This document shows, in pieces, positions 1 through 57,587 of a stretch of DNA of 57,587 nucleotides (within the stretch, counting starts at the first letter, position 1; each line of letters begins with the position of its first letter). A program made the position numbers and the translations under genes. This DNA comes from Candidatus Thorarchaeota archaeon (lineage in GTDB: Archaea > Asgardarchaeota > Thorarchaeia > Thorarchaeales > Thorarchaeaceae), in NCBI GenBank assembly GCA_004524565.1, contig SDNZ01000004.1:1-57587 (forward strand), given 5' to 3'. The notes beneath the pieces are model-generated. The model made no database searches. It was not told the DNA's origin and was given only the letters and a program-made list of their open reading frames with translations.

Positions 1-583
1 TCATATCATGCTTGTTCAGACTAGAAATGATGTCAAGAATGATTTCAGCACTTCGAGGATCTAGATTGGATGTTGGCTCGTCTGCGACGAGTATCTTGGG
101 CTTAAGGGCCAGAGTGGCAGCCATAGCCACACGTTGTTGCTCGCCGCCGCTCATCTCGTGAGGATGTTTTTCTCTTAGGTGCTCGAGATCAAGTAGTTCT
201 ATAAGCTCCTCAACTCGACGACGTATCTCAGTCGGTTCGACTCCAAGATTTTCAGGCCCAAAAGCAATCTCTTTCTCAACATTGAGTGTTACAAGTTGGT
301 TCTCTGGTTGTTGAAATACTAATCCTGCAATCGAAGAAAGTTCAGCGACGGTGTTTTCTCGGGTATTCTTTCCGTCAATAATCACATTTCCAGCTATATA
401 TCCACGATGAAACTGCGGTACGAGCGCGTTAATAGTCCGACAGAGAGTAGTCTTTCCACAACCGCTCGGTCCGGTGAGTACTACATATTCACCTTCTTGG
501 ATGGAGAGGTCTATCTTTTTGAGCGCCAGAGTTTCAGCTCCATAATACTTGAAACTAAAATCTTTGAGTTCAATAAGCGGCAC
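1..583 (-). CDS. ECF-type ABC transporter ATPase (C-terminus beyond window)
   Basis: ATP-binding subunit of an ABC importer, most like the EcfA/CbiO ATPases that drive vitamin or metal uptake at the membrane. About 194 residues are present. Read on the minus strand they show Walker A (GPSGCGKTT), a Q-loop (QQPENQ), the ABC signature (MSGGEQQRV) and Walker B (ILVADEPTS), in that order. The start is a GTG at 583, about 8 nt after an AGGAGGA ribosome site (592-598) that lies at the very end of the upstream DHH gene, so the two are probably co-transcribed. The end of the protein, and any partner genes, lie past position 1. The ECF assignment is from overall sequence feel; a generic ABC ATPase is the alternative. 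Confidence 0.85.
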   Translation of the reverse strand, partial: MPLIELKDFSFKYYGAETLALKKIDLSIQEGEYVVLTGPSGCGKTTLCRTINALVPQFHRGYIAGNVIIDGKNTRENTVAELSSIAGLVFQQPENQLVTLNVEKEIAFGPENLGVEPTEIRRRVEELIELLDLEHLREKHPHEMSGGEQQRVAMAATLALKPKILVADEPTSNLDPRSAEIILDIISSLNKHDM

Positions 584-596
584 TCAGTGAATCCTC

Positions 597-1598
597 CTAT
601 GATTCCTTAGTAGACTCCGTTTTTGTTTCAACTGCAGCTCTTATCAGTTCGACTGCTTTGTCAAGTGCGACATTCAGGTTCTTAGTACCGTTTGCGCCTG
701 CTGCATTAGCATGCCCCCCACCCTTTCCATCTATAATCACACCCAGCGGTTCCATCACATCAGTTCCTAGATTGATCTTCGTATTATCGTAGAATTCTCG
801 TGAGCTTCTCGAGCTAAGACGAACTTTGTCTTTTCCTGGTTTTCCACCGATTATTGCAACATCCGCACCCATTTCAAGTAAGCCTCTGCAGGCACTTGCT
901 TCAAAGGCATTGATTATTGATGTGGCAATGACCCAATCACCAAATAGATGCACCTGAGCCTTACTAGCTGCTTTCAACCGAGCAATTCTCTCTGAACGAT
1001 CGGGACGAATCTGTAATGATTTGATACATTGCTCATAATCAGCTCCAAAATTAAGTAATTTAATTCCAATCTGGAGTGTCTGTAAGTCTGTGTAGAAGAA
1101 TCGACGTGTATCAAATAGGATTCCAGTAAGTAGAAGATTGGCAATAATAGGGTCAATCTTGATATTCAACTCTTCGAAAATATCGACTAGAATTTCACAG
1201 GTAGAAAACCTATCACTTCGTACAATTGTATTGTTTGCGATTGCTCCAACTTCAGGATTAGGTTCATGATGATCTATTACAATCGTCCTACTTGGATCAA
1301 TGGGAATATCTTGAAAGTCAGTCCCAAGTTGTAACCTGCTATTTGTATCTAATATAACGAGTAGATCAAATTTGGTTCCAGGTTTTTCAAGGACCTCTTC
1401 TTTTATTTCAAAGAAATCGAGTACTTGTTTTGAGAGACGACTAATATCGTCGACCATTAGAGCAAAGGAACCTTTGGGATTGATACTCGTGTAGAGTCTT
1501 GAAAAAGCAATCATCGAGCAAATTGCATCAGGATCCGCATTTTGATGGCCCATTATCAGAGGATTCATTGAATTCGCGAGAAGAGTTCTCAGATTCAT
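597..1598 (-). CDS. DHH-family phosphoesterase (RecJ/NrnA-like)
   Basis: A 333-residue DHH/DHHA1 phosphoesterase. The N-terminal half carries the Mn-binding motifs: GHQNADPDA near residue 18, VILDTN near 82 and IDHHEPN near 107. The C-terminal DHHA1 part ends with GGHANAAGA near residue 295. Family members cleave short oligonucleotides, pAp or cyclic dinucleotides; the sequence alone does not tell which. Its place at the end of the exosome cluster, overlapping the DUF3194 gene by a few bases, makes a role in finishing RNA decay (nanoRNase) reasonable, but that is inference from context. Length and motifs are normal for the NrnA-like branch. Confidence 0.88.
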   Translation of the reverse strand: MNLRTLLANSMNPLIMGHQNADPDAICSMIAFSRLYTSINPKGSFALMVDDISRLSKQVLDFFEIKEEVLEKPGTKFDLLVILDTNSRLQLGTDFQDIPIDPSRTIVIDHHEPNPEVGAIANNTIVRSDRFSTCEILVDIFEELNIKIDPIIANLLLTGILFDTRRFFYTDLQTLQIGIKLLNFGADYEQCIKSLQIRPDRSERIARLKAASKAQVHLFGDWVIATSIINAFEASACRGLLEMGADVAIIGGKPGKDKVRLSSRSSREFYDNTKINLGTDVMEPLGVIIDGKGGGHANAAGANGTKNLNVALDKAVELIRAAVETKTESTKES

Positions 1599-1897
1599 TT
1601 TCCCTTCATCTCCATCAGCTTATTCTCAAGCCACTCCACTCCACAATCAATTGCTTCCTGAAGCAGATCATCAAGATTATGACCAGTATCAAAGGCTTGG
1701 CTGATATCGATGTCTAGGTTTACATCAAGTTGACCATCTAATAAGCTGAGAGAACAGGAGACAAATAGAACTTCTATGCTTTTTTCAGGGATTGCACTTT
1801 TTAGAAAGTCGGTAACGTGGACTTCACATTCTTCTGCCAATTGTTCAATAATTTCTTCAGAGATATCAGGAAGCCCGATATCGATAACTACGCTCAT
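1595..1897 (-). CDS. DUF3194-type conserved archaeal protein
   Basis: A small acidic protein of 100 residues that I recognise as the DUF3194-type protein usually found next to prefoldin beta in archaea. Its function is not known. The sequence starts with an SVVIDIGLPDI-like strand and is otherwise helix-rich with a conserved-looking middle (LDVNLDIDIS). I chose the ATG at 1897, which follows the prefoldin stop directly; a GTG at 1906 overlapping that stop would add three residues. The 3' end overlaps the DHH gene start, which points to translational coupling. The family name rests on context plus sequence resemblance, not on a search. Confidence 0.75.
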   Translation of the reverse strand: MSVVIDIGLPDISEEIIEQLAEECEVHVTDFLKSAIPEKSIEVLFVSCSLSLLDGQLDVNLDIDISQAFDTGHNLDDLLQEAIDCGVEWLENKLMEMKGK

Positions 1898-1902
1898 TTC
1901 TC

Positions 1903-2265
1903 TCACTGAAGACGCAAGTTCTGTTTGGAGAGTTCCATTTGGATCTTGTTCTGAAGCTCCTGGAGCTTCTCAGTCAAACTATCAAGTTGTTTCTTTGTGG
2001 ATGCCAATCTCATTTCCAGAGTTTTCTGTCTATCATCAAGATCGGAAGATAATGTGGGTTTATCGACCTTGAACATTACTTGTCCAACAGCCTTGTAGGT
2101 AACAGTATCATCTGGTTGTTTCTTTAGTTCTTCAAGAGTGCCCTTGACCTCGGTCAACTCGGTCTGAAGTGCCTGTGCCATTGTAGTGAGAGTTTCGTGA
2201 TTTCGTCGCATTGTGTCGAACTTCTGTAGTTCTGCTTCCAATGCGGGTGGTATATTTTGAGCCAT
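1903..2265 (-). CDS. pfdB: Prefoldin subunit beta
   Basis: Beta subunit of prefoldin, the hexameric jellyfish-shaped chaperone that hands unfolded proteins to the thermosome in the cytosol. The 120 residues form two long coiled-coil helices (about 5-50 and 75-118) around a short beta-hairpin region (about 55-75, TVTYKAVGQVMFKV), as expected for the small beta-type subunit. A GGGAGATG ribosome site lies about 8 nt before the ATG. It follows pcc1 by about 75 nt and is followed directly by the DUF3194 gene, a typical archaeal order. Confidence 0.95.
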   Translation of the reverse strand: MAQNIPPALEAELQKFDTMRRNHETLTTMAQALQTELTEVKGTLEELKKQPDDTVTYKAVGQVMFKVDKPTLSSDLDDRQKTLEMRLASTKKQLDSLTEKLQELQNKIQMELSKQNLRLQ

Positions 2266-2340
2266 TCTAGTGCATCTCCCAAAATCATTATGTATGCTAT
2301 TTCAGATTGCGCCATCGGACTTGGGACTTAAGGCTTTGCA

Positions 2341-2613
2341 TCAGGACTTGTCGATAGAATCGATTGTTCTGATGCATGCAGCAATCCAAGCTATATAGGA
2401 GTTAAGTGCAGCACGCATTGCTGTAAGATCATTAGCTACGATTTCAATTAAGAGCGAAGCGCCTTTTACACATACACTTGTTGTTGCTCTTTCAGAAGGG
2501 ATAGACTCTGTTTCAGGCAATAATGCAGAATAGAGAATATTCGCTATTTGTTCAGATTCTAGGGGGATTTCAAGTATGGAACTCCCCTTGACGTCACTCT
2601 GACTCATTTTCAC
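2341..2613 (-). CDS. pcc1: KEOPS complex subunit Pcc1
   Basis: Pcc1 is the small dimerising subunit of KEOPS, the complex that makes the tRNA N6-threonylcarbamoyladenosine modification at A37 together with Kae1 and Bud32. The 90-residue product matches the family's alpha/beta fold: strands around LEIPLESEQ and ASLLIEIVAND, with a closing helical stretch beginning DLTAMRAALNSYI. Length is normal. It overlaps the Brix-like gene upstream by 20 nt and precedes prefoldin beta. The other KEOPS subunits are not in the window. Confidence 0.88.
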   Translation of the reverse strand: MKMSQSDVKGSSILEIPLESEQIANILYSALLPETESIPSERATTSVCVKGASLLIEIVANDLTAMRAALNSYIAWIAACIRTIDSIDKS

Positions 2614-3166
2614 CTAATCTCCTGACCGAACTCACTCGAATTCTTGGACCAATTTCACTCAAGTCTTTCGTATTGTAGTGAGTCCAAAGGATTTTCTCGG
2701 AAGGAGCATCCTCAAGCCAAATTAGTGCTCTATTTTTCTCTGTGCGTCTTTCTGCAGGATCGGATAATTCTTCGATAGTCAAACTCATTATCTCTGCTAA
2801 ACCTCTAGCAAGTTCCAACACGTGACTACTACTCCCAATCTTGACTCCAACTCCTTCGATAGAACCAACACGCCCCTTATTCGAGGAATCAATCTCACGA
2901 CGAAGCAGTGCACTTTCAAGTCGTAACTTGAAAAGTTCGTCACCCTGTGATGAGAGTATAATCATCTCACCAGGATTTCCTTTCCAAATAGAAATAATGA
3001 GTGCAGCTTGTGCACCAGATTGACGGATTCGAGAAGTTAGCTCAGTTAGACCCATTCCTCCACGATTGAAACGCTCTGTTCCAGGGAGAACTGAGGAGAG
3101 ATCACGCGCAAATGAACGGACTCTGTTTGAAGTCCGTCGCGAAGTTGTGATAAGTAAACTCGGCAA
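2594..3166 (-). CDS. Brix/Imp4-like ribosome biogenesis protein
   Basis: A 190-residue Brix-domain protein related to eukaryotic Imp4/Rpf. The family binds rRNA and helps process and assemble ribosomal subunits. The N-terminus (LLITTSRRTSNRVRSFARDL) has the characteristic TTSR...RSF signature, followed by a Rossmann-like alternation and a second half (IEGVGVKIGSSSHVLEL) typical of archaeal members. It starts 17 nt after eL43 and overlaps pcc1. In many archaea rpoP lies just before this gene; the gap here is too small to hold it. Confidence 0.85.
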   Translation of the reverse strand: MPSLLITTSRRTSNRVRSFARDLSSVLPGTERFNRGGMGLTELTSRIRQSGAQAALIISIWKGNPGEMIILSSQGDELFKLRLESALLRREIDSSNKGRVGSIEGVGVKIGSSSHVLELARGLAEIMSLTIEELSDPAERRTEKNRALIWLEDAPSEKILWTHYNTKDLSEIGPRIRVSSVRRLGENESE

Positions 3167-3183
3167 GTCAATTCGGCTCGAGA

Positions 3184-3597
3184 TTATTCTTCATCATCAA
3201 GAGGGATATCGTCATCCTCAGATGCTACAATTGTTTCTGCATCGAGTACTACCTCTTCTTCCTCTGTTTCAATATTAGGAAGGAAATCAAGAACATCTTC
3301 AACATCCTCATCATCACGAAGAGCTAAGAAATCTCCAGCAATCCTTTGAGAAATTGCTCGTTTTGCAGCCTTGCCAGCATCAGTGAATGGAACATAGGCA
3401 CCACCTGCGAATAGTAGGTCACACTTGCTACATTTCCAGAGACCAACAGCTTGTCTCTTGAGTGCTCTTGTAGCACATGATGGACAACGAGTTGGCTCGT
3501 TCCTTTTCTTTTCTATATCAAGGACTCGACGACGAAGTTTAGCGCCGTACCTTGGGCCAAATCTACCAGTGCTACCAACCTTCTTGGTTCGTGCCAA
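3184..3597 (-). CDS. rpl37ae: Ribosomal protein eL43 (L37Ae) with acidic C-terminal tail
   Basis: Large-subunit ribosomal zinc-ribbon protein. The first 90 or so residues are a complete eL43: basic N-terminus (ARTKKVGSTGRFGPRYG), then CPSC near residue 38 and CSKC near 56 forming the zinc site, then the FAGGAYVP and TDAGKAAKRAI segments. The family normally stops at about 90-95 residues. This protein runs to 137 with a tail made mostly of Asp and Glu (about 95-137). The tail is in frame and uncontaminated by stops, so it looks genuine. A long structured leader (3622-3738) precedes the gene. Confidence 0.93.
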   Translation of the reverse strand: MARTKKVGSTGRFGPRYGAKLRRRVLDIEKKRNEPTRCPSCATRALKRQAVGLWKCSKCDLLFAGGAYVPFTDAGKAAKRAISQRIAGDFLALRDDEDVEDVLDFLPNIETEEEEVVLDAETIVASEDDDIPLDDEE

Positions 3598-3621
3598 TTT
3601 AATTATCTCCTTGTAATTGTG

Positions 3622-3738
3622 TTGTTTCGTATACGAAACAAGACCGGGCTCTGGAGCCTACCAGTCGCCCGTCTGTTTCTCTTATTAGCCTTACGTTGTG
3701 AAGCAAAGACGGGATGCCCCCGAAAGTGTGGTGCATCC
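3622..3738 (-). promoter_or_regulatory. Structured leader or small RNA upstream of eL43
   Basis: The non-coding gap between rrp42 and eL43 can fold into several strong stems. On the plus coordinates: GGATGC (3712-3717) with GCATCC (3733-3738); CCCGTCT (3668-3674) with AGACGGG (3707-3713); AGACCGGGC (3641-3649) with GCCCGTCT (3667-3674, one bulge) enclosing CTGG/CCAG; and a perfect 20-base palindrome at 3622-3641. The second and third stems use the same bases at 3668-3674, so they cannot form together, as in an attenuator. Both neighbours read on the minus strand, so this would lie in the eL43 leader. Function is inferred only from the folding. Confidence 0.5.
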
Positions 3739-3746
3739 TTCAAAGC

Positions 3747-4583
3747 TTATTCAACGTCTTTTACTGCCGCGTTAATCAGGTCCTTGATTTCTTTTGCATT
3801 GTCTAGAGCCATTCCCATGGCTTGGTCAACAAGCTCCAGTGATATAGGACCAGAACCGCCACCCTTCTGAAGAGCTGTAAAATTGTCGTTCTGATCTACA
3901 GCCATTGTTAGCCTGCAGTCCTGAACGAATTCCTCCCTTAGATTTGCATCGATTATCAATCTATTACCAATCTTTGAAACTGTGTGTTCTATTGCGATGT
4001 TTTTGATTGGAAGCTTTACAATGTTTCCAGTTGCAACGACCTTCTTGTCTTCTACCTTCATCTCAGGATATTTGGTTGTCAAGAGTGCTGCATTAACTGC
4101 AATTGATGATGCATCAATAAGATTTCCATCATACTCCAATGGGTAGACATCCGCAAAGACCATGTAGACTTTCTTACCTTCTTCTATGCATAGACTTTTT
4201 GTGTCCACGGTTTCAGATTCACGTACACCACGATCAACTATTCGTGCTAACTCAATCGCATCTTCCTTTGGAGGACCGAGCTCGAATAAAGGAGAAGCAA
4301 TTGGTGACATCTCTGCAGTTACCATTGTAACCCCTTCATCAGGAGAATCTGGATATGGTTCTCCGACCAAGACCTTCACACCTGCTACAACGCTGGTATC
4401 GCCCAATCGTACAAGTGCAGAACCTTCTGCTTTAGCTGGTACGACATTAGCTTCAATCTCAATGTTGCGATATTCATCAAAGGCACGTCCATCAAGTCTT
4501 TCACCCTTTCGGATAAGGTCTTCAATGAACTTACGATCAATGTGACTGAGTGTTTCTGAACTATAGTCACCCATTTTATTCAT
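3747..4583 (-). CDS. rrp42: Exosome complex component Rrp42
   Basis: The RNase PH-like, catalytically inactive subunit of the archaeal exosome, which alternates with Rrp41 in the hexameric ring that degrades RNA phosphorolytically from the 3' end. The 278-residue length is normal. The N-terminus (RLDGRAFDEYRNI) and the double PH-domain layout are clear: EGSALVRLGDTSVVAGVKV near 55-73 and, later, ECP-type strands ending at the glycine-rich QKGGGSGPISLE. The 5' end overlaps the rrp41 stop by 8 nt, so the pair is translationally coupled and would be made in equal amounts. Confidence 0.95.
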   Translation of the reverse strand: MNKMGDYSSETLSHIDRKFIEDLIRKGERLDGRAFDEYRNIEIEANVVPAKAEGSALVRLGDTSVVAGVKVLVGEPYPDSPDEGVTMVTAEMSPIASPLFELGPPKEDAIELARIVDRGVRESETVDTKSLCIEEGKKVYMVFADVYPLEYDGNLIDASSIAVNAALLTTKYPEMKVEDKKVVATGNIVKLPIKNIAIEHTVSKIGNRLIIDANLREEFVQDCRLTMAVDQNDNFTALQKGGGSGPISLELVDQAMGMALDNAKEIKDLINAAVKDVE

Positions 4584-5376
4584 CCTCCATTATTTCAGAT
4601 TCTCCGAGATCTGCCTCGAGATCATCGTCGAAATCATCTTCACCATCTTCAGGATTTCTGACATAGACGCGTTTTAGGGCGTCTTTCTGAAGCTCATGTA
4701 GATATTTACAGGAATTAATTCCCATCTGCATAGCTTCGATAAGTTCCTCTCTTGTGAAGAAACCATCTTGCTGAAGTAGTGTGATTTCACCAGTTTGTGG
4801 CAAGATAGCCATTGGGACATCACCCTGACCGTATTTGTCTTCTTCATCACCAAGATCTACAAGCAACTGACCATCTGCTTTGCCAACAGCTACAGCAGGT
4901 ACCAGACTCTTCATTGGAATGCCTGCGTCAGCTAGAGCTAGAGAAGCTGCATTGATTGCTGCACAACGAGTTCCACCATCAGCTTGAATGACTTGAATGA
5001 AGACATCAACTACAGCTTTTGGATATTCTTCTAGGAATAATGCAGGTTTCAGCGCGTTTGCAATTACCATTGAGATTTCTTTTTCCCTTCTTGAGGGAGC
5101 AGGTCTCTTTCTATCAGGTACTGAAAACGTAGCCATCCTGTACTCTACTCGTAGATATGCTCTATCATTGAGTGTTAAGTGACGTGGATGTAACTCTCTG
5201 GGTCCATAGACCGCTGCAAGTATGTATGTTTTTCCTTGTCGGATTGATGCTGAACCATCAGCCTGCTTCAACACTCCAACTTTTAGCTCAATTGGTCGTA
5301 ATTCATCGGGTCTTCGACCGTCAACCCTCAAGCCCTCTGGACTAATTAGAAAATCAGGCTTTATTTCTGGACTCAT
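4576..5376 (-). CDS. rrp41: Exosome complex exonuclease Rrp41
   Basis: Catalytic RNase PH subunit of the archaeal exosome. It shows RVDGRRPDELRPI near residue 16, the phosphate-site arginines around RKRPAPSRREK near 90, QADGGTRCAAINAAS near 130 and the active-site region DLGDEEDKYGQGDVP near 170, whose aspartates bind the metal in known structures. Length is 266, somewhat longer than the usual 240-250 because of an Asp/Glu-rich tail (about 240-266). It begins by sharing one base with the rrp4 stop (TAATG). Confidence in identity is very high; the role of the tail is unknown. Confidence 0.96.
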   Translation of the reverse strand: MSPEIKPDFLISPEGLRVDGRRPDELRPIELKVGVLKQADGSASIRQGKTYILAAVYGPRELHPRHLTLNDRAYLRVEYRMATFSVPDRKRPAPSRREKEISMVIANALKPALFLEEYPKAVVDVFIQVIQADGGTRCAAINAASLALADAGIPMKSLVPAVAVGKADGQLLVDLGDEEDKYGQGDVPMAILPQTGEITLLQQDGFFTREELIEAMQMGINSCKYLHELQKDALKRVYVRNPEDGEDDFDDDLEADLGESEIMEDE

Positions 5377-6296
5377 TATTCGTTCACTTCCTCTGTTTCT
5401 GGTTTATCATCTTCATCAGTTGAAGCCTCAGGTTCAGATTCTTCTTCAACTGGTGCTTCTTCTACTATTTCAGCTTCAGACTCTGCTTCAGCTTCTGGTT
5501 CAGGAGCCTCAATAATTTCAGGTTCGGGCTCGATAACCGTTTCATCTTCAATTGGTTCTTCTTCGTCTACAGTCTCAACTTCTGCACTTGGCTCTTCAGA
5601 GGAATCAGAACCACCCAGTTTTGCAACCTCTTCAGCAAGCATTCTGTTGATCCTATCAGTAAGATTGGATGTGTGTGCTTGATCTTCAATCATTTTGAAA
5701 GCTTTGATTGCTAACCTTAGTCTTTTAACATCTGGAGATTTTATCCAAATTCTACCATTTTGACCTATGACTGTATCAATTCTCAAGTGATCATTAATCA
5801 TGTTGATCATTGATCCTCTTCTACCTATGATACGGGGTATCTTTGCAGGACTGACTTCAAGAACCATCCCGCCCTCTAAGACTTCTAGACCTCGTCCTTT
5901 CATTGAAAGGAATGGACCACTCTGTCTATCAAAAGCAGACACCTCTGCAGAGATAACATCTCCCATATCCATGTATTCTGAAATGTCATCGGAGTAGGGT
6001 CTTCTTAGTGCATTATTTGCATGTAGTGATGCACCATAAGGACCTCCGATGTCAACTTTCCAATTATTTCCAGCCACTAGTGTGATTACACCGATGACCA
6101 AATCACCTTCCTTTGGGATGTAAGCACCTTCAAGCGCAACTACTTTTACTGTGTTACCCCTGAGTTCAGCTAGTCCCATAAGAGAGGAGTATATTTTTCC
6201 GCCCTCATCGTAAGTCCCAAATGATGAGCGATACCTGCCTTCTGCAAGTAACTGCCCTGGGACTACGACTTCACGTTTTTGAAAGTATACTGCCAA
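5376..6296 (-). CDS. rrp4: Exosome cap subunit Rrp4 with long acidic tail
   Basis: RNA-binding cap protein of the exosome. Domains in order: N-terminal domain (1-60, VVVPGQLLAEGRY), S1 domain (about 60-145, GDLVIGVI...VDIGGPYGASL), KH domain (about 150-225, with PRIIGRRGSMINMI as the GxxG-type loop). Canonical Rrp4 ends at about 230-240 residues; this one has a further 75 residues that are almost only Glu, Pro, Ala, Ser and Asp. The start is a TTG at 6296, about 4 nt after an AAGGGA ribosome site, and a TATA-like box lies 35-45 nt upstream. Confidence 0.95.
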   Translation of the reverse strand: MAVYFQKREVVVPGQLLAEGRYRSSFGTYDEGGKIYSSLMGLAELRGNTVKVVALEGAYIPKEGDLVIGVITLVAGNNWKVDIGGPYGASLHANNALRRPYSDDISEYMDMGDVISAEVSAFDRQSGPFLSMKGRGLEVLEGGMVLEVSPAKIPRIIGRRGSMINMINDHLRIDTVIGQNGRIWIKSPDVKRLRLAIKAFKMIEDQAHTSNLTDRINRMLAEEVAKLGGSDSSEEPSAEVETVDEEEPIEDETVIEPEPEIIEAPEPEAEAESEAEIVEEAPVEEESEPEASTDEDDKPETEEVNE

Positions 6297-6330
6297 TTAT
6301 TGTTCCCTTCTATGATATATTATCAATCTT

Positions 6331-6345
6331 CAATTTTTTTTATAG
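6331..6345 (-). promoter_or_regulatory. TATA-like box before the exosome genes
   Basis: Read on the minus strand the stretch contains CTATAAAAAAATTG, located 35-45 nt before the rrp4 TTG start and just inside the gap after SBDS. This distance would give a transcript starting about 10 nt before the start codon. It suggests an internal promoter that lets the exosome genes be expressed apart from psmA-SBDS. Inferred from sequence only. Confidence 0.45.
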
Positions 6346-6353
6346 GGTCTCAA

Positions 6354-7088
6354 TTATCTAATGACCTCTATTCTGATCTGCCCTTTCGTGAGTTTGTTTA
6401 GCTCGTCATAAAGCTCCTGTCTTTTTTGTGCAGGGAGTTCGAGCAAACCGCTCCAAGACCCATCCAGATTCCAAGACTCTGATTTGATAACTCCAGCATT
6501 TGAAACAAGATTGTACCCTTTCCCAGCATAGGTTGCAGGGATTGTTATTTGGAGCTTCACACTCTCAAAGGAAATTGGAATGATGACTCTGAGAGATTTT
6601 ACAACGATTGGAATTTGTTCATCTACACTGATGAATGGATCAATACGAACCTTTGCCTCTTCTATTGCTTGTCGAATGCGGTCTGGAGGATGGGGATGAC
6701 CTGTTTGAGGATTCATTGCACGTTTTGAAATATGTTCTATGATCGTTTCGGTCTTTTCTTCTACAAGTTGTAGACGCTGTTCATGTGTTAGCCGAAACTC
6801 TCCTTGTTTGATTATTTCCGGAGCAATGTCAAATATCTCATCTGACCCGAAAGCATCCTTAACAAGACTATCGGTAGCGCGTTCTCCTCTTTTTGCATCC
6901 TCATAAACTTCGTAAGATTTGAGAATGTCTTGGATTGGAACATCTTCACCGCGCCTATAATCGAATGCCAAGTTTGGATCAACAAGGATTTCAAATCGAA
7001 GATGACCTTTCTTTATGCCGATGACAACTGCGTCTAGTTCAACCCACTTATCACCAGATTTCTTACCTGAACCTCCACCACCCATCAT
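6354..7088 (-). CDS. SBDS ribosome maturation protein
   Basis: Archaeal SBDS, the homologue of the Shwachman-Bodian-Diamond protein that helps release aIF6 from the 50S subunit. The 244 residues include the N-terminal FYSH-type domain (about 15-100, with ILVDPNLAFDYRRGED), the central helical domain (about 105-170, EFRLTHEQRLQLVEEK and NPQTGHPHPPDRI) and the C-terminal ferredoxin-like domain. The N-terminus has an unusual MMGGGGSGKKSG stretch, Gly- and Lys-rich, before the domain. It lies between psmA and rrp4, its usual place in archaeal exosome clusters. Confidence 0.95.
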   Translation of the reverse strand: MMGGGGSGKKSGDKWVELDAVVIGIKKGHLRFEILVDPNLAFDYRRGEDVPIQDILKSYEVYEDAKRGERATDSLVKDAFGSDEIFDIAPEIIKQGEFRLTHEQRLQLVEEKTETIIEHISKRAMNPQTGHPHPPDRIRQAIEEAKVRIDPFISVDEQIPIVVKSLRVIIPISFESVKLQITIPATYAGKGYNLVSNAGVIKSESWNLDGSWSGLLELPAQKRQELYDELNKLTKGQIRIEVIR

Positions 7089-7101
7089 TTGATGTTAACT
7101 C

Positions 7102-7836
7102 CTACTCCTTTTTGCTGGTCTTCGGGGGATTAAGATATCCCTCAATCTCTTTACTCGTCAATTTCTGGAATTTCCTAGTCTTGACTGGAATTATCGCGAT
7201 TTCAACATTATCAGCACTAAGGTCCTTTTCGCTAGTTTCACGAAGTGCTCCTAGGGCAATTTTAATGGCTTCAGAGAGAGACTTGTTTCTCGCATAATGT
7301 GCTTCAAGATATTCTCCAGCCCTTGCTGTGCCTTTACCAATTACTGCAGCGAGGAATCCCCAATATGTTCCAACAGGATCTGTAACAAAGAGCCGAGGTT
7401 TGTTGTCATGATCGACGGATCCAATAATCATCGCAACTCCATACGGTCGTGCGCCTCCACCCTGTGTAAACTCTGCCTTTTTATCACAAATATGTTCAGC
7501 AACAGCTTCTGCTGGGACAAGTTCTTCATAAGTCAACCAGTAGGATTGTGCCTTGATACGAGCCTCATAGATGAGTTTTCTGGCATCAGCCATCAAGCCT
7601 GCAGTAGCTACACCAACATGTTCGTCAATTTTTGAAATCTTTTCAACACTATCAGGTTCTTGGAGGGGTTGTACCCTCTTTTCTGTAAGTAGGATAACAC
7701 CTTCATCAACAAGAACTCCAATGGATGTTTCCCCAAGTTCAACAGCTTTCTTTGCATATTCTGCGGCGAATATTCTTCCATCAGGACTAAAGATACTTGT
7801 ACTCATATCATAGCCCTGTCCAGAGATTCCAAACAT
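7102..7836 (-). CDS. psmA: Proteasome subunit alpha
   Basis: Alpha subunit of the 20S proteasome, forming the outer gating rings in the cytosol. The N-terminal signature GYDMSTSIFSPDGRIFAAEYA near residue 8 is the alpha-subunit motif, and the rest has the Ntn-hydrolase fold without a catalytic N-terminal Thr. I start at the ATG at 7836 because a GGAGGA ribosome site (7844-7849) sits 7 nt before it; an upstream ATG at 7860 would add eight residues (MDFLEEYI) that are not family-like and would place that ribosome site inside the gene. The length of 244 is normal. It is first in the exosome superoperon. Confidence 0.95.
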   Translation of the reverse strand: MFGISGQGYDMSTSIFSPDGRIFAAEYAKKAVELGETSIGVLVDEGVILLTEKRVQPLQEPDSVEKISKIDEHVGVATAGLMADARKLIYEARIKAQSYWLTYEELVPAEAVAEHICDKKAEFTQGGGARPYGVAMIIGSVDHDNKPRLFVTDPVGTYWGFLAAVIGKGTARAGEYLEAHYARNKSLSEAIKIALGALRETSEKDLSADNVEIAIIPVKTRKFQKLTSKEIEGYLNPPKTSKKE

Positions 7837-8057
7837 AATGTATTCCTCCAGGAAATCCAATGAACTCGTTGGAAGTCAGAACCTCACAATGTGGGTATTA
7901 GATATCTCCTGACAGTTCCAAAGAGTTGTGAAGACTCCTAAATTACCGCCTTAGGCACTTTTACCTCTAGGCTTAATCGAAATCTCGGACCTAGCCACAT
8001 AAAGCTTCTGGTGTGCATCAGAAATTTCTTCAGCAGTGTTAGAGTAATCCGAACCAA
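7837..8057. other. Gap between psmA and the small membrane protein
   Basis: About 220 bases, presumably holding the promoter of the psmA-exosome operon. I see no clear TATA box. On the minus strand, bases 8057 down to 7951 stay open in a frame different from that of the upstream membrane gene and would encode a hydrophilic tail (TAEEISDAHQKLYVARSEIS and beyond, stop at 7951). It might be a frameshifted extension of that gene or chance. Confidence 0.3.
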
Positions 8058-8456
8058 TTATTCTTGTAGTAAGTAGAGATATACTACAAATCCAAGGCAA
8101 AATATTGCACTGACTCCGCCAACCGCGACCCCAAACATGGCCCAGGCAATAGCTACAACAAGAATGAATATTGAAACAACTTCCAACCATCCAGCTCGAA
8201 CTTCCGAGAGGAACAATCTAAGATTGATCACAGTAACGGATAAGAAAATGAACATGCCAAGGATTGTAAGAGCTTCAATAACGACTGTCAAAAAGGGATT
8301 GAAACCATTAAGCGCACCAACAGGACTTGTGGAGATGATGTCATCAGCAGACCATACCCAAAGTGTAAGTCCAATGATTAGAAAAATCACTGAAAATATG
8401 ACTGTAATCACTGTAGATCGTATAATTTCGCTTCTATCTGAGACATCTTCACTCAC
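8058..8456 (-). CDS. Small four-helix membrane protein, unknown function
   Basis: Not recognised. The 132 residues are mostly hydrophobic, with four likely membrane helices at about 13-33, 55-78, 85-105 and 110-130, and a short acidic cytoplasmic N-terminus (SEDVSDRSE). No catalytic motif is visible. The start is a GTG at 8456 with no strong ribosome site. The gene stands alone between the metal transporter and psmA, with about 90 nt on the upstream side. Its last residues (YLYLLQE) end abruptly within the fourth helix, and a different frame continues open for a hydrophilic tail, so the true C-terminus is uncertain. Confidence 0.6.
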   Translation of the reverse strand: MSEDVSDRSEIIRSTVITVIFSVIFLIIGLTLWVWSADDIISTSPVGALNGFNPFLTVVIEALTILGMFIFLSVTVINLRLFLSEVRAGWLEVVSIFILVVAIAWAMFGVAVGGVSAIFCLGFVVYLYLLQE

Positions 8457-8549
8457 TGTTGTTCACACCGACCTTGGAAATCGAGAATTTCTGTTTCACT
8501 CTTAAACATACCGACGGAATCAATGTTGTTCGAGGGGGTAGATTTGCTT

Positions 8550-9494
8550 TTAGTGTTCATGTTCATCTTCATGCTCGTGGGACAATGATTGAATCCAAGT
8601 TACCTTCAAATCATCAGGATATAATGCAGGGTCATCAATGTCCACGTCAACCTTTTCTTTCAGTCTCTTAATTTGAAGTGCAAGAATGTATGATAGAGCA
8701 GCAAGAATGCCTGCAATTGCACTTGGAGATACGAATACAACAAATGACGTGGCGATACCAGCTAATTCAGCGATAAGTGCGATGAGAAAGACGGAAAATA
8801 TCACACCACGTACAGATTTCACCAACTCATTTGATGCAGCAGCAGGTGCTACCATGATAGCATAGACAAGTATGGCTCCAACTGCCTTCGTTGCTAGTGC
8901 GATAGCTAGTGCAGACACTATAAGCATGAGATAATGATACGCTCTAGCATTCATCCCGTGTGCAGTTGAACCTTCCATGTCGACACTGACATAGACAAAT
9001 TCTTTGTTAAACATCAATGTAATGACTGCCAGCAAAAGCGTTGTACTACCCAGCATGATGATATCCAAATCATTGAGGAGAAGTATGTCCCCAATCAAGT
9101 AACCCCAGATCTGAGGAACTCTGTATGGAGGTATATAGTACATCAAAAAGACTGCAAAACTCATGGATAGAGCAAAGGAAACCCCCACAGCCACCTCCAT
9201 TTTTTGAGTAATTCCAGACTCACCAGCATACCCAGTAAATGCAGCCACTAGCACACTAAATAGAAGCGCACCTAGAATCGGGTCAAACCATGGAACTAAA
9301 CCTGAATCTTGAAGAAAGATACCTAATGCTGTGCCTCCTAAAGCAGCATGAGCTACTCCAGAAGCCATGAAGGAGAGACCTCTGAACACTAGGAATGTTC
9401 CACTAGCAGCAGCAACAATTGCAATCAGCAGGGCTCCGAGAATCGCGCGTTGCAGGAACGGACTCTCAATGATTATCTGTATGATATCAATCAT
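8550..9494 (-). CDS. Metal ABC transporter permease (ZnuB-like)
   Basis: Membrane subunit of a cluster A-I type metal importer (zinc, manganese or related). About 8-9 hydrophobic helices run through 314 residues, with the family segments LVFRGLSFMASGVAHAALGG near 45 and the long AIMVAPAAASNE near 225. The C-terminus ends with HEHEDEHEH, a likely metal-binding tail. I start at the ATG at 9494, which overlaps the ATPase stop (ATGATTGA), rather than at an ATG seven codons upstream; an AGGA lies about 10 nt before it. It is the last gene of the regulator-ATPase-permease operon. Confidence 0.92.
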   Translation of the reverse strand: MIDIIQIIIESPFLQRAILGALLIAIVAAASGTFLVFRGLSFMASGVAHAALGGTALGIFLQDSGLVPWFDPILGALLFSVLVAAFTGYAGESGITQKMEVAVGVSFALSMSFAVFLMYYIPPYRVPQIWGYLIGDILLLNDLDIIMLGSTTLLLAVITLMFNKEFVYVSVDMEGSTAHGMNARAYHYLMLIVSALAIALATKAVGAILVYAIMVAPAAASNELVKSVRGVIFSVFLIALIAELAGIATSFVVFVSPSAIAGILAALSYILALQIKRLKEKVDVDIDDPALYPDDLKVTWIQSLSHEHEDEHEH

Positions 9495-10293
9495 GGCGAT
9501 CAATTCCTGAGTCATGGGTCATGCAATATCTATGGCCCGAGTGTTCCACAATCCTCGCTGTAGGTCCATATACCTTCTTGATCAATTCAGGGTCCATTAT
9601 ACTACACGGTTCACCTAACCCGATTACTGTGTTCTTCAGTAGTAACACATCTTCAACAAGGGTATGAATCGGATTCAAGTCATGAGTTACCATTATTATG
9701 CTAACATCATTCTCTTTGTGATATCTACCCAATGCCTCAACAATGAGATTCTGACTCTCAACATCAGTTCCTGCTAATGGTTCGTCCAGTACGAGAATAG
9801 ACCCCTCACTTGCTAACGCCCGAGCGACCAAGACGCGCTGTCGTTGTCCTCCTGACAGTTCAGGAAATGGACGTTCCCATAGCTCTTCCATATTCACTTG
9901 CTGTAATGCATCCTTTGCGATTGCAATGTCCTTAGAAGTAGCAAATCTAGGAGGTAGTTTCTTGAGCAATCTACCCATCAGAACGATGTCTTTCACCTTC
10001 ATCGGTATTGCAAGGTCGATACGGTCTCGCTGTGGAACATATCTTACCAATTTTCGAATCTTCCCTGATTTCTTCTGTGAATCATAGCCCATCACCTTGA
10101 TGGTTCCTCGTGATGGTTTGATAAGACCAAGGGAAGTCTTGACGAGAGTCGATTTTCCTGAACCATTTGGACCGATTATAGCCATGAAACTAGGTGACTT
10201 GATCTCAAAGGATACATGATGAAGTGCAAGATCACCATTAGAGTACCGAACTGCCAGGTCGCGTACTTGAAGCAAGGGTGTTGTTGCAGCCAT
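9487..10293 (-). CDS. Metal ABC transporter ATPase (ZnuC-like)
   Basis: Energy-providing subunit of the metal importer. Its 268 residues contain Walker A (GPNGSGKST near 40), the Q-loop (PQRDRI near 88), the signature LSGGQRQRV near 145 and Walker B (ILVLDEPLAGTD near 165), followed by the switch His (VTHDLNPIH). The C-terminal 20 residues are His-rich (HSGHRYCMTHD). It shares one base with the end of the NikR-like gene upstream (TAATG) and overlaps the permease, so the three genes form a coupled operon. Confidence 0.94.
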   Translation of the reverse strand: MAATTPLLQVRDLAVRYSNGDLALHHVSFEIKSPSFMAIIGPNGSGKSTLVKTSLGLIKPSRGTIKVMGYDSQKKSGKIRKLVRYVPQRDRIDLAIPMKVKDIVLMGRLLKKLPPRFATSKDIAIAKDALQQVNMEELWERPFPELSGGQRQRVLVARALASEGSILVLDEPLAGTDVESQNLIVEALGRYHKENDVSIIMVTHDLNPIHTLVEDVLLLKNTVIGLGEPCSIMDPELIKKVYGPTARIVEHSGHRYCMTHDSGIDRHD

Positions 10294-10691
10294 TACTTTC
10301 CACCACCAACAAGACTGATGTCAACTTTCATTACTTTCTTCTGAGAACGCAGTTCTTTGAAAAAACTACGGACCGTTTCAGCGCCAGTTGTCAGAATCAT
10401 AACTTCTGTACAATGTCCATCTGTTGTATGTGCATGAATCGTTGCTATAATGAATTCTCGATATTTGTGCTGTACTGAGCTTATGTTGTGGCCTTGACCC
10501 TTTTTATAATAGACTGCAGTGATTACTGCGGTAATTTCCCCTTGAGCAATCTCAACATTTAGATGCTCAATCATTAGTGATTGAACTGCATGACGTACGA
10601 CCTCGGACCTGTTTGAGAACTTCCCTTGAGCTTGTAGAAATTCTAACTCCTCAAGATCTTGATCGGTCATTGATACGGCTACGATTGGTAT
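10293..10691 (-). CDS. NikR-like metal-responsive repressor (ATA start proposed)
   Basis: A ribbon-helix-helix regulator with a C-terminal ACT-like metal domain, like NikR. The metal site is intact: QHKYREF, then HAH and GHC are spaced as H-x10-HxH-x5-C, the nickel ligands of NikR. From the first ATG (10670) the protein would lack the N-terminal DNA-contacting strand. In the same frame seven codons further upstream encode PIVAVS, which fits that strand well, and an ATA codon at 10691 lies 6 nt after GAGGTG. I therefore propose an ATA start; the ORF has a stop just before it. It heads the transporter operon and is divergent from the binding protein, so it probably represses both. Confidence 0.8.
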   Translation of the reverse strand: MPIVAVSMTDQDLEELEFLQAQGKFSNRSEVVRHAVQSLMIEHLNVEIAQGEITAVITAVYYKKGQGHNISSVQHKYREFIIATIHAHTTDGHCTEVMILTTGAETVRSFFKELRSQKKVMKVDISLVGGGK

Positions 10692-10697
10692 TCACAG

Positions 10698-10703
10698 CAC
10701 CTC
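10698..10703 (-). promoter_or_regulatory. Ribosome site that favours an ATA start for the NikR-like gene
   Basis: GAGGTG on the minus strand, 6 nt before the ATA at 10691 and 27 nt before the nearest ATG (10670). The spacing is right only for the non-canonical ATA. Confidence 0.5.
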
Positions 10704-10807
10704 ACATATTTCTGAGTTAGTAACTATTTCACAATCCTTAATAATTTACTTTTGCAGGATTTTACTTGGTTGAGTGATTAGACCATTCGAGGTTCTGGTG
10801 AGAATTA
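10704..10807. promoter_or_regulatory. Divergent promoter region of the metal transporter
   Basis: The 104 bases between the ribosome site of the NikR-like gene and the binding-protein gene must hold both promoters. The stretch is AT-rich, with TTAATAATTTAC around 10738-10749 as a possible TATA element. A short palindrome GTTAGTAAC at 10716-10724 could be part of an operator. The operator call is weak. Confidence 0.4.
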
Positions 10808-11875
10808 GTGAATAGGAAGATATCTGTTCTGGTTCCAATTGCATTGCTGTTAGTTCCCCTCATTATGAGCGGTATAACAATAGAAGTTGAAGCACAGGTA
10901 CACCCTGTTCATAATGTCGCGGTTTCTGTTGCCTCGTTAGCAGGAATAGTTGAAGAAGTTGGGGGTTCATTGATTAATACCTCAATCCTGATGGAGCAAG
11001 AAGCTGATCCTCATGCATTTTCAATAGAGCCACAGATACTTGCCATAGCTGATGCAGCAGATCTATTGGTATTTACGGGACATTTTCATTGGGAAGAAGA
11101 GTTAGCTATTCAAACTTCGACACCATTTATCACATTTCACAATGAAAGTGCATGGGAGAGTTACGAGGACTTTGGAGCAGCATTCTCCCCAATGCCCGGT
11201 GGTGTGGAAGTTGCGAGTGAGCAGGAACATGAACACGATGGAAATCCGCATGCATACTGGTTACTACCAAAGAATGCTGTAGCCATAGCTAATGCAACAC
11301 GTGCAGCATTAACCACATTAGATGCAACTTTGACATCCGCTTGGGAAGCAAACTTTGCTACTTTTGTGGAGAAGATGGACAGCCTTCAACTTCTAATCAG
11401 TGATCTCAACGAGGTCCATGAATTCTCACAGTTGCGCGCAATTTGTGTTGCGCCTGCAGAAGCCTATGTTGCAGAGGCTTTTGGAATTCAGTGTGATGCA
11501 GTTCTTCAAATTGAAGACATTACATTGTCGGGGGCGAAACTGCTTGAGGTCCAGTCAGCTATACGAAATGGTTCAGTTCAGTTAATTCTTGGTTCCGATG
11601 TAGCTCAATTTCAGGCAGGAGGGGAGTTTGCATATCAAATACAATCGGATTACGGTGGAACTCTCATCTGGTGGAAGACAGTTTTCTATTCAGAAGCGGA
11701 TTACTTCTCAATGATGACATTCAATCTTGGAGCTCTTGTTTCTGGAATAGAGGGTAGATCTGGGGGTAGCATTAATCAGACACTGAACATAGGTCTTCTC
11801 GCTCTTACAATTGTTATTGGGTTCATTGCCTTGCTTGAAGCAGTCCTCTTAATTCAAAGAGCTAGAGCAGAATAA
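10808..11875 (+). CDS. Metal ABC transporter substrate-binding protein, membrane-anchored
   Basis: Binding protein of the importer, a 355-residue ZnuA/cluster A-I type protein. It has an N-terminal signal segment (about 5-25), the family motif EADPHAFSIEPQ near 70, a short His-rich loop (EQEHEHDG near 140) before NPHAYWLLP, and a C-terminal membrane helix (about 330-350) that would tether it to the cell. In zinc-binding ZnuA the third His lies in a HxAFGYFA-like segment; the corresponding region here reads APAEAYVAEAFG, with no His. The metal may thus not be zinc. The start is a GTG at 10808. Confidence 0.88.
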   Translation: MNRKISVLVPIALLLVPLIMSGITIEVEAQVHPVHNVAVSVASLAGIVEEVGGSLINTSILMEQEADPHAFSIEPQILAIADAADLLVFTGHFHWEEELAIQTSTPFITFHNESAWESYEDFGAAFSPMPGGVEVASEQEHEHDGNPHAYWLLPKNAVAIANATRAALTTLDATLTSAWEANFATFVEKMDSLQLLISDLNEVHEFSQLRAICVAPAEAYVAEAFGIQCDAVLQIEDITLSGAKLLEVQSAIRNGSVQLILGSDVAQFQAGGEFAYQIQSDYGGTLIWWKTVFYSEADYFSMMTFNLGALVSGIEGRSGGSINQTLNIGLLALTIVIGFIALLEAVLLIQRARAE

Positions 11876-11882
11876 ACAACTT

Positions 11883-12206
11883 CTACTTGATATCAGTGCC
11901 AAGTCGCATGTTGTAGATTGCAGTTTCTAATTCGGTTAGTTCATCCTGGAGTTTTGGATACTTCTCCTCAAATTCACCAGAACCTATTAGACCAGCTTTC
12001 TTATCGGTCACGAGCTGCTTCAGAGCCCGTTGACATTGCTGTATTTTGTTCTTGAGCTGTTCCCATTCCTCTTTATTTTCATTCAATGATTCATTCCAAC
12101 TCGAACTTGATGTCGCACCTTGTTCCAACTTCTGAACAAGGTCATCGAGTGTTTCTTTGATTTCTGCAGGATCACTTGTGGATTCACGGTCGCTCAAGAT
12201 TGACAC
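11883..12206 (-). CDS. Coiled-coil protein, unknown function
   Basis: Not recognised. The 107 residues are charged and lack membrane helices or a signal peptide. Two heptad-like helices (about 15-35 and 45-100) suggest a coiled coil, separated by a Ser-rich linker (TSSSSWNES). The start is a GTG at 12206. It runs convergent to the metal-binding protein gene, only 7 nt apart, and follows the AEC transporter on the same strand with a 54 nt gap, so it may be co-transcribed with it. Codon use and composition look like a real gene. Confidence 0.6.
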   Translation of the reverse strand: MSILSDRESTSDPAEIKETLDDLVQKLEQGATSSSSWNESLNENKEEWEQLKNKIQQCQRALKQLVTDKKAGLIGSGEFEEKYPKLQDELTELETAIYNMRLGTDIK

Positions 12207-12260
12207 AACTCAGTGTATTATCATTTTAGAAACGATATATGCCTTCAGATTGAGCGGTTA

Positions 12261-13217
12261 CTATCCGAATAGGAATGGGACAAAGAAGATAACTGGAAGT
12301 AGTAGTAAAGTGCCAACAGTGACTATAGTGGCTGCTTTTTCAGAGTCAAGTTTGAAACTTTTAGCATAGACTACGGTCAGAACTGCTGGTGGCATCAATG
12401 CTTCCAGAACAAGAATAGATGCAGGTAACTGTGAGAGTCCTGAGAATGCTATCACTGGAAAGACCATGAGGGGAATGAGAAATTGTCGAATACCAACAAC
12501 CTCCAGGGCTGCACGTATCTCAACTAATGAAAAGCGTATACCTATACCGAGTCCTACAGCTATCAGAGCTAAGTATGTTGTAATCGGTCCAGAAAATGAG
12601 AGAATATAGGCAATATCTCCGGGAAGTTGAAAATTAACAAGGAAAAGAATCACAGCAATAATTGCAGCGATGAATGGTGGAAAGGTAAGTGCATCTTTTG
12701 TGATCTTACTATATCCTCCATTTTCACCTCCGAACATTGCTCCCATGAATGAGCCAAGGGTGGCTAGGAGAGTCATCTGTGTAAGGGAGAATATGATAAC
12801 GACTGGTAATCCAATGGTTCCTACAAACATCAGCACAAGCGGGAGAGGGATGAATAGTGCATTGTTGAAGGTGACGCAGATGTAAAAGACTCCTTTTGTG
12901 GAATTGTCATAGTCACGTCTTTTGAGATGAAGATACATCAATGCAGGACCAAGCAAATGAATAAGGAGTATTATGGTGATAATGGTTGGAAGCTCGGTTA
13001 GTGTATCAGGAGCGGAAGTGAGCAGGGTGTAAATGAATAAAATCGGTATTAGAAGGTTAATCAATAATAGATTGAGATACTGACTAGTTTCCTTTCCTTT
13101 ACCAGATAGTCTAGCAAGAAGGTAACCAATCAGTATGAATCCGTAAAACAGACCAAACTGTATTGCTGTATCGACAATCGTTTGAATGGAAAACACCCTT
13201 GTTTTACCCGAAACCAC
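12261..13217 (-). CDS. AEC-family (auxin efflux carrier type) transporter
   Basis: A 318-residue membrane protein of the AEC/mem_trans family, which exports or takes up organic acids such as malate. About ten helices are arranged as two halves of five, split by a hydrophilic loop around residues 175-190 (GGENGGYSK). The pattern of glycine- and proline-broken helices (LINLLIPILFIYTLL; LEALMPPAVLTVVYA) is typical, with the conserved LxxxxxMPPAV near the C-terminus. The GTG start at 13217 is uncertain; a GTG seven codons later is possible. The substrate cannot be told. Confidence 0.88.
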   Translation of the reverse strand: MVSGKTRVFSIQTIVDTAIQFGLFYGFILIGYLLARLSGKGKETSQYLNLLLINLLIPILFIYTLLTSAPDTLTELPTIITIILLIHLLGPALMYLHLKRRDYDNSTKGVFYICVTFNNALFIPLPLVLMFVGTIGLPVVIIFSLTQMTLLATLGSFMGAMFGGENGGYSKITKDALTFPPFIAAIIAVILFLVNFQLPGDIAYILSFSGPITTYLALIAVGLGIGIRFSLVEIRAALEVVGIRQFLIPLMVFPVIAFSGLSQLPASILVLEALMPPAVLTVVYAKSFKLDSEKAATIVTVGTLLLLPVIFFVPFLFG

Positions 13218-13300
13218 CTGCGGAAATAGGTAACGGAAGAGGATGAATTTTCACAACAACCTTTTCTGTAAATTTGCACTCAATGAGAGTTGGTACTATA

Positions 13301-13305
13301 GGAGG
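13301..13305 (+). promoter_or_regulatory. Ribosome site that favours a CTG start for the SCP2-like gene
   Basis: GGAGG lies 8 nt before a CTG at 13314 and 47 nt before the first in-frame ATG (13353). No ATG, GTG or TTG occurs between it and 13353 in the frame. Confidence 0.55.
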
Positions 13306-13313
13306 TTAGACTG

Positions 13314-13652
13314 CTGACATCAGAAGATGAGATTCTTAAAGCCATTCAGAACATGGTGAAAAAAGCTGAAGAACCAAAGATGCAGAAGCGGTTTGCCAAC
13401 TATAGCAAAACTCTACTCATGTCATTTGAGGATCTTGAAATTAACCTTTCAATTTCATTCGTAGATGGGAAAGGGACAGTTGAGAGAGGGGGAATTCCAG
13501 AACCGAATATGACAGTCAAAACTGATAGCAGAACAATCCTTGACATCCTAAGTGGTAATCTCTCTGCTATGCGGGCGTTCATGAGTGGGAAAATCAAAGC
13601 CGATGGACCTGCAAAAGACCTGATGAAATTGCAGCATCTATTGAAAGCATGA
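13314..13652 (+). CDS. SCP2-like sterol-carrier domain protein (CTG start proposed)
   Basis: A small stand-alone SCP2 domain, the fold that binds lipids or acyl chains, here about 112 residues. The middle (MSFEDLEINLSISF and NMTVKTDSRTILDILSGNLSAMRAFMSGKIKADG) fits the SCP2 family. From the first ATG the N-terminal helix is cut short. Starting at the CTG at 13314 gives TSEDEILKAIQNMVKKAEEP, which lines up with the second SCP2-like protein at 21749-22081 (TKDKIAAQLQSLSSRFDDP) over its whole N-terminus. An in-frame stop lies just upstream, and GGAGG is well placed for the CTG. The lipid ligand is unknown. Confidence 0.75.
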   Translation: MTSEDEILKAIQNMVKKAEEPKMQKRFANYSKTLLMSFEDLEINLSISFVDGKGTVERGGIPEPNMTVKTDSRTILDILSGNLSAMRAFMSGKIKADGPAKDLMKLQHLLKA

Positions 13653-13661
13653 TTTTCTTTT

Positions 13662-15440
13662 CTAGAGATTGATGTCTAGTAACTGCAATGCTTCTTCAGA
13701 GGGATAACCTGTGTTTCTATCCCATTTTCGATATTCGTAGTAGTCTTTCAGTTGCATATCCACATCGGGAACAAAATCATCGGTTACGCTTTCAGGATGG
13801 GGTTTCAACAGAGCGAGGGGGAGTTTTTCATCCTCGGTACGCAATCCACATCGCAGATTGAAGAGCCGCTTCATAGTTACAGCTCGTGCACCAATAGTGA
13901 GAATATCCTCAACTTTAAGAGACACCCCAATCGCCATATTCAACAGTGTAATTGTTGTCGAGGGAGGCACAATTGCAAAATGACACATGATTGCAGAATC
14001 AAAGAACGCCCTGAAGTCCTGAGCCTTAGCAGCTGTCAGACCTTTTCCTTCATTCTCTAACCTGTCACCGCCAACAATGCCAAGTTCGCGTACATCAGCC
14101 CCCATGTCAATTGAGTACATGTCACCTTCAAGATGCGTTGCTCCGCGTGAGGCGATTGTATAGACAGCTGTCATCCCCGAGAAGGCACGAGGGTCATGAT
14201 TAGGAATTTCAAGACCTCTGACATGAAGGACTGATTCCTCTGCATTATGCTTCTTACCTAGGGCGAGGGATCCTTCAGCGAGAATATTCCCCATACCGTT
14301 TCTTTGAGCGATATTATGGATAGTATCTATCACCATATCAGGGTCATCCCAGTTGAAACCATAGTCAGCCTTTCCAATATCACATAGATGAGTGGCTAAG
14401 GCAATAGTACTACCACAACTGATCGTATCCATGCCATATTGATTGCAGAGATGATTCATTAGAACTATCTTCTTCAAATCGGAAATTAGTAAGTTAGAAC
14501 CGAAGGCTGTAATTGTCTGGTACTCAGGTCCAGCAATGTTCTCTAAGTCATACTCGACAACGGACACTCTTCTACCACAAGCAATAGGGCAGGAATAACA
14601 TGCTGATCGACCAGTGAGAAGCTCACTTAGCGACTTTCCGTTGATTAATTCGATATCATCAAACTCAATCTCTTGAAAGTACTTGATTGGAATATCGTTA
14701 AACATCATACCTATGTCTAGATACATGTTAGTACCTTGATCACGGAGCATGTACATAGCTTCGCCAAGAATCTTAGATGACGAGAGTGCAAGTTCCTTGA
14801 ATTCATCGGGTGATGCCAAAGGTATATCGTTGGATCCGTTCACTGTTATTGCTTTCAGTTTCTTTGAACCCATCACTGCACCTAATCCACATCTTGCCGC
14901 CACTCGTTCATCATTCACAATACTAGCAAATTTAACTAGATTCTCACCAGCTGGACCAATACAAGAAACCTGCCTTCTTCCATAGTTCTTCTTCAGGGTC
15001 GTCTGAGTGTCCGATGTTGTCATACCCCACAGGTCATCAGCAGGTATGAGTTCAGATTCTCCATCTTCAATCTGAAGCGTAACTGGAGTGTTAGATGCAC
15101 CTTTGATGAGAATCCCATCAAATCCGGATGCTCTCATTCTTTCACCAAAATGGCCGCCAGCATGAGACTCACCCCAGAGGCCTGTGATGGGGGACTTTCC
15201 ACAGATAACATGACGCCCGGTACTTGGCGCAAGGGTTCCTGTTAAGGGACCAGTCATGAATAATAGTGTGTTATTGGGACCAAGAGGATCTGCCTTTGGA
15301 TCAATCATATCATAAAGTAAACGACTGGCATACCCACTTCCTCCGAGGAATTTAGATGTGATTTTCTCATCAGTGAGAAGTATACTTGTTTCCTTCTTAG
15401 TGAGGTCTGCAACCAAGATTTTCCCGCAGTAGCCAAACAT
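13662..15440 (-). CDS. Aldehyde ferredoxin oxidoreductase (tungsten enzyme)
   Basis: Oxidises aldehydes to acids with ferredoxin, using a tungstopterin and a [4Fe-4S] cluster, in the cytosol of anaerobes. The 592 residues include the N-terminal AOR domain (GGSGYASRLLYD near 33, GPLTGTLAPSTGR near 64, GGHFGERMRASGFDG near 95), the cluster cysteines in CYSCPIACGRR near 286, and the last cluster Cys in NLRCGLRTEDEKLP near 550. Length is normal. It follows the class II aldolase with no gap (TAG then ATG), so it is the last step of that operon. A product aldehyde of the aldolase is the likely substrate, which is inference. Confidence 0.95.
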   Translation of the reverse strand: MFGYCGKILVADLTKKETSILLTDEKITSKFLGGSGYASRLLYDMIDPKADPLGPNNTLLFMTGPLTGTLAPSTGRHVICGKSPITGLWGESHAGGHFGERMRASGFDGILIKGASNTPVTLQIEDGESELIPADDLWGMTTSDTQTTLKKNYGRRQVSCIGPAGENLVKFASIVNDERVAARCGLGAVMGSKKLKAITVNGSNDIPLASPDEFKELALSSSKILGEAMYMLRDQGTNMYLDIGMMFNDIPIKYFQEIEFDDIELINGKSLSELLTGRSACYSCPIACGRRVSVVEYDLENIAGPEYQTITAFGSNLLISDLKKIVLMNHLCNQYGMDTISCGSTIALATHLCDIGKADYGFNWDDPDMVIDTIHNIAQRNGMGNILAEGSLALGKKHNAEESVLHVRGLEIPNHDPRAFSGMTAVYTIASRGATHLEGDMYSIDMGADVRELGIVGGDRLENEGKGLTAAKAQDFRAFFDSAIMCHFAIVPPSTTITLLNMAIGVSLKVEDILTIGARAVTMKRLFNLRCGLRTEDEKLPLALLKPHPESVTDDFVPDVDMQLKDYYEYRKWDRNTGYPSEEALQLLDINL

Positions 15441-16085
15441 CTAGTATCCACTCATCATTTCCCAGAGGTCTTGTTCATCTTCTACAACTTCATCCGGAAG
15501 GTGTTTTGGAGTTCCAATCTGTTTTGAAATCATGTAAATCTTACAGGTTCTTTCAAGAACCATGGCTAAATGAAGAGCCTTCTCGAGAGTTTTTGCTATG
15601 CAGACAGCTCCATGATTAGCAATCAGAGCTGCACTCCTATCCTCGATTGCCTTTCTAACATTGGCTCCAAGTTGTTTCGTACCAGGTATCGCATACTCAG
15701 TGACTCTAATATGAGAACCTAATTTGGGTACAGTTTCATCAATAATTGGAGGTAGTGACTCATTCAAAACAGCCATTGCAGAAGCATAGATGCTATGGGT
15801 ATGAACTACAGCACCTACAACAGAGCGAGTGTTGTAAAGTTCGAGATGCATCTGCCATTCAACACTAGGATTTCTTGTTCCTTCTATGACCTCTCCGTCA
15901 AGATCAATCACAACCATATCATCAGCTTTCATATCAGCATAATGGATAGAACTCGGAGTGATGACGATATAGTCGTCTACTCTCACACTCGCATTTCCTG
16001 AAGATCCTATCACTAGATCTTTCTCAACCATCTTTTGACAGATTTCTAGTAATTCTTTCTTTGTATCTTCGTACACTTCAATCAC
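15441..16085 (-). CDS. Class II aldolase/adducin family protein
   Basis: Zinc-dependent aldolase or epimerase of the fuculose-phosphate aldolase family. It shows the phosphate-binding GSSGNASVR near residue 28, the ITPSSIHYADM stretch, the VVHTHSIYASAMA zinc site near 95 and the third zinc His in ANHGAVC near 155. I start at a GTG at 16085, inside the kinase stop (overlap of 8 nt), because it gives the usual N-terminus; an upstream ATG at 16145 would add 20 residues and overlap the kinase by 68 nt. Without the longer N-terminus the protein is about 214 residues. It probably cleaves the phosphorylated product of the kinase. Confidence 0.88.
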   Translation of the reverse strand: MIEVYEDTKKELLEICQKMVEKDLVIGSSGNASVRVDDYIVITPSSIHYADMKADDMVVIDLDGEVIEGTRNPSVEWQMHLELYNTRSVVGAVVHTHSIYASAMAVLNESLPPIIDETVPKLGSHIRVTEYAIPGTKQLGANVRKAIEDRSAALIANHGAVCIAKTLEKALHLAMVLERTCKIYMISKQIGTPKHLPDEVVEDEQDLWEMMSGY

Positions 16086-17577
16086 CTTCGCACCACATAC
16101 TCTTCCACTTGGTATAGTAAGACTCGTAGAGAGTTGCTCTACCATCAGGTTCAGATACAGGTCTCCATTTCACCATATTCTTTGCGGAATCAGATAATGA
16201 GGAATAGTGACCTACCCCCTTTACAGCACATATTGCAGCCCCAATGAGACTACCCTCAGGCTGTATGGGTGTATGGACTGGTTTTCCAATGACATTCGCC
16301 AGAAGGATAGACCATATTTTCGACTGTGTCATTCCACCGATTGTCTTGATACTACTGAACTCTTGGTGTGCTTCCAGCTGTTCCAAATTCCCACGAGCAG
16401 CATATGCGATATTTTCAAGAACCGCATGAATCATAGTTTTAGCGGTTAATGGGACAATTTGAGGCAAAGCAGGTTGGGGAAATCTCATCCTTGCCTGTTT
16501 TACATCAGTGATTCTTTGACAATCCATAATACTTGGGCCCAATCCTATGAGGGTCTCATTACTTCCGGGAGGAATATCAACAAGTAGTTCATCCAAAGTA
16601 TTCAACGTGGTCTTCACGCAATCCGCAGGATTCTCTGCACGGTCACATAACAATCGAACAACCCATTCTAGATTGGCACCTGTAAGAGTTGCATTACTCT
16701 CTAGCACCCATCTACCTTTTTGTAAATCACAACCGGTCCAAATCTTCTGCTCCGGATCACAATACAAATCATCCAATATCATCATCACAGGTGCAGTACT
16801 TCCTGCAATGATAACAACTTCATTTGGTTGTGCATCGCTTGCCAACAGTGCACAATGAGTGTCAGCAGCACCTTGCACTATAGGTAGTCCTTTCGGAAGT
16901 CCACATTCTTTCGCAGCTTCTGTAGTTATTTCGCCGATAACTGATCCGGGTTCATATATCTCGGGTAGAATGTCTCTGGAAACGCCTACTGCTTCTATGA
17001 CCTCATCACTCCATTCACATTGGCGAATATCTAAGAATCCTGTAGCACTTCCCGATGATGGATCAGTGACAAAGATATTCCCAAGTTTATAGGATATCCA
17101 GTCATTGATTGGTAGCAGATGTGCAATAGACTCAAAGAGGTTAGGTTCTTCTTCTTCAAACCATGATAATCTTGAGGGAGAGAACATGAGAGGTGGCCAA
17201 CATCCAGTAATTTCATGATACCTCGCTCCAAGAGATTCTTCAATGATGTATTGTGTCATTGCTCCTCGAGCATCAATATTGGGTCCTGCATAGACCTCCT
17301 TTCCTTTGGCATCAAGAAAAACAGAGCCATGTCTCTGGCTTGTGGTTGCAACTGACTCCAAAGTGCTTGGGGTAATTCCGGAAGTTTTGACCGCCTCTTT
17401 CACTACTGTACAGATCAGATGCCAAAAGTGGGTGGGATCAAACTCCTTAGCAATCTCCAAATCGGGAGGTGTGATATAATCCCAATTTCTGCGACTAATA
17501 CTGATTGGAACACCATCAGGTCGTACTAACATGCACCGCACTCCTGTAGTGCCTGCATCAATTGCTACTACAACCAA
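16078..17577 (-). CDS. FGGY-family carbohydrate kinase
   Basis: ATP-dependent sugar kinase of the FGGY group (xylulokinase, glycerol kinase, LsrK and related). The 499 residues start with the phosphate-binding VVVAIDAGTTGVRC, contain the catalytic aspartate region VQGAADTHCALLASD near 240 and the second nucleotide-binding motif IKTIGGMTQSKIW near 420. The overall pattern is closest to the LsrK/autoinducer-2 kinase-like branch, but the substrate is not certain. The TTG start at 17577 follows the dehydrogenase stop by one codon. Flanked by a 2-hydroxyacid dehydrogenase and a class II aldolase, it probably acts on a keto-sugar. Confidence 0.92.
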   Translation of the reverse strand: MVVVAIDAGTTGVRCMLVRPDGVPISISRRNWDYITPPDLEIAKEFDPTHFWHLICTVVKEAVKTSGITPSTLESVATTSQRHGSVFLDAKGKEVYAGPNIDARGAMTQYIIEESLGARYHEITGCWPPLMFSPSRLSWFEEEEPNLFESIAHLLPINDWISYKLGNIFVTDPSSGSATGFLDIRQCEWSDEVIEAVGVSRDILPEIYEPGSVIGEITTEAAKECGLPKGLPIVQGAADTHCALLASDAQPNEVVIIAGSTAPVMMILDDLYCDPEQKIWTGCDLQKGRWVLESNATLTGANLEWVVRLLCDRAENPADCVKTTLNTLDELLVDIPPGSNETLIGLGPSIMDCQRITDVKQARMRFPQPALPQIVPLTAKTMIHAVLENIAYAARGNLEQLEAHQEFSSIKTIGGMTQSKIWSILLANVIGKPVHTPIQPEGSLIGAAICAVKGVGHYSSLSDSAKNMVKWRPVSEPDGRATLYESYYTKWKSMWCEGD

Positions 17578-18576
17578 TTAGCCATACACCTCCGGATTCA
17601 GGATGTTCTTTGGCATATCACCCCTAGCAAATGCGAGGATATTGTCAACAATAATTCGAGTTTGGCGTTCAAGGGTGTCAATTGTATTCCCACCCATATG
17701 AGGCATTACAGTGACATTATCTAATTCTAAGAATTCATTGTCGGAGTCTACAGGTTCCGTTGAAAAGACATCTAGACCAGCACCTGCGATAGTTCCCTTT
17801 TTCAGAGCATCAAGAAGTGCGTGTTCATCTACCACTGATGCTCGTGCTGTGTTTATCAAAATCGTAGTCTTCTTCATCTTTTGAAACTCTTTTGCACCTA
17901 GCATCCCTCTTGTTTCATCCGTTGAAGGGCAGTGTAATGTGATGATGTCAGAGTTCTTCAGAAGCTCGTCGAGTTCTACACGTCTTCCGTTGACTTCCTG
18001 AACCTTATTCGAATCAGCATAAGGATCTAACACTAGAATCTCTACATCGAAAGCAAGCAACCGTTTAGCCACTTCATAGCCGATCTGGCCTAACCCGATG
18101 AAGCCAACAGTTCGACCAGAGAGCTCGAAACCCATGAGGCGCTTGTACATAGTTCCAAAGTCCTTGAAATCATCTACAAAGAATTCACTCTTGAGTAGAC
18201 GTTCTGCCGCAACTATGTTCCTTGCTTGAGCGAGCATGAGTGCAATAGTAAGTTCAGCAACTGCAATTGTATTTCTCCCAGGCACTGCGATAACAGGTAT
18301 ATTCTTGGCAGTAGCAGCTTGCAGGGAGATATTATTAGGAGACCCTCGAACGGAACCAATCAGTTTCAATTCAGTCTGTTCGATTATTTCTTCTCTGATC
18401 TCATCACCCTCTACAATGACAATGTCATAGTTACCATTTCGGATAGTTTCAAACAAAGACCCGCCCAGATGTAACCTACCAGTGTCAAGCCAACTGTGAT
18501 AGTTGACCTCAAATCCACTAGCTCGCAATTCCTCTAGCCCTGACTCGGTGAAGGGAGCTGTGATGAGCACTCGCAA
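17578..18576 (-). CDS. D-isomer 2-hydroxyacid dehydrogenase (phosphoglycerate dehydrogenase-like)
   Basis: NAD(P)-dependent dehydrogenase of the SerA/hydroxyacid family, 332 residues. It has the nucleotide-binding motif GFIGLGQIGYEVAKRL near 156-171, the substrate arginine in INTARASVVDEHAL near 240, the glutamate in FSTEP near 275 and the catalytic histidine in MPHMGGNT near 295. The start is a TTG at 18576, 8 nt after a GGAGGT site. It heads the four-gene sugar operon, so a sugar acid may be its substrate rather than 3-phosphoglycerate; the ACT regulatory domain of biosynthetic SerA is absent. Confidence 0.92.
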   Translation of the reverse strand: MRVLITAPFTESGLEELRASGFEVNYHSWLDTGRLHLGGSLFETIRNGNYDIVIVEGDEIREEIIEQTELKLIGSVRGSPNNISLQAATAKNIPVIAVPGRNTIAVAELTIALMLAQARNIVAAERLLKSEFFVDDFKDFGTMYKRLMGFELSGRTVGFIGLGQIGYEVAKRLLAFDVEILVLDPYADSNKVQEVNGRRVELDELLKNSDIITLHCPSTDETRGMLGAKEFQKMKKTTILINTARASVVDEHALLDALKKGTIAGAGLDVFSTEPVDSDNEFLELDNVTVMPHMGGNTIDTLERQTRIIVDNILAFARGDMPKNILNPEVYG

Positions 18577-18700
18577 TAAGTAGGACCTCCACTTTCAGAA
18601 GAAGCTAGTATTGAATCGTCCCTTTAAACATTCATCGAAACATTGTACTTCACACTAGTTTGCATCACAAACCTCGATGTAGTTCAAAGATTGTCCATTC

Positions 18701-18708
18701 TTTATATT
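18701..18708 (+). promoter_or_regulatory. TATA-like box of the ABC exporter operon
   Basis: TTTATATT lies about 40 nt before the ATG at 18742, a spacing that would give a short leader. The gap of 165 bases also holds the divergent promoter of the sugar operon. Confidence 0.4.
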
Positions 18709-18741
18709 CATTCTATTCTCACTATATGCTAGTGAATTATA

Positions 18742-19488
18742 ATGTCTGAATCTGCAATTGAGATAACTAATCTGACAAAACGGTTCGATGACATCACAGC
18801 ATTAGATAATCTCAGCCTTGAGATTGGTTGGGGTGAGCTATTCGGGATTCTCGGACCTAATGGAGCAGGAAAAAGTACTGCTGTAAATATACTCAGTACT
18901 CTGCTAGAACCCACAGAGGGAACAGCAACAATTGATGGATGCGATGTGGTCTTTGATCCGGATTGTATTCGTAAAATAGTTGGTGTCTGCCCTCAAGAAC
19001 CTGCATTCTATCCTCATCTTACTGGTGAAGAGAATATCACATTGATGGGAGATATGCATCTTGTGCCAAAAGATATCCTCAAAGAACGTATCAAGACTAT
19101 GGTCGAGAAAATCGGTATGGAGGATCATATCAAGAGACGAGCTAAGGACTACAGTGGTGGAATGATTCGAAGGGTCAGTATGCTAATGGCATTAATCAAT
19201 GACCCAAAGATAGCACTCCTTGATGAACCAACCGTAGCTATGGATCCAAAATCTCGTCATGCGGTCTGGGATTTCATTCGAGAACTAAAGACCCAAGGTA
19301 AAGCAATCATCCTAACAACCCACTATATGGAAGAAGCACAGGAATTGTGTGACAGAGTTGCTATCATTGATGAAGGCAAGCTTATCGAGCTTGGTTCTCC
19401 AACTGAATTGATGGAGAAACATCAAGCAAAGAACTTGGAAGATGTCTTTCTGAAATTGACAGGCAAGAAACTCAGGGAGGCGTTCTAG
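18742..19488 (+). CDS. ABC-2 type exporter ATPase
   Basis: ATP-binding subunit of a drug- or lipid-type ABC exporter (CcmA/DrrA-like), 248 residues. It has Walker A (GPNGAGKST near 39), the Q-loop PQEPAF, the signature YSGGMIRRVSM near 138 and Walker B (IALLDEPTVAMDP near 157), followed by the H-loop THYMEEA. It is separated from the permease by a single base, so both are made together. The substrate is unknown. Confidence 0.92.
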   Translation: MSESAIEITNLTKRFDDITALDNLSLEIGWGELFGILGPNGAGKSTAVNILSTLLEPTEGTATIDGCDVVFDPDCIRKIVGVCPQEPAFYPHLTGEENITLMGDMHLVPKDILKERIKTMVEKIGMEDHIKRRAKDYSGGMIRRVSMLMALINDPKIALLDEPTVAMDPKSRHAVWDFIRELKTQGKAIILTTHYMEEAQELCDRVAIIDEGKLIELGSPTELMEKHQAKNLEDVFLKLTGKKLREAF

Positions 19489-19489
19489 A

Positions 19490-20650
19490 ATGAATCTACG
19501 AAGAATACTTGCTTTAATAAATAAGGACCTCAAGAAGACAACACGTGAACCTGCGGTTCTTTTCCTACTGCTTGTTTTCCCAATTGTGTTAACTTTCGTT
19601 TTTGGATTAGCCTTTGGTGGAATTGGCGGAGGTGCAACAACTAGTTTCGATGTAGGCCTTCTCAACCTTGATGTTACGGGGCCCAACACCGAGTGGAGTG
19701 ATTCTTTTGTTAACAATCTAACATCTTCAGAAGTTTTTGTCATTCAGGAGTTTACCGACAATATAACTGGGCAAGCAGCACTTCAACAGGGAAACCTAGA
19801 TGCATTCATTATTATTCCTGAAGGATTCGGAGATAGTATCGAATCGTATTATGGATCTCCATTTGATCCAAGCGTATGGACCAATACTACAATTAATCTT
19901 TACGTTGATAGCGGGTCAATGATGGCGGTGTCAGCAGTTCCATCTCTAGTTCAAAAGGCTTTGATGGAAACTATATTCGGTAGTGAATCTATGTTGATTG
20001 GCCTACCAGTTGAGATTGATAGTCCAGCTCTAGTGGAGTCAAGTACTCTATCTCAATGGGATTTCATGGCGCCCGGGATTTTTGCATTCGCTGCAATCTT
20101 TCTAACAATGATAGTAGCTCAATCGATGACATACGAAAGAGACGAAGGTCTCTTGAAGAGATTGCGAACAACTCCAGTATCATCCGCGGAGTATATGGTC
20201 AGTCAGACCCTTTCCAATATGGTAATTGCAGTTGTACAAGTAGCATTAGTTCTAGCATCAGCCTTTGCCATTGGGTATAGGCCAGCAACAGGTCCTGCAG
20301 GCATTGGATTTGCCTTTCTAATCGCTCTTGCTTACTCTCTTGTAGCGGTGGGATTTGGTCTAATTGCTGCAACTATTTCAAAGTCAGCAGATGTTGCTAC
20401 TGGTATCAGTTTCGTCTTCATCATGCCACAGATGTTCTTTGGAACGTTCATGCCTCTTGGCGGAGCTACCGAAGTGATAGCGAAGTTTATGCCTAGTAAA
20501 TACATCACAGATGCTTTGACTACTCTCTTCTTGAGAGGTGCACCTGTTACATCGACCATCATATGGTTTGATTTCGCAGTTGTATCGATACTTGGAATTG
20601 CTCTCATACTCGTGGGAATCGCACTATTCGAAAGGTTCGGTACGAAATAG
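19490..20650 (+). CDS. ABC-2 type transporter permease
   Basis: Membrane subunit matching the upstream ATPase. The 386 residues start with a basic segment (INKDLKKTTREPA), then a first helix (about 23-45), a large outside domain (about 50-195, DVGLLNLDVTGPNT...), and five further helices from about 200 to 380, the layout of the ABC2_membrane_3 group. The cytosolic loop YERDEGLLKRLRTTPVS near 220 is the standard coupling region of this family. A stem-loop terminator follows at once. Confidence 0.9.
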   Translation: MNLRRILALINKDLKKTTREPAVLFLLLVFPIVLTFVFGLAFGGIGGGATTSFDVGLLNLDVTGPNTEWSDSFVNNLTSSEVFVIQEFTDNITGQAALQQGNLDAFIIIPEGFGDSIESYYGSPFDPSVWTNTTINLYVDSGSMMAVSAVPSLVQKALMETIFGSESMLIGLPVEIDSPALVESSTLSQWDFMAPGIFAFAAIFLTMIVAQSMTYERDEGLLKRLRTTPVSSAEYMVSQTLSNMVIAVVQVALVLASAFAIGYRPATGPAGIGFAFLIALAYSLVAVGFGLIAATISKSADVATGISFVFIMPQMFFGTFMPLGGATEVIAKFMPSKYITDALTTLFLRGAPVTSTIIWFDFAVVSILGIALILVGIALFERFGTK

Positions 20651-20676
20651 GAGTCCCTTTGGGGACTCCATCTTTT
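20650..20676 (+). terminator. Hairpin and T-run after the ABC exporter
   Basis: GGAGTCCC and GGGACTCC form a perfect 8 bp stem around a 4-base loop, followed by ATCTTTTT. It begins at the last base of the permease stop codon. Confidence 0.75.
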
Positions 20677-20729
20677 TATTAAGGAGGTTTATCAGAATTG
20701 AATTTGCTAATTGAAATAGAGGTGGTCTA

Positions 20730-21407
20730 ATGAATCCAGAAAAGAATGGTAATGATGATGAAATGATTGAGAAAGCGAAGCAGCTGCTTCTACTCACAGA
20801 CCTTGTTGACAAATATCCAATGGTTGTTGCTCGAAGAGTCTCTGGATTGGTCTATCTCATCATTGCTGGAGGAATATCCTTTGCAACACTGATTTACATG
20901 TCATTGCAAGACATCCTTGGACCCGGAGATCCACTCTTGGTAAATCTGGCATTTGTTGGAATCAGTCTGTTCTTTTCATGGTTGGTAGCATTTAAACTAG
21001 TATTGCCACTCACTCAATCATATCCTCAAGATACCAGCTCAAAAGAGGGTGAAAGAGCCCCTTTTGTAATTTGGGGTATTCTTGCAACAGCTATCGTGAT
21101 TCTTTCATTTGTAACATTCTCAACTGGAAGTGGTGTTTTATTCGTACCATCATTGCAATTGATTATGGGTACTGGTTTTCTTAGCAATTATATATTAGGA
21201 AGAAGAGAAGAAGGAGTGGAATTTTTCACGCGCGAGCATCTTTACTTTGCATTAATTGTCTTCCTGAGTTTCATTCCAATGATATTGTTTCTGGAGTTTG
21301 CATATGTTATCCTGATAATTGCAGATATGGGTGGAATCTACATCGTAGGAATCTATCAGCTCGTAACAGCAGAACGACTTCTTCTTGAGAGTAAGGGGCA
21401 GGGATAG
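20730..21407 (+). CDS. Membrane protein with downstream regulator, unknown function
   Basis: Not recognised. The 225 residues have a charged cytosolic N-terminus (about 1-35, NPEKNGNDDEMIEKAKQLL) and then about six membrane helices in three pairs (about 38-58, 66-88, 108-130, 135-152, 165-185, 188-210). No catalytic residues stand out. A GAGGTGG-type ribosome site lies just before the ATG. It ends 2 bases before the winged-helix gene, so the two form a pair. This layout, a multi-helix membrane protein with a small winged-helix partner, recurs in archaea, but the function is not known to me. Confidence 0.7.
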   Translation: MNPEKNGNDDEMIEKAKQLLLLTDLVDKYPMVVARRVSGLVYLIIAGGISFATLIYMSLQDILGPGDPLLVNLAFVGISLFFSWLVAFKLVLPLTQSYPQDTSSKEGERAPFVIWGILATAIVILSFVTFSTGSGVLFVPSLQLIMGTGFLSNYILGRREEGVEFFTREHLYFALIVFLSFIPMILFLEFAYVILIIADMGGIYIVGIYQLVTAERLLLESKGQG

Positions 21408-21409
21408 TT

Positions 21410-21760
21410 TTGAAGATTGATGGGGACCTCCTTTCAGCATTAGTAGGTCTCATGGAAGAAGACCGTGAAACAATGGTCCCCACAAGACTCTCTATACTTG
21501 TTTATCTCTATTTCACTCAACATGCAACATTTCCAGTTCTTCAGAAGAAACTAGGTCTAACATCAGGTAATCTCTCAAGTCATCTCAGAAAATTGGAAGA
21601 ACTAGGTCTCATACGAATATCAAAGAGATTTGTTGACCTTAAACCAACAACGTTTGCGGTTTTGACCTCTGAAGGTGCTGAACGTGTAAGAAGTCAGATG
21701 GTGAGAATGCGTGAACTTGTTTCAATGGTTATTGATACAGGGTCCAAATCAGACCAGTAG
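21410..21760 (+). CDS. Winged-helix transcriptional regulator (MarR/ArsR-like)
   Basis: A 116-residue DNA-binding protein. A winged helix-turn-helix spans about 20-100: the first helix RLSILVYLYFTQHA, a turn with TFPVLQKKLGLTSGNLSSHLRKLEELGLI as recognition helix and a wing ISKRFVDLKPTTFAVLT. The family resembles the small archaeal transcriptional regulators paired with membrane proteins. It starts at a TTG 2 bases after the membrane gene and presumably controls this or the ABC-exporter operon. No sensing domain is visible. Confidence 0.82.
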   Translation: MKIDGDLLSALVGLMEEDRETMVPTRLSILVYLYFTQHATFPVLQKKLGLTSGNLSSHLRKLEELGLIRISKRFVDLKPTTFAVLTSEGAERVRSQMVRMRELVSMVIDTGSKSDQ

Positions 21761-22081
21761 TTTCTGTAATTTTAGAAGGTCTGGAACTTCACCTTTGGTC
21801 TTCAACCTACCAGAGGAATATGCAGCCATGGGGCTCTCAGTTTTGTCAATAATCCCAAAGAATACTGCTGAATCCATTGTAACTTGAAGCTCTGCTTCAG
21901 TTTCTCCCTCACCAACTTCAAGGAGTTCAGCATCTCCGATTCTCATGTACATCTTTGTATCAATATCAGGGAAGATGAACTGAAGTGTCTTGTTATATTC
22001 CTTGAACCTTCGTTGGATTTTCGGGTCATCAAATCGAGATGAGAGAGATTGAAGTTGAGCTGCTATCTTATCCTTTGTCAT
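21749..22081 (-). CDS. SCP2-like sterol-carrier domain protein
   Basis: A second stand-alone SCP2-type domain, about 110 residues, paralogous to the one at 13314-13652 (shared helix ending in PKIQRRFKEYNKTLQFIF and the SGRLKTKGEVPDLLKLQKLL C-terminus). The family binds lipids or acyl-CoA. I start at the ATG at 22081 because the N-terminus then matches the paralogue; an ATG nine codons upstream (22108) is possible. No ribosome site is visible, so the message may be leaderless. It is convergent with the winged-helix gene and overlaps it by 12 nt. Confidence 0.8.
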   Translation of the reverse strand: MTKDKIAAQLQSLSSRFDDPKIQRRFKEYNKTLQFIFPDIDTKMYMRIGDAELLEVGEGETEAELQVTMDSAVFFGIIDKTESPMAAYSSGRLKTKGEVPDLLKLQKLLV

Positions 22082-22177
22082 GTTGGCACGACAATACGAT
22101 TTACGCAAACTGAGTTATATCTTTCCAGACCGAGATATTAATACGATAGTTAGAAAATATACTGAGAGGTTATTACT

Positions 22178-23266
22178 ATGACTGCAGAAGAAACTGATTC
22201 CATTGAAGTAGAGAACCGCGATGTGAATTCCAAGAAAGCATATTATGCATGGGCCGGAGCCCTGATCTTTTCTATTGCATTCACATTCATTATCTGGGCG
22301 GTAGGACCTTTTTTAGAACCATTCATTGCAATACTTGGACCTGATCTCGGAGCTGAGTGGTATTATTGGAAGCTGCCGGCTCGAGAGTTCATGACTATGT
22401 TGATTGTATGGAGTTTCTATCTTGCACATCAATTTTCTATCTGGGGATCAATCTACTGGGCACAGAAGAACCTCGTAGAATACAAGACAAGACCGACCTC
22501 CGGGTTAACTACCTACAATTGGGCAACACTTCTCATAAATGCGGTATTCATTATTCTTCATCTGTTCCAGACGCATATTTGGTTCGATGGCTTAGCCCAA
22601 GATGTCCCAATCATAACAAGTCAGGGTTCTGTAATTATAATGCTCGTACTGATTCTAGTTATGGAGAATCCAAGACGTGGATTATTCATGGGTCGAAAAG
22701 CCGGAAAACCAATTACCGCGCAGGTTTCAGGTTTCTTCAGACGCAATCACCAGTATATCATAGCCTGGGCATTGGTCTATACGTTCTGGTTCCATCCCAT
22801 GGCATATGATCCACAGCTTGTGACCGGATTCTTCTATATGTTCCTTCTTTTCACGCAGGTTTCACTGGCCTACACAGTAGTCCATGTGAATCGAGGATGG
22901 GTTGTGCTTCTTGAGAGCTTTGTAGGAGTTCATGCATTCATTGTTGCTGTTTACAATACAATTCAACATGCAAGTACTGACATGTGGGCGATGTTTGCAT
23001 CTGGTTTTGCATTCATGTTCGTCTTCACGTATATCTACGCATTCAAGGTAAGAAAGGAGATCAGATGGATTGCTGTAATAGCATATATCGGTGCATTAGT
23101 ATGGATATACCTTCCAGCTTCATTTGGAGGATACGGAAGACCGCTGACCTATCTAATGCGACTCGAATTTCTGTGGATTCCTATGATTCTCTACTTACTA
23201 GCATTTGTCTTTGCTGGGATAGTATACCTATTTCTGAAACGTAGAACTACGACAGAGACTTGGTAA
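22178..23266 (+). CDS. Polytopic membrane protein next to the hydrogenase, unknown function
   Basis: Not recognised. The 362 residues hold about ten membrane helices from residue 24 to 357. Several His and Trp residues sit in or near the helices (HQFSIWGSIYW near 86, HLFQTHIWFDG near 125, FWFHPMAYDP near 205, VHVNRGW near 235, IQHAST near 262), which could bind heme or another cofactor, although no clear heme motif exists. It runs convergent with the hydrogenase large-subunit gene, with a shared terminator between them. A cytoplasmic basic loop (NPRRGLFMGRKAGK near 165) fixes the orientation. A redox role is only a guess. Confidence 0.7.
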   Translation: MTAEETDSIEVENRDVNSKKAYYAWAGALIFSIAFTFIIWAVGPFLEPFIAILGPDLGAEWYYWKLPAREFMTMLIVWSFYLAHQFSIWGSIYWAQKNLVEYKTRPTSGLTTYNWATLLINAVFIILHLFQTHIWFDGLAQDVPIITSQGSVIIMLVLILVMENPRRGLFMGRKAGKPITAQVSGFFRRNHQYIIAWALVYTFWFHPMAYDPQLVTGFFYMFLLFTQVSLAYTVVHVNRGWVVLLESFVGVHAFIVAVYNTIQHASTDMWAMFASGFAFMFVFTYIYAFKVRKEIRWIAVIAYIGALVWIYLPASFGGYGRPLTYLMRLEFLWIPMILYLLAFVFAGIVYLFLKRRTTTETW

Positions 23267-23271
23267 AAACC

Positions 23272-23300
23272 ACAATGAGGGGCGGAATCCCCCTCATTGT
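23272..23300. terminator. Bidirectional terminator between convergent genes
   Basis: ACAATGAGGGG and CCCCTCATTGT make an 11 bp perfect stem around a 7-base loop. The flanks are T-rich on the plus strand and carry TTTT read from the minus strand. It would stop transcription from both the membrane protein and the hydrogenase operon. Confidence 0.7.
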
Positions 23301-23303
23301 AAT

Positions 23304-24638
23304 TTATTTTATTTCAGAAACATGAACACTACAGGAAACACAGGGATCATATGAACGGACAACTGTTTCTAATTTGGGTCCTATGATCTTAGCATCCTTA
23401 ATGCCTTGTTGAAGTAGTCCTTCAGACATTCTTTTCAAATCATCTTCGAGGATGGGGAGGAACATAGCTGTAGGTGTGACAATATCAGCACCCTTCACTT
23501 TTCCATTCTTGTCAACACTGATTGTGTACGCAAGCATTCCTCGTGGTGCTTCCGTCATTGATACTCCAGTTCCCGCTTTTGTGATATGAGGTTTGATTCG
23601 CTTCTCGTTCGGTTTGTACGAGCTGAGAAGATTGTGTATGATATTCTCCGCACGTTGGATATAGTATACGACCTCAATCGCTTGAGCAAAATTATTGGAC
23701 ATAGGATTACTTGCATCAAGATACTCCACGTACATATCAGCTAGTTCCTTTGCTCTTTCAATAAGCCTATCACCGAATAGCACGTTTCGTGAAAGCGCTC
23801 CAGTCATGAAGGGCTGTTCATTGTAATGGCCATGTTTTGCAAACGAATGCTCTACAACACTCTCACAGATTCGCATCTTGTAGGCCTCAACTTTAAATTT
23901 GGTCCCATCAGATACATGCACTATATCACCCATCATTGTGTATGTTCCATCAAATGGTTCTATAGCTAAATGCAATCGCTTTGCATCAACCTCCGGCCAG
24001 TTTCTATTGCCTACCAGAGTTTCGAGAGCCTGTTCGCCTTCATTTCGCAATCCTCTAAGGCGAGTTTCCAAAATCTCTAGGTTCTTCTTGGTTGGGAGTT
24101 TGCCAAATCCACCCATCATTGCATTTTCTTGGTGGATGTATCGAGAACCAATAATGGTCTGAATATCTGCCCCGATATCCTTCAGAGCCAACCCAGCAGA
24201 AAGAACCTCAGGATAGTCCTTTGCCATTGAGAAGGCATCAGGATAACCCAAGAAATCTGGAAGAGCTAGTAGAAATAGGTGTAGCGCATGACTCTCGATA
24301 TAATCCCCAATATAGAGTAATTCACGCAGCTTGATAGTTTGCTTTGTAGGATGAAGACCAATAGCCTTCTCTGCTGCTTGTATACCGGTTATTTTATGAG
24401 CCGCGGCACAGAATGAACAGACTCGTGGAAATACAGCAGTTGCTTCTTCTACTGATTTACCCAATGTGATAGCTTCAAAATATCTGGGACCTTCAAAGAT
24501 TTTGACTTGTGAAACCTCTACATTCTTTCCATCATGACGGATCTCAATACCCGCCTTTCCTTCGATACGCGCAATGTGATCAACACTGATTTGTCGACTG
24601 ATCTTCTTTGTAGATTTCTTCTTTGTAGTTCCAGACAT
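23304..24638 (-). CDS. hydA: Group 3b [NiFe] hydrogenase large subunit (HydA)
   Basis: Catalytic subunit of a cytosolic bidirectional hydrogenase that couples H2 with NAD(P)H, also known as sulfhydrogenase. All four nickel-binding cysteines are present: RVCSFCAAAH near residue 72 and DPCVSCSVH near 435. The N-terminal SFC variant and the SVH ending are those of the 3b group. Only VSEIK follows the last His, so a long C-terminal maturation peptide is absent. The 444 residues start by sharing one base with the hydD stop. It is the last gene of the hydB-G-D-A order known from Pyrococcus. Confidence 0.95.
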   Translation of the reverse strand: MSGTTKKKSTKKISRQISVDHIARIEGKAGIEIRHDGKNVEVSQVKIFEGPRYFEAITLGKSVEEATAVFPRVCSFCAAAHKITGIQAAEKAIGLHPTKQTIKLRELLYIGDYIESHALHLFLLALPDFLGYPDAFSMAKDYPEVLSAGLALKDIGADIQTIIGSRYIHQENAMMGGFGKLPTKKNLEILETRLRGLRNEGEQALETLVGNRNWPEVDAKRLHLAIEPFDGTYTMMGDIVHVSDGTKFKVEAYKMRICESVVEHSFAKHGHYNEQPFMTGALSRNVLFGDRLIERAKELADMYVEYLDASNPMSNNFAQAIEVVYYIQRAENIIHNLLSSYKPNEKRIKPHITKAGTGVSMTEAPRGMLAYTISVDKNGKVKGADIVTPTAMFLPILEDDLKRMSEGLLQQGIKDAKIIGPKLETVVRSYDPCVSCSVHVSEIK

Positions 24639-25453
24639 TAGTCAGTACCTCCGTAGATTTTCTTCAACATTGGCTCAAGGTTGGGATTATGGGCTCCGAA
24701 GATTCTGAATCGTTCTCGAACTTGGTCCTTCGAGATTCCTTTATTCTTGAAAGTCATAGCCAATGAATCAAACCAAGCAGTATCGTGTGGTACTGGTCCT
24801 CTACACCCGATACATGGTACATTGAATGTAATGCATCGAGCTTTGCAGCCAGCTGTTGTAACAGGGCCAAGGCATGGTTCACCACGTTCTATCAAAATAC
24901 ATGGATTCCCAGCAAGTCGACATTCCGAACAAACTGGATAGTCTTTGGGCTCTGGAAATGTTCCGAAGAGAAAGGCGGAGATGAAGTACATTATCTCATC
25001 TTCTTCGGGAGGACAACCGGGAAGATAGTAATCTACCTCCACATGTTTTGAGATGGGAGTGGCCTGAAGACCTTTCATCCCAATCTTCCCTGTACCATAT
25101 ACCTTAGCATGGAGCTCTTCGTGAGTCATCTCACCTTCAGCCCAGCTCTGGACACCACCATTAACGGAGCAAGCACCAAGAGCAACAAGAATCCGTGAGT
25201 GTTTCCGAATCTCATAGAGTTCCTCCAGATCCTTCTCTGTAGAAACTGAACCTTCGACAAACGCAACATCGACATCTGCAGGATGTTTGCTGGCACTGGA
25301 TAGCATGTAGAAACTTTCAAAGCTTACAGCATTTGCAATCTCCATAATTTTCTGCACTGTTGCAAGTTTGAGTTGACAACCATAACAGGAAGTCAGAGCA
25401 TAGACCCCAACTCGCGGTTGGCATTCTCCATCGCAGCCATCTATTATTGCCAT
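24638..25453 (-). CDS. hydD: Group 3b [NiFe] hydrogenase small subunit (HydD)
   Basis: Electron-transfer subunit that pairs with HydA. The proximal [4Fe-4S] cluster cysteines are at ALTSCYGCQ near 20, GACSVNGG near 94 and LPGCPP near 144; further Cys groups (CSECRLAGNPC, GPCL-like, CKARC, CIGCRGP, residues about 170-215) bind more clusters. The 271-residue length is normal. It overlaps hydA by one base and follows hydG by a one-base gap. Electrons pass from the nickel site through these clusters to the flavin of HydG. Confidence 0.95.
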   Translation of the reverse strand: MAIIDGCDGECQPRVGVYALTSCYGCQLKLATVQKIMEIANAVSFESFYMLSSASKHPADVDVAFVEGSVSTEKDLEELYEIRKHSRILVALGACSVNGGVQSWAEGEMTHEELHAKVYGTGKIGMKGLQATPISKHVEVDYYLPGCPPEEDEIMYFISAFLFGTFPEPKDYPVCSECRLAGNPCILIERGEPCLGPVTTAGCKARCITFNVPCIGCRGPVPHDTAWFDSLAMTFKNKGISKDQVRERFRIFGAHNPNLEPMLKKIYGGTD

Positions 25454-25454
25454 T

Positions 25455-26330
25455 TCATATCAACCCCGGAATGCTTGTGATGGCATAATAATCGAAAACA
25501 GGACCATCCTTGCAGGCGTATTTCCAACTCGTTGCAGTGCCAATATTGCAATGACCGCATTTACCCACGCCACATTTCATTCTCCGTTCGAGAGTGACGA
25601 AGATGTATCGAGGATCATAACCTCTGGCAATGAGTTCCTCGAACATGCCCTTGTACATAGCTGGAGGACCGCACATCGCAACAGCACAGTTCTTTGGATC
25701 AACATTGACTTTCTCGAAGTGAGATGTTGCTCTACCGTGTAATCCTTTGAAATCAGGGTCACGTGTTGCAGTCTGAACAATAGAGATGTCCTCTGCAGTA
25801 GCAATATCCTTCATAGCTTCAAGTTCTCGTTTGAAGAGTAATTCGTTCCCGAATTTTGCACTGTTGATGATGGTTATGTTACCAAACAACCAGCGGTTAT
25901 CAATCGCATAGAGAAATACAGATCTCAATGGAGCCATACCAAGACCAGCAGCGACCAGTAACAAATCACGATTATAGAATTGCTCCATTGGAAAGCCATT
26001 ACCATAAGGACCACGGATTCCAACAAGTGAACCGGGTTGTAGTTTATGAATCTGAGAAGTGACGCGACCAGCATTTCGAATACACAGTTCAAAGAAACCC
26101 ATTCTTCGTGCAGAAGAACAGATTGAGATTGGAACCTCTCCTAGACCAAGTAAGGATACTTCTACAAACTGCCCAGGTTTAAATCTCCAATTCGTTGCAA
26201 TCTCTGGATCCTCAAAACGGAAGAGAAATAGTTTGTCGCTTTCTGATAGTTTGTATTTTCTCAGCAGTCGACACTTAGCAGTATCATAGATATTCTCTTT
26301 CCCTTCATCCTGTGTTTTACTCTGTGACAT
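25455..26330 (-). CDS. hydG: Hydrogenase gamma subunit, FAD/NAD(P)-binding reductase (HydG)
   Basis: Flavin and NAD(P) binding subunit of the 3b hydrogenase, of the ferredoxin-NADP reductase type. About 291 residues: FAD domain about 10-110 (KPGQFVEVSL, VPISICSS), NAD(P) domain about 115-235 (GPYGNGFPM, LLLVAAGLGMAPLRS) and a C-terminal [2Fe-2S] site (CGVGKCGHC plus a later Cys). The ATG at 26330 shares one base with the hydB stop (TAATG); the upstream continuation of the frame, to 26468, looks non-coding because it lies inside hydB and is unlike the family. Confidence 0.92.
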   Translation of the reverse strand: MSQSKTQDEGKENIYDTAKCRLLRKYKLSESDKLFLFRFEDPEIATNWRFKPGQFVEVSLLGLGEVPISICSSARRMGFFELCIRNAGRVTSQIHKLQPGSLVGIRGPYGNGFPMEQFYNRDLLLVAAGLGMAPLRSVFLYAIDNRWLFGNITIINSAKFGNELLFKRELEAMKDIATAEDISIVQTATRDPDFKGLHGRATSHFEKVNVDPKNCAVAMCGPPAMYKGMFEELIARGYDPRYIFVTLERRMKCGVGKCGHCNIGTATSWKYACKDGPVFDYYAITSIPGLI

Positions 26331-27376
26331 TATGAATACCCTCCTTTGTACCCAGCAATTTCCATGAGATTCTTCTTGAATTGAATATCCGCAGGACAAA
26401 AGTATGTACAACGTCCACAACCTACACAAAACGATGTAGTTGTGGCTGAACAATAGGAATTCTTGCACTGGTATCGGTTATGGAATCTATCTTGTTTTGT
26501 TTCTCGGAAATTGTGATCTCCTGCTACTAAGCCGTGAGAACGAAATTGACAGGAATCCCAGAATCGAATCCGCTCACCCGTTCTTCCATCAATACTTGGA
26601 ATATCCTGTACGTCATAGCATTTACATGATGGGCATGTGAGTGTGCAATTCCCGCACCCCAAGCATTTCTCACTCTCCCGTATATACATCGGGTGATTAA
26701 GACGCAATTCCATGAAATATCGCAGATTATCCCAGTTCCCCTGCGTTGTAAACATCGAGGTACGTTTCTCTTCGAATTTTGACATATTTTCAGTATCGTC
26801 AGGACATACTTCTTCGAAAAGTTCGCCCTCATAGGGATCTACAAGTTTATGCCCTACTACTGTACCAACACGAACCAGAAAGCCATCAGGAAGCTCGTGG
26901 AAAAAGAGATCAAATCCAGCATCGACAAACTCCACACGTCTAACGTTACAGAAACAATACTCATCTGGAAGACATGAAAGACCAATTACAATCCCATTCT
27001 CTCGCCGTGATTTGTAGTAAGGGTCAGGTTGGTCATCTATAAATTTTGAGTCCATTGTTCGAAGTGCAACGATATCACACGAATGGACTCCAAAGAGAAT
27101 CTGCTTCTTGTCAGAAGGAAGATTTTCGTATAGTTCAACCTTACGAGTATCAAAAGTAAATAGAACCTCTCTCTCGGGATAAAAGAACCGACGTGGTGGA
27201 CGGATAGTTCTCTGGTACTCAAACATGACATCCTTCACATCGTCAACTTCACAAAAATCAAAGAACTTCTCAGATATCTTATGAGGAGCATAGAGAGTTC
27301 CAATCTTCTTTAATCTCTCAAGAAACTCGTAGGTGTTTTGCTTGGATATCTTTACATACCTCAAGAGTGGGGACAC
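26330..27376 (-). CDS. hydB: Hydrogenase beta subunit, 4Fe-4S protein (HydB)
   Basis: Iron-sulfur subunit that links HydD to HydG. The 348 residues begin with a long alpha/beta domain (CxxD motif GVHSCDIVALRT near 97, SCLPDEYCFC near 134) and end with two ferredoxin-like motifs, CLGCGNCTLTCPSCKC near 235 and CVGCGRCTYFCP near 320. This fits the Pyrococcus hydB protein. The start is uncertain: GTG at 27376, or a TTG at 27364 that lies 9 nt after GAGGTG. It is first in the operon and divergent from the HdrA gene. Confidence 0.92.
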   Translation of the reverse strand: MSPLLRYVKISKQNTYEFLERLKKIGTLYAPHKISEKFFDFCEVDDVKDVMFEYQRTIRPPRRFFYPEREVLFTFDTRKVELYENLPSDKKQILFGVHSCDIVALRTMDSKFIDDQPDPYYKSRRENGIVIGLSCLPDEYCFCNVRRVEFVDAGFDLFFHELPDGFLVRVGTVVGHKLVDPYEGELFEEVCPDDTENMSKFEEKRTSMFTTQGNWDNLRYFMELRLNHPMYIRESEKCLGCGNCTLTCPSCKCYDVQDIPSIDGRTGERIRFWDSCQFRSHGLVAGDHNFRETKQDRFHNRYQCKNSYCSATTTSFCVGCGRCTYFCPADIQFKKNLMEIAGYKGGYS

Positions 27377-27557
27377 CTCATTATTACACGTGAAACAATT
27401 CGTTAGTAGAATAGATTGCTAATAAAATGGTAGATGTGGACGTGGCATTTTCGTTAGAATTGATATAGAACTTAACACGCTTAAGGTCAAGACAGAAAGA
27501 TTATATCGGCCCCGCGATTGAAGCCGCCGTTACAACCTGACACTGGAGTCAATTCCT
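27377..27557. promoter_or_regulatory. Divergent promoter region, hydrogenase and double HdrA
   Basis: The 181 bases between hydB and the HdrA gene must hold both promoters. On the plus strand AGATTATATCGG around 27499-27510 resembles a TATA element, about 50 nt before the HdrA start. The part after it is G+C-rich (CGGCCCCGCGATTGAAGCCGCCG, positions 27509-27531), unlike the rest of the gap. No clear operator is visible. Confidence 0.35.
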
Positions 27558-30500
27558 ATGGCCAGCAAGGCAGCCAAAAAAACGGACACAAACCCCAAAC
27601 CTACTGATGTACTAGTGATCGGCGGTGGAATGGCTGGTATCAGTGCCTCACTTGGGCTTGGAGATGGTGGACATCACGCTCATATCGTTGAGAAGACAGT
27701 AAATATTGGTGGCAATTATGTTGCCATCTACAAAATATTCCCAGCCCTTGAATGTTCTGCGTGTGTTATGACCCCATTAACCTCCTTCGTGGGCAAACAT
27801 CAGAATATTACAATTCATGCATTGTCTACAATTGAGAAAGTAGAAGGAGAGGAAGGGGACTTCACTGTCACTATCCGACAAAAGGCAAGGTATGTGGATC
27901 CAAACAAGTGCACAGGTTGTGGGCTTTGCGTAGCGGCTTGTCCAGTCGAGGTTCCAAATGAGTATGACTTCGGTCTCTCACTTCGAAAGGCGATTTACTT
28001 TAATTTCGCACAACAAATACCACTAGTATCGACGATTGACCGAGATTCCTGTATTGGCTGTGGAACCTGTGCAGCAATATGTCCACAAGGTTGTATAGAT
28101 TATTCAGATAAGGACAAGGTATTCAAACTGAATGTTGGATCGATTATTGTTGCTACAGGATTTGAAGAGTACAAGCCTATAGACTACGGTGAATATGGTT
28201 ATGGAGTATTTCCCAATGTACTCACTTCTCTTGAGTATGACAGACAAACTCATCCAACTGGACCAACCGATTCACACATGGTACGACCATCGGATGGTCG
28301 AGAACCTGATAAAGTACTCTTTGTTAATTGCGTAGGAAGTAGGGATGTCAGAGAGAATATCACAGGATACAGCAATCACTGCAATAGGGTGTGTTGTTCC
28401 TTTGGTGTAAAACTAGCACAGGTCACCAGAATGCATTACCACGAGTGTGAGATAATCTATACATACATGGATATGCGTACTGCAGGAAAAGCCTTAGAAG
28501 AATTCCTTTGGGATACTGAGAAGAACAAAGGAGTCAATTTTATTCGAGGTAGAGTATCTGAGATTCAGGAAGACCCGGATACACATGACCTGTTTGTAAA
28601 AATGGAAGATACTGTTACCGGAGAGATAATTGAAATCGATAAGGTCTCCATGGTTGTGCTCAATTCAAGTTTCAGACCAAGTAAGGACTTCGAAGAACTT
28701 GCCAAGATACTAGAGATAGATATTGATGAAACTGGATGGGTGAAAGAGAAACATTCCAATGCAGGAGCACTTGAAACCAACAGACCGGGTATCTTTGTTG
28801 CAGGTTGTGCGCATGGTCCAAAAGATGGAACAGATACTGTTAATGAAGGCAAAGGGGCGGCAATGGCTGCACACTCAATACTTCCAATTCCAACACCTGA
28901 AGCGCTTCCTGAAATCCCGCCTGCAGAGATGGGAGATGAGCCAAGAGTTGGAGTCTTTATCTGTCATTGTGGAGGTATCATCTCAAACGAGATAGACACA
29001 GCAGCTCTTGCAGAGTGGGCAAAGGATATTCCCAATGTAGCGTTTTCAACAGATTACATTTTCATGTGTTCGGACCCAGGACAAGAATTTGTCACAAATG
29101 CAATCAAAGAACATAAACTGAATCGTGTTGTCGTTGGATCGTGTTCCCCTCTTCAACATGAGGAAACATTTCGAAGTGCCATGGAAGCTGCAGGTCTGTC
29201 AGGGTACTATCTTGTTGGACCTGTTGGATTGAGAGAACACCTAGCACTGGTTCATACACAAGCACCACCAGAGGTTAGACAGGAAAAGGCACAAGATATG
29301 ATTCGAAGTGGTGTAGCAAAAGCACTGCGAAATGAAGTGGTTCCCAGAAAGAAAGTAGAGGTTACAAGAACCTCAATGGTTGTTGGGGGCGGAGTATCAG
29401 GAATGACTGCAGCATTAGATATCGCTAGGAAAGGTTTCAATGTCATTCTTGTTGAGAAACAGGACAAGCTTGGAGGAAGATTGAATGAACTCCATAACAT
29501 CTTTCCCAAGATGAACTCTGCTCAAGAGATTGTTGATGATCTTATAGCTCGTGTGCGAAAAGAGAAACTAATCGAAGTCATTCTAAATAATAAAGTTGTA
29601 GCTCGAAGTGGGTCATACGGTAACTATGACATTACAATAGAAGATGTAAATACGGGAACTCAGACAGTCCATCGAATTGGAACGATGGTACTCACTGTAG
29701 GGATGGACACCTATGATCCGAAAGAGGGAGAATATGGATGGGGTACCGTTCCTCAAGTGATTTCATCTTTGGAATTGGAGAAGAAGCTTCGTAATGGAGA
29801 ATTGAAGAAAGCACCGAAGAATCCAGTCTTCATTCATTGTGTTGGCTCCAGACAAAATCCAGGTGAAGGAAATAGATACTGCTCCCGAGTCTGTTGCTCT
29901 GCGGTCATCTCTATGCAGCATGAACTCAAAGAGATGTTCCCAGATGTCAAGATATTCTCAGCGTATAAGGAGCATATCCGCCCCTTCGCAAATGGAATGG
30001 AAGAAATGTGGCGTGAGAATAGGCAGAAGGGAGTTGCATACCTTCGCTGGGAACGAGAAAGACCAGTGACTATAGAGCAATCAATAGATGGAAAGGAAGC
30101 AATCGTGACCATCTATGATACCCTATCACAAGAAACCTTCAATATTCACTCGGATATGATAATTCTTGCACTTGGTCTTGAAGCTCCACATGATGTAGAT
30201 GAACTTGCGAAGGCCTTGGGAATTAACAGAGGGCAAGATGGATTCTTATCAGAGATGCATATGAAATTCCGACCAGTCGAGACCACAGTACCTGGTGTAT
30301 TTGTTGGATGTACCTACGCAAAGAACGTCGCTGATTCTGTTAATCAAGCCAGAGGAGCTGCAAGTGAAGCTTGTAACCCACTTAATCTTGGAACTGTAGA
30401 GATAGAGCTTCTTACTGCAGAAGTCGATCAAGAGCTCTGCGTTGGATGTGATCTCTGTCATTATTCAGAGATATGTCCCTATGATGCGATTTCAATGATC

Positions 30501-30656
30501 GAAGTGGAACCAGGAGTAAAGAAGAGTGTCACCGATGAGTTACGATGCGAAGGATGTGGTGCGTGTACAGCAATCTGTCCCACTGGTGCAAGAGATATGA
30601 GATGGTGGCGTGAGGAGAGCTTCCTCGATGAAGTCGAAGAAATGCTCAGGGAGTGA
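27558..30656 (+). CDS. Heterodisulfide-reductase-type HdrA, double-module flavoprotein
   Basis: A 1032-residue flavin/iron-sulfur protein made of two HdrA-like modules in one chain. First module: FAD motif VLVIGGGMAGISA near 20, the cluster segment ALECSACVMTP near 70, two [4Fe-4S] motifs (CTGCGLCVAACP near 119; CIGCGTCAAICP near 158) and CVGSR...CNRVCCSFG. Second module: ICHCGG near 471, a second FAD motif VVGGGVSGMTAALDIA near 610, a Cys-free stretch where the first has ECSAC, CVGSR...CSRVCCSAV, then two C-terminal clusters (CVGCDLCHYSEICP; CEGCGACTAICP). HdrA proteins can bifurcate electrons at a flavin between ferredoxin, disulfide and hydrogenase. The start is an ATG preceded by GGAGT. 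Confidence 0.93.
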   Translation: MASKAAKKTDTNPKPTDVLVIGGGMAGISASLGLGDGGHHAHIVEKTVNIGGNYVAIYKIFPALECSACVMTPLTSFVGKHQNITIHALSTIEKVEGEEGDFTVTIRQKARYVDPNKCTGCGLCVAACPVEVPNEYDFGLSLRKAIYFNFAQQIPLVSTIDRDSCIGCGTCAAICPQGCIDYSDKDKVFKLNVGSIIVATGFEEYKPIDYGEYGYGVFPNVLTSLEYDRQTHPTGPTDSHMVRPSDGREPDKVLFVNCVGSRDVRENITGYSNHCNRVCCSFGVKLAQVTRMHYHECEIIYTYMDMRTAGKALEEFLWDTEKNKGVNFIRGRVSEIQEDPDTHDLFVKMEDTVTGEIIEIDKVSMVVLNSSFRPSKDFEELAKILEIDIDETGWVKEKHSNAGALETNRPGIFVAGCAHGPKDGTDTVNEGKGAAMAAHSILPIPTPEALPEIPPAEMGDEPRVGVFICHCGGIISNEIDTAALAEWAKDIPNVAFSTDYIFMCSDPGQEFVTNAIKEHKLNRVVVGSCSPLQHEETFRSAMEAAGLSGYYLVGPVGLREHLALVHTQAPPEVRQEKAQDMIRSGVAKALRNEVVPRKKVEVTRTSMVVGGGVSGMTAALDIARKGFNVILVEKQDKLGGRLNELHNIFPKMNSAQEIVDDLIARVRKEKLIEVILNNKVVARSGSYGNYDITIEDVNTGTQTVHRIGTMVLTVGMDTYDPKEGEYGWGTVPQVISSLELEKKLRNGELKKAPKNPVFIHCVGSRQNPGEGNRYCSRVCCSAVISMQHELKEMFPDVKIFSAYKEHIRPFANGMEEMWRENRQKGVAYLRWERERPVTIEQSIDGKEAIVTIYDTLSQETFNIHSDMIILALGLEAPHDVDELAKALGINRGQDGFLSEMHMKFRPVETTVPGVFVGCTYAKNVADSVNQARGAASEACNPLNLGTVEIELLTAEVDQELCVGCDLCHYSEICPYDAISMIEVEPGVKKSVTDELRCEGCGACTAICPTGARDMRWWREESFLDEVEEMLRE

Positions 30657-30661
30657 GTCGA

Positions 30662-31228
30662 TTGACCTCTCTATCTAGCCTTCGAGCGGTATGGATGGTT
30701 CTCAATGATCTCATGGGAGACCTAGAGAAGAATGGTGTTCTACTCTCAGATCTCGCCTATGCAGATCTTCGTAACTCTAAGATGGTAATAGAATATCTAA
30801 ATTCCTTTGAAGATGAGATACGAGCAAGTGAGGGTGGAGATACCACACTCAAACTGGAGATAGAACAGAAGGTCCTTGTTCTGAAAGATTCACTCCTCAT
30901 CCGAGCAGGGGACAAAGTTGGAGATGAATATCGCAAAGAATGGGAATCCAAGTTCGAGCAAGCCTTGGAAGGAAAACTAGACAAGGTAGCAGAAGAAACA
31001 AGGACACCCATCTCAGATATTCCGCGGGATAAGGATACAGCATTTTTCAGAATAAAGTTGCCCGATGAAATTCCAGTAGAGATTGTCTCAGAACTTGCGG
31101 AAGACTGCCAAGTCAATGTATCACTAGACGGTGAAAGGCACCTCCAAGTAAGTGGAAAGAAGGAGTGCGTTCGTGATGCCATGAAAAGGCTTGGTGAATT
31201 ATTCTATGGCGAGAGTAAGTTAAAGTGA
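30662..31228 (+). CDS. DUF2096-like conserved archaeal protein
   Basis: A soluble 188-residue helical protein that resembles the DUF2096-type archaeal proteins. I am moderately sure of the family name. The layout is an N-terminal helical part (about 1-120, LRAVWMVLNDLMGDLEKNG, DLRNSKMVIEYLNSF) and a C-terminal alpha/beta part (about 125-185, FFRIKLPDEIPVEIVSELAEDCQVNV). I place the start at TTG 30662, 8 nt after AGGGAG, rather than at a GTG at 30653 that overlaps the HdrA stop and lies inside that ribosome site. It is coupled to the double HdrA gene and may assist it. Confidence 0.65.
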   Translation: MTSLSSLRAVWMVLNDLMGDLEKNGVLLSDLAYADLRNSKMVIEYLNSFEDEIRASEGGDTTLKLEIEQKVLVLKDSLLIRAGDKVGDEYRKEWESKFEQALEGKLDKVAEETRTPISDIPRDKDTAFFRIKLPDEIPVEIVSELAEDCQVNVSLDGERHLQVSGKKECVRDAMKRLGELFYGESKLK

Positions 31229-31301
31229 TTGGCGCCATTGTTTGGAAATTAACAATTTTTAATGCATGGACTTAATATTACAGGGGTAACGTCCTACAAT
31301 T

Positions 31302-31427
31302 ATGAAAGCCACTAGGCTCTACACTCGAGTCTATCTGGCGCGATCAAAAGACCGCCGGGAGATGGATGCAGTCGAAGATTTGAGTAAGATTAAGATCGAT
31401 CATTTCAGCATTTATAAGCCAAACTAG
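31302..31427 (+). CDS. Small basic protein, hypothetical
   Basis: A 41-codon ORF (MKATRLYTRVYLARSKDRRE at the start) that begins at an ATG after a weak GGGG ribosome site and is followed, about 30 nt later, by a strong hairpin with a T-run. An AT-rich stretch (TTAACAATTTTTAATG, from about 31248) upstream could hold a promoter. The Arg/Lys-rich first half and the acidic second half (MDAVEDLSKIKID) look protein-like. It fills part of a 396-base region with no larger gene. It could equally be a chance ORF in a small RNA. Confidence 0.35.
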   Translation: MKATRLYTRVYLARSKDRREMDAVEDLSKIKIDHFSIYKPN

Positions 31428-31459
31428 AATAGACCTTTGCACCAGATCTTAGTATTATT

Positions 31460-31500
31460 AGCCCTATGAGAATAAGCTCTATGAGGGCTGTTTTTGTTTT
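31460..31500 (+). terminator. Hairpin and long T-run in the gap after the HdrA operon
   Basis: AGCCCT (31460-31465) pairs with AGGGCT (31484-31489), with GAG/CTC inside, followed by GTTTTTGTTTTTTT. It ends transcription from the HdrA-DUF2096 operon, the small ORF, or both. Confidence 0.75.
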
Positions 31501-31586
31501 TTTGAAGTATTCTGAAGGTTATCCATAGTATACTAAACTAAAGAATGCCTATTCAAGCTCATTCTTTTTGGGGTCCAAAATTGTCA

Positions 31587-31595
31587 TTATAAATA
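31587..31595 (+). promoter_or_regulatory. TATA box before the acidic surface protein gene
   Basis: TTATAAATA lies about 30 nt before the ATG at 31625. With the usual archaeal spacing to the start of transcription this predicts a very short or absent leader, and supports 31625 over an upstream TTG at 31568, which would lie before this box. Confidence 0.55.
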
Positions 31596-31624
31596 GAAGA
31601 AACAACGAACTATTTGTGAAAATT

Positions 31625-32902
31625 ATGAAGAGACTGCACGTTTCAAAAGTACTTCTTTTTGCGCTGATGTTTCTATTAGTAGCATCACTCTCACCTGCCA
31701 CTGCTTTTACAATAAGTGGGGATGATACTACTACAGAAACTGAAGACAAAACGGAAGAAACTCATACTGATGATGATAAACACGATCTGGATGAATATCG
31801 TGATACAAATGGAACAGTCTGGATAGAAACTGATGTTATGACAGTTACTTTGGACCCCAAACTGCCAATCTATCAATATTGGTATACTGGAGATGAGAAT
31901 GGTAGTCTAGCACGGTTCATGATCAGTTACAAAATGATTGTTGAATTCGAAGATTCCAATGGGGATGGTATCTATCAACCTAATGAAACCCTAGCTTTTG
32001 TACCCCTCGATGCATTCGAATGGAGTCTACAGACTGGTGAAATTACAAATGATCTAAATGAAGTTACAGAAGTATATGCATCATACACGAAAGGCGGACT
32101 AAGCTACAAGTTTGAGGATGATTGGTACGAAGAATGGATGCCTGAGATAGAAGAGGAGGAAGAAGAACCCGTAATACTTGCTAGTGAAGATCCAGAAGAC
32201 CATGCTTTCGCAGATTTCGCTGGAATGACCCTTCGTTTCTATGGTCATGTATATACAACGGACTATTTTGGAAACGTTAGTGATGACTTTGGGGTAGAAA
32301 GTAATTATACAGTTGCTGGCGGAATGGAACTCAAAGTAGACATTGAAATTGGTAATTTCCCATTCATATCAGAAACATCAAAGGTTGCTGTTCTAAATTA
32401 TCTTATTGAGGATGTTGCATCTAGTGGTGAATATGAACACAGTTACGAACTTCACGAAAAGGATGGAGATAATGAAGTTGACTCAGAAGATGTTTCTGAT
32501 ATCTATGGAATAGGGTTTGAAGATCGCGATGAAAATCACGATGGACAGGATGATGATATCCAACAAATCTCCGTCGTTGATGGAACCAATAACCTGACAA
32601 GAGGTCTATATTCCTGGCTTGATAAAGCGATAATCACAGACCTGAATGGAACTGAAACAGCTGTTGATGTAGATACATCATACTGGACCGATGGTGAGGG
32701 TCTCTTGCTATTCTTTGCATATCCCAACTTCGATGGAGGATCGCTACTTCATGATCCAGCATTAAGACTGCTTGATACTGGATCACCCATAATTCAACCA
32801 ACAGGAATTTTGAATCTGCCAATGGAAACTATTACCTTGATTGGTGTCGCTTCTGCAGTAGTTATAGTTGCAATTGCAGGTTTTGCCATTAAGCGTCGAT
32901 AG
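31625..32902 (+). CDS. Acidic surface protein with C-terminal membrane anchor, unknown function
   Basis: Not recognised. About 425 residues: a signal peptide (about 3-28, RLHVSKVLLFALMFLLVASLS), a long Asp/Glu/Thr-rich extracellular part with many N-x-S/T sites and two likely metal-binding acidic stretches (DSNGDGIYQPNE near 115; EDRDENHDGQDDD near 300), and a C-terminal helix (about 400-420) followed by KRR. This is a typical layout of a membrane-anchored archaeal exoprotein. The DxNxDG-type loops suggest calcium binding. It is followed by a terminator, so it forms a single-gene unit. Confidence 0.7.
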   Translation: MKRLHVSKVLLFALMFLLVASLSPATAFTISGDDTTTETEDKTEETHTDDDKHDLDEYRDTNGTVWIETDVMTVTLDPKLPIYQYWYTGDENGSLARFMISYKMIVEFEDSNGDGIYQPNETLAFVPLDAFEWSLQTGEITNDLNEVTEVYASYTKGGLSYKFEDDWYEEWMPEIEEEEEEPVILASEDPEDHAFADFAGMTLRFYGHVYTTDYFGNVSDDFGVESNYTVAGGMELKVDIEIGNFPFISETSKVAVLNYLIEDVASSGEYEHSYELHEKDGDNEVDSEDVSDIYGIGFEDRDENHDGQDDDIQQISVVDGTNNLTRGLYSWLDKAIITDLNGTETAVDVDTSYWTDGEGLLLFFAYPNFDGGSLLHDPALRLLDTGSPIIQPTGILNLPMETITLIGVASAVVIVAIAGFAIKRR

Positions 32903-32905
32903 AAA

Positions 32906-32930
32906 GAGGAAGCTCGCTTCCTCCCTTTTT
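32906..32930 (+). terminator. Hairpin and T-run after the acidic surface protein
   Basis: GAGGAAG and CTTCCTC form a 7 bp stem around CTCG, followed by CCTTTTTTA. Confidence 0.75.
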
Positions 32931-32973
32931 TATCAAAACAGATGAATTATTAGCAATAGAAGGAAACTACGAG

Positions 32974-33993
32974 TTGGTCTACATGTCTGTTACAGCTAAG
33001 AGCACGCTATTCGTTGCAGCAATCCTCATTCTTGGTTTGATTGCTTCAGCTTCGCCTATTGATGCACAAGCAGATTCACAAAACATACTTATGACAAACA
33101 TGAGGATTCATGCAGAATTGGTACCAGATTGCAACACAACTATTGTGCTAGAAACAGAATTTACAAATGAGGCTAGTACAGAAATTAGCTCTTTTGGTAT
33201 ACGTGTAGATGTAAGAGGTCTTTATGTAAATGAGGCGACCATTGACGGATTATTTACTGAAACAACAGTTCAAACGGTAGATAACTATGTGGTTGTTTCA
33301 ATTATACCAAATACTTCAATTCCAATAGGTGCTCAAGGGAATCTCTTTCTGAATTTCACAACCAGATGCCTTCAAGAAATGATTGGATTGAATAGTGATG
33401 GCTCGATGTATGATAGTCATCTCATCTACTACATTCGATCTTTAAATCAGATTCAAAATCTAACATTCTCTGCAGCGCTTCCACAACATGCAGTGATTGA
33501 TTTGGATGCAGCAGCACCACTATATCCAAGCCCTACAAGAAACCATACTGATGGTAGCAGGTCAGTCTACTTATGGTACACAGACGTTCTTCTTCCTGGG
33601 CAGGAAATTGTGTATATCATAAAATACCAGATGCCTGCAGCCCTCATCGATACTAGTGATATAATTCCTGTCACTTCGAGTCCGCTCTTTGTTGCCTTTG
33701 TATCAGCAGTACTAGCAGGTTTCGCTGTGCTTTTTATAGAGAGACTACCAGGCTGGATTAGAGGCCTGAATTCAAGAGAGTTGATTGTTAGTGGAAAGAT
33801 TTCCAGTCAGGAACAGGAAATTCTTGATCTGCTCAATGTTCGTGGCGGCTCATGTCCGCAGAGGGAAATCTATGAGCATCTGGATATGTCCCAATCAATG
33901 GCAAGTATGATGCTTACTTCTTTGGAAGGGCGAGGTCTAATTAAGAGGCTTCGAAGTGGTAGAGAGAATATAGTCCACATAATGGAGGATTAG
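32974..33993 (+). CDS. Membrane-spanning winged-helix regulator with exoplasmic sensor
   Basis: A one-component membrane regulator, 339 residues. N-terminal signal or anchor (about 8-30), a beta-rich outside domain (about 35-215) with N-glycosylation sites, a second membrane helix (about 230-250, PLFVAFVSAVLAGFAVLFIE), then a cytosolic winged helix (about 270-339: SSQEQEILDLLNVRGGSCPQ, EIYEHLDMSQSMASMMLTSLEGRGLI). The DNA-binding domain is MarR-like. It could sense something outside the cell and act on DNA directly. The start is TTG at 32974, 9 nt after AAGGA; ATG at 32983 is the alternative. It overlaps the convergent HdrB gene by 4 nt. Confidence 0.75.
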   Translation: MVYMSVTAKSTLFVAAILILGLIASASPIDAQADSQNILMTNMRIHAELVPDCNTTIVLETEFTNEASTEISSFGIRVDVRGLYVNEATIDGLFTETTVQTVDNYVVVSIIPNTSIPIGAQGNLFLNFTTRCLQEMIGLNSDGSMYDSHLIYYIRSLNQIQNLTFSAALPQHAVIDLDAAAPLYPSPTRNHTDGSRSVYLWYTDVLLPGQEIVYIIKYQMPAALIDTSDIIPVTSSPLFVAFVSAVLAGFAVLFIERLPGWIRGLNSRELIVSGKISSQEQEILDLLNVRGGSCPQREIYEHLDMSQSMASMMLTSLEGRGLIKRLRSGRENIVHIMED

Positions 33994-34913
33994 GATTCCT
34001 CCATCTTGATACCTAGCTTCTCCCATGCTGGTGCAGTCTTCCGCTGCATATATTGCAGGTGGGTTGCTAGGCCAAATTCATCAGGCTCATGTCCAAAAGC
34101 AAGAGCGAGCAATTCCACAACATGGAGAATGTCGAGAGTATATTCCTTCTCAAAGTATTTTTGTATCTCGACTTGACCCATGTCTAGCTGCAGTTCACAG
34201 AATGGACATGGTGTAATCATCATGTCTGCTCCACCAGCTGCGTTGAGACTATCGAACTTTTGCATAGTGAATTCTAATGCAATCTTTACATCTGCAGTCC
34301 TAACAGCACCACCAGCACCACAACATATGAGCTCATCTTTGTAGGGTACATAGGTCGCACCAGATGTCTCACAAAGTTCTCTGAAGATGTGGGGCCGTTC
34401 GGAATCATCTTTTTGTTTGATATTCTTAGGGCGCATCCAGTGGCATCCTGGATGAAGTGCCATTCGTACTCCAGTGAAAGGTCGAATCACCTTCTCTCTA
34501 ATCTTAGAGAGACCTGCAATTTCTACTAGAGCATCAACATAATGCCAAACTTCTATTGTTCCCTTGAACTCACGGTCGACCACAGCTAAATTCTCGTTGA
34601 CTGCATCTCTGAGTTCATCATCATGTTTCAATTCATGATTAGCATCCCATAGGCTGGCAAAACAACCATTACATCCAGTGGTTATCGGATGACCACCAGC
34701 TTCAGCAATAGTAAGATTACGAGCAGCAATAGTTGCCCAAGTGACACGATCGAAGGAACCAAAGACACCAGGTGCAGGACAGCATGTTGCACCATCCATA
34801 TCCAGAAGGCCCATTCCGAGGTCGTTGAATACTAACTTGACTGCTTTCTCAACACTAGGATATCTGTGCGGTATAATACAACCCAGAAAGTGATAGAACG
34901 ATTTGTTTGCCAT
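33990..34913 (-). CDS. HdrB-type disulfide reductase subunit (copy 2)
   Basis: HdrB carries two non-cubane [4Fe-4S] clusters and reduces a disulfide in methanogens. The 307 residues contain both CCG motifs: C12, then CC near 44, then CNGC near 81; and later GC near 154, LICC near 194 and CPFC near 234. Both are complete, so the subunit should be functional. Methanogen-type CoM/CoB disulfide is not implied, because no methanogenesis genes are here. It is followed upstream (minus strand) by its HdrC partner with a 3-base gap. A mirrored copy lies at 36201-37100. Confidence 0.92.
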   Translation of the reverse strand: MANKSFYHFLGCIIPHRYPSVEKAVKLVFNDLGMGLLDMDGATCCPAPGVFGSFDRVTWATIAARNLTIAEAGGHPITTGCNGCFASLWDANHELKHDDELRDAVNENLAVVDREFKGTIEVWHYVDALVEIAGLSKIREKVIRPFTGVRMALHPGCHWMRPKNIKQKDDSERPHIFRELCETSGATYVPYKDELICCGAGGAVRTADVKIALEFTMQKFDSLNAAGGADMMITPCPFCELQLDMGQVEIQKYFEKEYTLDILHVVELLALAFGHEPDEFGLATHLQYMQRKTAPAWEKLGIKMEES

Positions 34914-34916
34914 ATC

Positions 34917-35468
34917 TTATTCCTCCTTCTGCTTCTTCTCTTCAATCAGTTTGTCAAAACCAGTTTTCTTGGCGATTTTCTTGATTTCCTCTATAGCTTC
35001 AGAGTATCTACTTGCATTAGGAGGTACTCGTTCAAGACCAACCTTCTCGCGTAGATTTTCCCAAGACTCTTTATCCAATGGTACAGCATGACCTGCTTCG
35101 AGAACCTTCAATGCTGTCTTTTGGTGAGGTTCGAGCATATACCCTTCAGCTACTGCAATATTTCGGATAGCTTTGATTACATCTGTTGGCTTTACATCTT
35201 GAGGACAGCGATCTGTACAAGTGTAACAGGTTGTACAATACCATAACTCTGGTGCAGAGATACACTGTTCTTTCAACCCGAGGAGTGCCTTTCTGATAAT
35301 CCCTCGAACTAGATAGTTTGTGCGGGCTCCAGCAGGACAGCTACCTGAACAGGTCCCACACTGGTAGCAATTTTGGATATTAGGACCTCCTGTCTTCTTT
35401 ATCATTTGCACAAAAGAGTCATCTGGAGTGTCGATATCAATTGCGGTTTTGTCTTCAGCACTTGTCAA
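34917..35468 (-). CDS. HdrC-type iron-sulfur subunit (copy 2)
   Basis: Partner of HdrB, a small protein with two [4Fe-4S] clusters that carries electrons from HdrA to HdrB. The motifs are CYQCGTCSGSCP and CTTCYTCTDRCP, near residues 34 and 79. I start at a TTG at 35468 with GGTG 7 nt upstream, giving about 183 residues like its paralogue at 35655; the frame is open up to 35600 but that part is unlike HdrC and would extend into the shared promoter. The C-terminus is Lys/Glu-rich (KKTGFDKLIEEKKQKEE), as in the copy 1 protein. Confidence 0.9.
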   Translation of the reverse strand: MTSAEDKTAIDIDTPDDSFVQMIKKTGGPNIQNCYQCGTCSGSCPAGARTNYLVRGIIRKALLGLKEQCISAPELWYCTTCYTCTDRCPQDVKPTDVIKAIRNIAVAEGYMLEPHQKTALKVLEAGHAVPLDKESWENLREKVGLERVPPNASRYSEAIEEIKKIAKKTGFDKLIEEKKQKEE

Positions 35469-35654
35469 GATAATACACCGACTACGGAGGTGGGCTTGAA
35501 TCTCATCCTTAAATCCATTACCGAAAGGTCGTAAAATTCGATTGCGTGAATAGGTGATATAAGCAAATTCAATAGAGCTCTTTGTAATAAGGCAACTCAA
35601 TGCTTATATCCCACTAAACAAGGGACCCGACCACCGAAATGCAGAGGAACTTTG
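35469..35654. promoter_or_regulatory. Divergent promoter between the two HdrCB pairs
   Basis: About 185 bases between head-to-head HdrC genes. A GATATAAGC stretch near 35556-35564 is a possible TATA element. The arrangement means the two pairs could be switched together from one region. GAGGAAC lies just before the ATG at 35655. Confidence 0.4.
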
Positions 35655-36200
35655 ATGACTGATAATATCTCTCGCGAAACAATCCATAACGAAGCAATCG
35701 ATCCAGACTTTATCGATGCGATTGTAGATGCTGGTGCAGATAGGATTAGAACCTGTATCCAATGTGGAACCTGTTCTAGTGTCTGTCCTAGTGGCCGACG
35801 GACTGCATTTAGAACTCGCGAACTTATGAGGAAGGCTCTTTTAGGTCTCAAAGACGAAGTTCTATCGAGCCCAGATCTCTGGCTATGTGCAACGTGTCTT
35901 ACTTGCTTAGAACGTTGCCCCAGACAGATCAAAGTAACTGATGCAATTATCATCATGAGAAATATGGCTGTAGCGGAAGGGTACATGCTCCCGCAACACA
36001 GAAAATCTTCAAAGAAACTTCTGGAAACTGGTCATGCAGTACCCATAGATGATGCAAATCGTGAAATAAGAAAAAACCTAGGTCTCAAGGAGATTCCTCC
36101 AACTGTTCATTCAAGTGATGAAGCACTTGCGGATGTACAGAAAATAATGGAAAGAACAGGATTCAAGAAACTCATTGAAGAGGAAAAGGAGGAGAAATAG
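35655..36200 (+). CDS. HdrC-type iron-sulfur subunit (copy 1)
   Basis: Two [4Fe-4S] motifs, CIQCGTCSSVCP near residue 34 and CATCLTCLERCP near 79, in 181 residues. The sequence is clearly paralogous to copy 2 (shared MRNMAVAEGYMLPQHRK and GHAVPIDD segments). The ATG at 35655 has GAGGA 6 nt upstream and is preferred over a TTG one codon earlier. The stop is directly followed by the HdrB gene. It probably accepts electrons from the double HdrA. Confidence 0.93.
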   Translation: MTDNISRETIHNEAIDPDFIDAIVDAGADRIRTCIQCGTCSSVCPSGRRTAFRTRELMRKALLGLKDEVLSSPDLWLCATCLTCLERCPRQIKVTDAIIIMRNMAVAEGYMLPQHRKSSKKLLETGHAVPIDDANREIRKNLGLKEIPPTVHSSDEALADVQKIMERTGFKKLIEEEKEEK

Positions 36201-37100
36201 ATGACTGAATCCCAAACATACTCTTTCTTTCTAGGGTGTGTAATGCCAAATAGATTCCCTAATGTTGAGGCTAGCATACGACTTGTGTTGCCAAAATTGG
36301 GTATCGAACTAGAGGATCTTGAAGGCGCAAGTTGTTGTCCAGCACCTGGAGTGATACGATCCTTCAGTGAGCCTACGTGGTTAGCACTTGCGTCAAGAAA
36401 TTTAGCTCTTGCTGAGATGGCTGGACATGACCTTCTCACAGGATGCAATGGTTGTTACGGAACTTTCAAGGAAACTCTGTCGGAGATTCGGGAGCATCCT
36501 GAGCGATTGAAAGAAGTTCAAAGTGTGTTCAAAGGAATGGGACTCAAGTTCAAAGGTGAAGTTGAGGCAAAACATCTGATAGAGATCATCTATGAGCTTG
36601 ATCCGGAGAATATTAAAAAACGTCTAACTAAATCTCTTGAAGGTATCAAGGTAGGAGTGCACTATGGTTGTCATCTACTAAAACCGAGTAAGAATAGACC
36701 TTGGGGGCAGACACAACGTCATACATTCCTCGATGAACTTGTTGAATTGACAGGTGCAACTAGTACTAAGTACAAAGACAAATTCCTATGTTGTGGAGCA
36801 GGTGGTGGAGTACGCGGTAGTCAAGTTGCAGTAAGTGTAGATATTGCAAAAGAAAAGCTAGACAATTTGTTAGAAGTTGGTGTCGACTGCATTGTCAATG
36901 TTTGTTCATTCTGCCATCTCCAGTACGAAGCGTCCCAGGTGCAACTCAACAAGGAACTAGGAGAGAAGAAGTACCAAATCCCAGTAATATACTATACACA
37001 ACTACTAGGTTTAGCGATGGGTCTCGATCCAATGGAGCTTGGATTAGGTGTTCATATGATTAGCACGCAGCCATTGCTGGATAAGATACTAGGCAAGTAA
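36201..37100 (+). CDS. HdrB-type disulfide reductase subunit (copy 1)
   Basis: A 299-residue HdrB with both CCG motifs complete: FFLGC at 13, SCCPAPG near 45 and CNGC near 82; then YGCH near 157, LCCGAGG near 198 and CSFC near 235. It starts directly after the HdrC stop, so both are coupled. It resembles copy 2 in full length but differs at many positions, which points to an old duplication with possible different disulfide or persulfide substrates. Confidence 0.93.
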   Translation: MTESQTYSFFLGCVMPNRFPNVEASIRLVLPKLGIELEDLEGASCCPAPGVIRSFSEPTWLALASRNLALAEMAGHDLLTGCNGCYGTFKETLSEIREHPERLKEVQSVFKGMGLKFKGEVEAKHLIEIIYELDPENIKKRLTKSLEGIKVGVHYGCHLLKPSKNRPWGQTQRHTFLDELVELTGATSTKYKDKFLCCGAGGGVRGSQVAVSVDIAKEKLDNLLEVGVDCIVNVCSFCHLQYEASQVQLNKELGEKKYQIPVIYYTQLLGLAMGLDPMELGLGVHMISTQPLLDKILGK

Positions 37101-37101
37101 T

Positions 37102-38028
37102 CTAGAACCATTTTCTGGCTGCATAGTAGACAACTATAGCCATTATCGAACTAGATACTACAAGAATGGCAATGAATGCTGTCAGTCTAGCATCAAGAGT
37201 GGATGTGGTATTTGTTTCCGTTGTTGTGCTTGTAGTTGTTGTGCTTGTAGTCGAAGTGACTATATCTCCTGCAGTGAAGGTTGAATCTGAACAATCTGAG
37301 GAGAAATAAATACCATCAGTAACCCTCACTTCTACAAGATAAGTATCCAGCTTGTCTAGTCCTGTGCAATCCCATTCTAACCATTGTGCTGTTATGGAAG
37401 AAGCAAGTGTGTCAAAGGAAGTTCCACCATTGGCGGATATGAGTACATCATATCGTAACACTTCTGCAACATTGACATCTGATGCGGACCAAGTGATGTT
37501 GTTTCTACCAGACCATATTTCATTTCCGTTTGGAGCTATTACAGTAATACTGGGAACAAAGAAATTGCAGATTAATACGTTTGAGAATATTTGATAGAAT
37601 ACGGATCCATTAGAGAACCATGCTGTAGCATTGATAATACATGTTAAATTGTTACCAAGACCTCTTGTATCAATCTCGGTAATGTGGGAATTGAGGTCCT
37701 TTACCAATGTTGTAGGAATTACTGGAGCGTGTACTTCAAGTCGTGATCGTTCCACTAGTGATCCGTTCCATTCCGCAGTGAGTATAACGTGATCTCCAGC
37801 CAAAATCGAGTTCGAAGTAACTGGCTGTGCTGTTGGATCTGCAAACGTATGATAGGTTAGATTGAGACTTGGTACTGCTGCAAGTGATACTACTTCAAAA
37901 GGAGCTTGGCTTGAATATTGACTCTGCAGTGGATTCATCTGCAGTGAAACTGGCAATACTAGGGATATCATAAGAGCTAAGATTACTGCGAATCGTAGAT
38001 ATTTATGCGAATTTGTTAGATGGCGCAT
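37102..38028 (-). CDS. Exported, membrane-anchored protein, unknown function
   Basis: Not recognised. The 308 residues start with a signal peptide (about 10-30), then an Ig-like beta-sandwich region (about 165-250, containing SITVIAPNGNEIWSGRNNI and a DVLISANGGTSFDTLA stretch that is like Ser/Thr-rich GPI-type exoproteins), a Ser/Thr-only linker (about 258-280) and a C-terminal membrane helix (about 283-305) ending in RKWF. The gene shares one base with the stop of the winged-helix membrane gene, so the two belong to one message and probably one signalling device. Confidence 0.7.
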   Translation of the reverse strand: MRHLTNSHKYLRFAVILALMISLVLPVSLQMNPLQSQYSSQAPFEVVSLAAVPSLNLTYHTFADPTAQPVTSNSILAGDHVILTAEWNGSLVERSRLEVHAPVIPTTLVKDLNSHITEIDTRGLGNNLTCIINATAWFSNGSVFYQIFSNVLICNFFVPSITVIAPNGNEIWSGRNNITWSASDVNVAEVLRYDVLISANGGTSFDTLASSITAQWLEWDCTGLDKLDTYLVEVRVTDGIYFSSDCSDSTFTAGDIVTSTTSTTTTSTTTETNTTSTLDARLTAFIAILVVSSSIMAIVVYYAARKWF

Positions 38029-38519
38029 TAGTCATCATCACCTTCTGGAAATGGTTGTTCTCTCCACACTTTGAGCGCTTCGTACCATAGTACGGCACAG
38101 GATGTTATCAAGAGTGCAAGAAGTATAGCTGAATACCAATCAGCAAACCAAAATGCGAGTGTTGTTAGAGCTGCGGTAATAGAAGAGAAGAAAGTTGCAT
38201 AAAACAAGAATCTAGGTACCATGAGACGACCTTTCCCCATGAATTGATTCAAGATTCCAACCCGTACATCACGTGTCACACTATATTGCCCATGAACATC
38301 TTTCTCGACTAGGCCAAACTGACGTAATCGTTCTAGATGGTGCATTGAAAGGGAAGGACTGGATAATTTAGCACCACGTTGAATTTCTCTTGCTGTTAAT
38401 GGTTCAGTATGGCGTAGCATATACCAGTATACACTGAGAGTCTTTCCTTTGATTAGTTCAGCCAATTCTTCATCATCAGGCTCATCTTTAGTCAAGACCA
38501 CTACTCCAACACTACCCAA
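38028..38519 (-). CDS. Membrane-anchored winged-helix regulator
   Basis: A 163-residue protein with an N-terminal winged helix (about 20-90: KTLSVYWYMLRHTEPLTARE, GAKLSSPSLSMHHLERLRQFGLV) and two C-terminal membrane helices (about 103-125 and 128-148), ending in acidic residues. It is thus a DNA-binding domain tethered to the membrane. The start is a TTG at 38519; GTG or TTG codons a few residues later are possible. It overlaps the exported-protein gene by one base (TAATG) and is divergent from the 2-oxoacid oxidoreductase genes, which it may control. Confidence 0.78.
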   Translation of the reverse strand: MGSVGVVVLTKDEPDDEELAELIKGKTLSVYWYMLRHTEPLTAREIQRGAKLSSPSLSMHHLERLRQFGLVEKDVHGQYSVTRDVRVGILNQFMGKGRLMVPRFLFYATFFSSITAALTTLAFWFADWYSAILLALLITSCAVLWYEALKVWREQPFPEGDDD

Positions 38520-38657
38520 TCTTATATTTGCATGATATTAGAAAGGACACTTAAAGACTGCTAAATTGGTTCTCGATTTAAGGTCCGGCAAGGCAAGGCT
38601 AAAAAGGGGTTATAGTCCGCCATGGGTCACACCTGAATGCAATGTTCGGTACTTCCT

Positions 38658-38716
38658 CCAACTAGCTCCAGAGTGGAGTTGGTTCTCACACAAATGTGAT
38701 TCCGGAGAGAACATAG
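38658..38716 (+). promoter_or_regulatory. Structured leader with ribosome site in a stem
   Basis: Two hairpins precede the KorD start. The first pairs CCAA with TTGG and CTCCA with TGGAG (38658-38682). The second pairs GTTCTC (38682-38687) with GAGAAC (38707-38712), and its 3' arm overlaps the ribosome site GGAGAG (38704-38709). Folding would hide the ribosome site of the KorD gene. This looks like a translation control element. Confidence 0.45.
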
Positions 38717-39058
38717 ATGTCAACGGTAAGGAAACCAATCACACCAAGACCTCCCAGAAGCCGAGAAAAGGTCTTAGTAATTCTTCAGGAGCAGTGCAAG
38801 CAATGCGGGCTCTGTATAGAATTTTGTCCTAAGAATGTCCTCTGCCTTACAGATATTTACAATCGGAAGGGATACCATCCTGTCACAGCGTGTGATATTG
38901 ATGCCTGTGTGAATTGTGAGTTCTGTGAACGCATATGTCCAGACATGGCAATCTTTCTCGTTGGTAGAGAAGAAGCCGAGAAAGCATACAAAGCTGGAGC
39001 AATACAGGAAGGTACAGTGATTCCTGAGTTCGAGGTGGCAAAGGAGGAGTCAAAGTAA
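38717..39058 (+). CDS. korD: 2-oxoacid:ferredoxin oxidoreductase, delta (ferredoxin-like) subunit
   Basis: A 113-residue two-cluster ferredoxin that is the electron exit of a Kor/Vor-type oxidoreductase. The motifs are CKQCGLCIEFCP near 28 and CVNCEFCERICP near 64, preceded by a Pro/Arg-rich N-terminus. It shares one base with the KorA start (TAATG), so the two are coupled. The enzyme converts 2-oxoacids plus CoA to acyl-CoA, CO2 and reduced ferredoxin. The B and C subunits lie 3 kb downstream. Confidence 0.92.
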   Translation: MSTVRKPITPRPPRSREKVLVILQEQCKQCGLCIEFCPKNVLCLTDIYNRKGYHPVTACDIDACVNCEFCERICPDMAIFLVGREEAEKAYKAGAIQEGTVIPEFEVAKEESK

Positions 39059-40194
39059 TGCCAGAACGTGTAATGTTCACAATGGGCGATATTGCCTGTG
39101 CCGAAGGAGCTCTCAGTGCTGGTTGCCGATATTTTGGAGGGTATCCAATCACACCAGCTACAGAAATTGCAGAATGGATGGCACAGAGAATGCCTGAGCT
39201 TGGTGGAGCCTATGTTCAATACGAGGATGAGATTGCATCAATTACGAGTGTAATCGGAGCCTCATGGACTGGAGTCAAATCGATGACTGCTACATCCGGA
39301 CCTGGTGTTAGTCTAATGCTGGAAGCGATTGGTCTTGCTGTGATGACTGAAACCCCCTTGGTTTTGGTTAACATCATGCGTGGGGGACCAAGTACAGGTC
39401 AACCAACTAGAGGCCAGCAAGGGGATATCATGCAGGCGAAATGGGGTAGTCACGGGGACTATCAAATTATTGCATTAACCCCAGCCTCAGTACAAGAGAT
39501 GTTTGATCAGACAGTTCAAGCATTCAATCTCTCTGAAAAATATCGAACACCTGTCTTTGTTCTAGCTGATGAAACAGTTGGACATATGAGAGAACGACTT
39601 GTCATTCCTGATGAAAAGGACCTGAAATTAGAATACAGGAAGACTCCTACTGTCGATCCAGAAGAGTATCTTCCCTTCAAAGCAGATGATGATCTTGTTC
39701 CACCAATGGCATTGTTTGGATCAAAATACCAATTCTATGCTACAGGACTCACTCATGACGAACGTGGTTATCCCAGTGACAAGGAAGATGTTCAGATTGA
39801 TCTTATCACTCGGCTAAATGACAAGATAGTACGTAATGCTGACAAGATTATCGATGTAGAGCGAGTGGATCTTGAAGACGCAAGGATTGGAGTAATTGCC
39901 TATGGCACCCCCTCAAGAAGTGCAAAGAGAGCCATCAAAGATGCTCGTAAAGAGGGGATTAAAGCTGGGCTTCTAAGGTTAAAGACGGTGTGGCCATTCC
40001 CTGAAGAGCAGGTTGCACAACTCGCATCTGAGGTAGACCATATTATTGTTGCAGAACAAAATCTTGGTCAGGTCTATTATATGGTTAAAGCAGCAGCTGC
40101 ACCAACTCCTGTTCATCTAATGTCAAAACCTGCCGGAATGCCTCAACTACCACATGAAATTCTTGCAAAGCTCAGAGATATCAACTCCCTCTAG
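39058..40194 (+). CDS. korA: 2-oxoacid:ferredoxin oxidoreductase, alpha subunit
   Basis: Alpha subunit, 378 residues, of the 2-oxoglutarate-type family. It shows the substrate-side motif GGYPITPATEIAEWM near 26, the SGPGVSLMLEAIGLA segment near 79 and the GGPSTGQPTRGQQGD motif near 110, all typical of KorA. The C-terminal domain II is present (LKTVWPFPEEQVAQLA near 310). The gene pair korDA stands apart from korBC. Substrate could be 2-oxoglutarate or another 2-oxoacid. Confidence 0.94.
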   Translation: MPERVMFTMGDIACAEGALSAGCRYFGGYPITPATEIAEWMAQRMPELGGAYVQYEDEIASITSVIGASWTGVKSMTATSGPGVSLMLEAIGLAVMTETPLVLVNIMRGGPSTGQPTRGQQGDIMQAKWGSHGDYQIIALTPASVQEMFDQTVQAFNLSEKYRTPVFVLADETVGHMRERLVIPDEKDLKLEYRKTPTVDPEEYLPFKADDDLVPPMALFGSKYQFYATGLTHDERGYPSDKEDVQIDLITRLNDKIVRNADKIIDVERVDLEDARIGVIAYGTPSRSAKRAIKDARKEGIKAGLLRLKTVWPFPEEQVAQLASEVDHIIVAEQNLGQVYYMVKAAAAPTPVHLMSKPAGMPQLPHEILAKLRDINSL

Positions 40195-40234
40195 TATTAG
40201 GAAAAGTTAAGGCAGAAATATACAATTTCAACGG

Positions 40235-41203
40235 ATGAGAGTTTTACTAACTGGAGCCTTTGGCAACATCGGAGAGAGCACATTACTTGCATTACTCGAG
40301 AAGAATTACGATGTCATATGTTTTGATATCCCTAATGAAAAGAACGCAAAGATAGCTAAGAAATTAGAGAAGCAAGGTAAGTTTGAAACAATCTGGGGAA
40401 ATATTCTTGATTTACCGTTAGTCAAATCAATAATCGAAGATGTAGATTGTATCATCCACCTAGCAGGTATAATCCCTCCGTTGTCTGAAACAAAACCAGA
40501 CTTGGCAAAATCAGTAAACCTTCAAGGAACAAAGAATGTCATTCAATCTGCAGAAAACAAAGAAACAAAAACAAAATTGATCTTTGCAAGTTCTGTTTCA
40601 ACTTATGGTCCGACAATGCACCTACAACCTCCACGAACAGTTGATGATCCACTAAACCCAACCGATGTATACACTGGAACAAAGGTAGAATGTGAGAAGA
40701 TAGTTGGGGAATCAAGCCTTCCATGGACAATCCTTCGGTTCGCCGCAGCTCCTCCCATGGAACTTGGTTCAGATATAGATTCTATTATCTTTGAGATTCC
40801 ATTAGACCAACGAATAGAATTCGTACATTCACGGGACGTTGGAATAGCCTGTGCAAATGCAGTAGAAGCAGAAACAATTGGAAAAACTCTGTTAATAGGT
40901 GGAGGAAAATTAAGTCAGATGATTCAACGCGAATTTGTATCAAGAATATTCGAAGGCATGGGAATAGGAATGCTACCGGATTCAGCTTTCAGAGTAGCTA
41001 CAAAGCCAGAAGAGTACTATTATACTGACTGGCTTGATACAGAAGAATCTCAACGGCTTCTACAATATCAGAAGAGGACCTTTGATGATTATTTAGAAGA
41101 GATGAAGTCTCAACTTGGTATGATGAAGTATGTTGCAAAGTTATTCAAGGGTCAGGCACAAAAGAGAATACTCAAGGTATCACCATATTACAAAGAGGAA
41201 TGA
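40235..41203 (+). CDS. NAD(P)-dependent epimerase/dehydratase (extended SDR)
   Basis: An extended short-chain dehydrogenase, 322 residues. The N-terminal Rossmann motif is LLTGAFGNIGES near 4-15, the catalytic Ser is in FASSVSTYGP near 115, and Tyr/Lys are in VYTGTKVE near 148. Members of this family act on nucleotide sugars or other keto compounds; the substrate is not clear. It sits between korDA and korBC, about 40 nt after korA. No ribosome site stands out, and AGTTAAGGC is near the start. Confidence 0.9.
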   Translation: MRVLLTGAFGNIGESTLLALLEKNYDVICFDIPNEKNAKIAKKLEKQGKFETIWGNILDLPLVKSIIEDVDCIIHLAGIIPPLSETKPDLAKSVNLQGTKNVIQSAENKETKTKLIFASSVSTYGPTMHLQPPRTVDDPLNPTDVYTGTKVECEKIVGESSLPWTILRFAAAPPMELGSDIDSIIFEIPLDQRIEFVHSRDVGIACANAVEAETIGKTLLIGGGKLSQMIQREFVSRIFEGMGIGMLPDSAFRVATKPEEYYYTDWLDTEESQRLLQYQKRTFDDYLEEMKSQLGMMKYVAKLFKGQAQKRILKVSPYYKEE

Positions 41204-41308
41204 TCATCTCGATTAATTAAAAATGGAGTAATAACAAAGAACGTAAAAGGAAATTCCTGAATCACTATGTGGAAGAACAATATAATATGACCAATATCTG
41301 GTGATATT

Positions 41309-41812
41309 TTGAATGAACTTGAGAACTTGGTGAAAAGAGCAGAAGAACTACGAGAGAATGACCGCATCGCTGATGCTGAAGACCATGTCAGATATGCGTT
41401 AGAGAGATATGAAGACTCTTGGGAATTGTGGTCCCAACTAGGACATATTCTTTCACGAAAACAGGAATCTGCTGAAGCTGCTGAAGCATTCATGACTGCT
41501 ACCACTCTTAATCCGGGAGAATTCTGGCTGTGGCTGTATCTAGGCTATGCTCAAAGAGATCTAGAGGATTACGAATCTGCGATTGAATCGACTGAAAATG
41601 CGCTGAGAGTTGAAAGTGGGCAGAATGAACTCGACCAGGCAAACTATAATCTAGCTTGTTATTATGCACTCTTAGGTCGCAATAAAGAAGCAATGGATTA
41701 TCTCAAGGAAGCGCTAGAAAATAATGATTCTATGAAGGAATGGGCACGCGAAGATTCCGACCTGAATTCCCTTAGAAGTGAGCCGGGATTTGAGTTCCTT
41801 GTTGAAAGATAG
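41309..41812 (+). CDS. TPR-repeat protein
   Basis: A soluble 167-residue protein built of tetratricopeptide repeats (about 4-5), for example ELWSQLGHILSRKQESAEAA near 40, FWLWLYLGYAQRDLEDYESA near 72 and ANYNLACYYALLGRNKEAMD near 110. TPR proteins bind partner peptides. The start is TTG at 41309, with GGTGAT just upstream. It is placed between the two halves of the 2-oxoacid oxidoreductase, perhaps as an assembly factor, but nothing in the sequence proves it. Confidence 0.85.
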   Translation: MNELENLVKRAEELRENDRIADAEDHVRYALERYEDSWELWSQLGHILSRKQESAEAAEAFMTATTLNPGEFWLWLYLGYAQRDLEDYESAIESTENALRVESGQNELDQANYNLACYYALLGRNKEAMDYLKEALENNDSMKEWAREDSDLNSLRSEPGFEFLVER

Positions 41813-41932
41813 AAGCTCAACGGGTTGCAACTGAGAATCTTTTCGATGAAGCATTACCATATTATAAAAAACAAGACTAGGGAGAAGCAATAGATGGATT
41901 AATAATTTTATTTACAATTTGACTGGTTTGTA

Positions 41933-42013
41933 ATGCAGTTCGGTGTAAAGATAGTTAGCTATTCTCGTGAAGATCGACAGCCATTCATTTACTACTCATT
42001 CATCATTATTTGA
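41933..42013 (+). pseudogene. Possible remnant of a second korB N-terminus
   Basis: The 327-base gap 41813-42139 has no full gene. Within it a 26-codon ORF reads REDRQPFIYY at 41966-41995, next to the real KorB start REDRQPWIYC. At the DNA level 23 of 30 bases agree and two of the differences are silent. The frame stops at 42011 and does not continue as KorB. It may be the decayed end of a duplicate korB. The rest of the gap is AT-rich, with no other clear signal. Confidence 0.35.
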
Positions 42014-42139
42014 GTGAACTACTTTTTAGAATCAGATAATTTCTAATTTACAGTGTTAAGATTGTTCTAAGAAAATCCTGACCACATCAACAACCCTTTT
42101 ATCATGTTTAGTTAGAGCTCGTGATAGGGAGAACCTCCT

Positions 42140-42985
42140 ATGACTGAAAGCGTACCCGTCTTGAAGCATCCAATGGCGAAGTACATCAGAGAAGATCGCC
42201 AACCATGGATTTACTGCCCAGGCTGTTCTGTTGGAATAGTTACAGGAATGCTTGCGCGTGCAATCGACAATCTAGGTCTGGACTTCAACAAGACCGTCAT
42301 CATATCGGGAATTGGTTGTACAGGTCGAACTTCAGGATATTTCAAGACCGGAACATTTCATACAACTCACGGAAGATCAATCGCTTTTGCTGAAGGGGTG
42401 AAGATAGCCAATCCGGAATTGGAGGTCATTGTTGTGAGTGGAGATGGAGACCTAGCTGCAATAGGTGGCAACCACTTGATTCATGCATGCCGAAGGAACA
42501 TCGATATGACTGTCATTTGTATTAACAATTTTAACTACGGGATGACAGGGGGACAATTCGGTCCAACTACAGAACATGAAAAATACTCCCAAACCAGTCC
42601 CGCTCCAATAGGGAATATGGAACACCCATTCAATTTAGTAAAACTTGCAGCATCATCAGGTGCAACCTTTGTCGCAAGATGGACTGCAGTACAGGCTCGC
42701 AGAGCGACTAAATCAATTGAGAAGGGAATCACAAAGAAAGGCTTCTCTTTCGTTGAGATCATCGGAGCGTGTCCAACAGCCTATGGTAGAATGAACCGTT
42801 TAGGTGATGGTAATACCATGCACAAACATCTACTTGAGGTTGCAGAGATTCAAAATGGACTACCTCCACATGAAGCAGAACTCAGCTATGCAGACAAAAT
42901 CATCTGTGGAGAATTTCTGGACATTGAGAAACCTGAGTACACTGAAGTGCTTGCAGGAATGCAACGTAGAACCAAGGGTGAATAA
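42140..42985 (+). CDS. korB: 2-oxoacid:ferredoxin oxidoreductase, beta (TPP) subunit
   Basis: Thiamine pyrophosphate binding subunit, 281 residues. It contains YCPGCSVGIVTGMLARAI near 27 and SGIGCTGR near 55 with the cluster cysteines, and the TPP motif VSGDGDLAAIGGNHLIHA near 103 followed by NNFNYGMTGGQ near 130. All are canonical for KorB. A GGGAGAACCTCCT region precedes the ATG. The gene is coupled to korC, one base apart. Confidence 0.95.
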   Translation: MTESVPVLKHPMAKYIREDRQPWIYCPGCSVGIVTGMLARAIDNLGLDFNKTVIISGIGCTGRTSGYFKTGTFHTTHGRSIAFAEGVKIANPELEVIVVSGDGDLAAIGGNHLIHACRRNIDMTVICINNFNYGMTGGQFGPTTEHEKYSQTSPAPIGNMEHPFNLVKLAASSGATFVARWTAVQARRATKSIEKGITKKGFSFVEIIGACPTAYGRMNRLGDGNTMHKHLLEVAEIQNGLPPHEAELSYADKIICGEFLDIEKPEYTEVLAGMQRRTKGE

Positions 42986-42986
42986 G

Positions 42987-43544
42987 ATGACTAGATACGA
43001 AGTCAGAATCGGAGGATTCGGCGGTCAGGGTGTAGTTACTATGGCAGTTGTCGCTGGAGAAACTGCATCACTCTATGACAAAAAGTATGTCGTACAGACT
43101 CAGTCATATGGTCCAGAAGCTCGTGGTGGAGCAAGCAAGAGTGAGATTGTTATCTCTGATGAAGAGGTAGATTATCCCAAAGTACAGGCTCCCGATGTTT
43201 TTGTTGTTCTTAGTAGAGCTGCATATCTAGAATATATCAAAGGTCTCAAGGATGATGGAATTCTAATTATCGATGAAGATCTTGTTGAGATTGAAGGAGA
43301 TCTTCCAAAAACAGTGAAGGTCTATAAGATACCTGCAACAAGAATTGCTGACAAAGAAGTAGGGAATAAACAATCCACAAACATTGTGATGCTTGGAGCT
43401 TTAACAGTGATAACAAAGATTCTGTCTGTTGAAGGGTTAAAAGCACGTATTGAAGAGAGATGGCCCAGATTCCTGAAGTCAAATATGCTTGCACTTGAGT
43501 TGGGTATGAAAGCTGGTGAAGAAGCACTTGCTAAGGCAGCATAA
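42987..43544 (+). CDS. korC: 2-oxoacid:ferredoxin oxidoreductase, gamma subunit
   Basis: Gamma subunit, 185 residues, with the family start RYEVRIGGFGGQGVVTMAV, the SYGPEARGGASKSEIVIS stretch near 45 and an NIVMLGALTVIT segment near 130. The ATG at 42987 follows the korB stop by one base, with the ribosome site AAGGGTG in the korB end. It completes a KorDABC enzyme with the genes at 38717-40194. The frame extends upstream to 42804 but that part lies inside korB and is not real. Confidence 0.94.
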   Translation: MTRYEVRIGGFGGQGVVTMAVVAGETASLYDKKYVVQTQSYGPEARGGASKSEIVISDEEVDYPKVQAPDVFVVLSRAAYLEYIKGLKDDGILIIDEDLVEIEGDLPKTVKVYKIPATRIADKEVGNKQSTNIVMLGALTVITKILSVEGLKARIEERWPRFLKSNMLALELGMKAGEEALAKAA

Positions 43545-43573
43545 TTGAATCTCGTTCAATCAAAATAATTCTG

Positions 43574-43927
43574 TCATTTCTTTTTTTTCGGTTCTTTATG
43601 AGGAAGACTTGATACATACGAAACTGACTTTTGAATCAGATCTCTCAATTTAGACTTCTTGTCAAGTACACAATCTAACAAAACAACATACTCCCCCATA
43701 ACCATACCTTTGCGCGGTTCAAAGAGAGTGATACCATCGTGTAACAAGGCTTCATCGCGGTCTTCAGAAGATAGTCTTAGAAAGAGATATGATTGATGAA
43801 CTCCAGCGAACATGTTCCTATTGATGAAAAATGCATATTTCCCAAACATCTTCTTCTCAACAAAATCAACCTCTGGTATATGTTGTTTGAGCAATTCTCT
43901 TAGTTCATCTTCAGACCTTTTTGTCAT
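43574..43927 (-). CDS. TfoX N-terminal domain protein
   Basis: A 117-residue TfoX_N-type protein, with the conserved VDFVEKKMFGKYAFFINRNMFAGVH segment near 20-45 and the LFLRLSSEDR strand. In bacteria TfoX affects competence regulation, but stand-alone TfoX_N proteins in archaea have no known role. The C-terminus is strongly basic (PHKEPKKKK). It is convergent with korC and runs in the same direction as the 2-hydroxyacyl-CoA dehydratase activator gene that follows upstream (15 nt), so it may share its message. Confidence 0.85.
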   Translation of the reverse strand: MTKRSEDELRELLKQHIPEVDFVEKKMFGKYAFFINRNMFAGVHQSYLFLRLSSEDRDEALLHDGITLFEPRKGMVMGEYVVLLDCVLDKKSKLRDLIQKSVSYVSSLPHKEPKKKK

Positions 43928-43941
43928 GGTAATTAACCATC

Positions 43942-44712
43942 TTACTCAATTGCTAAAACTGCAGCGCCTAGTGCGCCTGTAAGCTGTGGTTCTTCAGGAA
44001 TCCAGAGGTCTAATCCTAGATGCTTTGAAAGGTAATGTCGAAAAGCAGGATTCAGGGCAACTCCACCAGTAACACAGACAGGAGGTACCACCTTCACTCG
44101 TTTTGCTAGAGATCCAATCTTGGTCGTCATTGATACGTGGATACCTGCTGCAATATTTGCAGGTTTTTCTCCCGCACCTATATGACCAATGACTTCGCTT
44201 TCTGCAAAGACCGTACAAGTACTGCTAATTGATGAGGGAGTTTTAGACTGGAGTGCAAGAGGCCCTAGCTCATCTAGTGTAACACCTAAGACTCTAGCCA
44301 TAACTTCCAGAAATCGTCCCGTTCCAGCAGAACACTTGTCGTTGAGCTCGAAATCTTCTGGTCTTCCATCTTTGCCTATCCGAATAACTTTTGCATCTTG
44401 CCCGCCGACATCGATTAGCATACGGATTTCCGGATTAAGTGAGTGAACACCAATGCTATGACAGGTAATCTCTGTTACGGTCTTCGTGGATTTCTCAATA
44501 CGAGCTCGACCATACCCTGTTCCTATTATTGGAATATTGTCTAGCTGAAGTCCCGATTGCAATTCAAGTTCTCTAAGAATTTCATCAATTGCATGAGCGG
44601 CTGCAGCTCCTGTAAGCATGATGTGTTTAGCTCTAACATTCTTTTCACTGTCAATAAGAAGTCCTTTTGCGGTTGTAGAACCTACATCAATACCAATCCC
44701 AAATTTATCCAC
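43942..44712 (-). CDS. 2-hydroxyacyl-CoA dehydratase activator (HgdC-like, BadF/BadG family)
   Basis: ATP-hydrolysing iron-sulfur activator that injects electrons of very low potential into a 2-hydroxyacyl-CoA dehydratase or benzoyl-CoA reductase. The 256 residues have the ASKHA phosphate motif GIGIDVGSTTAKGLL near 5 and LIDVGGQDAKVI near 98, the bridging-cluster cysteines in NDKCSAGTGRF near 127 and SSTCTVFAESEV near 166, and GGVALNPA near 213. It belongs to the dehydratase operon (10 nt from the next gene). Confidence 0.93.
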   Translation of the reverse strand: MDKFGIGIDVGSTTAKGLLIDSEKNVRAKHIMLTGAAAAHAIDEILRELELQSGLQLDNIPIIGTGYGRARIEKSTKTVTEITCHSIGVHSLNPEIRMLIDVGGQDAKVIRIGKDGRPEDFELNDKCSAGTGRFLEVMARVLGVTLDELGPLALQSKTPSSISSTCTVFAESEVIGHIGAGEKPANIAAGIHVSMTTKIGSLAKRVKVVPPVCVTGGVALNPAFRHYLSKHLGLDLWIPEEPQLTGALGAAVLAIE

Positions 44713-44721
44713 TATATAACC

Positions 44722-45939
44722 TCACATGAACATCTCTAGTAATGCATCCACTCTTGTCTGAATTTGAGCCTCGTTGTATACTCTGGAATCAACCATGTCT
44801 CCTTCTATCACGACACCGGGTACACCAGTACGCTCAGCAACTATTTCTTTTGAAACTAGTTGACCCAGAGAATACCGTTTGCATGAACGAACAGAGAACA
44901 TAACAAATCCGTCAAGATTGTAGTCTTTAATCATCTTACACATTTTGTCTATCTTAGCATTTAATCCCTTGTTGAGATACACATTGGAATAGATACTAAC
45001 GACACTACCGAATAGATCATCGCCTTCAATCTTTCCAGACCATGCATGAGTATAGGTATCTGCAGGAAAGACTACGCCTCGTTTAGCAAGCCCGTTAAAG
45101 AACTTGAAAATAGAATGCCATGGTGGAATATTATCCCAAAGAAGACGTATCTTCTCATCACGGATTGCCCCAAGACCTTCCTTTACACGCATCTCAACCT
45201 CATCTAAGAGACTTTGATAGAAATCAATGATTAGCTCTGTACCTCTCATTGAAACAACTGGACCCATTGCTAAGAATCGATCAGCACAATTAAGTGGGGA
45301 GGGACTTGTTTTGCATGCAGTCAGTGACTTAGTCCATAGTCCCAGTGCTTTGCTAGATAGGTCTGCAACTTCTTGCATCCGTTCATCTGTTAGAGTCTTA
45401 TTGAAGGTGGTTCCAAGAAATGCCACCAATCGTTCAATACCTCTACGTACATACTCCTTGTGATGGTCAGGTTGTTCATCCTCAATCGGAGGAGTATCAA
45501 ACAAGAAGACTGGCGCGCCAGTCTGCTCTGATATCGCATCATACCACCTTAGAACAGTACCACAGATATTATTCCCTGCTAGAAGTGCCTGTGGTTTAGG
45601 CAGTCCTTCCATTGGACTATTATCAGGATTCTCAACAGAACCAATACTTGCACGTGCGTAGGAGCAGAGCTCTTGGGAATATCCAATATCTTCAGCGTAC
45701 CCACAAACTTCGGGTCCTACTTTTTGAGATCCAACAATTGCTCCGTACTGCTCTGGGTAACTCACACCAACATCCATTGCTACAGGAATCTCAACAGGAA
45801 ATCCTGACGTGACCCATGCAAGACGGTTCTCTTCGCTTGCTTGGTGTCCCATCAACATATTCTGGAACATTATCTGTTGAAGAAGCTTGTTAGATTCAAG
45901 TTGACGATAGACTTTTTCTTCCTTTTTCATTTCAGTCAA
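44722..45939 (-). CDS. 2-hydroxyacyl-CoA dehydratase / benzoyl-CoA reductase subunit (HgdB/BcrC-like)
   Basis: One of the two related subunits of the radical dehydratase. Cluster cysteines visible include VCGYAEDIGYSQELC near 78-92, NNICGTVLRW near 120 and VRSCKRYSLGQ near 350. I start at a TTG at 45939, 6 nt after GAGGTG at the end of the upstream gene; other reading back to 45963 is possible. About 405 residues, as in the family. Whether the substrate is a 2-hydroxyacyl-CoA such as lactoyl-CoA or 2-hydroxyglutaryl-CoA, or an aromatic acyl-CoA, cannot be told from sequence alone. Confidence 0.9.
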   Translation of the reverse strand: MTEMKKEEKVYRQLESNKLLQQIMFQNMLMGHQASEENRLAWVTSGFPVEIPVAMDVGVSYPEQYGAIVGSQKVGPEVCGYAEDIGYSQELCSYARASIGSVENPDNSPMEGLPKPQALLAGNNICGTVLRWYDAISEQTGAPVFLFDTPPIEDEQPDHHKEYVRRGIERLVAFLGTTFNKTLTDERMQEVADLSSKALGLWTKSLTACKTSPSPLNCADRFLAMGPVVSMRGTELIIDFYQSLLDEVEMRVKEGLGAIRDEKIRLLWDNIPPWHSIFKFFNGLAKRGVVFPADTYTHAWSGKIEGDDLFGSVVSIYSNVYLNKGLNAKIDKMCKMIKDYNLDGFVMFSVRSCKRYSLGQLVSKEIVAERTGVPGVVIEGDMVDSRVYNEAQIQTRVDALLEMFM

Positions 45940-45949
45940 TATGTTCACC

Positions 45950-47158
45950 TCAAGAGATACCAAGCGATTCTAGAAATGTTTGAATTTTCACTTCAATACG
46001 AGCTCGATCGGATAGTTCAGGATCGAGAGGAATTCGAACAGTACGAATTCCTGCAGCAGATGCAGCCTTCTCAATTGAAGGGGCTTCGAACTGGTCCGGG
46101 TCGCAGAATGATTGTTCGCAAATTATCAGGCCATCAATATGAAGTGCTTTAACTAAATCCTTGAGAAAATCCATTCGATACCGTAGTCCCTCTTGGGTCG
46201 GTTCGCCAGGTGCAGCCAAGATTGATTTTGCCATTTCTTCAAAGGGATTGCCACTCCTGTTAATTGGAGGTGCAAAGACGCTCTTGAACCCAAATGAAAG
46301 AAGGTCTAAGATTAGTATAGAATCATCTACACTGTCGATTCCGTTAATGATGGTAGCAATAGCTTGAGGTTCAACCATTCCTCCAACAACAAGAAGCCTA
46401 GGACCAGAAGGAGGTTTGAATGAATTTACCTTGGAGAGGTCTTTCTTTTGAAGACCTGATAGGATCGAATCGATGATACCTAAGAGCCCTTTTGATTTCA
46501 ATTTTTCTTTTACTAATAATGTAACTCTATGGATTTCAGAACCTACAGACGTTACTGGGGCTGATAAGAAAGATCGAACAAGACGTGCGAGTTCAGTATA
46601 TGATAGTACTTCAGGATCGACTACTCTAGCAGCATAGAGAAATTGTGCATCAAGACGAAATTCTCGAATTAGTGAGACCGCTCTTTCGTAATTATCAGTT
46701 GTGAATGGGCGGTCTAGGGTAGATTCAATCGTGCTACTGAGAATCTCAAGTTCCTTCGTCAAGTATATTTCAGCAGAGTCGTCATTTGCATATCTAGTTA
46801 CAGGATATGTCAAACGAAAGACACGGTCTTCAGAAAACCGGACCTTCCAGATGTCAGTAAGGTTCTGGAGAGAATCACATGTGTTTCCTGGAAAAAGAAG
46901 ACCCGAAATTGGGGGTAGTTGCTCATTGGTTCTCTGGTTGTACAGGTTTCTGATATATGAACATGCAAATGTTTGCAGGCTTTCTTCGAACCCACTAGTT
47001 ATCCCAGGAATCGCTCTCATTAACGATGGTGTGAAACCATGAGCAAGTATTAGTTCGAGAGGAGTATGAGGATAGATGTATCCTATAATTTCCTCACCTG
47101 CTTCTACGAGCTCTCTCAGACCCGAATCAGATTGTTCCAGTACTCCTTCGTAGCTCAA
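45950..47158 (-). CDS. 2-hydroxyacyl-CoA dehydratase / benzoyl-CoA reductase subunit (HgdA/BcrB-like)
   Basis: The second subunit of the dehydratase, 402 residues, structurally related to its neighbour. Cysteines in family positions are FACSYIRN near 66, PGNTCDSLQ near 93 and EQSFCDPDQFE near 348. The central PRLLVVGGMVEP near 253 opens the second Rossmann-like lobe. It heads the dehydratase operon on the minus strand and is divergent from the first acyl-CoA ligase, about 180 nt away. The ligase next door could provide its acyl-CoA substrate. Confidence 0.9.
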   Translation of the reverse strand: MSYEGVLEQSDSGLRELVEAGEEIIGYIYPHTPLELILAHGFTPSLMRAIPGITSGFEESLQTFACSYIRNLYNQRTNEQLPPISGLLFPGNTCDSLQNLTDIWKVRFSEDRVFRLTYPVTRYANDDSAEIYLTKELEILSSTIESTLDRPFTTDNYERAVSLIREFRLDAQFLYAARVVDPEVLSYTELARLVRSFLSAPVTSVGSEIHRVTLLVKEKLKSKGLLGIIDSILSGLQKKDLSKVNSFKPPSGPRLLVVGGMVEPQAIATIINGIDSVDDSILILDLLSFGFKSVFAPPINRSGNPFEEMAKSILAAPGEPTQEGLRYRMDFLKDLVKALHIDGLIICEQSFCDPDQFEAPSIEKAASAAGIRTVRIPLDPELSDRARIEVKIQTFLESLGIS

Positions 47159-47335
47159 TATGGTCCACCTAATGATGAGTATCTAACGACATACATCTTA
47201 TTTGTTGTGCTAGAGAGCCAATTTTTCGAAGGGCGAAGGAATTATGTACTGCAATATCTATGTAGGAGAGCTATACTTAGAATGAATTTGACCTACTATT
47301 TATTGGTCAGGTCATGATAAGGAGAGGAGACAAAG

Positions 47336-49087
47336 ATGGAAGAACAACTATGGCACAAATCGAGGTGGCCATCTGTAGTCAAGAAGACACTAGAATATCC
47401 AGATGAGCCGCTCTATATGTTGCTTGATAATATTGCAAAGAAACATCCAGATTCACCCTCAACCATATGGTCGGGTGTAACGAAGAGTTTCTCTGAAGTG
47501 AAAGACCATGCAGACAGGATTGCGAATTTCCTGATAAGCAGGGGAATAAAGAAAGGAGATAGAGTAGGAATATTCCTTCCAAATCTGCCACAATATCCTC
47601 CAATCTTCTTTGGAATTCTGAAGACGGGAGCAATTGCTGTAACCTGTAATCCATCATATACCGAAGGAGAGCTGAATTTCCAGCTTGAAGATGCAGGCGT
47701 CAAGGCTGTATTCTGTATGGATGACAAGAGATTCACCCCCACGACCTACAAAGCAATCAAAGGAACAGATGTCGATACAGTTGTGGTCTGTAGTGTAAAG
47801 AGCTTCCTACCTAAGGCCAAGGCAGTTATTGGAGGGCTCATAGGTAAGATACCCAAGAGTCCATATTATGAAGATGGTATCACATTCTTTTATGATAATG
47901 TCGTCACAGAGTATCCAGCTGAAGTTCCGGATGTCAAAATCAATGCAAAGGAAGACCTTGCTCTTATTTTGTACACAGGAGGAACCACCGGAACTCCAAA
48001 GGGAGCCATGCTGACGCATCGCAATTTGTACTCAAATGTAATGCAAATTGATGAGTGGGTTCAACTAGTACCTCCTGGTGGTGGAACACCAGAGAAATTG
48101 AAGGGTGGAGAGGACATCTATGTTGGAGCCCTACCGTGGTACCATTCGTATGGCCTGACCCTCACAATGATTGCATCCTACTTAATCGGAAGTTCCGTAA
48201 TCTGTATTCCAGATCCACGAGCAGGAAAACCCCCATTGACGGAGTTATTGGCAGATGTTCAGAAATACAAGGGAACTGTCATGCACTGTGTTCCAGCTCT
48301 CTATGCAGGGATGGTGAATCATCCAAATGTTGCAAAATACGATCTATCATCAATCAAGGCATGTGGATCGGGTGCAGCACCATTGCCACCAGAACTCGCT
48401 AAGAACTTTGAAGCAGCAACAGGAGCTATTGTATTCGAAGGTTACGGATTAACTGAGACTTCACCTATGACTCATGCAAATCCATCATTTACCGACCTTC
48501 GTAAATTCGGTGCAATTGGTGTTCCAATTCCAGATACGCATTCAGTCATCGTCGATATGGAAACTGGCACTAAAGTGTTAGCCCAAGGAGAAACTGGTGA
48601 GATTGCAGTCAATGGCCCCCAGGTGTTCAAAGGTTATTGGAACAAGGAGAAAGAGACCGCTGATGTCTTCCGAAAGATTGGCGGAAAGGATTATTTCTTG
48701 ACTGGTGATATCGGTCACATCGACGAAGATGGCTTCTTCGTAATCTCGGACAGAAAGAAGGACATGGTGAACGTTGGAGGCCTCAAGGCATATCCACGAG
48801 AGATTGAGGATACTCTATACGAGCATCCAGCAATAGCGATGGCTGCGGCCATTGGAGTACCTAGAAACGATGATACTGGTAATGAATTTGTCAAGGCTTT
48901 CGTTGTTCTCAAGGAGGGGCAGTCAGCAACTCCTGATGAGATAGTTGCCTGGGCAAAGGATAAACTCGCAGGGTACAAGAGACCTCGTGAAGTTGAAATC
49001 GTAGACGAACTCCCAGTCAGCACAGCAGGTAAGGTCCTTCGAAGAGAACTCCGCGCAAAGGAGCTCGAGAAGAGAGGTCTATCATAG
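47336..49087 (+). CDS. AMP-forming acyl-CoA synthetase (first copy)
   Basis: Acid-CoA ligase of the ANL family, 583 residues. It shows the P-loop motif LYTGGTTGTPKGA near 208, the substrate motif FEGYGLTETSPMTH near 375, the TGDIGHIDEDGFFVISDRKKDMV stretch near 465 and the catalytic lysine in STAGKVLRREL near 565. It activates fatty or other carboxylic acids with ATP and CoA at the inner side of the membrane or in the cytosol. A GGAGAGGAG ribosome site precedes the ATG. A terminator ends the unit. Confidence 0.94.
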   Translation: MEEQLWHKSRWPSVVKKTLEYPDEPLYMLLDNIAKKHPDSPSTIWSGVTKSFSEVKDHADRIANFLISRGIKKGDRVGIFLPNLPQYPPIFFGILKTGAIAVTCNPSYTEGELNFQLEDAGVKAVFCMDDKRFTPTTYKAIKGTDVDTVVVCSVKSFLPKAKAVIGGLIGKIPKSPYYEDGITFFYDNVVTEYPAEVPDVKINAKEDLALILYTGGTTGTPKGAMLTHRNLYSNVMQIDEWVQLVPPGGGTPEKLKGGEDIYVGALPWYHSYGLTLTMIASYLIGSSVICIPDPRAGKPPLTELLADVQKYKGTVMHCVPALYAGMVNHPNVAKYDLSSIKACGSGAAPLPPELAKNFEAATGAIVFEGYGLTETSPMTHANPSFTDLRKFGAIGVPIPDTHSVIVDMETGTKVLAQGETGEIAVNGPQVFKGYWNKEKETADVFRKIGGKDYFLTGDIGHIDEDGFFVISDRKKDMVNVGGLKAYPREIEDTLYEHPAIAMAAAIGVPRNDDTGNEFVKAFVVLKEGQSATPDEIVAWAKDKLAGYKRPREVEIVDELPVSTAGKVLRRELRAKELEKRGLS

Positions 49088-49097
49088 ACCAAGTATA

Positions 49098-49131
49098 GCG
49101 GGAGTGTAATCTCCCGCAACTCTATTTTTTT
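49098..49131 (+). terminator. Hairpin and T-run between the two acyl-CoA ligases
   Basis: GCGGGAG (49098-49104) and CTCCCGC (49111-49117) form a 7 bp stem around a 6-base loop, followed by a run of T from 49124 to 49131. Confidence 0.78.
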
Positions 49132-49250
49132 CATACAAACGAATTTCCGTTTGGTTCTACGTTTTTCCCAAAACCTCAACAAATATCAGAAGAGGAAGCA
49201 ATACAAAAAAGAATGGAGTTTACATCCAATAATAGAGGAGTTTGAAGAAT

Positions 49251-51002
49251 ATGGATGAAATGTACTGGTTGTCAGGAGCGGCATGGCCACAACATGCTCG
49301 CAAAACAATAGATTATCCAAAAGAACCGTTGTTTACAATGCTAGATAGATCAGCTGACAATAATGGTGACTCGCCCTATACAGTGTTCATGGGTAAATCA
49401 CAGACCTTTGCAGAAGTTCGTGATACCACAAATAGGATTGCTAACTTCCTTGTCAGTAAAGGAATCAAGACCGGGGACAAGGTAGCTATTTTCTTACCTA
49501 ATATGCCTCACTTTCCACCGGTTTTCTTTGGAGCACTCAAGGCAGGAGCTAAGGTAGTTACATGCAATCCAATGTACAAATCAGGAGAATTGAATTACCA
49601 GCTGAGTGACACTGGAGCTAAGATTGTTTTTGTACTCGACCATCCCACCTTCACACCTACTTGTTATGAGGCAATCAAGGAAACAGACGTACATACAGTA
49701 GTTGTTTGCAGCGTGAAATCGTACCTCTCGAAAGCAACTGCTATCATTGGAGGCCTCATTGGAAAAGTTCCGAAGAGTCCATACTATGAAGAAGACAAAA
49801 CCGTATTCTATGAACAAATTCTATCAGACTATGAACCTGAAGCTCCAGAAGTAGATGTAGATCCAATGGATACTGCAGTTCTAATATACACAGGGGGCAC
49901 CACTGGATCGCCTAAGGGGGCAGAACTCACTCACTACAATTTGACTTCCAATATACTCCAAATTGCAGAATGGGTGTATCTTGAGGAAGAAGATACAGAT
50001 AGACCAGGTGGAGTTCGACATGGCGAAGAAGTTTTCGTTGGAGCTATTCCTTGGTATCATAGTTACGGATTAACACTGACTATGTTGATGTCAACTTGGT
50101 TTGCAGGTCAACTTGTATGCATTCCAGACCCGAGGTCAGGCAAACCGCCACTTTCGGATCTACTGAAAGAATTAGAAAAGACAAAAGGAACCGTCTTTAA
50201 TTGTGTACCAGCTCTTTACGCTGGTATAGCAAACCATCCAGATGTTGGAAAATATGATTTATCATCGGTCAATATCTGCAGCTCAGGAGCAGCGCCATTA
50301 CCACCAGAAGTAGCGAAAGCATTCGAGGCGGTAACAGGAACACTTCTTTTCGAAGGATATGGTCTCACAGAAACATCCCCCGTAACGCACATCAATCCGA
50401 CCACTAGCAAACACAGAAAATTTGGTTCTATTGGTCTCCCAATATCGGATACTATCTGTAAGATTCTAGATATGGAAACTGGAACAAAAGAGATGGCAAT
50501 GGGAGAGATTGGAGAAATAGCTGTTCACGGGCCTCAGGTAATGAAACAATACTATAAGAAATCAGAAGAAACCGCCTTAGTAATGCGTGAAATCAATGGT
50601 AAACGATTCTTTCTAACAGGAGATGTTGGGCACATGGACGAAGACGGTTATACCTTCATCAGTGATAGGAAGAAGCAGATGATCAATGTTGGAGGAATGA
50701 AAGCCTATCCCAGAGAGATTGAAGATATTCTCTTCACTCATCCCAAGGTGAAGATTGCAGCAGCAATTGGACTACCTAGATTTGATGATCCGAGTAATGA
50801 GTTTGTTAAGGCATACATTGTTCTAAAAGAAGGAGAGACTGGTACACCAGAGGAATTCATCGAGTGGGCACGAGATAAGATGGCAGGTTACAAACGTCCT
50901 AAGGAAGTCGATATTGTAGATGACCTACCGATGAGTTCAGTAGGAAAGGTGCTACGGAAAGTCCTTCGTGACCTGGAGATGCAAAAGAGAGCAAATGACT
51001 AG
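49251..51002 (+). CDS. AMP-forming acyl-CoA synthetase (second copy)
   Basis: A paralogue of the preceding ligase, 583 residues, with IYTGGTTGSPKGA near 210, FEGYGLTETSPVTH near 372, TGDVGHMDEDGYTFISDRKKQM near 465 and SSVGKVLRKVL near 565. The two share long identical stretches (IGGLIGKVPKSPYYE, the GEI.V.GPQV segment), so they arose by tandem duplication. I use the ATG at 49251, 10 nt after GAGGAG; a TTG at 49242 is closer to that site than usual. The different promoter and terminator suggest separate regulation and perhaps a different chain length. Confidence 0.94.
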   Translation: MDEMYWLSGAAWPQHARKTIDYPKEPLFTMLDRSADNNGDSPYTVFMGKSQTFAEVRDTTNRIANFLVSKGIKTGDKVAIFLPNMPHFPPVFFGALKAGAKVVTCNPMYKSGELNYQLSDTGAKIVFVLDHPTFTPTCYEAIKETDVHTVVVCSVKSYLSKATAIIGGLIGKVPKSPYYEEDKTVFYEQILSDYEPEAPEVDVDPMDTAVLIYTGGTTGSPKGAELTHYNLTSNILQIAEWVYLEEEDTDRPGGVRHGEEVFVGAIPWYHSYGLTLTMLMSTWFAGQLVCIPDPRSGKPPLSDLLKELEKTKGTVFNCVPALYAGIANHPDVGKYDLSSVNICSSGAAPLPPEVAKAFEAVTGTLLFEGYGLTETSPVTHINPTTSKHRKFGSIGLPISDTICKILDMETGTKEMAMGEIGEIAVHGPQVMKQYYKKSEETALVMREINGKRFFLTGDVGHMDEDGYTFISDRKKQMINVGGMKAYPREIEDILFTHPKVKIAAAIGLPRFDDPSNEFVKAYIVLKEGETGTPEEFIEWARDKMAGYKRPKEVDIVDDLPMSSVGKVLRKVLRDLEMQKRAND

Positions 51003-51086
51003 TGAATCATCATTTCTCCACGGATTTATTAGATAGTGTTAGCTCTATTTTCGAGACCTACTCTATTCAATGTGGAGTTGTATGAA

Positions 51087-51716
51087 ATGGCCTCATGGAA
51101 GAGAATTAGTGCATACTTGGGAATAATTGGTGGGATGATTTTCATAATTGTGACATTCATTGCAATGTTGACATACCCAGGAGGATATTCGTTCATAGAT
51201 TATCCTTTCAGTGCTCTTGGATTGACTGTTATCAATAGCACACCATCAATGCTGAATTACTTTCTATTCGTAATAGCGTGTACGAGTGCAGCTGTCTGTT
51301 TAGTACCGTTCTCGCTTGCAATTCGAACGGTGTTCACAGATACTACATTGCTAAAATTACTGAGTTGGGTGGGAACTATTCTAATATTAGCATCTGCACC
51401 AAACCTGTCAGCACTTTCTCTATTTGCAGGGAACGTGTTCCCAGCTGAACATGGTCTAACCACATTGTTGTTCTTCATTCTTATCACATTGGGAGTTCTA
51501 TTCTATTCCATTGCAACTCTTCTGAATAGCGAATATAACAATCTCTATGGATTGATTGGATGCATTGTTGTAGTAGTGTGTTTCATGTACATTGGGGCAT
51601 TTTTCAGTCCGCTCTTTGCATCATTTGGAACCGCACTATGGCAGAAAGTTTCAGTCTATGCATTGATTCTTTGGTCAGCGTTTCAGGGATACTACTTGCT
51701 AAAGAGATTCGAATGA
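51087..51716 (+). CDS. DUF998-type membrane protein
   Basis: A 209-residue integral membrane protein with about six helices, of the DUF998 type: typical is the first helix (ISAYLGIIGGMIFIIVTFIA) followed by YPGGYSFIDYPFSALGL near 40. The function of the family is unknown. I start at ATG 51087, with GGAG at 51073-51076; an upstream frame to 51036 adds no family-like sequence. It follows the second acyl-CoA ligase by about 85 nt and has a convergent neighbour. Confidence 0.8.
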   Translation: MASWKRISAYLGIIGGMIFIIVTFIAMLTYPGGYSFIDYPFSALGLTVINSTPSMLNYFLFVIACTSAAVCLVPFSLAIRTVFTDTTLLKLLSWVGTILILASAPNLSALSLFAGNVFPAEHGLTTLLFFILITLGVLFYSIATLLNSEYNNLYGLIGCIVVVVCFMYIGAFFSPLFASFGTALWQKVSVYALILWSAFQGYYLLKRFE

Positions 51717-51724
51717 AGAACTAA

Positions 51725-51757
51725 GAAACTGGGTGAGTGCGTTCTCCCCGTAGTTTC
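51725..51757. terminator. Possible bidirectional terminator between convergent genes
   Basis: GAAACT (51725-51730) pairs with AGTTTC (51752-51757), and GGG with CCC inside, around a 12-base loop. Only short T-runs flank it, so it is less convincing than the other hairpins. Confidence 0.4.
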
Positions 51758-51759
51758 AT

Positions 51760-52845
51760 TCATACTCGCTCGAAGGTTGCTCTCATAGTTCCACCACAAT
51801 AACCACACTTGGCTTCAAGCGGTCCAACCCAATCAACACCCTCATGAGAAACTTCAGCTCCGCATGAAGGGCATTTCAAGGGTAGACGGACAGTTGTGGT
51901 CTGACTGCCATGAGATTGGATACTTTTTTGATGTTTGTCTGGAATTACATGTATTGGTGCTTCAACAGCGATACTCTCGTAGACCTCTCTTCCTTTGCGT
52001 CCACTTATGTAACTAGCTAAGCTTCCAATGCAAATTGGAACAAAAGTTACAACAATGATGATTATGAAAATCCAATCATCTTCATCAAGTGATGCTAAGA
52101 ATCCAGGAACGTGACTGTCATCATAAATCCCGATGTCGTAGTAACCGCTGGTGTCGTGGTATACTGAATTTTCGCTGACTGCAATATATACAGTGGAACT
52201 CGAGTTTAGTGTGAAATCAATACGTGGATGATTACCTGTGCCACTTCCACTTACAGCAATTATGTTTGAACCAGAAATATCCCATGAAACAGTAATCTTG
52301 ACTTCAATATCATCCCAATCAGGTTCGATTACTACTGTCCAGTGCCCAGCTTCTAAATCTGTTACATAACTATTGGTTGATCCAGAGTACAGATATTCAT
52401 CAGTTCTTGGAACGTTAGAGACAATAGATGGCAAAATTCCAGGAACATGACTGTCGTCATAGATACCTATGTCATAGTAACCGCTGGTGTCATGGTATAC
52501 TGAATTTTCGCTGACTGCAATATATACAATTGAACTCGAGTTTAGTGTGAAATCGGCATATGGAAAATTACCTGCGTCATTTCCGCTCACAGTAACTATG
52601 TTTGAACCAGAAATATCCCATGAAACAGTAATCTTGACCTCAAGTTCATACCATGGATCTAAATTGGCAACCACTGTCCAGTGTCCTGCTTCTAAATCTG
52701 CTACATAACTGTTGGTTTCCCCAGAATACAGATATTCATCAGTTCTTGGAATGTTAGTGACAATGTCATCTTGAGCAGTAACAGTTCCAATTAGCAAAAA
52801 CATGGATACTAATAGAATTCCGAGAACGAGTCGTTGGTTGTCCAT
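51760..52845 (-). CDS. Exoprotein with two tandem repeats, membrane helix and zinc ribbon
   Basis: Not a named family. The 361 residues are: signal peptide (about 5-24), repeat 1 (about 28-139), repeat 2 (about 140-251), one membrane helix (about 258-280, DWIFIIIIVVTFVPICIGS), and a cytosolic tail that ends with a zinc ribbon (CPSCGAEV near 325 and CGYCGG near 348). The repeats resemble PPC-type beta-sandwich domains (SYVADLEAGHWTVVANL). A zinc ribbon inside the cell behind an outside domain suggests signal transfer or protein contact. The gene is convergent with the DUF998-type one. Confidence 0.72.
   Translation of the reverse strand: MDNQRLVLGILLVSMFLLIGTVTAQDDIVTNIPRTDEYLYSGETNSYVADLEAGHWTVVANLDPWYELEVKITVSWDISGSNIVTVSGNDAGNFPYADFTLNSSSIVYIAVSENSVYHDTSGYYDIGIYDDSHVPGILPSIVSNVPRTDEYLYSGSTNSYVTDLEAGHWTVVIEPDWDDIEVKITVSWDISGSNIIAVSGSGTGNHPRIDFTLNSSSTVYIAVSENSVYHDTSGYYDIGIYDDSHVPGFLASLDEDDWIFIIIIVVTFVPICIGSLASYISGRKGREVYESIAVEAPIHVIPDKHQKSIQSHGSQTTTVRLPLKCPSCGAEVSHEGVDWVGPLEAKCGYCGGTMRATFERV
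52093..52764 (-). repeat. Tandem intragenic duplication of 336 bases
   Basis: The two 112-residue repeats of the exoprotein are also nearly identical in DNA: stretches such as those at 52141-52187 and 52477-52523 differ at few bases. A period of 336 bases fits an in-frame duplication of one domain. The high DNA similarity suggests that it is recent or kept alike by gene conversion. Confidence 0.85.
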
Positions 52846-52897
52846 CTTGAGTACCTAAATCATTGCGAATTATTGCAGATTATTATAGTTGCTGGGA

Positions 52898-53425
52898 TTA
52901 TGGATTCATACCAGAGTCGGATGTCTTATGGGTCTTTCCTAGTTCAACATACAACCTTGCACCTACCATGAAAGATTCACGTAAACCTGCGGGTACTTCT
53001 TTTACGACCTTGCCAGGAATTCCCAATACTAGACTTCCATCAGGAATGATTGTTCCATTTGTAACAACAGACCCTGCCCCGATTACGCAGTCCTTTCCAA
53101 CCTTTGCACCATCAAGAACAATTGACCCCATTCCTACGACTGTGCGGTCTCCAATCTCACAAGCGTGTATCACACAATTATGACCTGCAGTCACGTAGTC
53201 ACCAATGGTCGTTGGATTTGTGACCGTTGTATGCACGGTACAATTATCCTGAATTGAGGTCCCCTTTCCAACTCTAATATAGTTCATATCAGCACGAAGC
53301 ACTGCAAACTCCCAGATGCTTGCGTCAGCTGCAATCTCAATATCACCTATCAATGATGCACGGGGGGAAACGTAAGCTTCAGGATCAACTTTAGGTTTCT
53401 TACCATCAAATTCGTAGAGACCCAA
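52898..53425 (-). CDS. Gamma-carbonic anhydrase-like hexapeptide protein
   Basis: Left-handed beta-helix protein of the gamma-carbonic anhydrase/CaiE/PaaY group, 175 residues. Hexapeptide repeats run from about 20 to 145 (ASLIGDIEIA, TSIQDNCTVH, TTIGDYVTAGHNCVIHAC, TVVGMGSIVLDGAKVG). The three zinc His positions of the family are served by VHTT near 64 and GHNCVIH near 81-86. Many members have weak or no carbonic anhydrase activity and serve as thioesterase or CoA-pathway helpers, which could fit the nearby acyl-CoA genes. A GGTGTGAAAATTG region precedes the start. Confidence 0.9.
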   Translation of the reverse strand: MGLYEFDGKKPKVDPEAYVSPRASLIGDIEIAADASIWEFAVLRADMNYIRVGKGTSIQDNCTVHTTVTNPTTIGDYVTAGHNCVIHACEIGDRTVVGMGSIVLDGAKVGKDCVIGAGSVVTNGTIIPDGSLVLGIPGKVVKEVPAGLRESFMVGARLYVELGKTHKTSDSGMNP

Positions 53426-53536
53426 TTTTCACACCTGATACGGCAGGAACAGTTCTGTATCTTTAAGACTATCGTAATAGCCAGAACACATTTTACATCC
53501 CTAGTCACATCATTCAATGCATTCGGAGAGAGAAAA

Positions 53537-55255
53537 ATGATACTGCTGGATCCAAACAATCTAACCCGAAAATATCCCGATGAAGAATCCAAAGAGATAA
53601 TGAGGAAGACTGTAGAATTCTTTGAGAACAAAGGAAAAGTTGCTCTCAAGAACGATGATCATGAGAGAGTATGGTATCAAGACTTTCTTGATTTTCTGAA
53701 GAAAGAAAAGATACTCTACAAAATGCTAACTCCCAGTCAATATGGTGAGGAAGGATGCAGATGGGATACCTGGCGGAATATGGAATTCAATGAGATTCTT
53801 GCATTCTATGGATTGCACTATTGGTACACATGGCAAGTCACGATTCTTGGACTGGGACCAATCTGGATGAGCAAGAATGAGAATGCTAAGAAGAAAGCAG
53901 CAGAATATCTGAAACAAGGTGAGGTCTTTGCTTTTGGACTGAGTGAAAAGGATCATGGAGCTGACCTCTATTCGTCAGAAATGGCATTGAAAGTCCTAGA
54001 AGATGGGAAGTACGTTGCAAATGGATCAAAGTACTATATTGGAAATGGAAATGTAGCACGAATGGTTTCCGTCTTTGGAAAAACGGATGTTTTTTCATAC
54101 CCCGAAGACGAGAGATATGGTAACTATGTCTTCTTTGTTGCAGATTCGCAACATCCTAACTACGAATGTGTGAAGAACGTCGTGAATGTTCAATCGTATG
54201 TTGCAGAGTACAAATTAAATGATTATCCCATTAAAGATGAAGATATCCTCTCTAGAGGGCGAGAAGCATGGGATTGCACACTCAATACGGTCAATGTGGG
54301 TAAATTCAATCTAGGTTGGGCATCGATTGGTATATGCACACATGCATTCTACGAAGCAATCAATCATGCATCTAACAGACACCTCTATGGAAGCTGTGTA
54401 ACAGAGTTCTCGCATATCAAACAGTTCTTTGTAGATTCATATGCGCGGTTGGTTGCAATGAAGCTCTTTGCCTTACGGGGTGGGGACTACATGAGATCTT
54501 CATCCCCAGAGGACCGGAGGTATATCCTATACAATTCTCTAGTTAAGATGAAAGTAACCAGTGAAGGAGAGAAAGTGATTGATCTCCTCTGGGATATAAT
54601 AGCAGCCAGGGGATTCGAAGGTGAAACCTATTTCTCAATGGCCACACGAGATATTCGGGCACTACCAAAACTGGAAGGAACTGTACATGTCAATATGGCC
54701 CAGATTATCAAATTCATGCCTTCGTATTTCTTTATGCCCAAAGAATATCCTGAAGTTGGCACCATCACAGAACCAAAGAATGATGATTTCCTCTTTGATC
54801 AAGGTATCACTAAAGGATTGAGTCAAATCCAATTCCATAACTATCGAGATGTCTATGATACCGTGGACCTTCCCAATGTGAACATCTTCAAGAAACAAAT
54901 CGAGGTGTTCAATGAGTTCATGACTGAAGCAACACCTGATGAGAAACAGGGTGCAGATCTAGATTTCACATTGAACGCAGGAGAGCTATTCTCACTTGTT
55001 GTGTATGGACAACTGATAATCGAGAATGCAAGGATCTACAAAATCAGTGACCATCTACTTGACCAGATATTTGATTTCATGGTTCGTGACTGCTCAAGAT
55101 ATGCTCTGCAAATGCATTCGAAACAGGGCTCAACTGAGAAACAGCAAGAAATTCTGCTCAGAATGATAATGAAGCCAAATGTGGATAAAGAACGCTACGA
55201 AGCAATCGTGAAAGAAGTCTATGCGCTGAATGGAAGATATGATATGCAGAAATGA
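53537..55255 (+). CDS. Acyl-CoA dehydrogenase
   Basis: FAD-dependent dehydrogenase that makes the first double bond in acyl-CoA oxidation, with an electron-transfer flavoprotein or similar as acceptor. The 572 residues are long for the family (usually 380-400), with the extra part after about residue 410. The middle holds FAFGLSEKDHGADL near 132, NGSKYYIGNG near 158 and the C-terminal helix domain with ARGFEGE near 355; PKLEGTVHVN near 373 carries the likely catalytic Glu. The C-terminal 150 residues look like the additional domain of the AidB/very-long-chain type. An AGAGAGAAAA stretch precedes the ATG. Confidence 0.9.
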   Translation: MILLDPNNLTRKYPDEESKEIMRKTVEFFENKGKVALKNDDHERVWYQDFLDFLKKEKILYKMLTPSQYGEEGCRWDTWRNMEFNEILAFYGLHYWYTWQVTILGLGPIWMSKNENAKKKAAEYLKQGEVFAFGLSEKDHGADLYSSEMALKVLEDGKYVANGSKYYIGNGNVARMVSVFGKTDVFSYPEDERYGNYVFFVADSQHPNYECVKNVVNVQSYVAEYKLNDYPIKDEDILSRGREAWDCTLNTVNVGKFNLGWASIGICTHAFYEAINHASNRHLYGSCVTEFSHIKQFFVDSYARLVAMKLFALRGGDYMRSSSPEDRRYILYNSLVKMKVTSEGEKVIDLLWDIIAARGFEGETYFSMATRDIRALPKLEGTVHVNMAQIIKFMPSYFFMPKEYPEVGTITEPKNDDFLFDQGITKGLSQIQFHNYRDVYDTVDLPNVNIFKKQIEVFNEFMTEATPDEKQGADLDFTLNAGELFSLVVYGQLIIENARIYKISDHLLDQIFDFMVRDCSRYALQMHSKQGSTEKQQEILLRMIMKPNVDKERYEAIVKEVYALNGRYDMQK

Positions 55256-55321
55256 GTACATTTCCCTGTATGTCGATAAGATAATTACCATTGAAAGCGG
55301 AGGAGGCTTTGTTGAGCCACT

Positions 55322-55900
55322 ATGCCAGTTACGCCACTTCATTATCCCTTTGCATTTCTGATATCTAAGAGCGATACACGACTATCACTACCTGCTCTGG
55401 TGGTTGGGTCCGTAATGCCGGATATTGAGGTTCCTCTAATGTGGATATTCTTCAGTAGTCTTCCAGATCATCTCTTCCTTCATAGCTTAATAGGTGCTGC
55501 AACTATAGGTACTCTGCTTACTGTGCTAGTTACCCGTTTCTTGTATACCCCTATCATTTCTACGATCTTTCAGGTTGATAGGATTGAGTTAGGTGAAATC
55601 TGTAGAATCACACCATGGTTGGTTGTTTCATCATTCATTGGTGTGATGTCGCATCTGATCTTGGATTTCCCAATGCATTGGTATAATCCGATTCTGTGGC
55701 CTTGGGTTGATCCATATACTATAGTTGGACCACTGGTACTTCTCTTCATGCCAACATACAGTTTTTGGGAGGCCTATAATATTGCCAGTGCATTAACCCA
55801 TATCGCGATGATAGTTCTTTGGATGGTAATTTTGGTAAAGATATATTCCAAGGGAAATCTATGGTTCAGGCATTGGGTTAGTGACTACTCGAAAAGATGA
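55322..55900 (+). CDS. DUF4184/YdjM-like membrane protein
   Basis: A 192-residue membrane protein. The start MPVTPLHYPFAFLISK with a His near 7, then VVGSVMPDIEVPL near 26, HSLIGAATIG near 54 and SHLILDFPMHW near 111 are the conserved His/Asp positions of the YdjM-like putative membrane metal-dependent hydrolases. Four or five helices are present. It follows the acyl-CoA dehydrogenase by 66 nt, after a GGAGGAGG region that is likely its ribosome site. Confidence 0.78.
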   Translation: MPVTPLHYPFAFLISKSDTRLSLPALVVGSVMPDIEVPLMWIFFSSLPDHLFLHSLIGAATIGTLLTVLVTRFLYTPIISTIFQVDRIELGEICRITPWLVVSSFIGVMSHLILDFPMHWYNPILWPWVDPYTIVGPLVLLFMPTYSFWEAYNIASALTHIAMIVLWMVILVKIYSKGNLWFRHWVSDYSKR

Positions 55901-55926
55901 TTTCTTGATAGAGAGATGTTAGCAAG

Positions 55927-56865
55927 CTATCGAAAAGGTACAAACCATTCTTCAAGTGAAATATACGATTGTGAATCTAGCACATTATCATTCTCATAGA
56001 GTTCTCGTAGAAACTTATTGAAACTACTAATTGAATCAGTTCGTACCATCGTAAGAAGGCGATAGTCCTCACTTGTACGATAGAGATCCCAGACATTGTC
56101 ATTCTCAACCAATTTCATTGCAAGATCACTCACGGAGCCAGGTGATACTTTGATTCTGACATAGAATTTGATAGGAAGATCAATAAGACCAAAATCAATA
56201 TCGACTGAATAACCGATGATTGCACGTTTGAGTAACAATTTGTCAATTGCTTTTGATACCGCGGGTTGACTCAATTGAGGATTCATCAGAGTCCCGATTT
56301 TTTCCTGTGTGAGGGGATATGGATTCTCACTAGTGGGTTTTTGTCGATAGAGAATTCTAATGAGCTCCAATTCTTTTTCTGATAGGAGTGTTTCTGGAGT
56401 TTCTTTAGTAATAATTCTGAATCTATTCTTCTTGTAAGCTGTCAGTAACTGAACCAGGTCATACTTACCAGTTCCTGAGCTTGCTACTACTCTATCTACA
56501 CGATCCAATAAATCTTCAAAGATACCTTGCGAATTGTATCTAAAGAATCCGAGAAGTGAAAAGTCTCCAGAAATCCCATCAAGAGATTCAAGTTCTTCCA
56601 TTTCCATGAGTTTTTGACTAACATTGGATTCTCGGGGATTACTCTTCATAAACAAGATTGTTCCTCGTGCACCCTGTACAAGAGAGGGATTCACAATAGT
56701 TGTATACCCTCTAATGGCTCCACTCTTTACTAGCCCCTTGATTGTACGCGATACCCAATTACGACTTTTACCAATCATCTTTCCTATTAGGTCGGGACTG
56801 TATCGAGAATTCTGTACAAGTGCTTTCAAAACCAATCTTTCGACGTCTGATAATATAAGTTGCAT
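55927..56865 (-). CDS. Lrp/AsnC-type regulator with two fused modules
   Basis: A 312-residue tandem Lrp protein. The first helix-turn-helix is about 5-55 (DVERLVLKALVQNSRYSPDL, GKSRNWVSRTIKGLVKSGAI), the first RAM-like domain about 60-145, the second helix-turn-helix about 162-220 (LSEKELELIRILYR, QLSQPAVSKAIDKLLLKRAII), and the second RAM-like domain about 225-310. Classical Lrp has one such module of about 150 residues. RAM domains bind amino acids. It is divergent from the adenosylhomocysteinase gene and may control it, perhaps through a sulfur amino acid. Confidence 0.85.
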   Translation of the reverse strand: MQLILSDVERLVLKALVQNSRYSPDLIGKMIGKSRNWVSRTIKGLVKSGAIRGYTTIVNPSLVQGARGTILFMKSNPRESNVSQKLMEMEELESLDGISGDFSLLGFFRYNSQGIFEDLLDRVDRVVASSGTGKYDLVQLLTAYKKNRFRIITKETPETLLSEKELELIRILYRQKPTSENPYPLTQEKIGTLMNPQLSQPAVSKAIDKLLLKRAIIGYSVDIDFGLIDLPIKFYVRIKVSPGSVSDLAMKLVENDNVWDLYRTSEDYRLLTMVRTDSISSFNKFLRELYENDNVLDSQSYISLEEWFVPFR

Positions 56866-56953
56866 TATTTATTCCACAATTTAGTGCATATTATTCTAAA
56901 TTGCTATGTAGCATTCATATACTTTATGTTTTTATCAAATACTGTTGATAACA

Positions 56954-57587
56954 ATGGCTGAGTATAAGGTCAAAGACATTGGTCTTGCCGATGAAGGCAG
57001 GATGCTAATCGATTATGCTGAAAAGAACATGCCAGTTCTCATGCATCTACGAGAAAAATACTCCAAGACGCAACCCTTGAAGGGAATGAGAATTGCTGGA
57101 TGTCTACATGTAACCAAAGAGACTGCAGTACTGGTTGAAACCCTTAGAGCTGCAGGTGCAGAGGTTGCATGGTCAGGTTGTAATCCCCTCTCTACTAATG
57201 ATAAAGTTGCAGCAGCTCTTGCCGCAAATGATGTGTCCGTTTTTGCTTGGCACGGTCTAGATACAGAGGAGTACTACTGGTGTATTGAACAGACTTTGAA
57301 GACCAAACCTACCCTTACTTTGGATGACGGTGCGGATCTCATTTTCACATTGCACAATAAGCATGAAGAACTGATCCCAGGTCTGCTTGGTGGTTCTGAA
57401 GAAACAACAACTGGTGTCATCAGAATAAGAGCTATGGCAGATGATGGCAAGCTTAAGTACCCAATCATGGCAGTCAACGATGCTGACACAAAACACCTGT
57501 TTGATAATGTATATGGAACAGGTCAGAGTGTGATTGATGGTCTCCTAAGAGCTTCAGCCATTCTTATCGCTGGAAAGACATTTGTCA
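56954..57587 (+). CDS. ahcY: Adenosylhomocysteinase (3' truncated by window end)
   Basis: Splits S-adenosylhomocysteine into adenosine and homocysteine, keeping methyltransferases free of product inhibition. About 211 residues are present. Recognisable parts are MPVLMHLREKYSKTQPLKGM near 26, GCLHVTKETAVLVETL near 48, GCNPLSTND near 76, the DDGADLIF segment near 123 and the substrate Lys/Asp region NDADTKHLFDNVYGTGQS near 175. The NAD-binding domain lies past 57587. ATG at 56954 has no ribosome site, so translation may be leaderless; TTTTTATC upstream is a weak TATA candidate. Confidence 0.95.
   Translation, partial: MAEYKVKDIGLADEGRMLIDYAEKNMPVLMHLREKYSKTQPLKGMRIAGCLHVTKETAVLVETLRAAGAEVAWSGCNPLSTNDKVAAALAANDVSVFAWHGLDTEEYYWCIEQTLKTKPTLTLDDGADLIFTLHNKHEELIPGLLGGSEETTTGVIRIRAMADDGKLKYPIMAVNDADTKHLFDNVYGTGQSVIDGLLRASAILIAGKTFV

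Follow-up and report, generated by a model that had tools for sequence, protein, structure and literature searches.

A dehydrogenase-kinase-aldolase-AOR gene cluster conserved in Asgard archaea as a candidate route of sugar or sugar-acid catabolism

Four adjoining genes for a D-2-hydroxyacid dehydrogenase (DH), an FGGY carbohydrate kinase (KIN), a class II aldolase (ALD) and an aldehyde:ferredoxin oxidoreductase (AOR) are found in a 57,587-nucleotide stretch of DNA (hereafter the window) from a Candidatus Thorarchaeota archaeon (GCA_004524565.1 SDNZ01000004.1:1-57587). Judging from the sequences and their conservation, we consider it somewhat probable (about 0.55) that these genes constitute a catabolic operon for a sugar-like or sugar-acid-like compound, in which the compound would be phosphorylated by KIN and cleaved by a FucA-like ALD into dihydroxyacetone phosphate (DHAP) and an aldehyde, the aldehyde would be oxidised by AOR, and DH would act in the same route. 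No known prokaryotes are more closely related to eukaryotes than the Asgard archaea, but their diet is for the most part a guess based on genomes. A conserved catabolic unit of four or five genes would give one concrete class of substrates for this group, and it would also add a new use of the tungsten AORs, most clades of which are described as being without a defined physiological role (PMC13328260).

Results

Organization of the operon in the window

All four genes are on the minus strand of a 3.1 Mb metagenome-assembled genome (MAG), which is 86% complete, and they were assigned by Pfam as DH (17578-18576, 332 aa), KIN (16078-17577, 499 aa), ALD (15441 to about 16085, of the zinc type with the FucA/AraD fold) and AOR (13662-15440, 592 aa). 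DH has a TTG start that is preceded by a GGAGG motif, its stop codon (17578-17580) directly abuts the TTG start of KIN (17577), and the TAG stop of ALD in turn directly abuts the ATG of AOR (15440). The mechanically called ALD frame (15441-16145) overlaps KIN by 68 nt; based on its homologues and the sequence, a GTG start at about 16085, giving a short overlap with the KIN stop, is likely. The earlier description of these genes from the sequence alone, as four enzymes of these families packed with no gaps, is thus borne out, the Pfam scores being far over the cut-offs (206 bits for 2-Hacid_dh_C, 153 for FGGY_N, 185 for Aldolase_II, 252 for AFOR_N and 327 for AFOR_C), and the catalytic residues of DH, KIN and ALD are retained on inspection of the sequences. 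However, none of the four proteins reaches any NCBIfam equivalog cut-off and, due to this, it is not possible to name the substrate from these models.

Conservation of the gene cluster across Asgard archaea

In a sample of 47 genomes from the same family as the window genome, the orthologues of KIN and DH are present in an identical set of 25 genomes and both are missing from the same 22, whereas ALD is found in all of the 25 and in 7 more. The nominal p value for the identical presence of KIN and DH (about 7e-14, before correction for relatedness) is overstated because the genomes are related, although the presence of the two genes is patchy within genera. Reading of 20 Thorarchaeota loci revealed the order DH-KIN-ALD-AOR in 17, while the contig ends early in two and one (L048) deviates, so that AOR follows ALD in 17 of the 18 informative loci.

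Further, the same genes are clustered in other Asgard families, which are referred to here by numbers. A second family, f9, shares the order DH-KIN-ALD-AOR at six loci (all four genes in five of them, the contig of L093 beginning at KIN), with AOR at about 42% identity; where these loci extend far enough, a Fer4/pyridine-nucleotide oxidoreductase and a DHODB-type NAD/FeS protein border the operon. In a third family, f20, the order is AOR-SCP2-ALD-KIN-DH. Families f4, f6, f11 and f25 show DH-KIN-ALD with no window-type AOR adjacent, the contig of f28 ends inside KIN, and in f5 and f16 ALD lies apart from KIN-DH (with an MFS transporter between them in f16) and NiFe-hydrogenase-like genes are nearby. 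Lastly, in four loci of f2 (L057, L108, L109, L110) DH and ALD are fused into one protein of 561-564 aa, which is encoded next to KIN and to a small protein resembling SCP2. The sequence-only reading had proposed a search of other genomes and would have fallen had the genes not been linked there; the linkage does recur, with the order kept or altered and, in one family, through a fusion of DH to ALD. The retention of these genes despite reshuffling, together with the DH::ALD fusion, is strong evidence that the enzymes share a common pathway.

However, the unit should not be viewed as a set of exactly four genes, as was initially proposed. A small SCP2-domain protein (21749-22108, minus strand; Pfam and synteny) is also a part of the Asgard module: in f9 and in Thorarchaeota of other genera its orthologue immediately precedes DH, in f20 it separates AOR from ALD, and in f2 it neighbours the fused DH; in the window genus three genes on the plus strand (18742-21760), one of them for an ABC-2 type exporter, intervene between it and DH. 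AOR, on the other hand, is an optional addition to a wider DH/kinase/aldolase triad. A second small SCP2-domain protein (13353-13652, plus strand; Pfam), convergent with AOR and kept beside it in some members of the genus, is possibly related to the module. SCP2 proteins also occur beside other AORs, viz. in an arrangement SCP2 - Fe-alcohol dehydrogenase - AOR and as an acyl-CoA dehydrogenase/SCP2/MaoC fusion adjoining AOR (L182, L185), and for this reason the idea that SCP2 hints at a hydrophobic substrate was not adopted.

Among other neighbours, genes for a NiFe hydrogenase are located directly upstream of the operon in two Thorarchaeota genomes (L045, L047) and near KIN/DH in two other Asgard families; the window carries a large-subunit gene of this kind (23304-24638) with its neighbouring genes at 23304-27376. 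The window also contains, at 8550-11875, a metal-type ABC transporter (permease, ATPase and His-rich binding protein) and a NikR-like regulator, as assigned by sequence. These genes adjoin the operon in an order that is conserved within the genus, and ALD is of the zinc type.

Related triads outside Asgard archaea

A scan of GTDB contigs with KIN found only one relative, from Thorarchaeota, and due to this, bacterial counterparts were looked for in plasmids. These searches led to a tight KIN-DH-ALD operon in Paracoccus seriniphilus, to Streptomyces plasmids on which KIN-DH is accompanied by a divergent ALD, an MFS transporter and a sugar-binding regulator, and to Halomarina, where a protein with two tandem class II aldolase domains (14368-15705 on plasmid L114) is encoded near FGGY kinases, DH and an ABC sugar transporter. 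The DHs from these three genera share with the window DH the unusual signature R77-x-x-P and R101-N102, in contrast to a SerA-type DH and that of Caballeronia. Matches to DH from Natrinema (L117) and Caballeronia (L115), which lack the signature, were set aside, and no DH/aldolase triad was present in the stretches read around the kinase matches from Roseicitreum, Lacticaseibacillus, Monoglobus, Rhizobium and Alloyangia.

The proposed pathway and the altered active site of AOR

In the scheme that we favour, KIN would phosphorylate a keto-sugar or keto-sugar acid, as expected from its family, and ALD would split the phosphorylated compound by a retro-aldol reaction into DHAP and an aldehyde, as its fold and conserved residues suggest. 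The order of these two steps is the most secure part of the scheme because it follows from the chemistry of the families. KIN possesses both the FGGY_N and FGGY_C domains, and has the catalytic Asp, the residues D7-G9-T10 and D239 being present. ALD, numbered from the ATG at 16145, has the catalytic Glu (E96) and three His of the Zn-ligand type (115, 117 and 178), the conserved positions being G50-N51, S94-E96, H115, H117 and H178; it thus has the residues of a class II aldolase of the L-fuculose/DHAP type, viz. the Zn His triad, the Glu, and the G-N and S of the phosphate loop. AOR would then oxidise the released aldehyde to an acid with ferredoxin, as its linkage to the operon and its specialised active site indicate, and the electrons would probably pass on to hydrogenase or to the NAD(P)H/ferredoxin enzymes encoded nearby. 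The NAD-dependent DH would convert a 2-hydroxyacid to a 2-oxoacid or the reverse, most likely adjacent to the reaction of the aldolase and not strictly as the first enzyme.

The part of AOR in this scheme, which the sequence-only reading had also suggested, is plausible, but its active site is unusual. The operon AOR has the AFOR_N and AFOR_C domains and keeps the four Cys of the [4Fe-4S] cluster and His448 (residue numbers are those of Pyrococcus furiosus AOR), and hence its assignment to the AOR fold is safe. Thr243, Glu313, Tyr427 and His448 are reported as conserved second-shell residues of AORs (PMC12096430, PMC13328260). In the operon AOR Thr243 and His448 are kept, but Glu313 and Tyr427 are replaced, so that the canonical set is not present and it is not safe to assume canonical catalysis from the sequence. 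The change of Tyr427 to His is found in 25 of 25 operon AORs from three families versus 1 of 26 other Asgard AORs. The change of Glu313 to Gln is seen in all 17 Thorarchaeota operon AORs (window, L033-L045, L047, L050, L111), whereas this position stays Glu in the AORs of f9 and f20 and in nearly all paralogues. As Glu313 is a proposed catalytic acid/base (PMC12096430), its replacement could render the Thorarchaeota AOR weak or altered, which counts against the favoured scheme. In a tree, the Thorarchaeota and f9 operon AORs appear to cluster with two Asgard paralogues, with the f20 AOR on a long branch close by. The genes for the closest paralogues not belonging to the operon immediately follow one for an iron-type alcohol dehydrogenase, which is another source of aldehydes. 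These sequence features support, but do not prove, an adaptation of the operon AOR to a particular, perhaps polar, aldehyde. In the deviating locus L048, from the single-contig Thorarchaeota genome G036, only a 177-aa frame that matches AOR (6931-7464) follows ALD and is possibly a decayed copy.

Placement of the dehydrogenase

The placement of DH is the weak point of the scheme. DH contains the catalytic residues R245, E274 and H293 and the NAD-type D184, and its subfamily is marked by the signature R77-x-x-P-x-N and R101-N102. Its top NCBIfam model is phosphoglycerate dehydrogenase (PGDH; 249 bits, cut-off 454). At what we take, from structural knowledge, to be the position of the phosphate-binding Arg of PGDH, 42 of 45 DH sequences have Glu (Glu56), and this speaks against DH acting on a phosphorylated compound. 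A SerA-type role in serine synthesis was rejected on this score and on the presence of Glu at this presumed position.

If DH acts first, as the sequence-only reading had it, then an aldonate or other hydroxyacid would be oxidised to a keto compound, which KIN and ALD would process before AOR acts on the aldehyde, and the sole difference from the favoured scheme would be where DH acts. The promoter-proximal position of DH, the matching gene order in Thorarchaeota, the replacement of the presumed phosphate Arg by Glu56 and the related Mesorhizobium DH, which adjoins sugar-acid genes (gluconolactonase-like and enolase-family), are all in accordance with such a route. However, DH is fused to ALD rather than to KIN, the bacterial operons have the order KIN-DH-ALD and one Asgard family shows the opposite gene order. 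The fusion and the bacterial gene order suggest that DH works next to ALD, and together with the triads lacking AOR they fit a DH beside the aldolase equally well or better. We regard a DH-first route as possible but rather unlikely.

The fusion could also signify that DH acts last. FucA-type cleavage yields 2-hydroxyaldehydes, and AOR would convert such a product of ALD into a 2-hydroxyacid and DH would convert this into a 2-oxoacid (e.g. from glycolaldehyde via glycolate to glyoxylate); at loci lacking AOR, DH would instead reduce a 2-oxoacid released by ALD. The closeness of DH to glyoxylate reductases (234 bits) is consistent with this order. However, the NAD-linked oxidation of 2-hydroxyacids is thermodynamically uphill and no replacement aldehyde dehydrogenase was present at the AOR-less triad loci that were read, and we consider a terminal DH to be still less probable than an initial one.

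The reaction of the aldolase and the nature of the substrate

The Aldolase II family also contains epimerases and decarboxylases, which would release no aldehyde, and the reaction of ALD is therefore a further point against the favoured scheme. ALD matches the model of OtnC, the protein from the four-carbon acid sugar pathway, with 124 bits (AraD, 97 bits), and at one f2 locus with the fused DH (L109) a xylose-isomerase-like TIM-barrel protein is present beside a second aldolase; if ALD were a decarboxylase or epimerase of this kind, then the aldehyde for AOR would come from another source. However, the top models (184 bits, under the curated cut-off of 264) and the top PDB relatives of ALD are L-fuculose-phosphate and fuculose-phosphate aldolases, respectively, the AOR is specialised and coupled to the operon, and the OtnC pathway is generally known to employ a different kinase (DUF1537) and dehydrogenase family, all of which make an OtnC-like role improbable. 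A haloarchaeal FucA-like enzyme is a broad DHAP aldolase that accepts many aldehydes, including glycolaldehyde (PMC9700705).

KIN resembles LsrK and XylB, yet it falls below every equivalog cut-off, and it would be incorrect to interpret its best NCBIfam and PDB match, the AI-2 kinase, as showing that the operon processes autoinducer-2 (DPD), since KIN reaches 272 bits with the LsrK model, whose cut-off is 528, and no lsr genes, viz. those for the Lsr transporter, LsrF or LsrG, were recognised in the Asgard loci read, unlike at true bacterial lsrK loci; the LsrK-type substrate suggested earlier is accordingly disfavoured, and this reading was rejected as very improbable. L-fucose and L-rhamnose are also unlikely substrates, since neither a fucose nor a rhamnose isomerase was found in the 25 Thorarchaeota-family genomes searched (the window's own MAG being, as noted, 86% complete).

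Discussion

Taken further, the favoured scheme may amount to a phosphorylative route of Asgard archaea for a sugar acid or keto-sugar, not described previously, in which a W-type AOR with a rebuilt active site (Gln at Glu313 and His at Tyr427) would capture the aldehyde from a FucA-like ALD as reduced ferredoxin, and in which DH and ALD, fused in one lineage, would channel intermediates. In this detailed form the proposal is tentative, and we place it below even odds. Besides the points noted for Glu313 and the Aldolase II family, it counts against the favoured scheme that several Asgard families, like the bacteria, have the triad with no AOR adjoining it, and that no transporter or isomerase is conserved alongside the operon.

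A literature search on the gene set found no described pathway with these enzymes, in agreement with the initial view that no standard pathway contains them. The closest likeness is to known systems that share some of its parts. The L-fuculose/D-arabinose pathway (FucK-FucA-aldehyde dehydrogenase) similarly employs an FGGY kinase and a class II aldolase of the FucA fold and oxidises the released aldehyde. However, the Asgard operon has AOR and ferredoxin in place of the NAD-dependent AldA, it contains in addition a 2-hydroxyacid dehydrogenase, and the fucose and rhamnose isomerases are absent from the genomes searched. The tetronate pathway (dehydrogenase - OtnI - OtnK - OtnC) likewise combines a dehydrogenase, a kinase and an Aldolase_II protein, but its kinase is of the DUF1537 type, its dehydrogenase is a beta-hydroxyacid dehydrogenase and it has no aldehyde step, whereas the Asgard operon has an FGGY kinase and a D-2-hydroxyacid dehydrogenase. 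In the haloarchaeal non-carboxylating pentose bisphosphate pathway, an archaeal FucA-like aldolase also produces DHAP and glycolaldehyde; in this case, however, ribulose-1-phosphate is supplied by a phosphatase and glycolaldehyde is reduced (PMC9700705), whereas the Asgard operon has a kinase and AOR instead, and its ALD scores 165 bits on the ribulose-1-phosphate (Ru1P) aldolase model, against a cut-off of 300.

The triads of Paracoccus, Streptomyces and Halomarina, for which we found no published function, resemble the Asgard operon in that the same three enzyme classes are clustered and the DH signature is the same. However, neither AOR nor SCP2 was seen with the triads of these genera, and the kinases of Paracoccus and Streptomyces resemble XylB and not LsrK, and the best-matching models of their aldolases differ from those of the Asgard ALD; due to these differences, the triads of these two genera should be viewed as analogous and not necessarily orthologous operons. 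The occurrence of the triad in bacteria and haloarchaea provides cultivable organisms for finding the substrate. Based on these comparisons of sequences and gene order, the Asgard operon probably represents sugar catabolism of the kinase-aldolase type that is coupled to ferredoxin, in a pathway not described before.

Follow-up and report, generated by a model that had tools for sequence, protein, structure and literature searches.

Does a doubled HdrA that is encoded beside a hydrogenase operon and two HdrCB pairs split electrons at one site or at two, and which HdrCB pair does it serve? The question is raised by a locus in a Thorarchaeal genome (86% complete); the window, i.e. the whole stretch of DNA analysed, is 57,587 nucleotides long. 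A sequence-only reading had described there a 1032-residue tandem HdrA, a divergent hydB-G-D-A cluster and two head-to-head HdrCB pairs, all of which gene calls and profiles bear out, and had suggested that the doubled HdrA could serve both pairs. The genes, with positions in the window, are:

23304..24638, minus strand: HydA, group 3b-type [NiFe] large subunit (NCBIfam best model; Ni-ligand motifs RVCSFC and DPCVSC present)
24638..25453, minus strand: HydD, hydrogenase small subunit (NCBIfam best model)
25455..26330, minus strand: HydG, FAD/NAD(P)-binding subunit (NCBIfam best model)
26330..27376, minus strand: HydB, Fe-S subunit (divergent from HdrAA, 182-base gap)
27558..30656, plus strand: HdrAA, tandem (type II) HdrA, 1032 aa (domains, AlphaFold2 model)
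27558..28892, plus strand: HdrAA half 1 (aa 1-445), FAD-1 and inserted 2[4Fe4S] domain
28926..30656, plus strand: HdrAA half 2 (aa 457-1032), N-domain, FAD-2 and C-terminal 2[4Fe4S] domain
30653..31228, plus strand: DUF2096 protein, helical bundle and KH-like domain
33990..34913, minus strand: HdrB1, both five-Cys CCG modules intact
34917..35468, minus strand: HdrC1, two [4Fe4S] motifs
35655..36200, plus strand: HdrC2, two [4Fe4S] motifs
36201..37100, plus strand: HdrB2, both five-Cys CCG modules intact
38717..39058, plus strand: small 2[4Fe4S] ferredoxin, part of the oxidoreductase cluster
39058..40194, plus strand: KorA, 2-oxoacid:ferredoxin oxidoreductase alpha subunit
42140..42985, plus strand: KorB, beta subunit of the same enzyme
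42804..43544, plus strand: KorC, gamma subunit of the same enzyme

All four HdrB and HdrC proteins score above the NCBIfam cut-offs (TIGR03288/TIGR03290) for CoB-CoM heterodisulfide reductase subunit B or C; their motifs point to this type, CoM-S-S-CoB reduction being a prediction. HdrAA is present in all 25 family genomes with the DUF2096 gene adjoining every time, and the search of related genomes that had been proposed earlier revealed HdrAA and HdrCB pairs linked in nearly every one. A chance grouping of the island genes is excluded, since the gene set is syntenic across the 25 family genomes. In the window the DUF2096 start overlaps the HdrAA stop codon by 4 bases (GTGA); a literature search on the DUF2096 family returned no entries. 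The 2-oxoacid:ferredoxin oxidoreductase genes adjoin HdrC2B2; the family match of KorC starts only at residue 64 of the called ORF, and its true start is probably near 42990. The sequence-only reading had missed both the DUF2096 gene and these oxidoreductase genes.

Like type II HdrA, HdrAA combines two HdrA TrxR/FAD domains in a single chain, the domain order being TrxR/FAD-1 with inserted ferredoxin, N-domain, TrxR/FAD-2 and C-terminal ferredoxin. The complementary arrangement of N-domain and Cys197 typical of type II is also seen: the N-domain lies in half 2 only, and the equivalent of Cys197 (C69) is found in half 1 of 23/23 HdrAA sequences covering the position and never in half 2, which has no inserted ferredoxin either. 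An equal duplication of HdrA is ruled out, as the halves carry complementary domains. The AlphaFold2 model of the single chain (pLDDT 88, pTM 0.89) has HdrA of 5odc as its best structural match (Foldseek, aligned as single chain).

The HdrC-facing cluster is formed by C258/C275/C279/C280 in half 1 and by C761/C775/C779/C780 in half 2. Because all four cysteines are kept in each half (24/24 each), the structure would allow HdrC to dock at two faces, as happens in the usual (HdrABC)2 dimer. The flavin lysine K409 (K285 in half 1) is conserved there in 24/24 family HdrAA, 16/16 HdrAAM and 50/50 other tandem HdrA; the corresponding counts for half 2 are 0/24, 0/16 and 36/50, its loss in the remaining 14/50 making this a variable and not a defining feature. 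At the K409 position of half 2 (S785 in the window) all 24 HdrAA have A, S or T, with E356 kept, while in half 1 E356 is replaced by aspartate (D228) in 24/24, the other tandem HdrA having glutamate in 50/50.

HdrAA is a divergent type II HdrA without MvhD. The earlier view of the known Hdr complexes, a single HdrABC set combined with MvhADG, is out of date, since tandem HdrA has been published (PMC9012536, PMC11237513, PMC12054007). Type II HdrA of methane-metabolizing archaea is a fusion of two HdrA classes (PMC12054007); HdrAA resembles it in having two TrxR/FAD domains per chain and a class A6-like N-half that lacks the N- and C-terminal domains, but differs in the missing K409 of half 2, in E356D of half 1 and in having no adjoining MvhD gene. 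For methane-metabolizing archaea, K409 and E356 are reported to be kept in both halves, although the definition of the type does not rest on this; neither half of Thorarchaeal HdrAA keeps both. With the ANME fused HdrA3/HdrA4 and tandem HdrA5/6 and 12/13, for which a self-heterodimer in one chain was proposed (PMC9012536), HdrAA shares the complementary N-domain and Cys197; however, the N-domain half comes first in HdrA3/4, whereas the Cys197 half does in HdrAA. HdrA-HdrA fusions in Thorarchaeota and Lokiarchaeota, often with a C-terminal MvhD, are already counted in PMC11237513, with no analysis of partners in the portion considered here; HdrAA belongs to the same lineage but is without the MvhD domain. 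As in MvhADG-HdrABC (5ODC) and Elp-Hdr (PMC12350162), every HdrA domain occurs once over the two halves and HdrB/HdrC motifs are intact; in contrast to both, the heterodimer is made of one chain instead of being a homodimer, no MvhD is encoded with or fused to HdrAA, and the hydrogenase is of the 3b type, with no group 3c MvhAG.

The absence of MvhD noted earlier holds for the window, on whose contig no FlpD match was found, but not for the genome, in which seven FlpD/MvhD-type stretches occur elsewhere. In 19/25 family genomes the same locus contains an HdrA-HdrA-MvhD fusion and a third HdrCB pair (HdrC3B3), a combination not found in the window's clade; MvhD absence as the ancestral trait of the locus is therefore not favoured.

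Published Hdr structures show a mobile arm, made of the N- and C-terminal domains of one HdrA, that feeds the flavin of its partner HdrA (trans mechanism, PMC12350162); this flavin sends one electron via the HA4' cluster to HdrC/HdrB and the other via the shuttle cluster of the arm to the inserted ferredoxin domain. In HdrAA, half 2 would be the arm, with its N- and C-terminal domains, and half 1 would supply Cys197, the competent flavin and the exits to HdrC and to ferredoxin. The half-1 flavin would then split electrons, yielding reduced ferredoxin and a disulfide or other acceptor reduced at one HdrCB. Type II HdrA has seen little biochemistry; on one published reading, each chain could carry out two bifurcations. 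Since HdrAA has one arm/exit set and K409 is kept in half 1 and lost in half 2, a single electron-splitting site is likely, not two, and the domain split with the one-sided lysine loss would suggest a simple rule, half 2 being the arm and half 1 the reactor. The genes, the division of domains, the residues with their conservation and the synteny are observed; for HdrAA we infer, besides this single active site, its partner, electron donor and acceptor. The explanation that we favour on balance is a one-chain lopsided HdrA dimer with one splitting site and HdrC1B1 as partner, HdrC2B2 working with a canonical HdrA and the 3b hydrogenase being separate. If true, it helps to account for the production of low-potential ferredoxin in these Asgard archaea. 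Against it, half 2 with its intact cluster may still bind an HdrC, and with E356D even site 1 may not bifurcate.

On another reading HdrAA is a diverged, non-bifurcating conduit that passes electrons between ferredoxin and a second carrier, perhaps with no HdrCB involved, its flavin pair being disrupted in both halves. Consistent with this, D-K in half 1 and E-A/S/T in half 2 are both fixed in the 24 orthologues, the HdrAA branch is long (1.18 changes per site), and neither MvhD nor a same-strand HdrCB lies beside HdrAA. However, K409 itself is retained in half 1, the E to D change is conservative and the cluster cysteines are all in place; we regard the conduit as rather unlikely.

As to the partners of the favoured one-site HdrAA, a canonical HdrA (HdrA657) is encoded away from the island (G000 C102:44412-46382). 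In the tree, HdrB2 is sister to HdrB of genome G032, whose operon reads HdrC-HdrB-Fd-KorABC-HdrA-MvhD-G-A with HdrA of the canonical type, and the HdrA657 tree agrees with this pairing. Distance covariation gave a partial r of 0.43 (p 0.001) for HdrC2-HdrA657 and 0.01 for HdrC2-HdrAA half 1, although the method has little power: HdrC1-HdrB1, a pair that is certain, reached just 0.07, and 21 pairs were compared. Because outgroup operon, tree and covariation agree, HdrC2B2 is assigned, judging from sequence, to the separate canonical HdrA, which it probably serves instead of HdrAA. Genome G008 has lost HdrC2B2 and retained HdrAA and HdrC1B1. HdrA657 was, however, not found in four genomes with HdrC2B2 (G002, G003, G007 and G012; 80-91% complete). 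Gene neighbourhood can mislead in Hdr-rich genomes, as HdrC2B2 beside HdrAA probably serves an HdrA encoded elsewhere.

HdrC1B1 appears the likelier partner of HdrAA; its covariation with half 1 (HdrC1, partial 0.23, p 0.06) is suggestive only, and in three genera the pair sits tightly upstream of HdrAAM, not of HdrAA. The earlier proposal, a single complex with HdrC1B1 on one HdrAA half, HdrC2B2 on the other and two high-potential outputs, fits the docking clusters kept in both halves and the layout of the two pairs, which remain head to head in linkage with HdrAA in different genera. A tandem HdrA plus two HdrCB pairs may exist in the family, since G018, G019 and G022 encode a sister tandem HdrA-MvhD that is flanked on one strand by C1B1 and C3B3. 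Nevertheless, the proposal is improbable for HdrAA: half 2 is without K409 throughout, the half-2 flavin finds no arm in half 1, HdrC2B2 follows HdrA657, HdrAA persists in G008, and HdrB1 is on the strand opposite HdrAA wherever both are found in one stretch.

The 3b assignment of the hydrogenase was correct: HydA, HydD, HydB and the NAD(P)/FAD-binding HydG form one operon, with the Ni-ligand cysteines present, and their best NCBIfam models are those of the NAD(P)-dependent sulfhydrogenase (sulfhydrogenase 1; E 1e-101 to 1e-150), although all four score below the equivalog cut-offs. HydA is the only clear [NiFe] large subunit in the window's genome, 86% complete. Group 3b hydrogenases work on their own. 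In anaerobic bacteria, subunits resembling HydG (NAD(P)-binding) and HydB (Fe-S) reportedly occur beside Hdr genes as FlxABCD-HdrABC; the locus is similar in this respect, but no FlxD/MvhD is present on the window contig to stand between an NAD(P)H module and HdrA, and HydG/HydB belong to a complete hydrogenase. For the bacterial system, PMC9430772 cites Ramos 2015. The Hyd orthologue, when present, is divergent from HdrAA and at most 3.6 kb away (10/10; also in record L188), many tandem HdrA-MvhD genes have neighbours that encode HydB/HydG homologues (following HdrAA-MvhD in L190, L203, L205, L208 and L219), and in L195 (Bathyarchaeal) and L201 (Thermoplasmatal) 3b-type genes adjoin tandem HdrA. 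HydB-HydG might accordingly dock on HdrAA in place of MvhD, H2 or NADPH feeding bifurcation directly; this is very improbable, as MvhD is also present in the other lineages and 15/25 HdrAA genomes have no Hyd orthologue, which rules the hydrogenase out as obligate partner. The hydrogenase is probably an NAD(P)-linked enzyme in its own right, having substrates and control in common with HdrAA via the carrier pool. Little credence is given to an MvhD-free tandem HdrA with one flavin site lost that is fed with H2 or NADPH by HydB-HydG and delivers to two different HdrCB acceptors. A free exchange of both HdrCB pairs among several HdrA proteins of the cell, with none bound to HdrAA for good, is barely credible: the genome does encode several HdrA types, but HdrC2 covaries with HdrA657 and not with HdrAA half 1.

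No Pfam or NCBIfam family matched the membrane protein encoded at 22178-23266, which was checked as a possible b-heme anchor and has conserved histidines at positions 84, 128, 191, 206, 236 and 252.

Profile matches bore out the gene positions proposed in the sequence-only reading for HydADGB, the 1032-residue tandem HdrA (HdrAA) and the two HdrCB pairs:

23304-27376, minus strand: HydA, HydD, HydG and HydB (best models NAD(P)-dependent sulfhydrogenase, below equivalog cut-offs)
27558-30656, plus strand: HdrAA
30653-31228, plus strand: DUF2096 gene, absent from that reading (in relatives, L106 8705-9277 and L299 9010-9534)
33990-35468, minus strand: HdrCB pair HdrC1B1
35655-37100, plus strand: HdrCB pair HdrC2B2

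The hydrogenase genes are separated by 182 bases from the HdrAA start, the HdrCB pairs stand head-to-head, and all four HdrB and HdrC proteins scored above the cut-offs of their NCBIfam models (CoB-CoM heterodisulfide reductase subunit B or C). The reported lack of MvhD holds for the window contig, but not for the genome, which contains seven FlpD/MvhD stretches elsewhere and also encodes many further HdrA genes. The genome is Thorarchaeal, its closest named record being Candidatus Thorarchaeota GLR93 (L188; 77% identity).

The HdrAA halves differ in their domains and are not copies of each other. Half 1 (residues 1-445) consists of a TrxR/FAD domain with an inserted two-cluster ferredoxin and lacks the N- and C-terminal domains; half 2 (residues 457-1032) has a TrxR/FAD domain free of the insert, with the N-domain before it and a C-terminal ferredoxin after it. 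The Cys197 equivalent is present in half 1 and absent from half 2. In this complementarity HdrAA resembles the fused and tandem HdrA of ANME, for which it is known (PMC9012536); type II HdrA is an already published class (PMC12054007), and Thorarchaeota and Lokiarchaeota HdrA fusions were counted previously (PMC11237513). The AlphaFold2 model of the full chain reached a pLDDT of 88.3 and a pTM of 0.89, with HdrA chains as its top solved-structure matches. Across 80 loci of Asgard, Bathyarchaeal, Thermoplasmatal, Archaeoglobal and many bacterial genomes, 62 fused genes shared the HdrAA domain order; among the 46 tandem HdrA genes with enough flank, MvhD was fused or within 1.5 kb in 30, and HdrB/C lay within 5 kb in 35. 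In many bacterial tandem HdrA (L206, L212, L223, L228 and similar loci) half 1 is seemingly cut before the inserted ferredoxin, although homology extends further upstream; one cause might be an in-frame stop codon that encodes selenocysteine.

We infer that HdrAA has a single active site, in half 1. The chain contains just one complete set of splitting parts, with half 2 supplying the arm (N- and C-terminal HdrA domains) and half 1 the flavin, Cys197, the ferredoxin exit and HA4', the cluster passing electrons to HdrC, so that the half-2 flavin is predicted to be free to decay. This prediction agrees with the loss from half 2 of K409, the lysine stabilising the bifurcating flavin (PMC12054007). 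At its half-2 position the HdrAA of the family of 25 related genomes have A, S or T (24/24), HdrA-HdrA-MvhD fusions (HdrAAM) have E or Q (16/16), and other tandem HdrA have K in only 36/50; in half 1 the lysine is kept throughout (24/24, 16/16 and 50/50, respectively). Half 1 carries E356D in 24/24 Thorarchaeal HdrAA versus E in 50/50 other tandem HdrA, so site 1 could possibly be slowed or changed. Since each half retains all four cysteines of the cluster that faces HdrC, a second HdrC may still dock.

A search of the relatives for the gene set recovered HdrAA and HdrC1B1 in 25/25 family genomes and HdrC2B2 in 24/25. The earlier proposal that HdrAA could serve both HdrCB pairs in one two-output complex is nevertheless disfavoured by the 24/24 loss of half-2 K409, by HdrC2 tracking the family's canonical 657-residue HdrA (HdrA657), and by G008, whose intact locus lacks HdrC2B2 yet retains HdrAA, HdrC1B1 and HdrAAM. 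HdrA657 was searched for in G008 and not found; it was also not detected in four other genomes, all with HdrC2B2, which at 80-91% completeness are not decisive. With three control proteins partialled out across 18 genomes, HdrC2 distances gave a partial r of 0.43 (p 0.001) with those of HdrA657 but 0.01 with those of HdrAA half 1, the covalently joined HdrAA halves scoring 0.39, in a method that is weak because HdrC1 and HdrB1 gave 0.07. HdrB2 is sister to the HdrB of G032 with modest support (82), and the canonical 657-residue HdrA of G032 is sister to that of the family (support 90). In G032 (L115 3-8921) a single operon reads HdrC-HdrB-ferredoxin-KorA-KorB-KorC-HdrA-MvhD-MvhG-MvhA, where Kor is 2-oxoacid:ferredoxin oxidoreductase; the same ferredoxin-Kor genes adjoin HdrC2B2 in the window, and the canonical HdrA of the window genome is an orphan (C102:44412-46382). 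HdrC2B2 is thus probably to be reassigned from HdrAA to HdrA657.

In the same test HdrC1 scored 0.23 (p 0.06) against half 1 and 0.01 against HdrA657. Its pairing with HdrAA is complicated by G018, G019 and G022, where HdrC1B1 lies 256-374 bases upstream of HdrAAM on the same strand and a third pair, HdrC3B3, follows. The window clade (G000, G001, G005, G009, G013, G014) has neither HdrAAM nor HdrC3B3 at the locus and keeps HdrC1B1. The one-strand order HdrC1-HdrB1-[HdrA-HdrA-MvhD]-HdrC3-HdrB3 occurs in three genera (L146 10383-17188, L148 5114-12573, L150 11351-18493). With two HdrCB pairs flanking a tandem HdrA, this arrangement makes a stronger candidate than the window HdrAA for a complex with two HdrCB; half 2 of these HdrAAM lacks both E356 and K409.

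The hydrogenase is probably an enzyme in its own right, with a regulatory region and the NAD(P)H pool in common with HdrAA. Orthologues (60-83%) are present in 10/25 family genomes. Each is divergent from HdrAA, and the distance from HdrAA to HydB is 133-3542 bases; HdrAA is kept in the 15 genomes without one. Direct docking onto HdrAA is a remote possibility, as other lineages carry HydB/HydG-like genes after their tandem HdrA-MvhD genes, although MvhD is present there too. In the 86%-complete genome, no clear [NiFe] large subunit turned up besides that of the window hydrogenase. Group 3b-type hydrogenase genes also adjoin tandem HdrA in L195 2-11870 (Bathyarchaeal) and L201 1232-12800 (Thermoplasmatal).

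The sole same-strand partner of HdrAA in 25/25 family genomes is the DUF2096 gene. In the window the two genes share four bases, the DUF2096 start running into the HdrAA stop, and judged from this overlap they are translationally coupled. Further copies adjoin HdrCB in G029 and G018. DUF2096, on which no paper was found, is a candidate Hdr-associated protein and a putative assembly factor or regulator. The HdrA fusion and likely self-dimer logic are already known; as far as the consulted papers show, the MvhD-less Thorarchaeal lineage, the fixed half-2 K409 loss with half-1 E356D, the coupling of DUF2096 to HdrAA and the HdrC2B2 reassignment are new.

Elsewhere in the window, an acyl-CoA dehydratase activase and two HgdD/benzoyl-CoA-reductase-type subunits (43942-47158) precede a pair of acyl-CoA ligases (47336-51002), with an acyl-CoA dehydrogenase-like gene further on at 53537-55255; this set possibly consumes ferredoxin made nearby. 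The multi-span membrane protein at 22178-23266 is conserved, matches no known family and has six histidines that are conserved as well. It adjoins HdrAA in many relatives without the hydrogenase and is possibly a heme-binding protein or membrane anchor.
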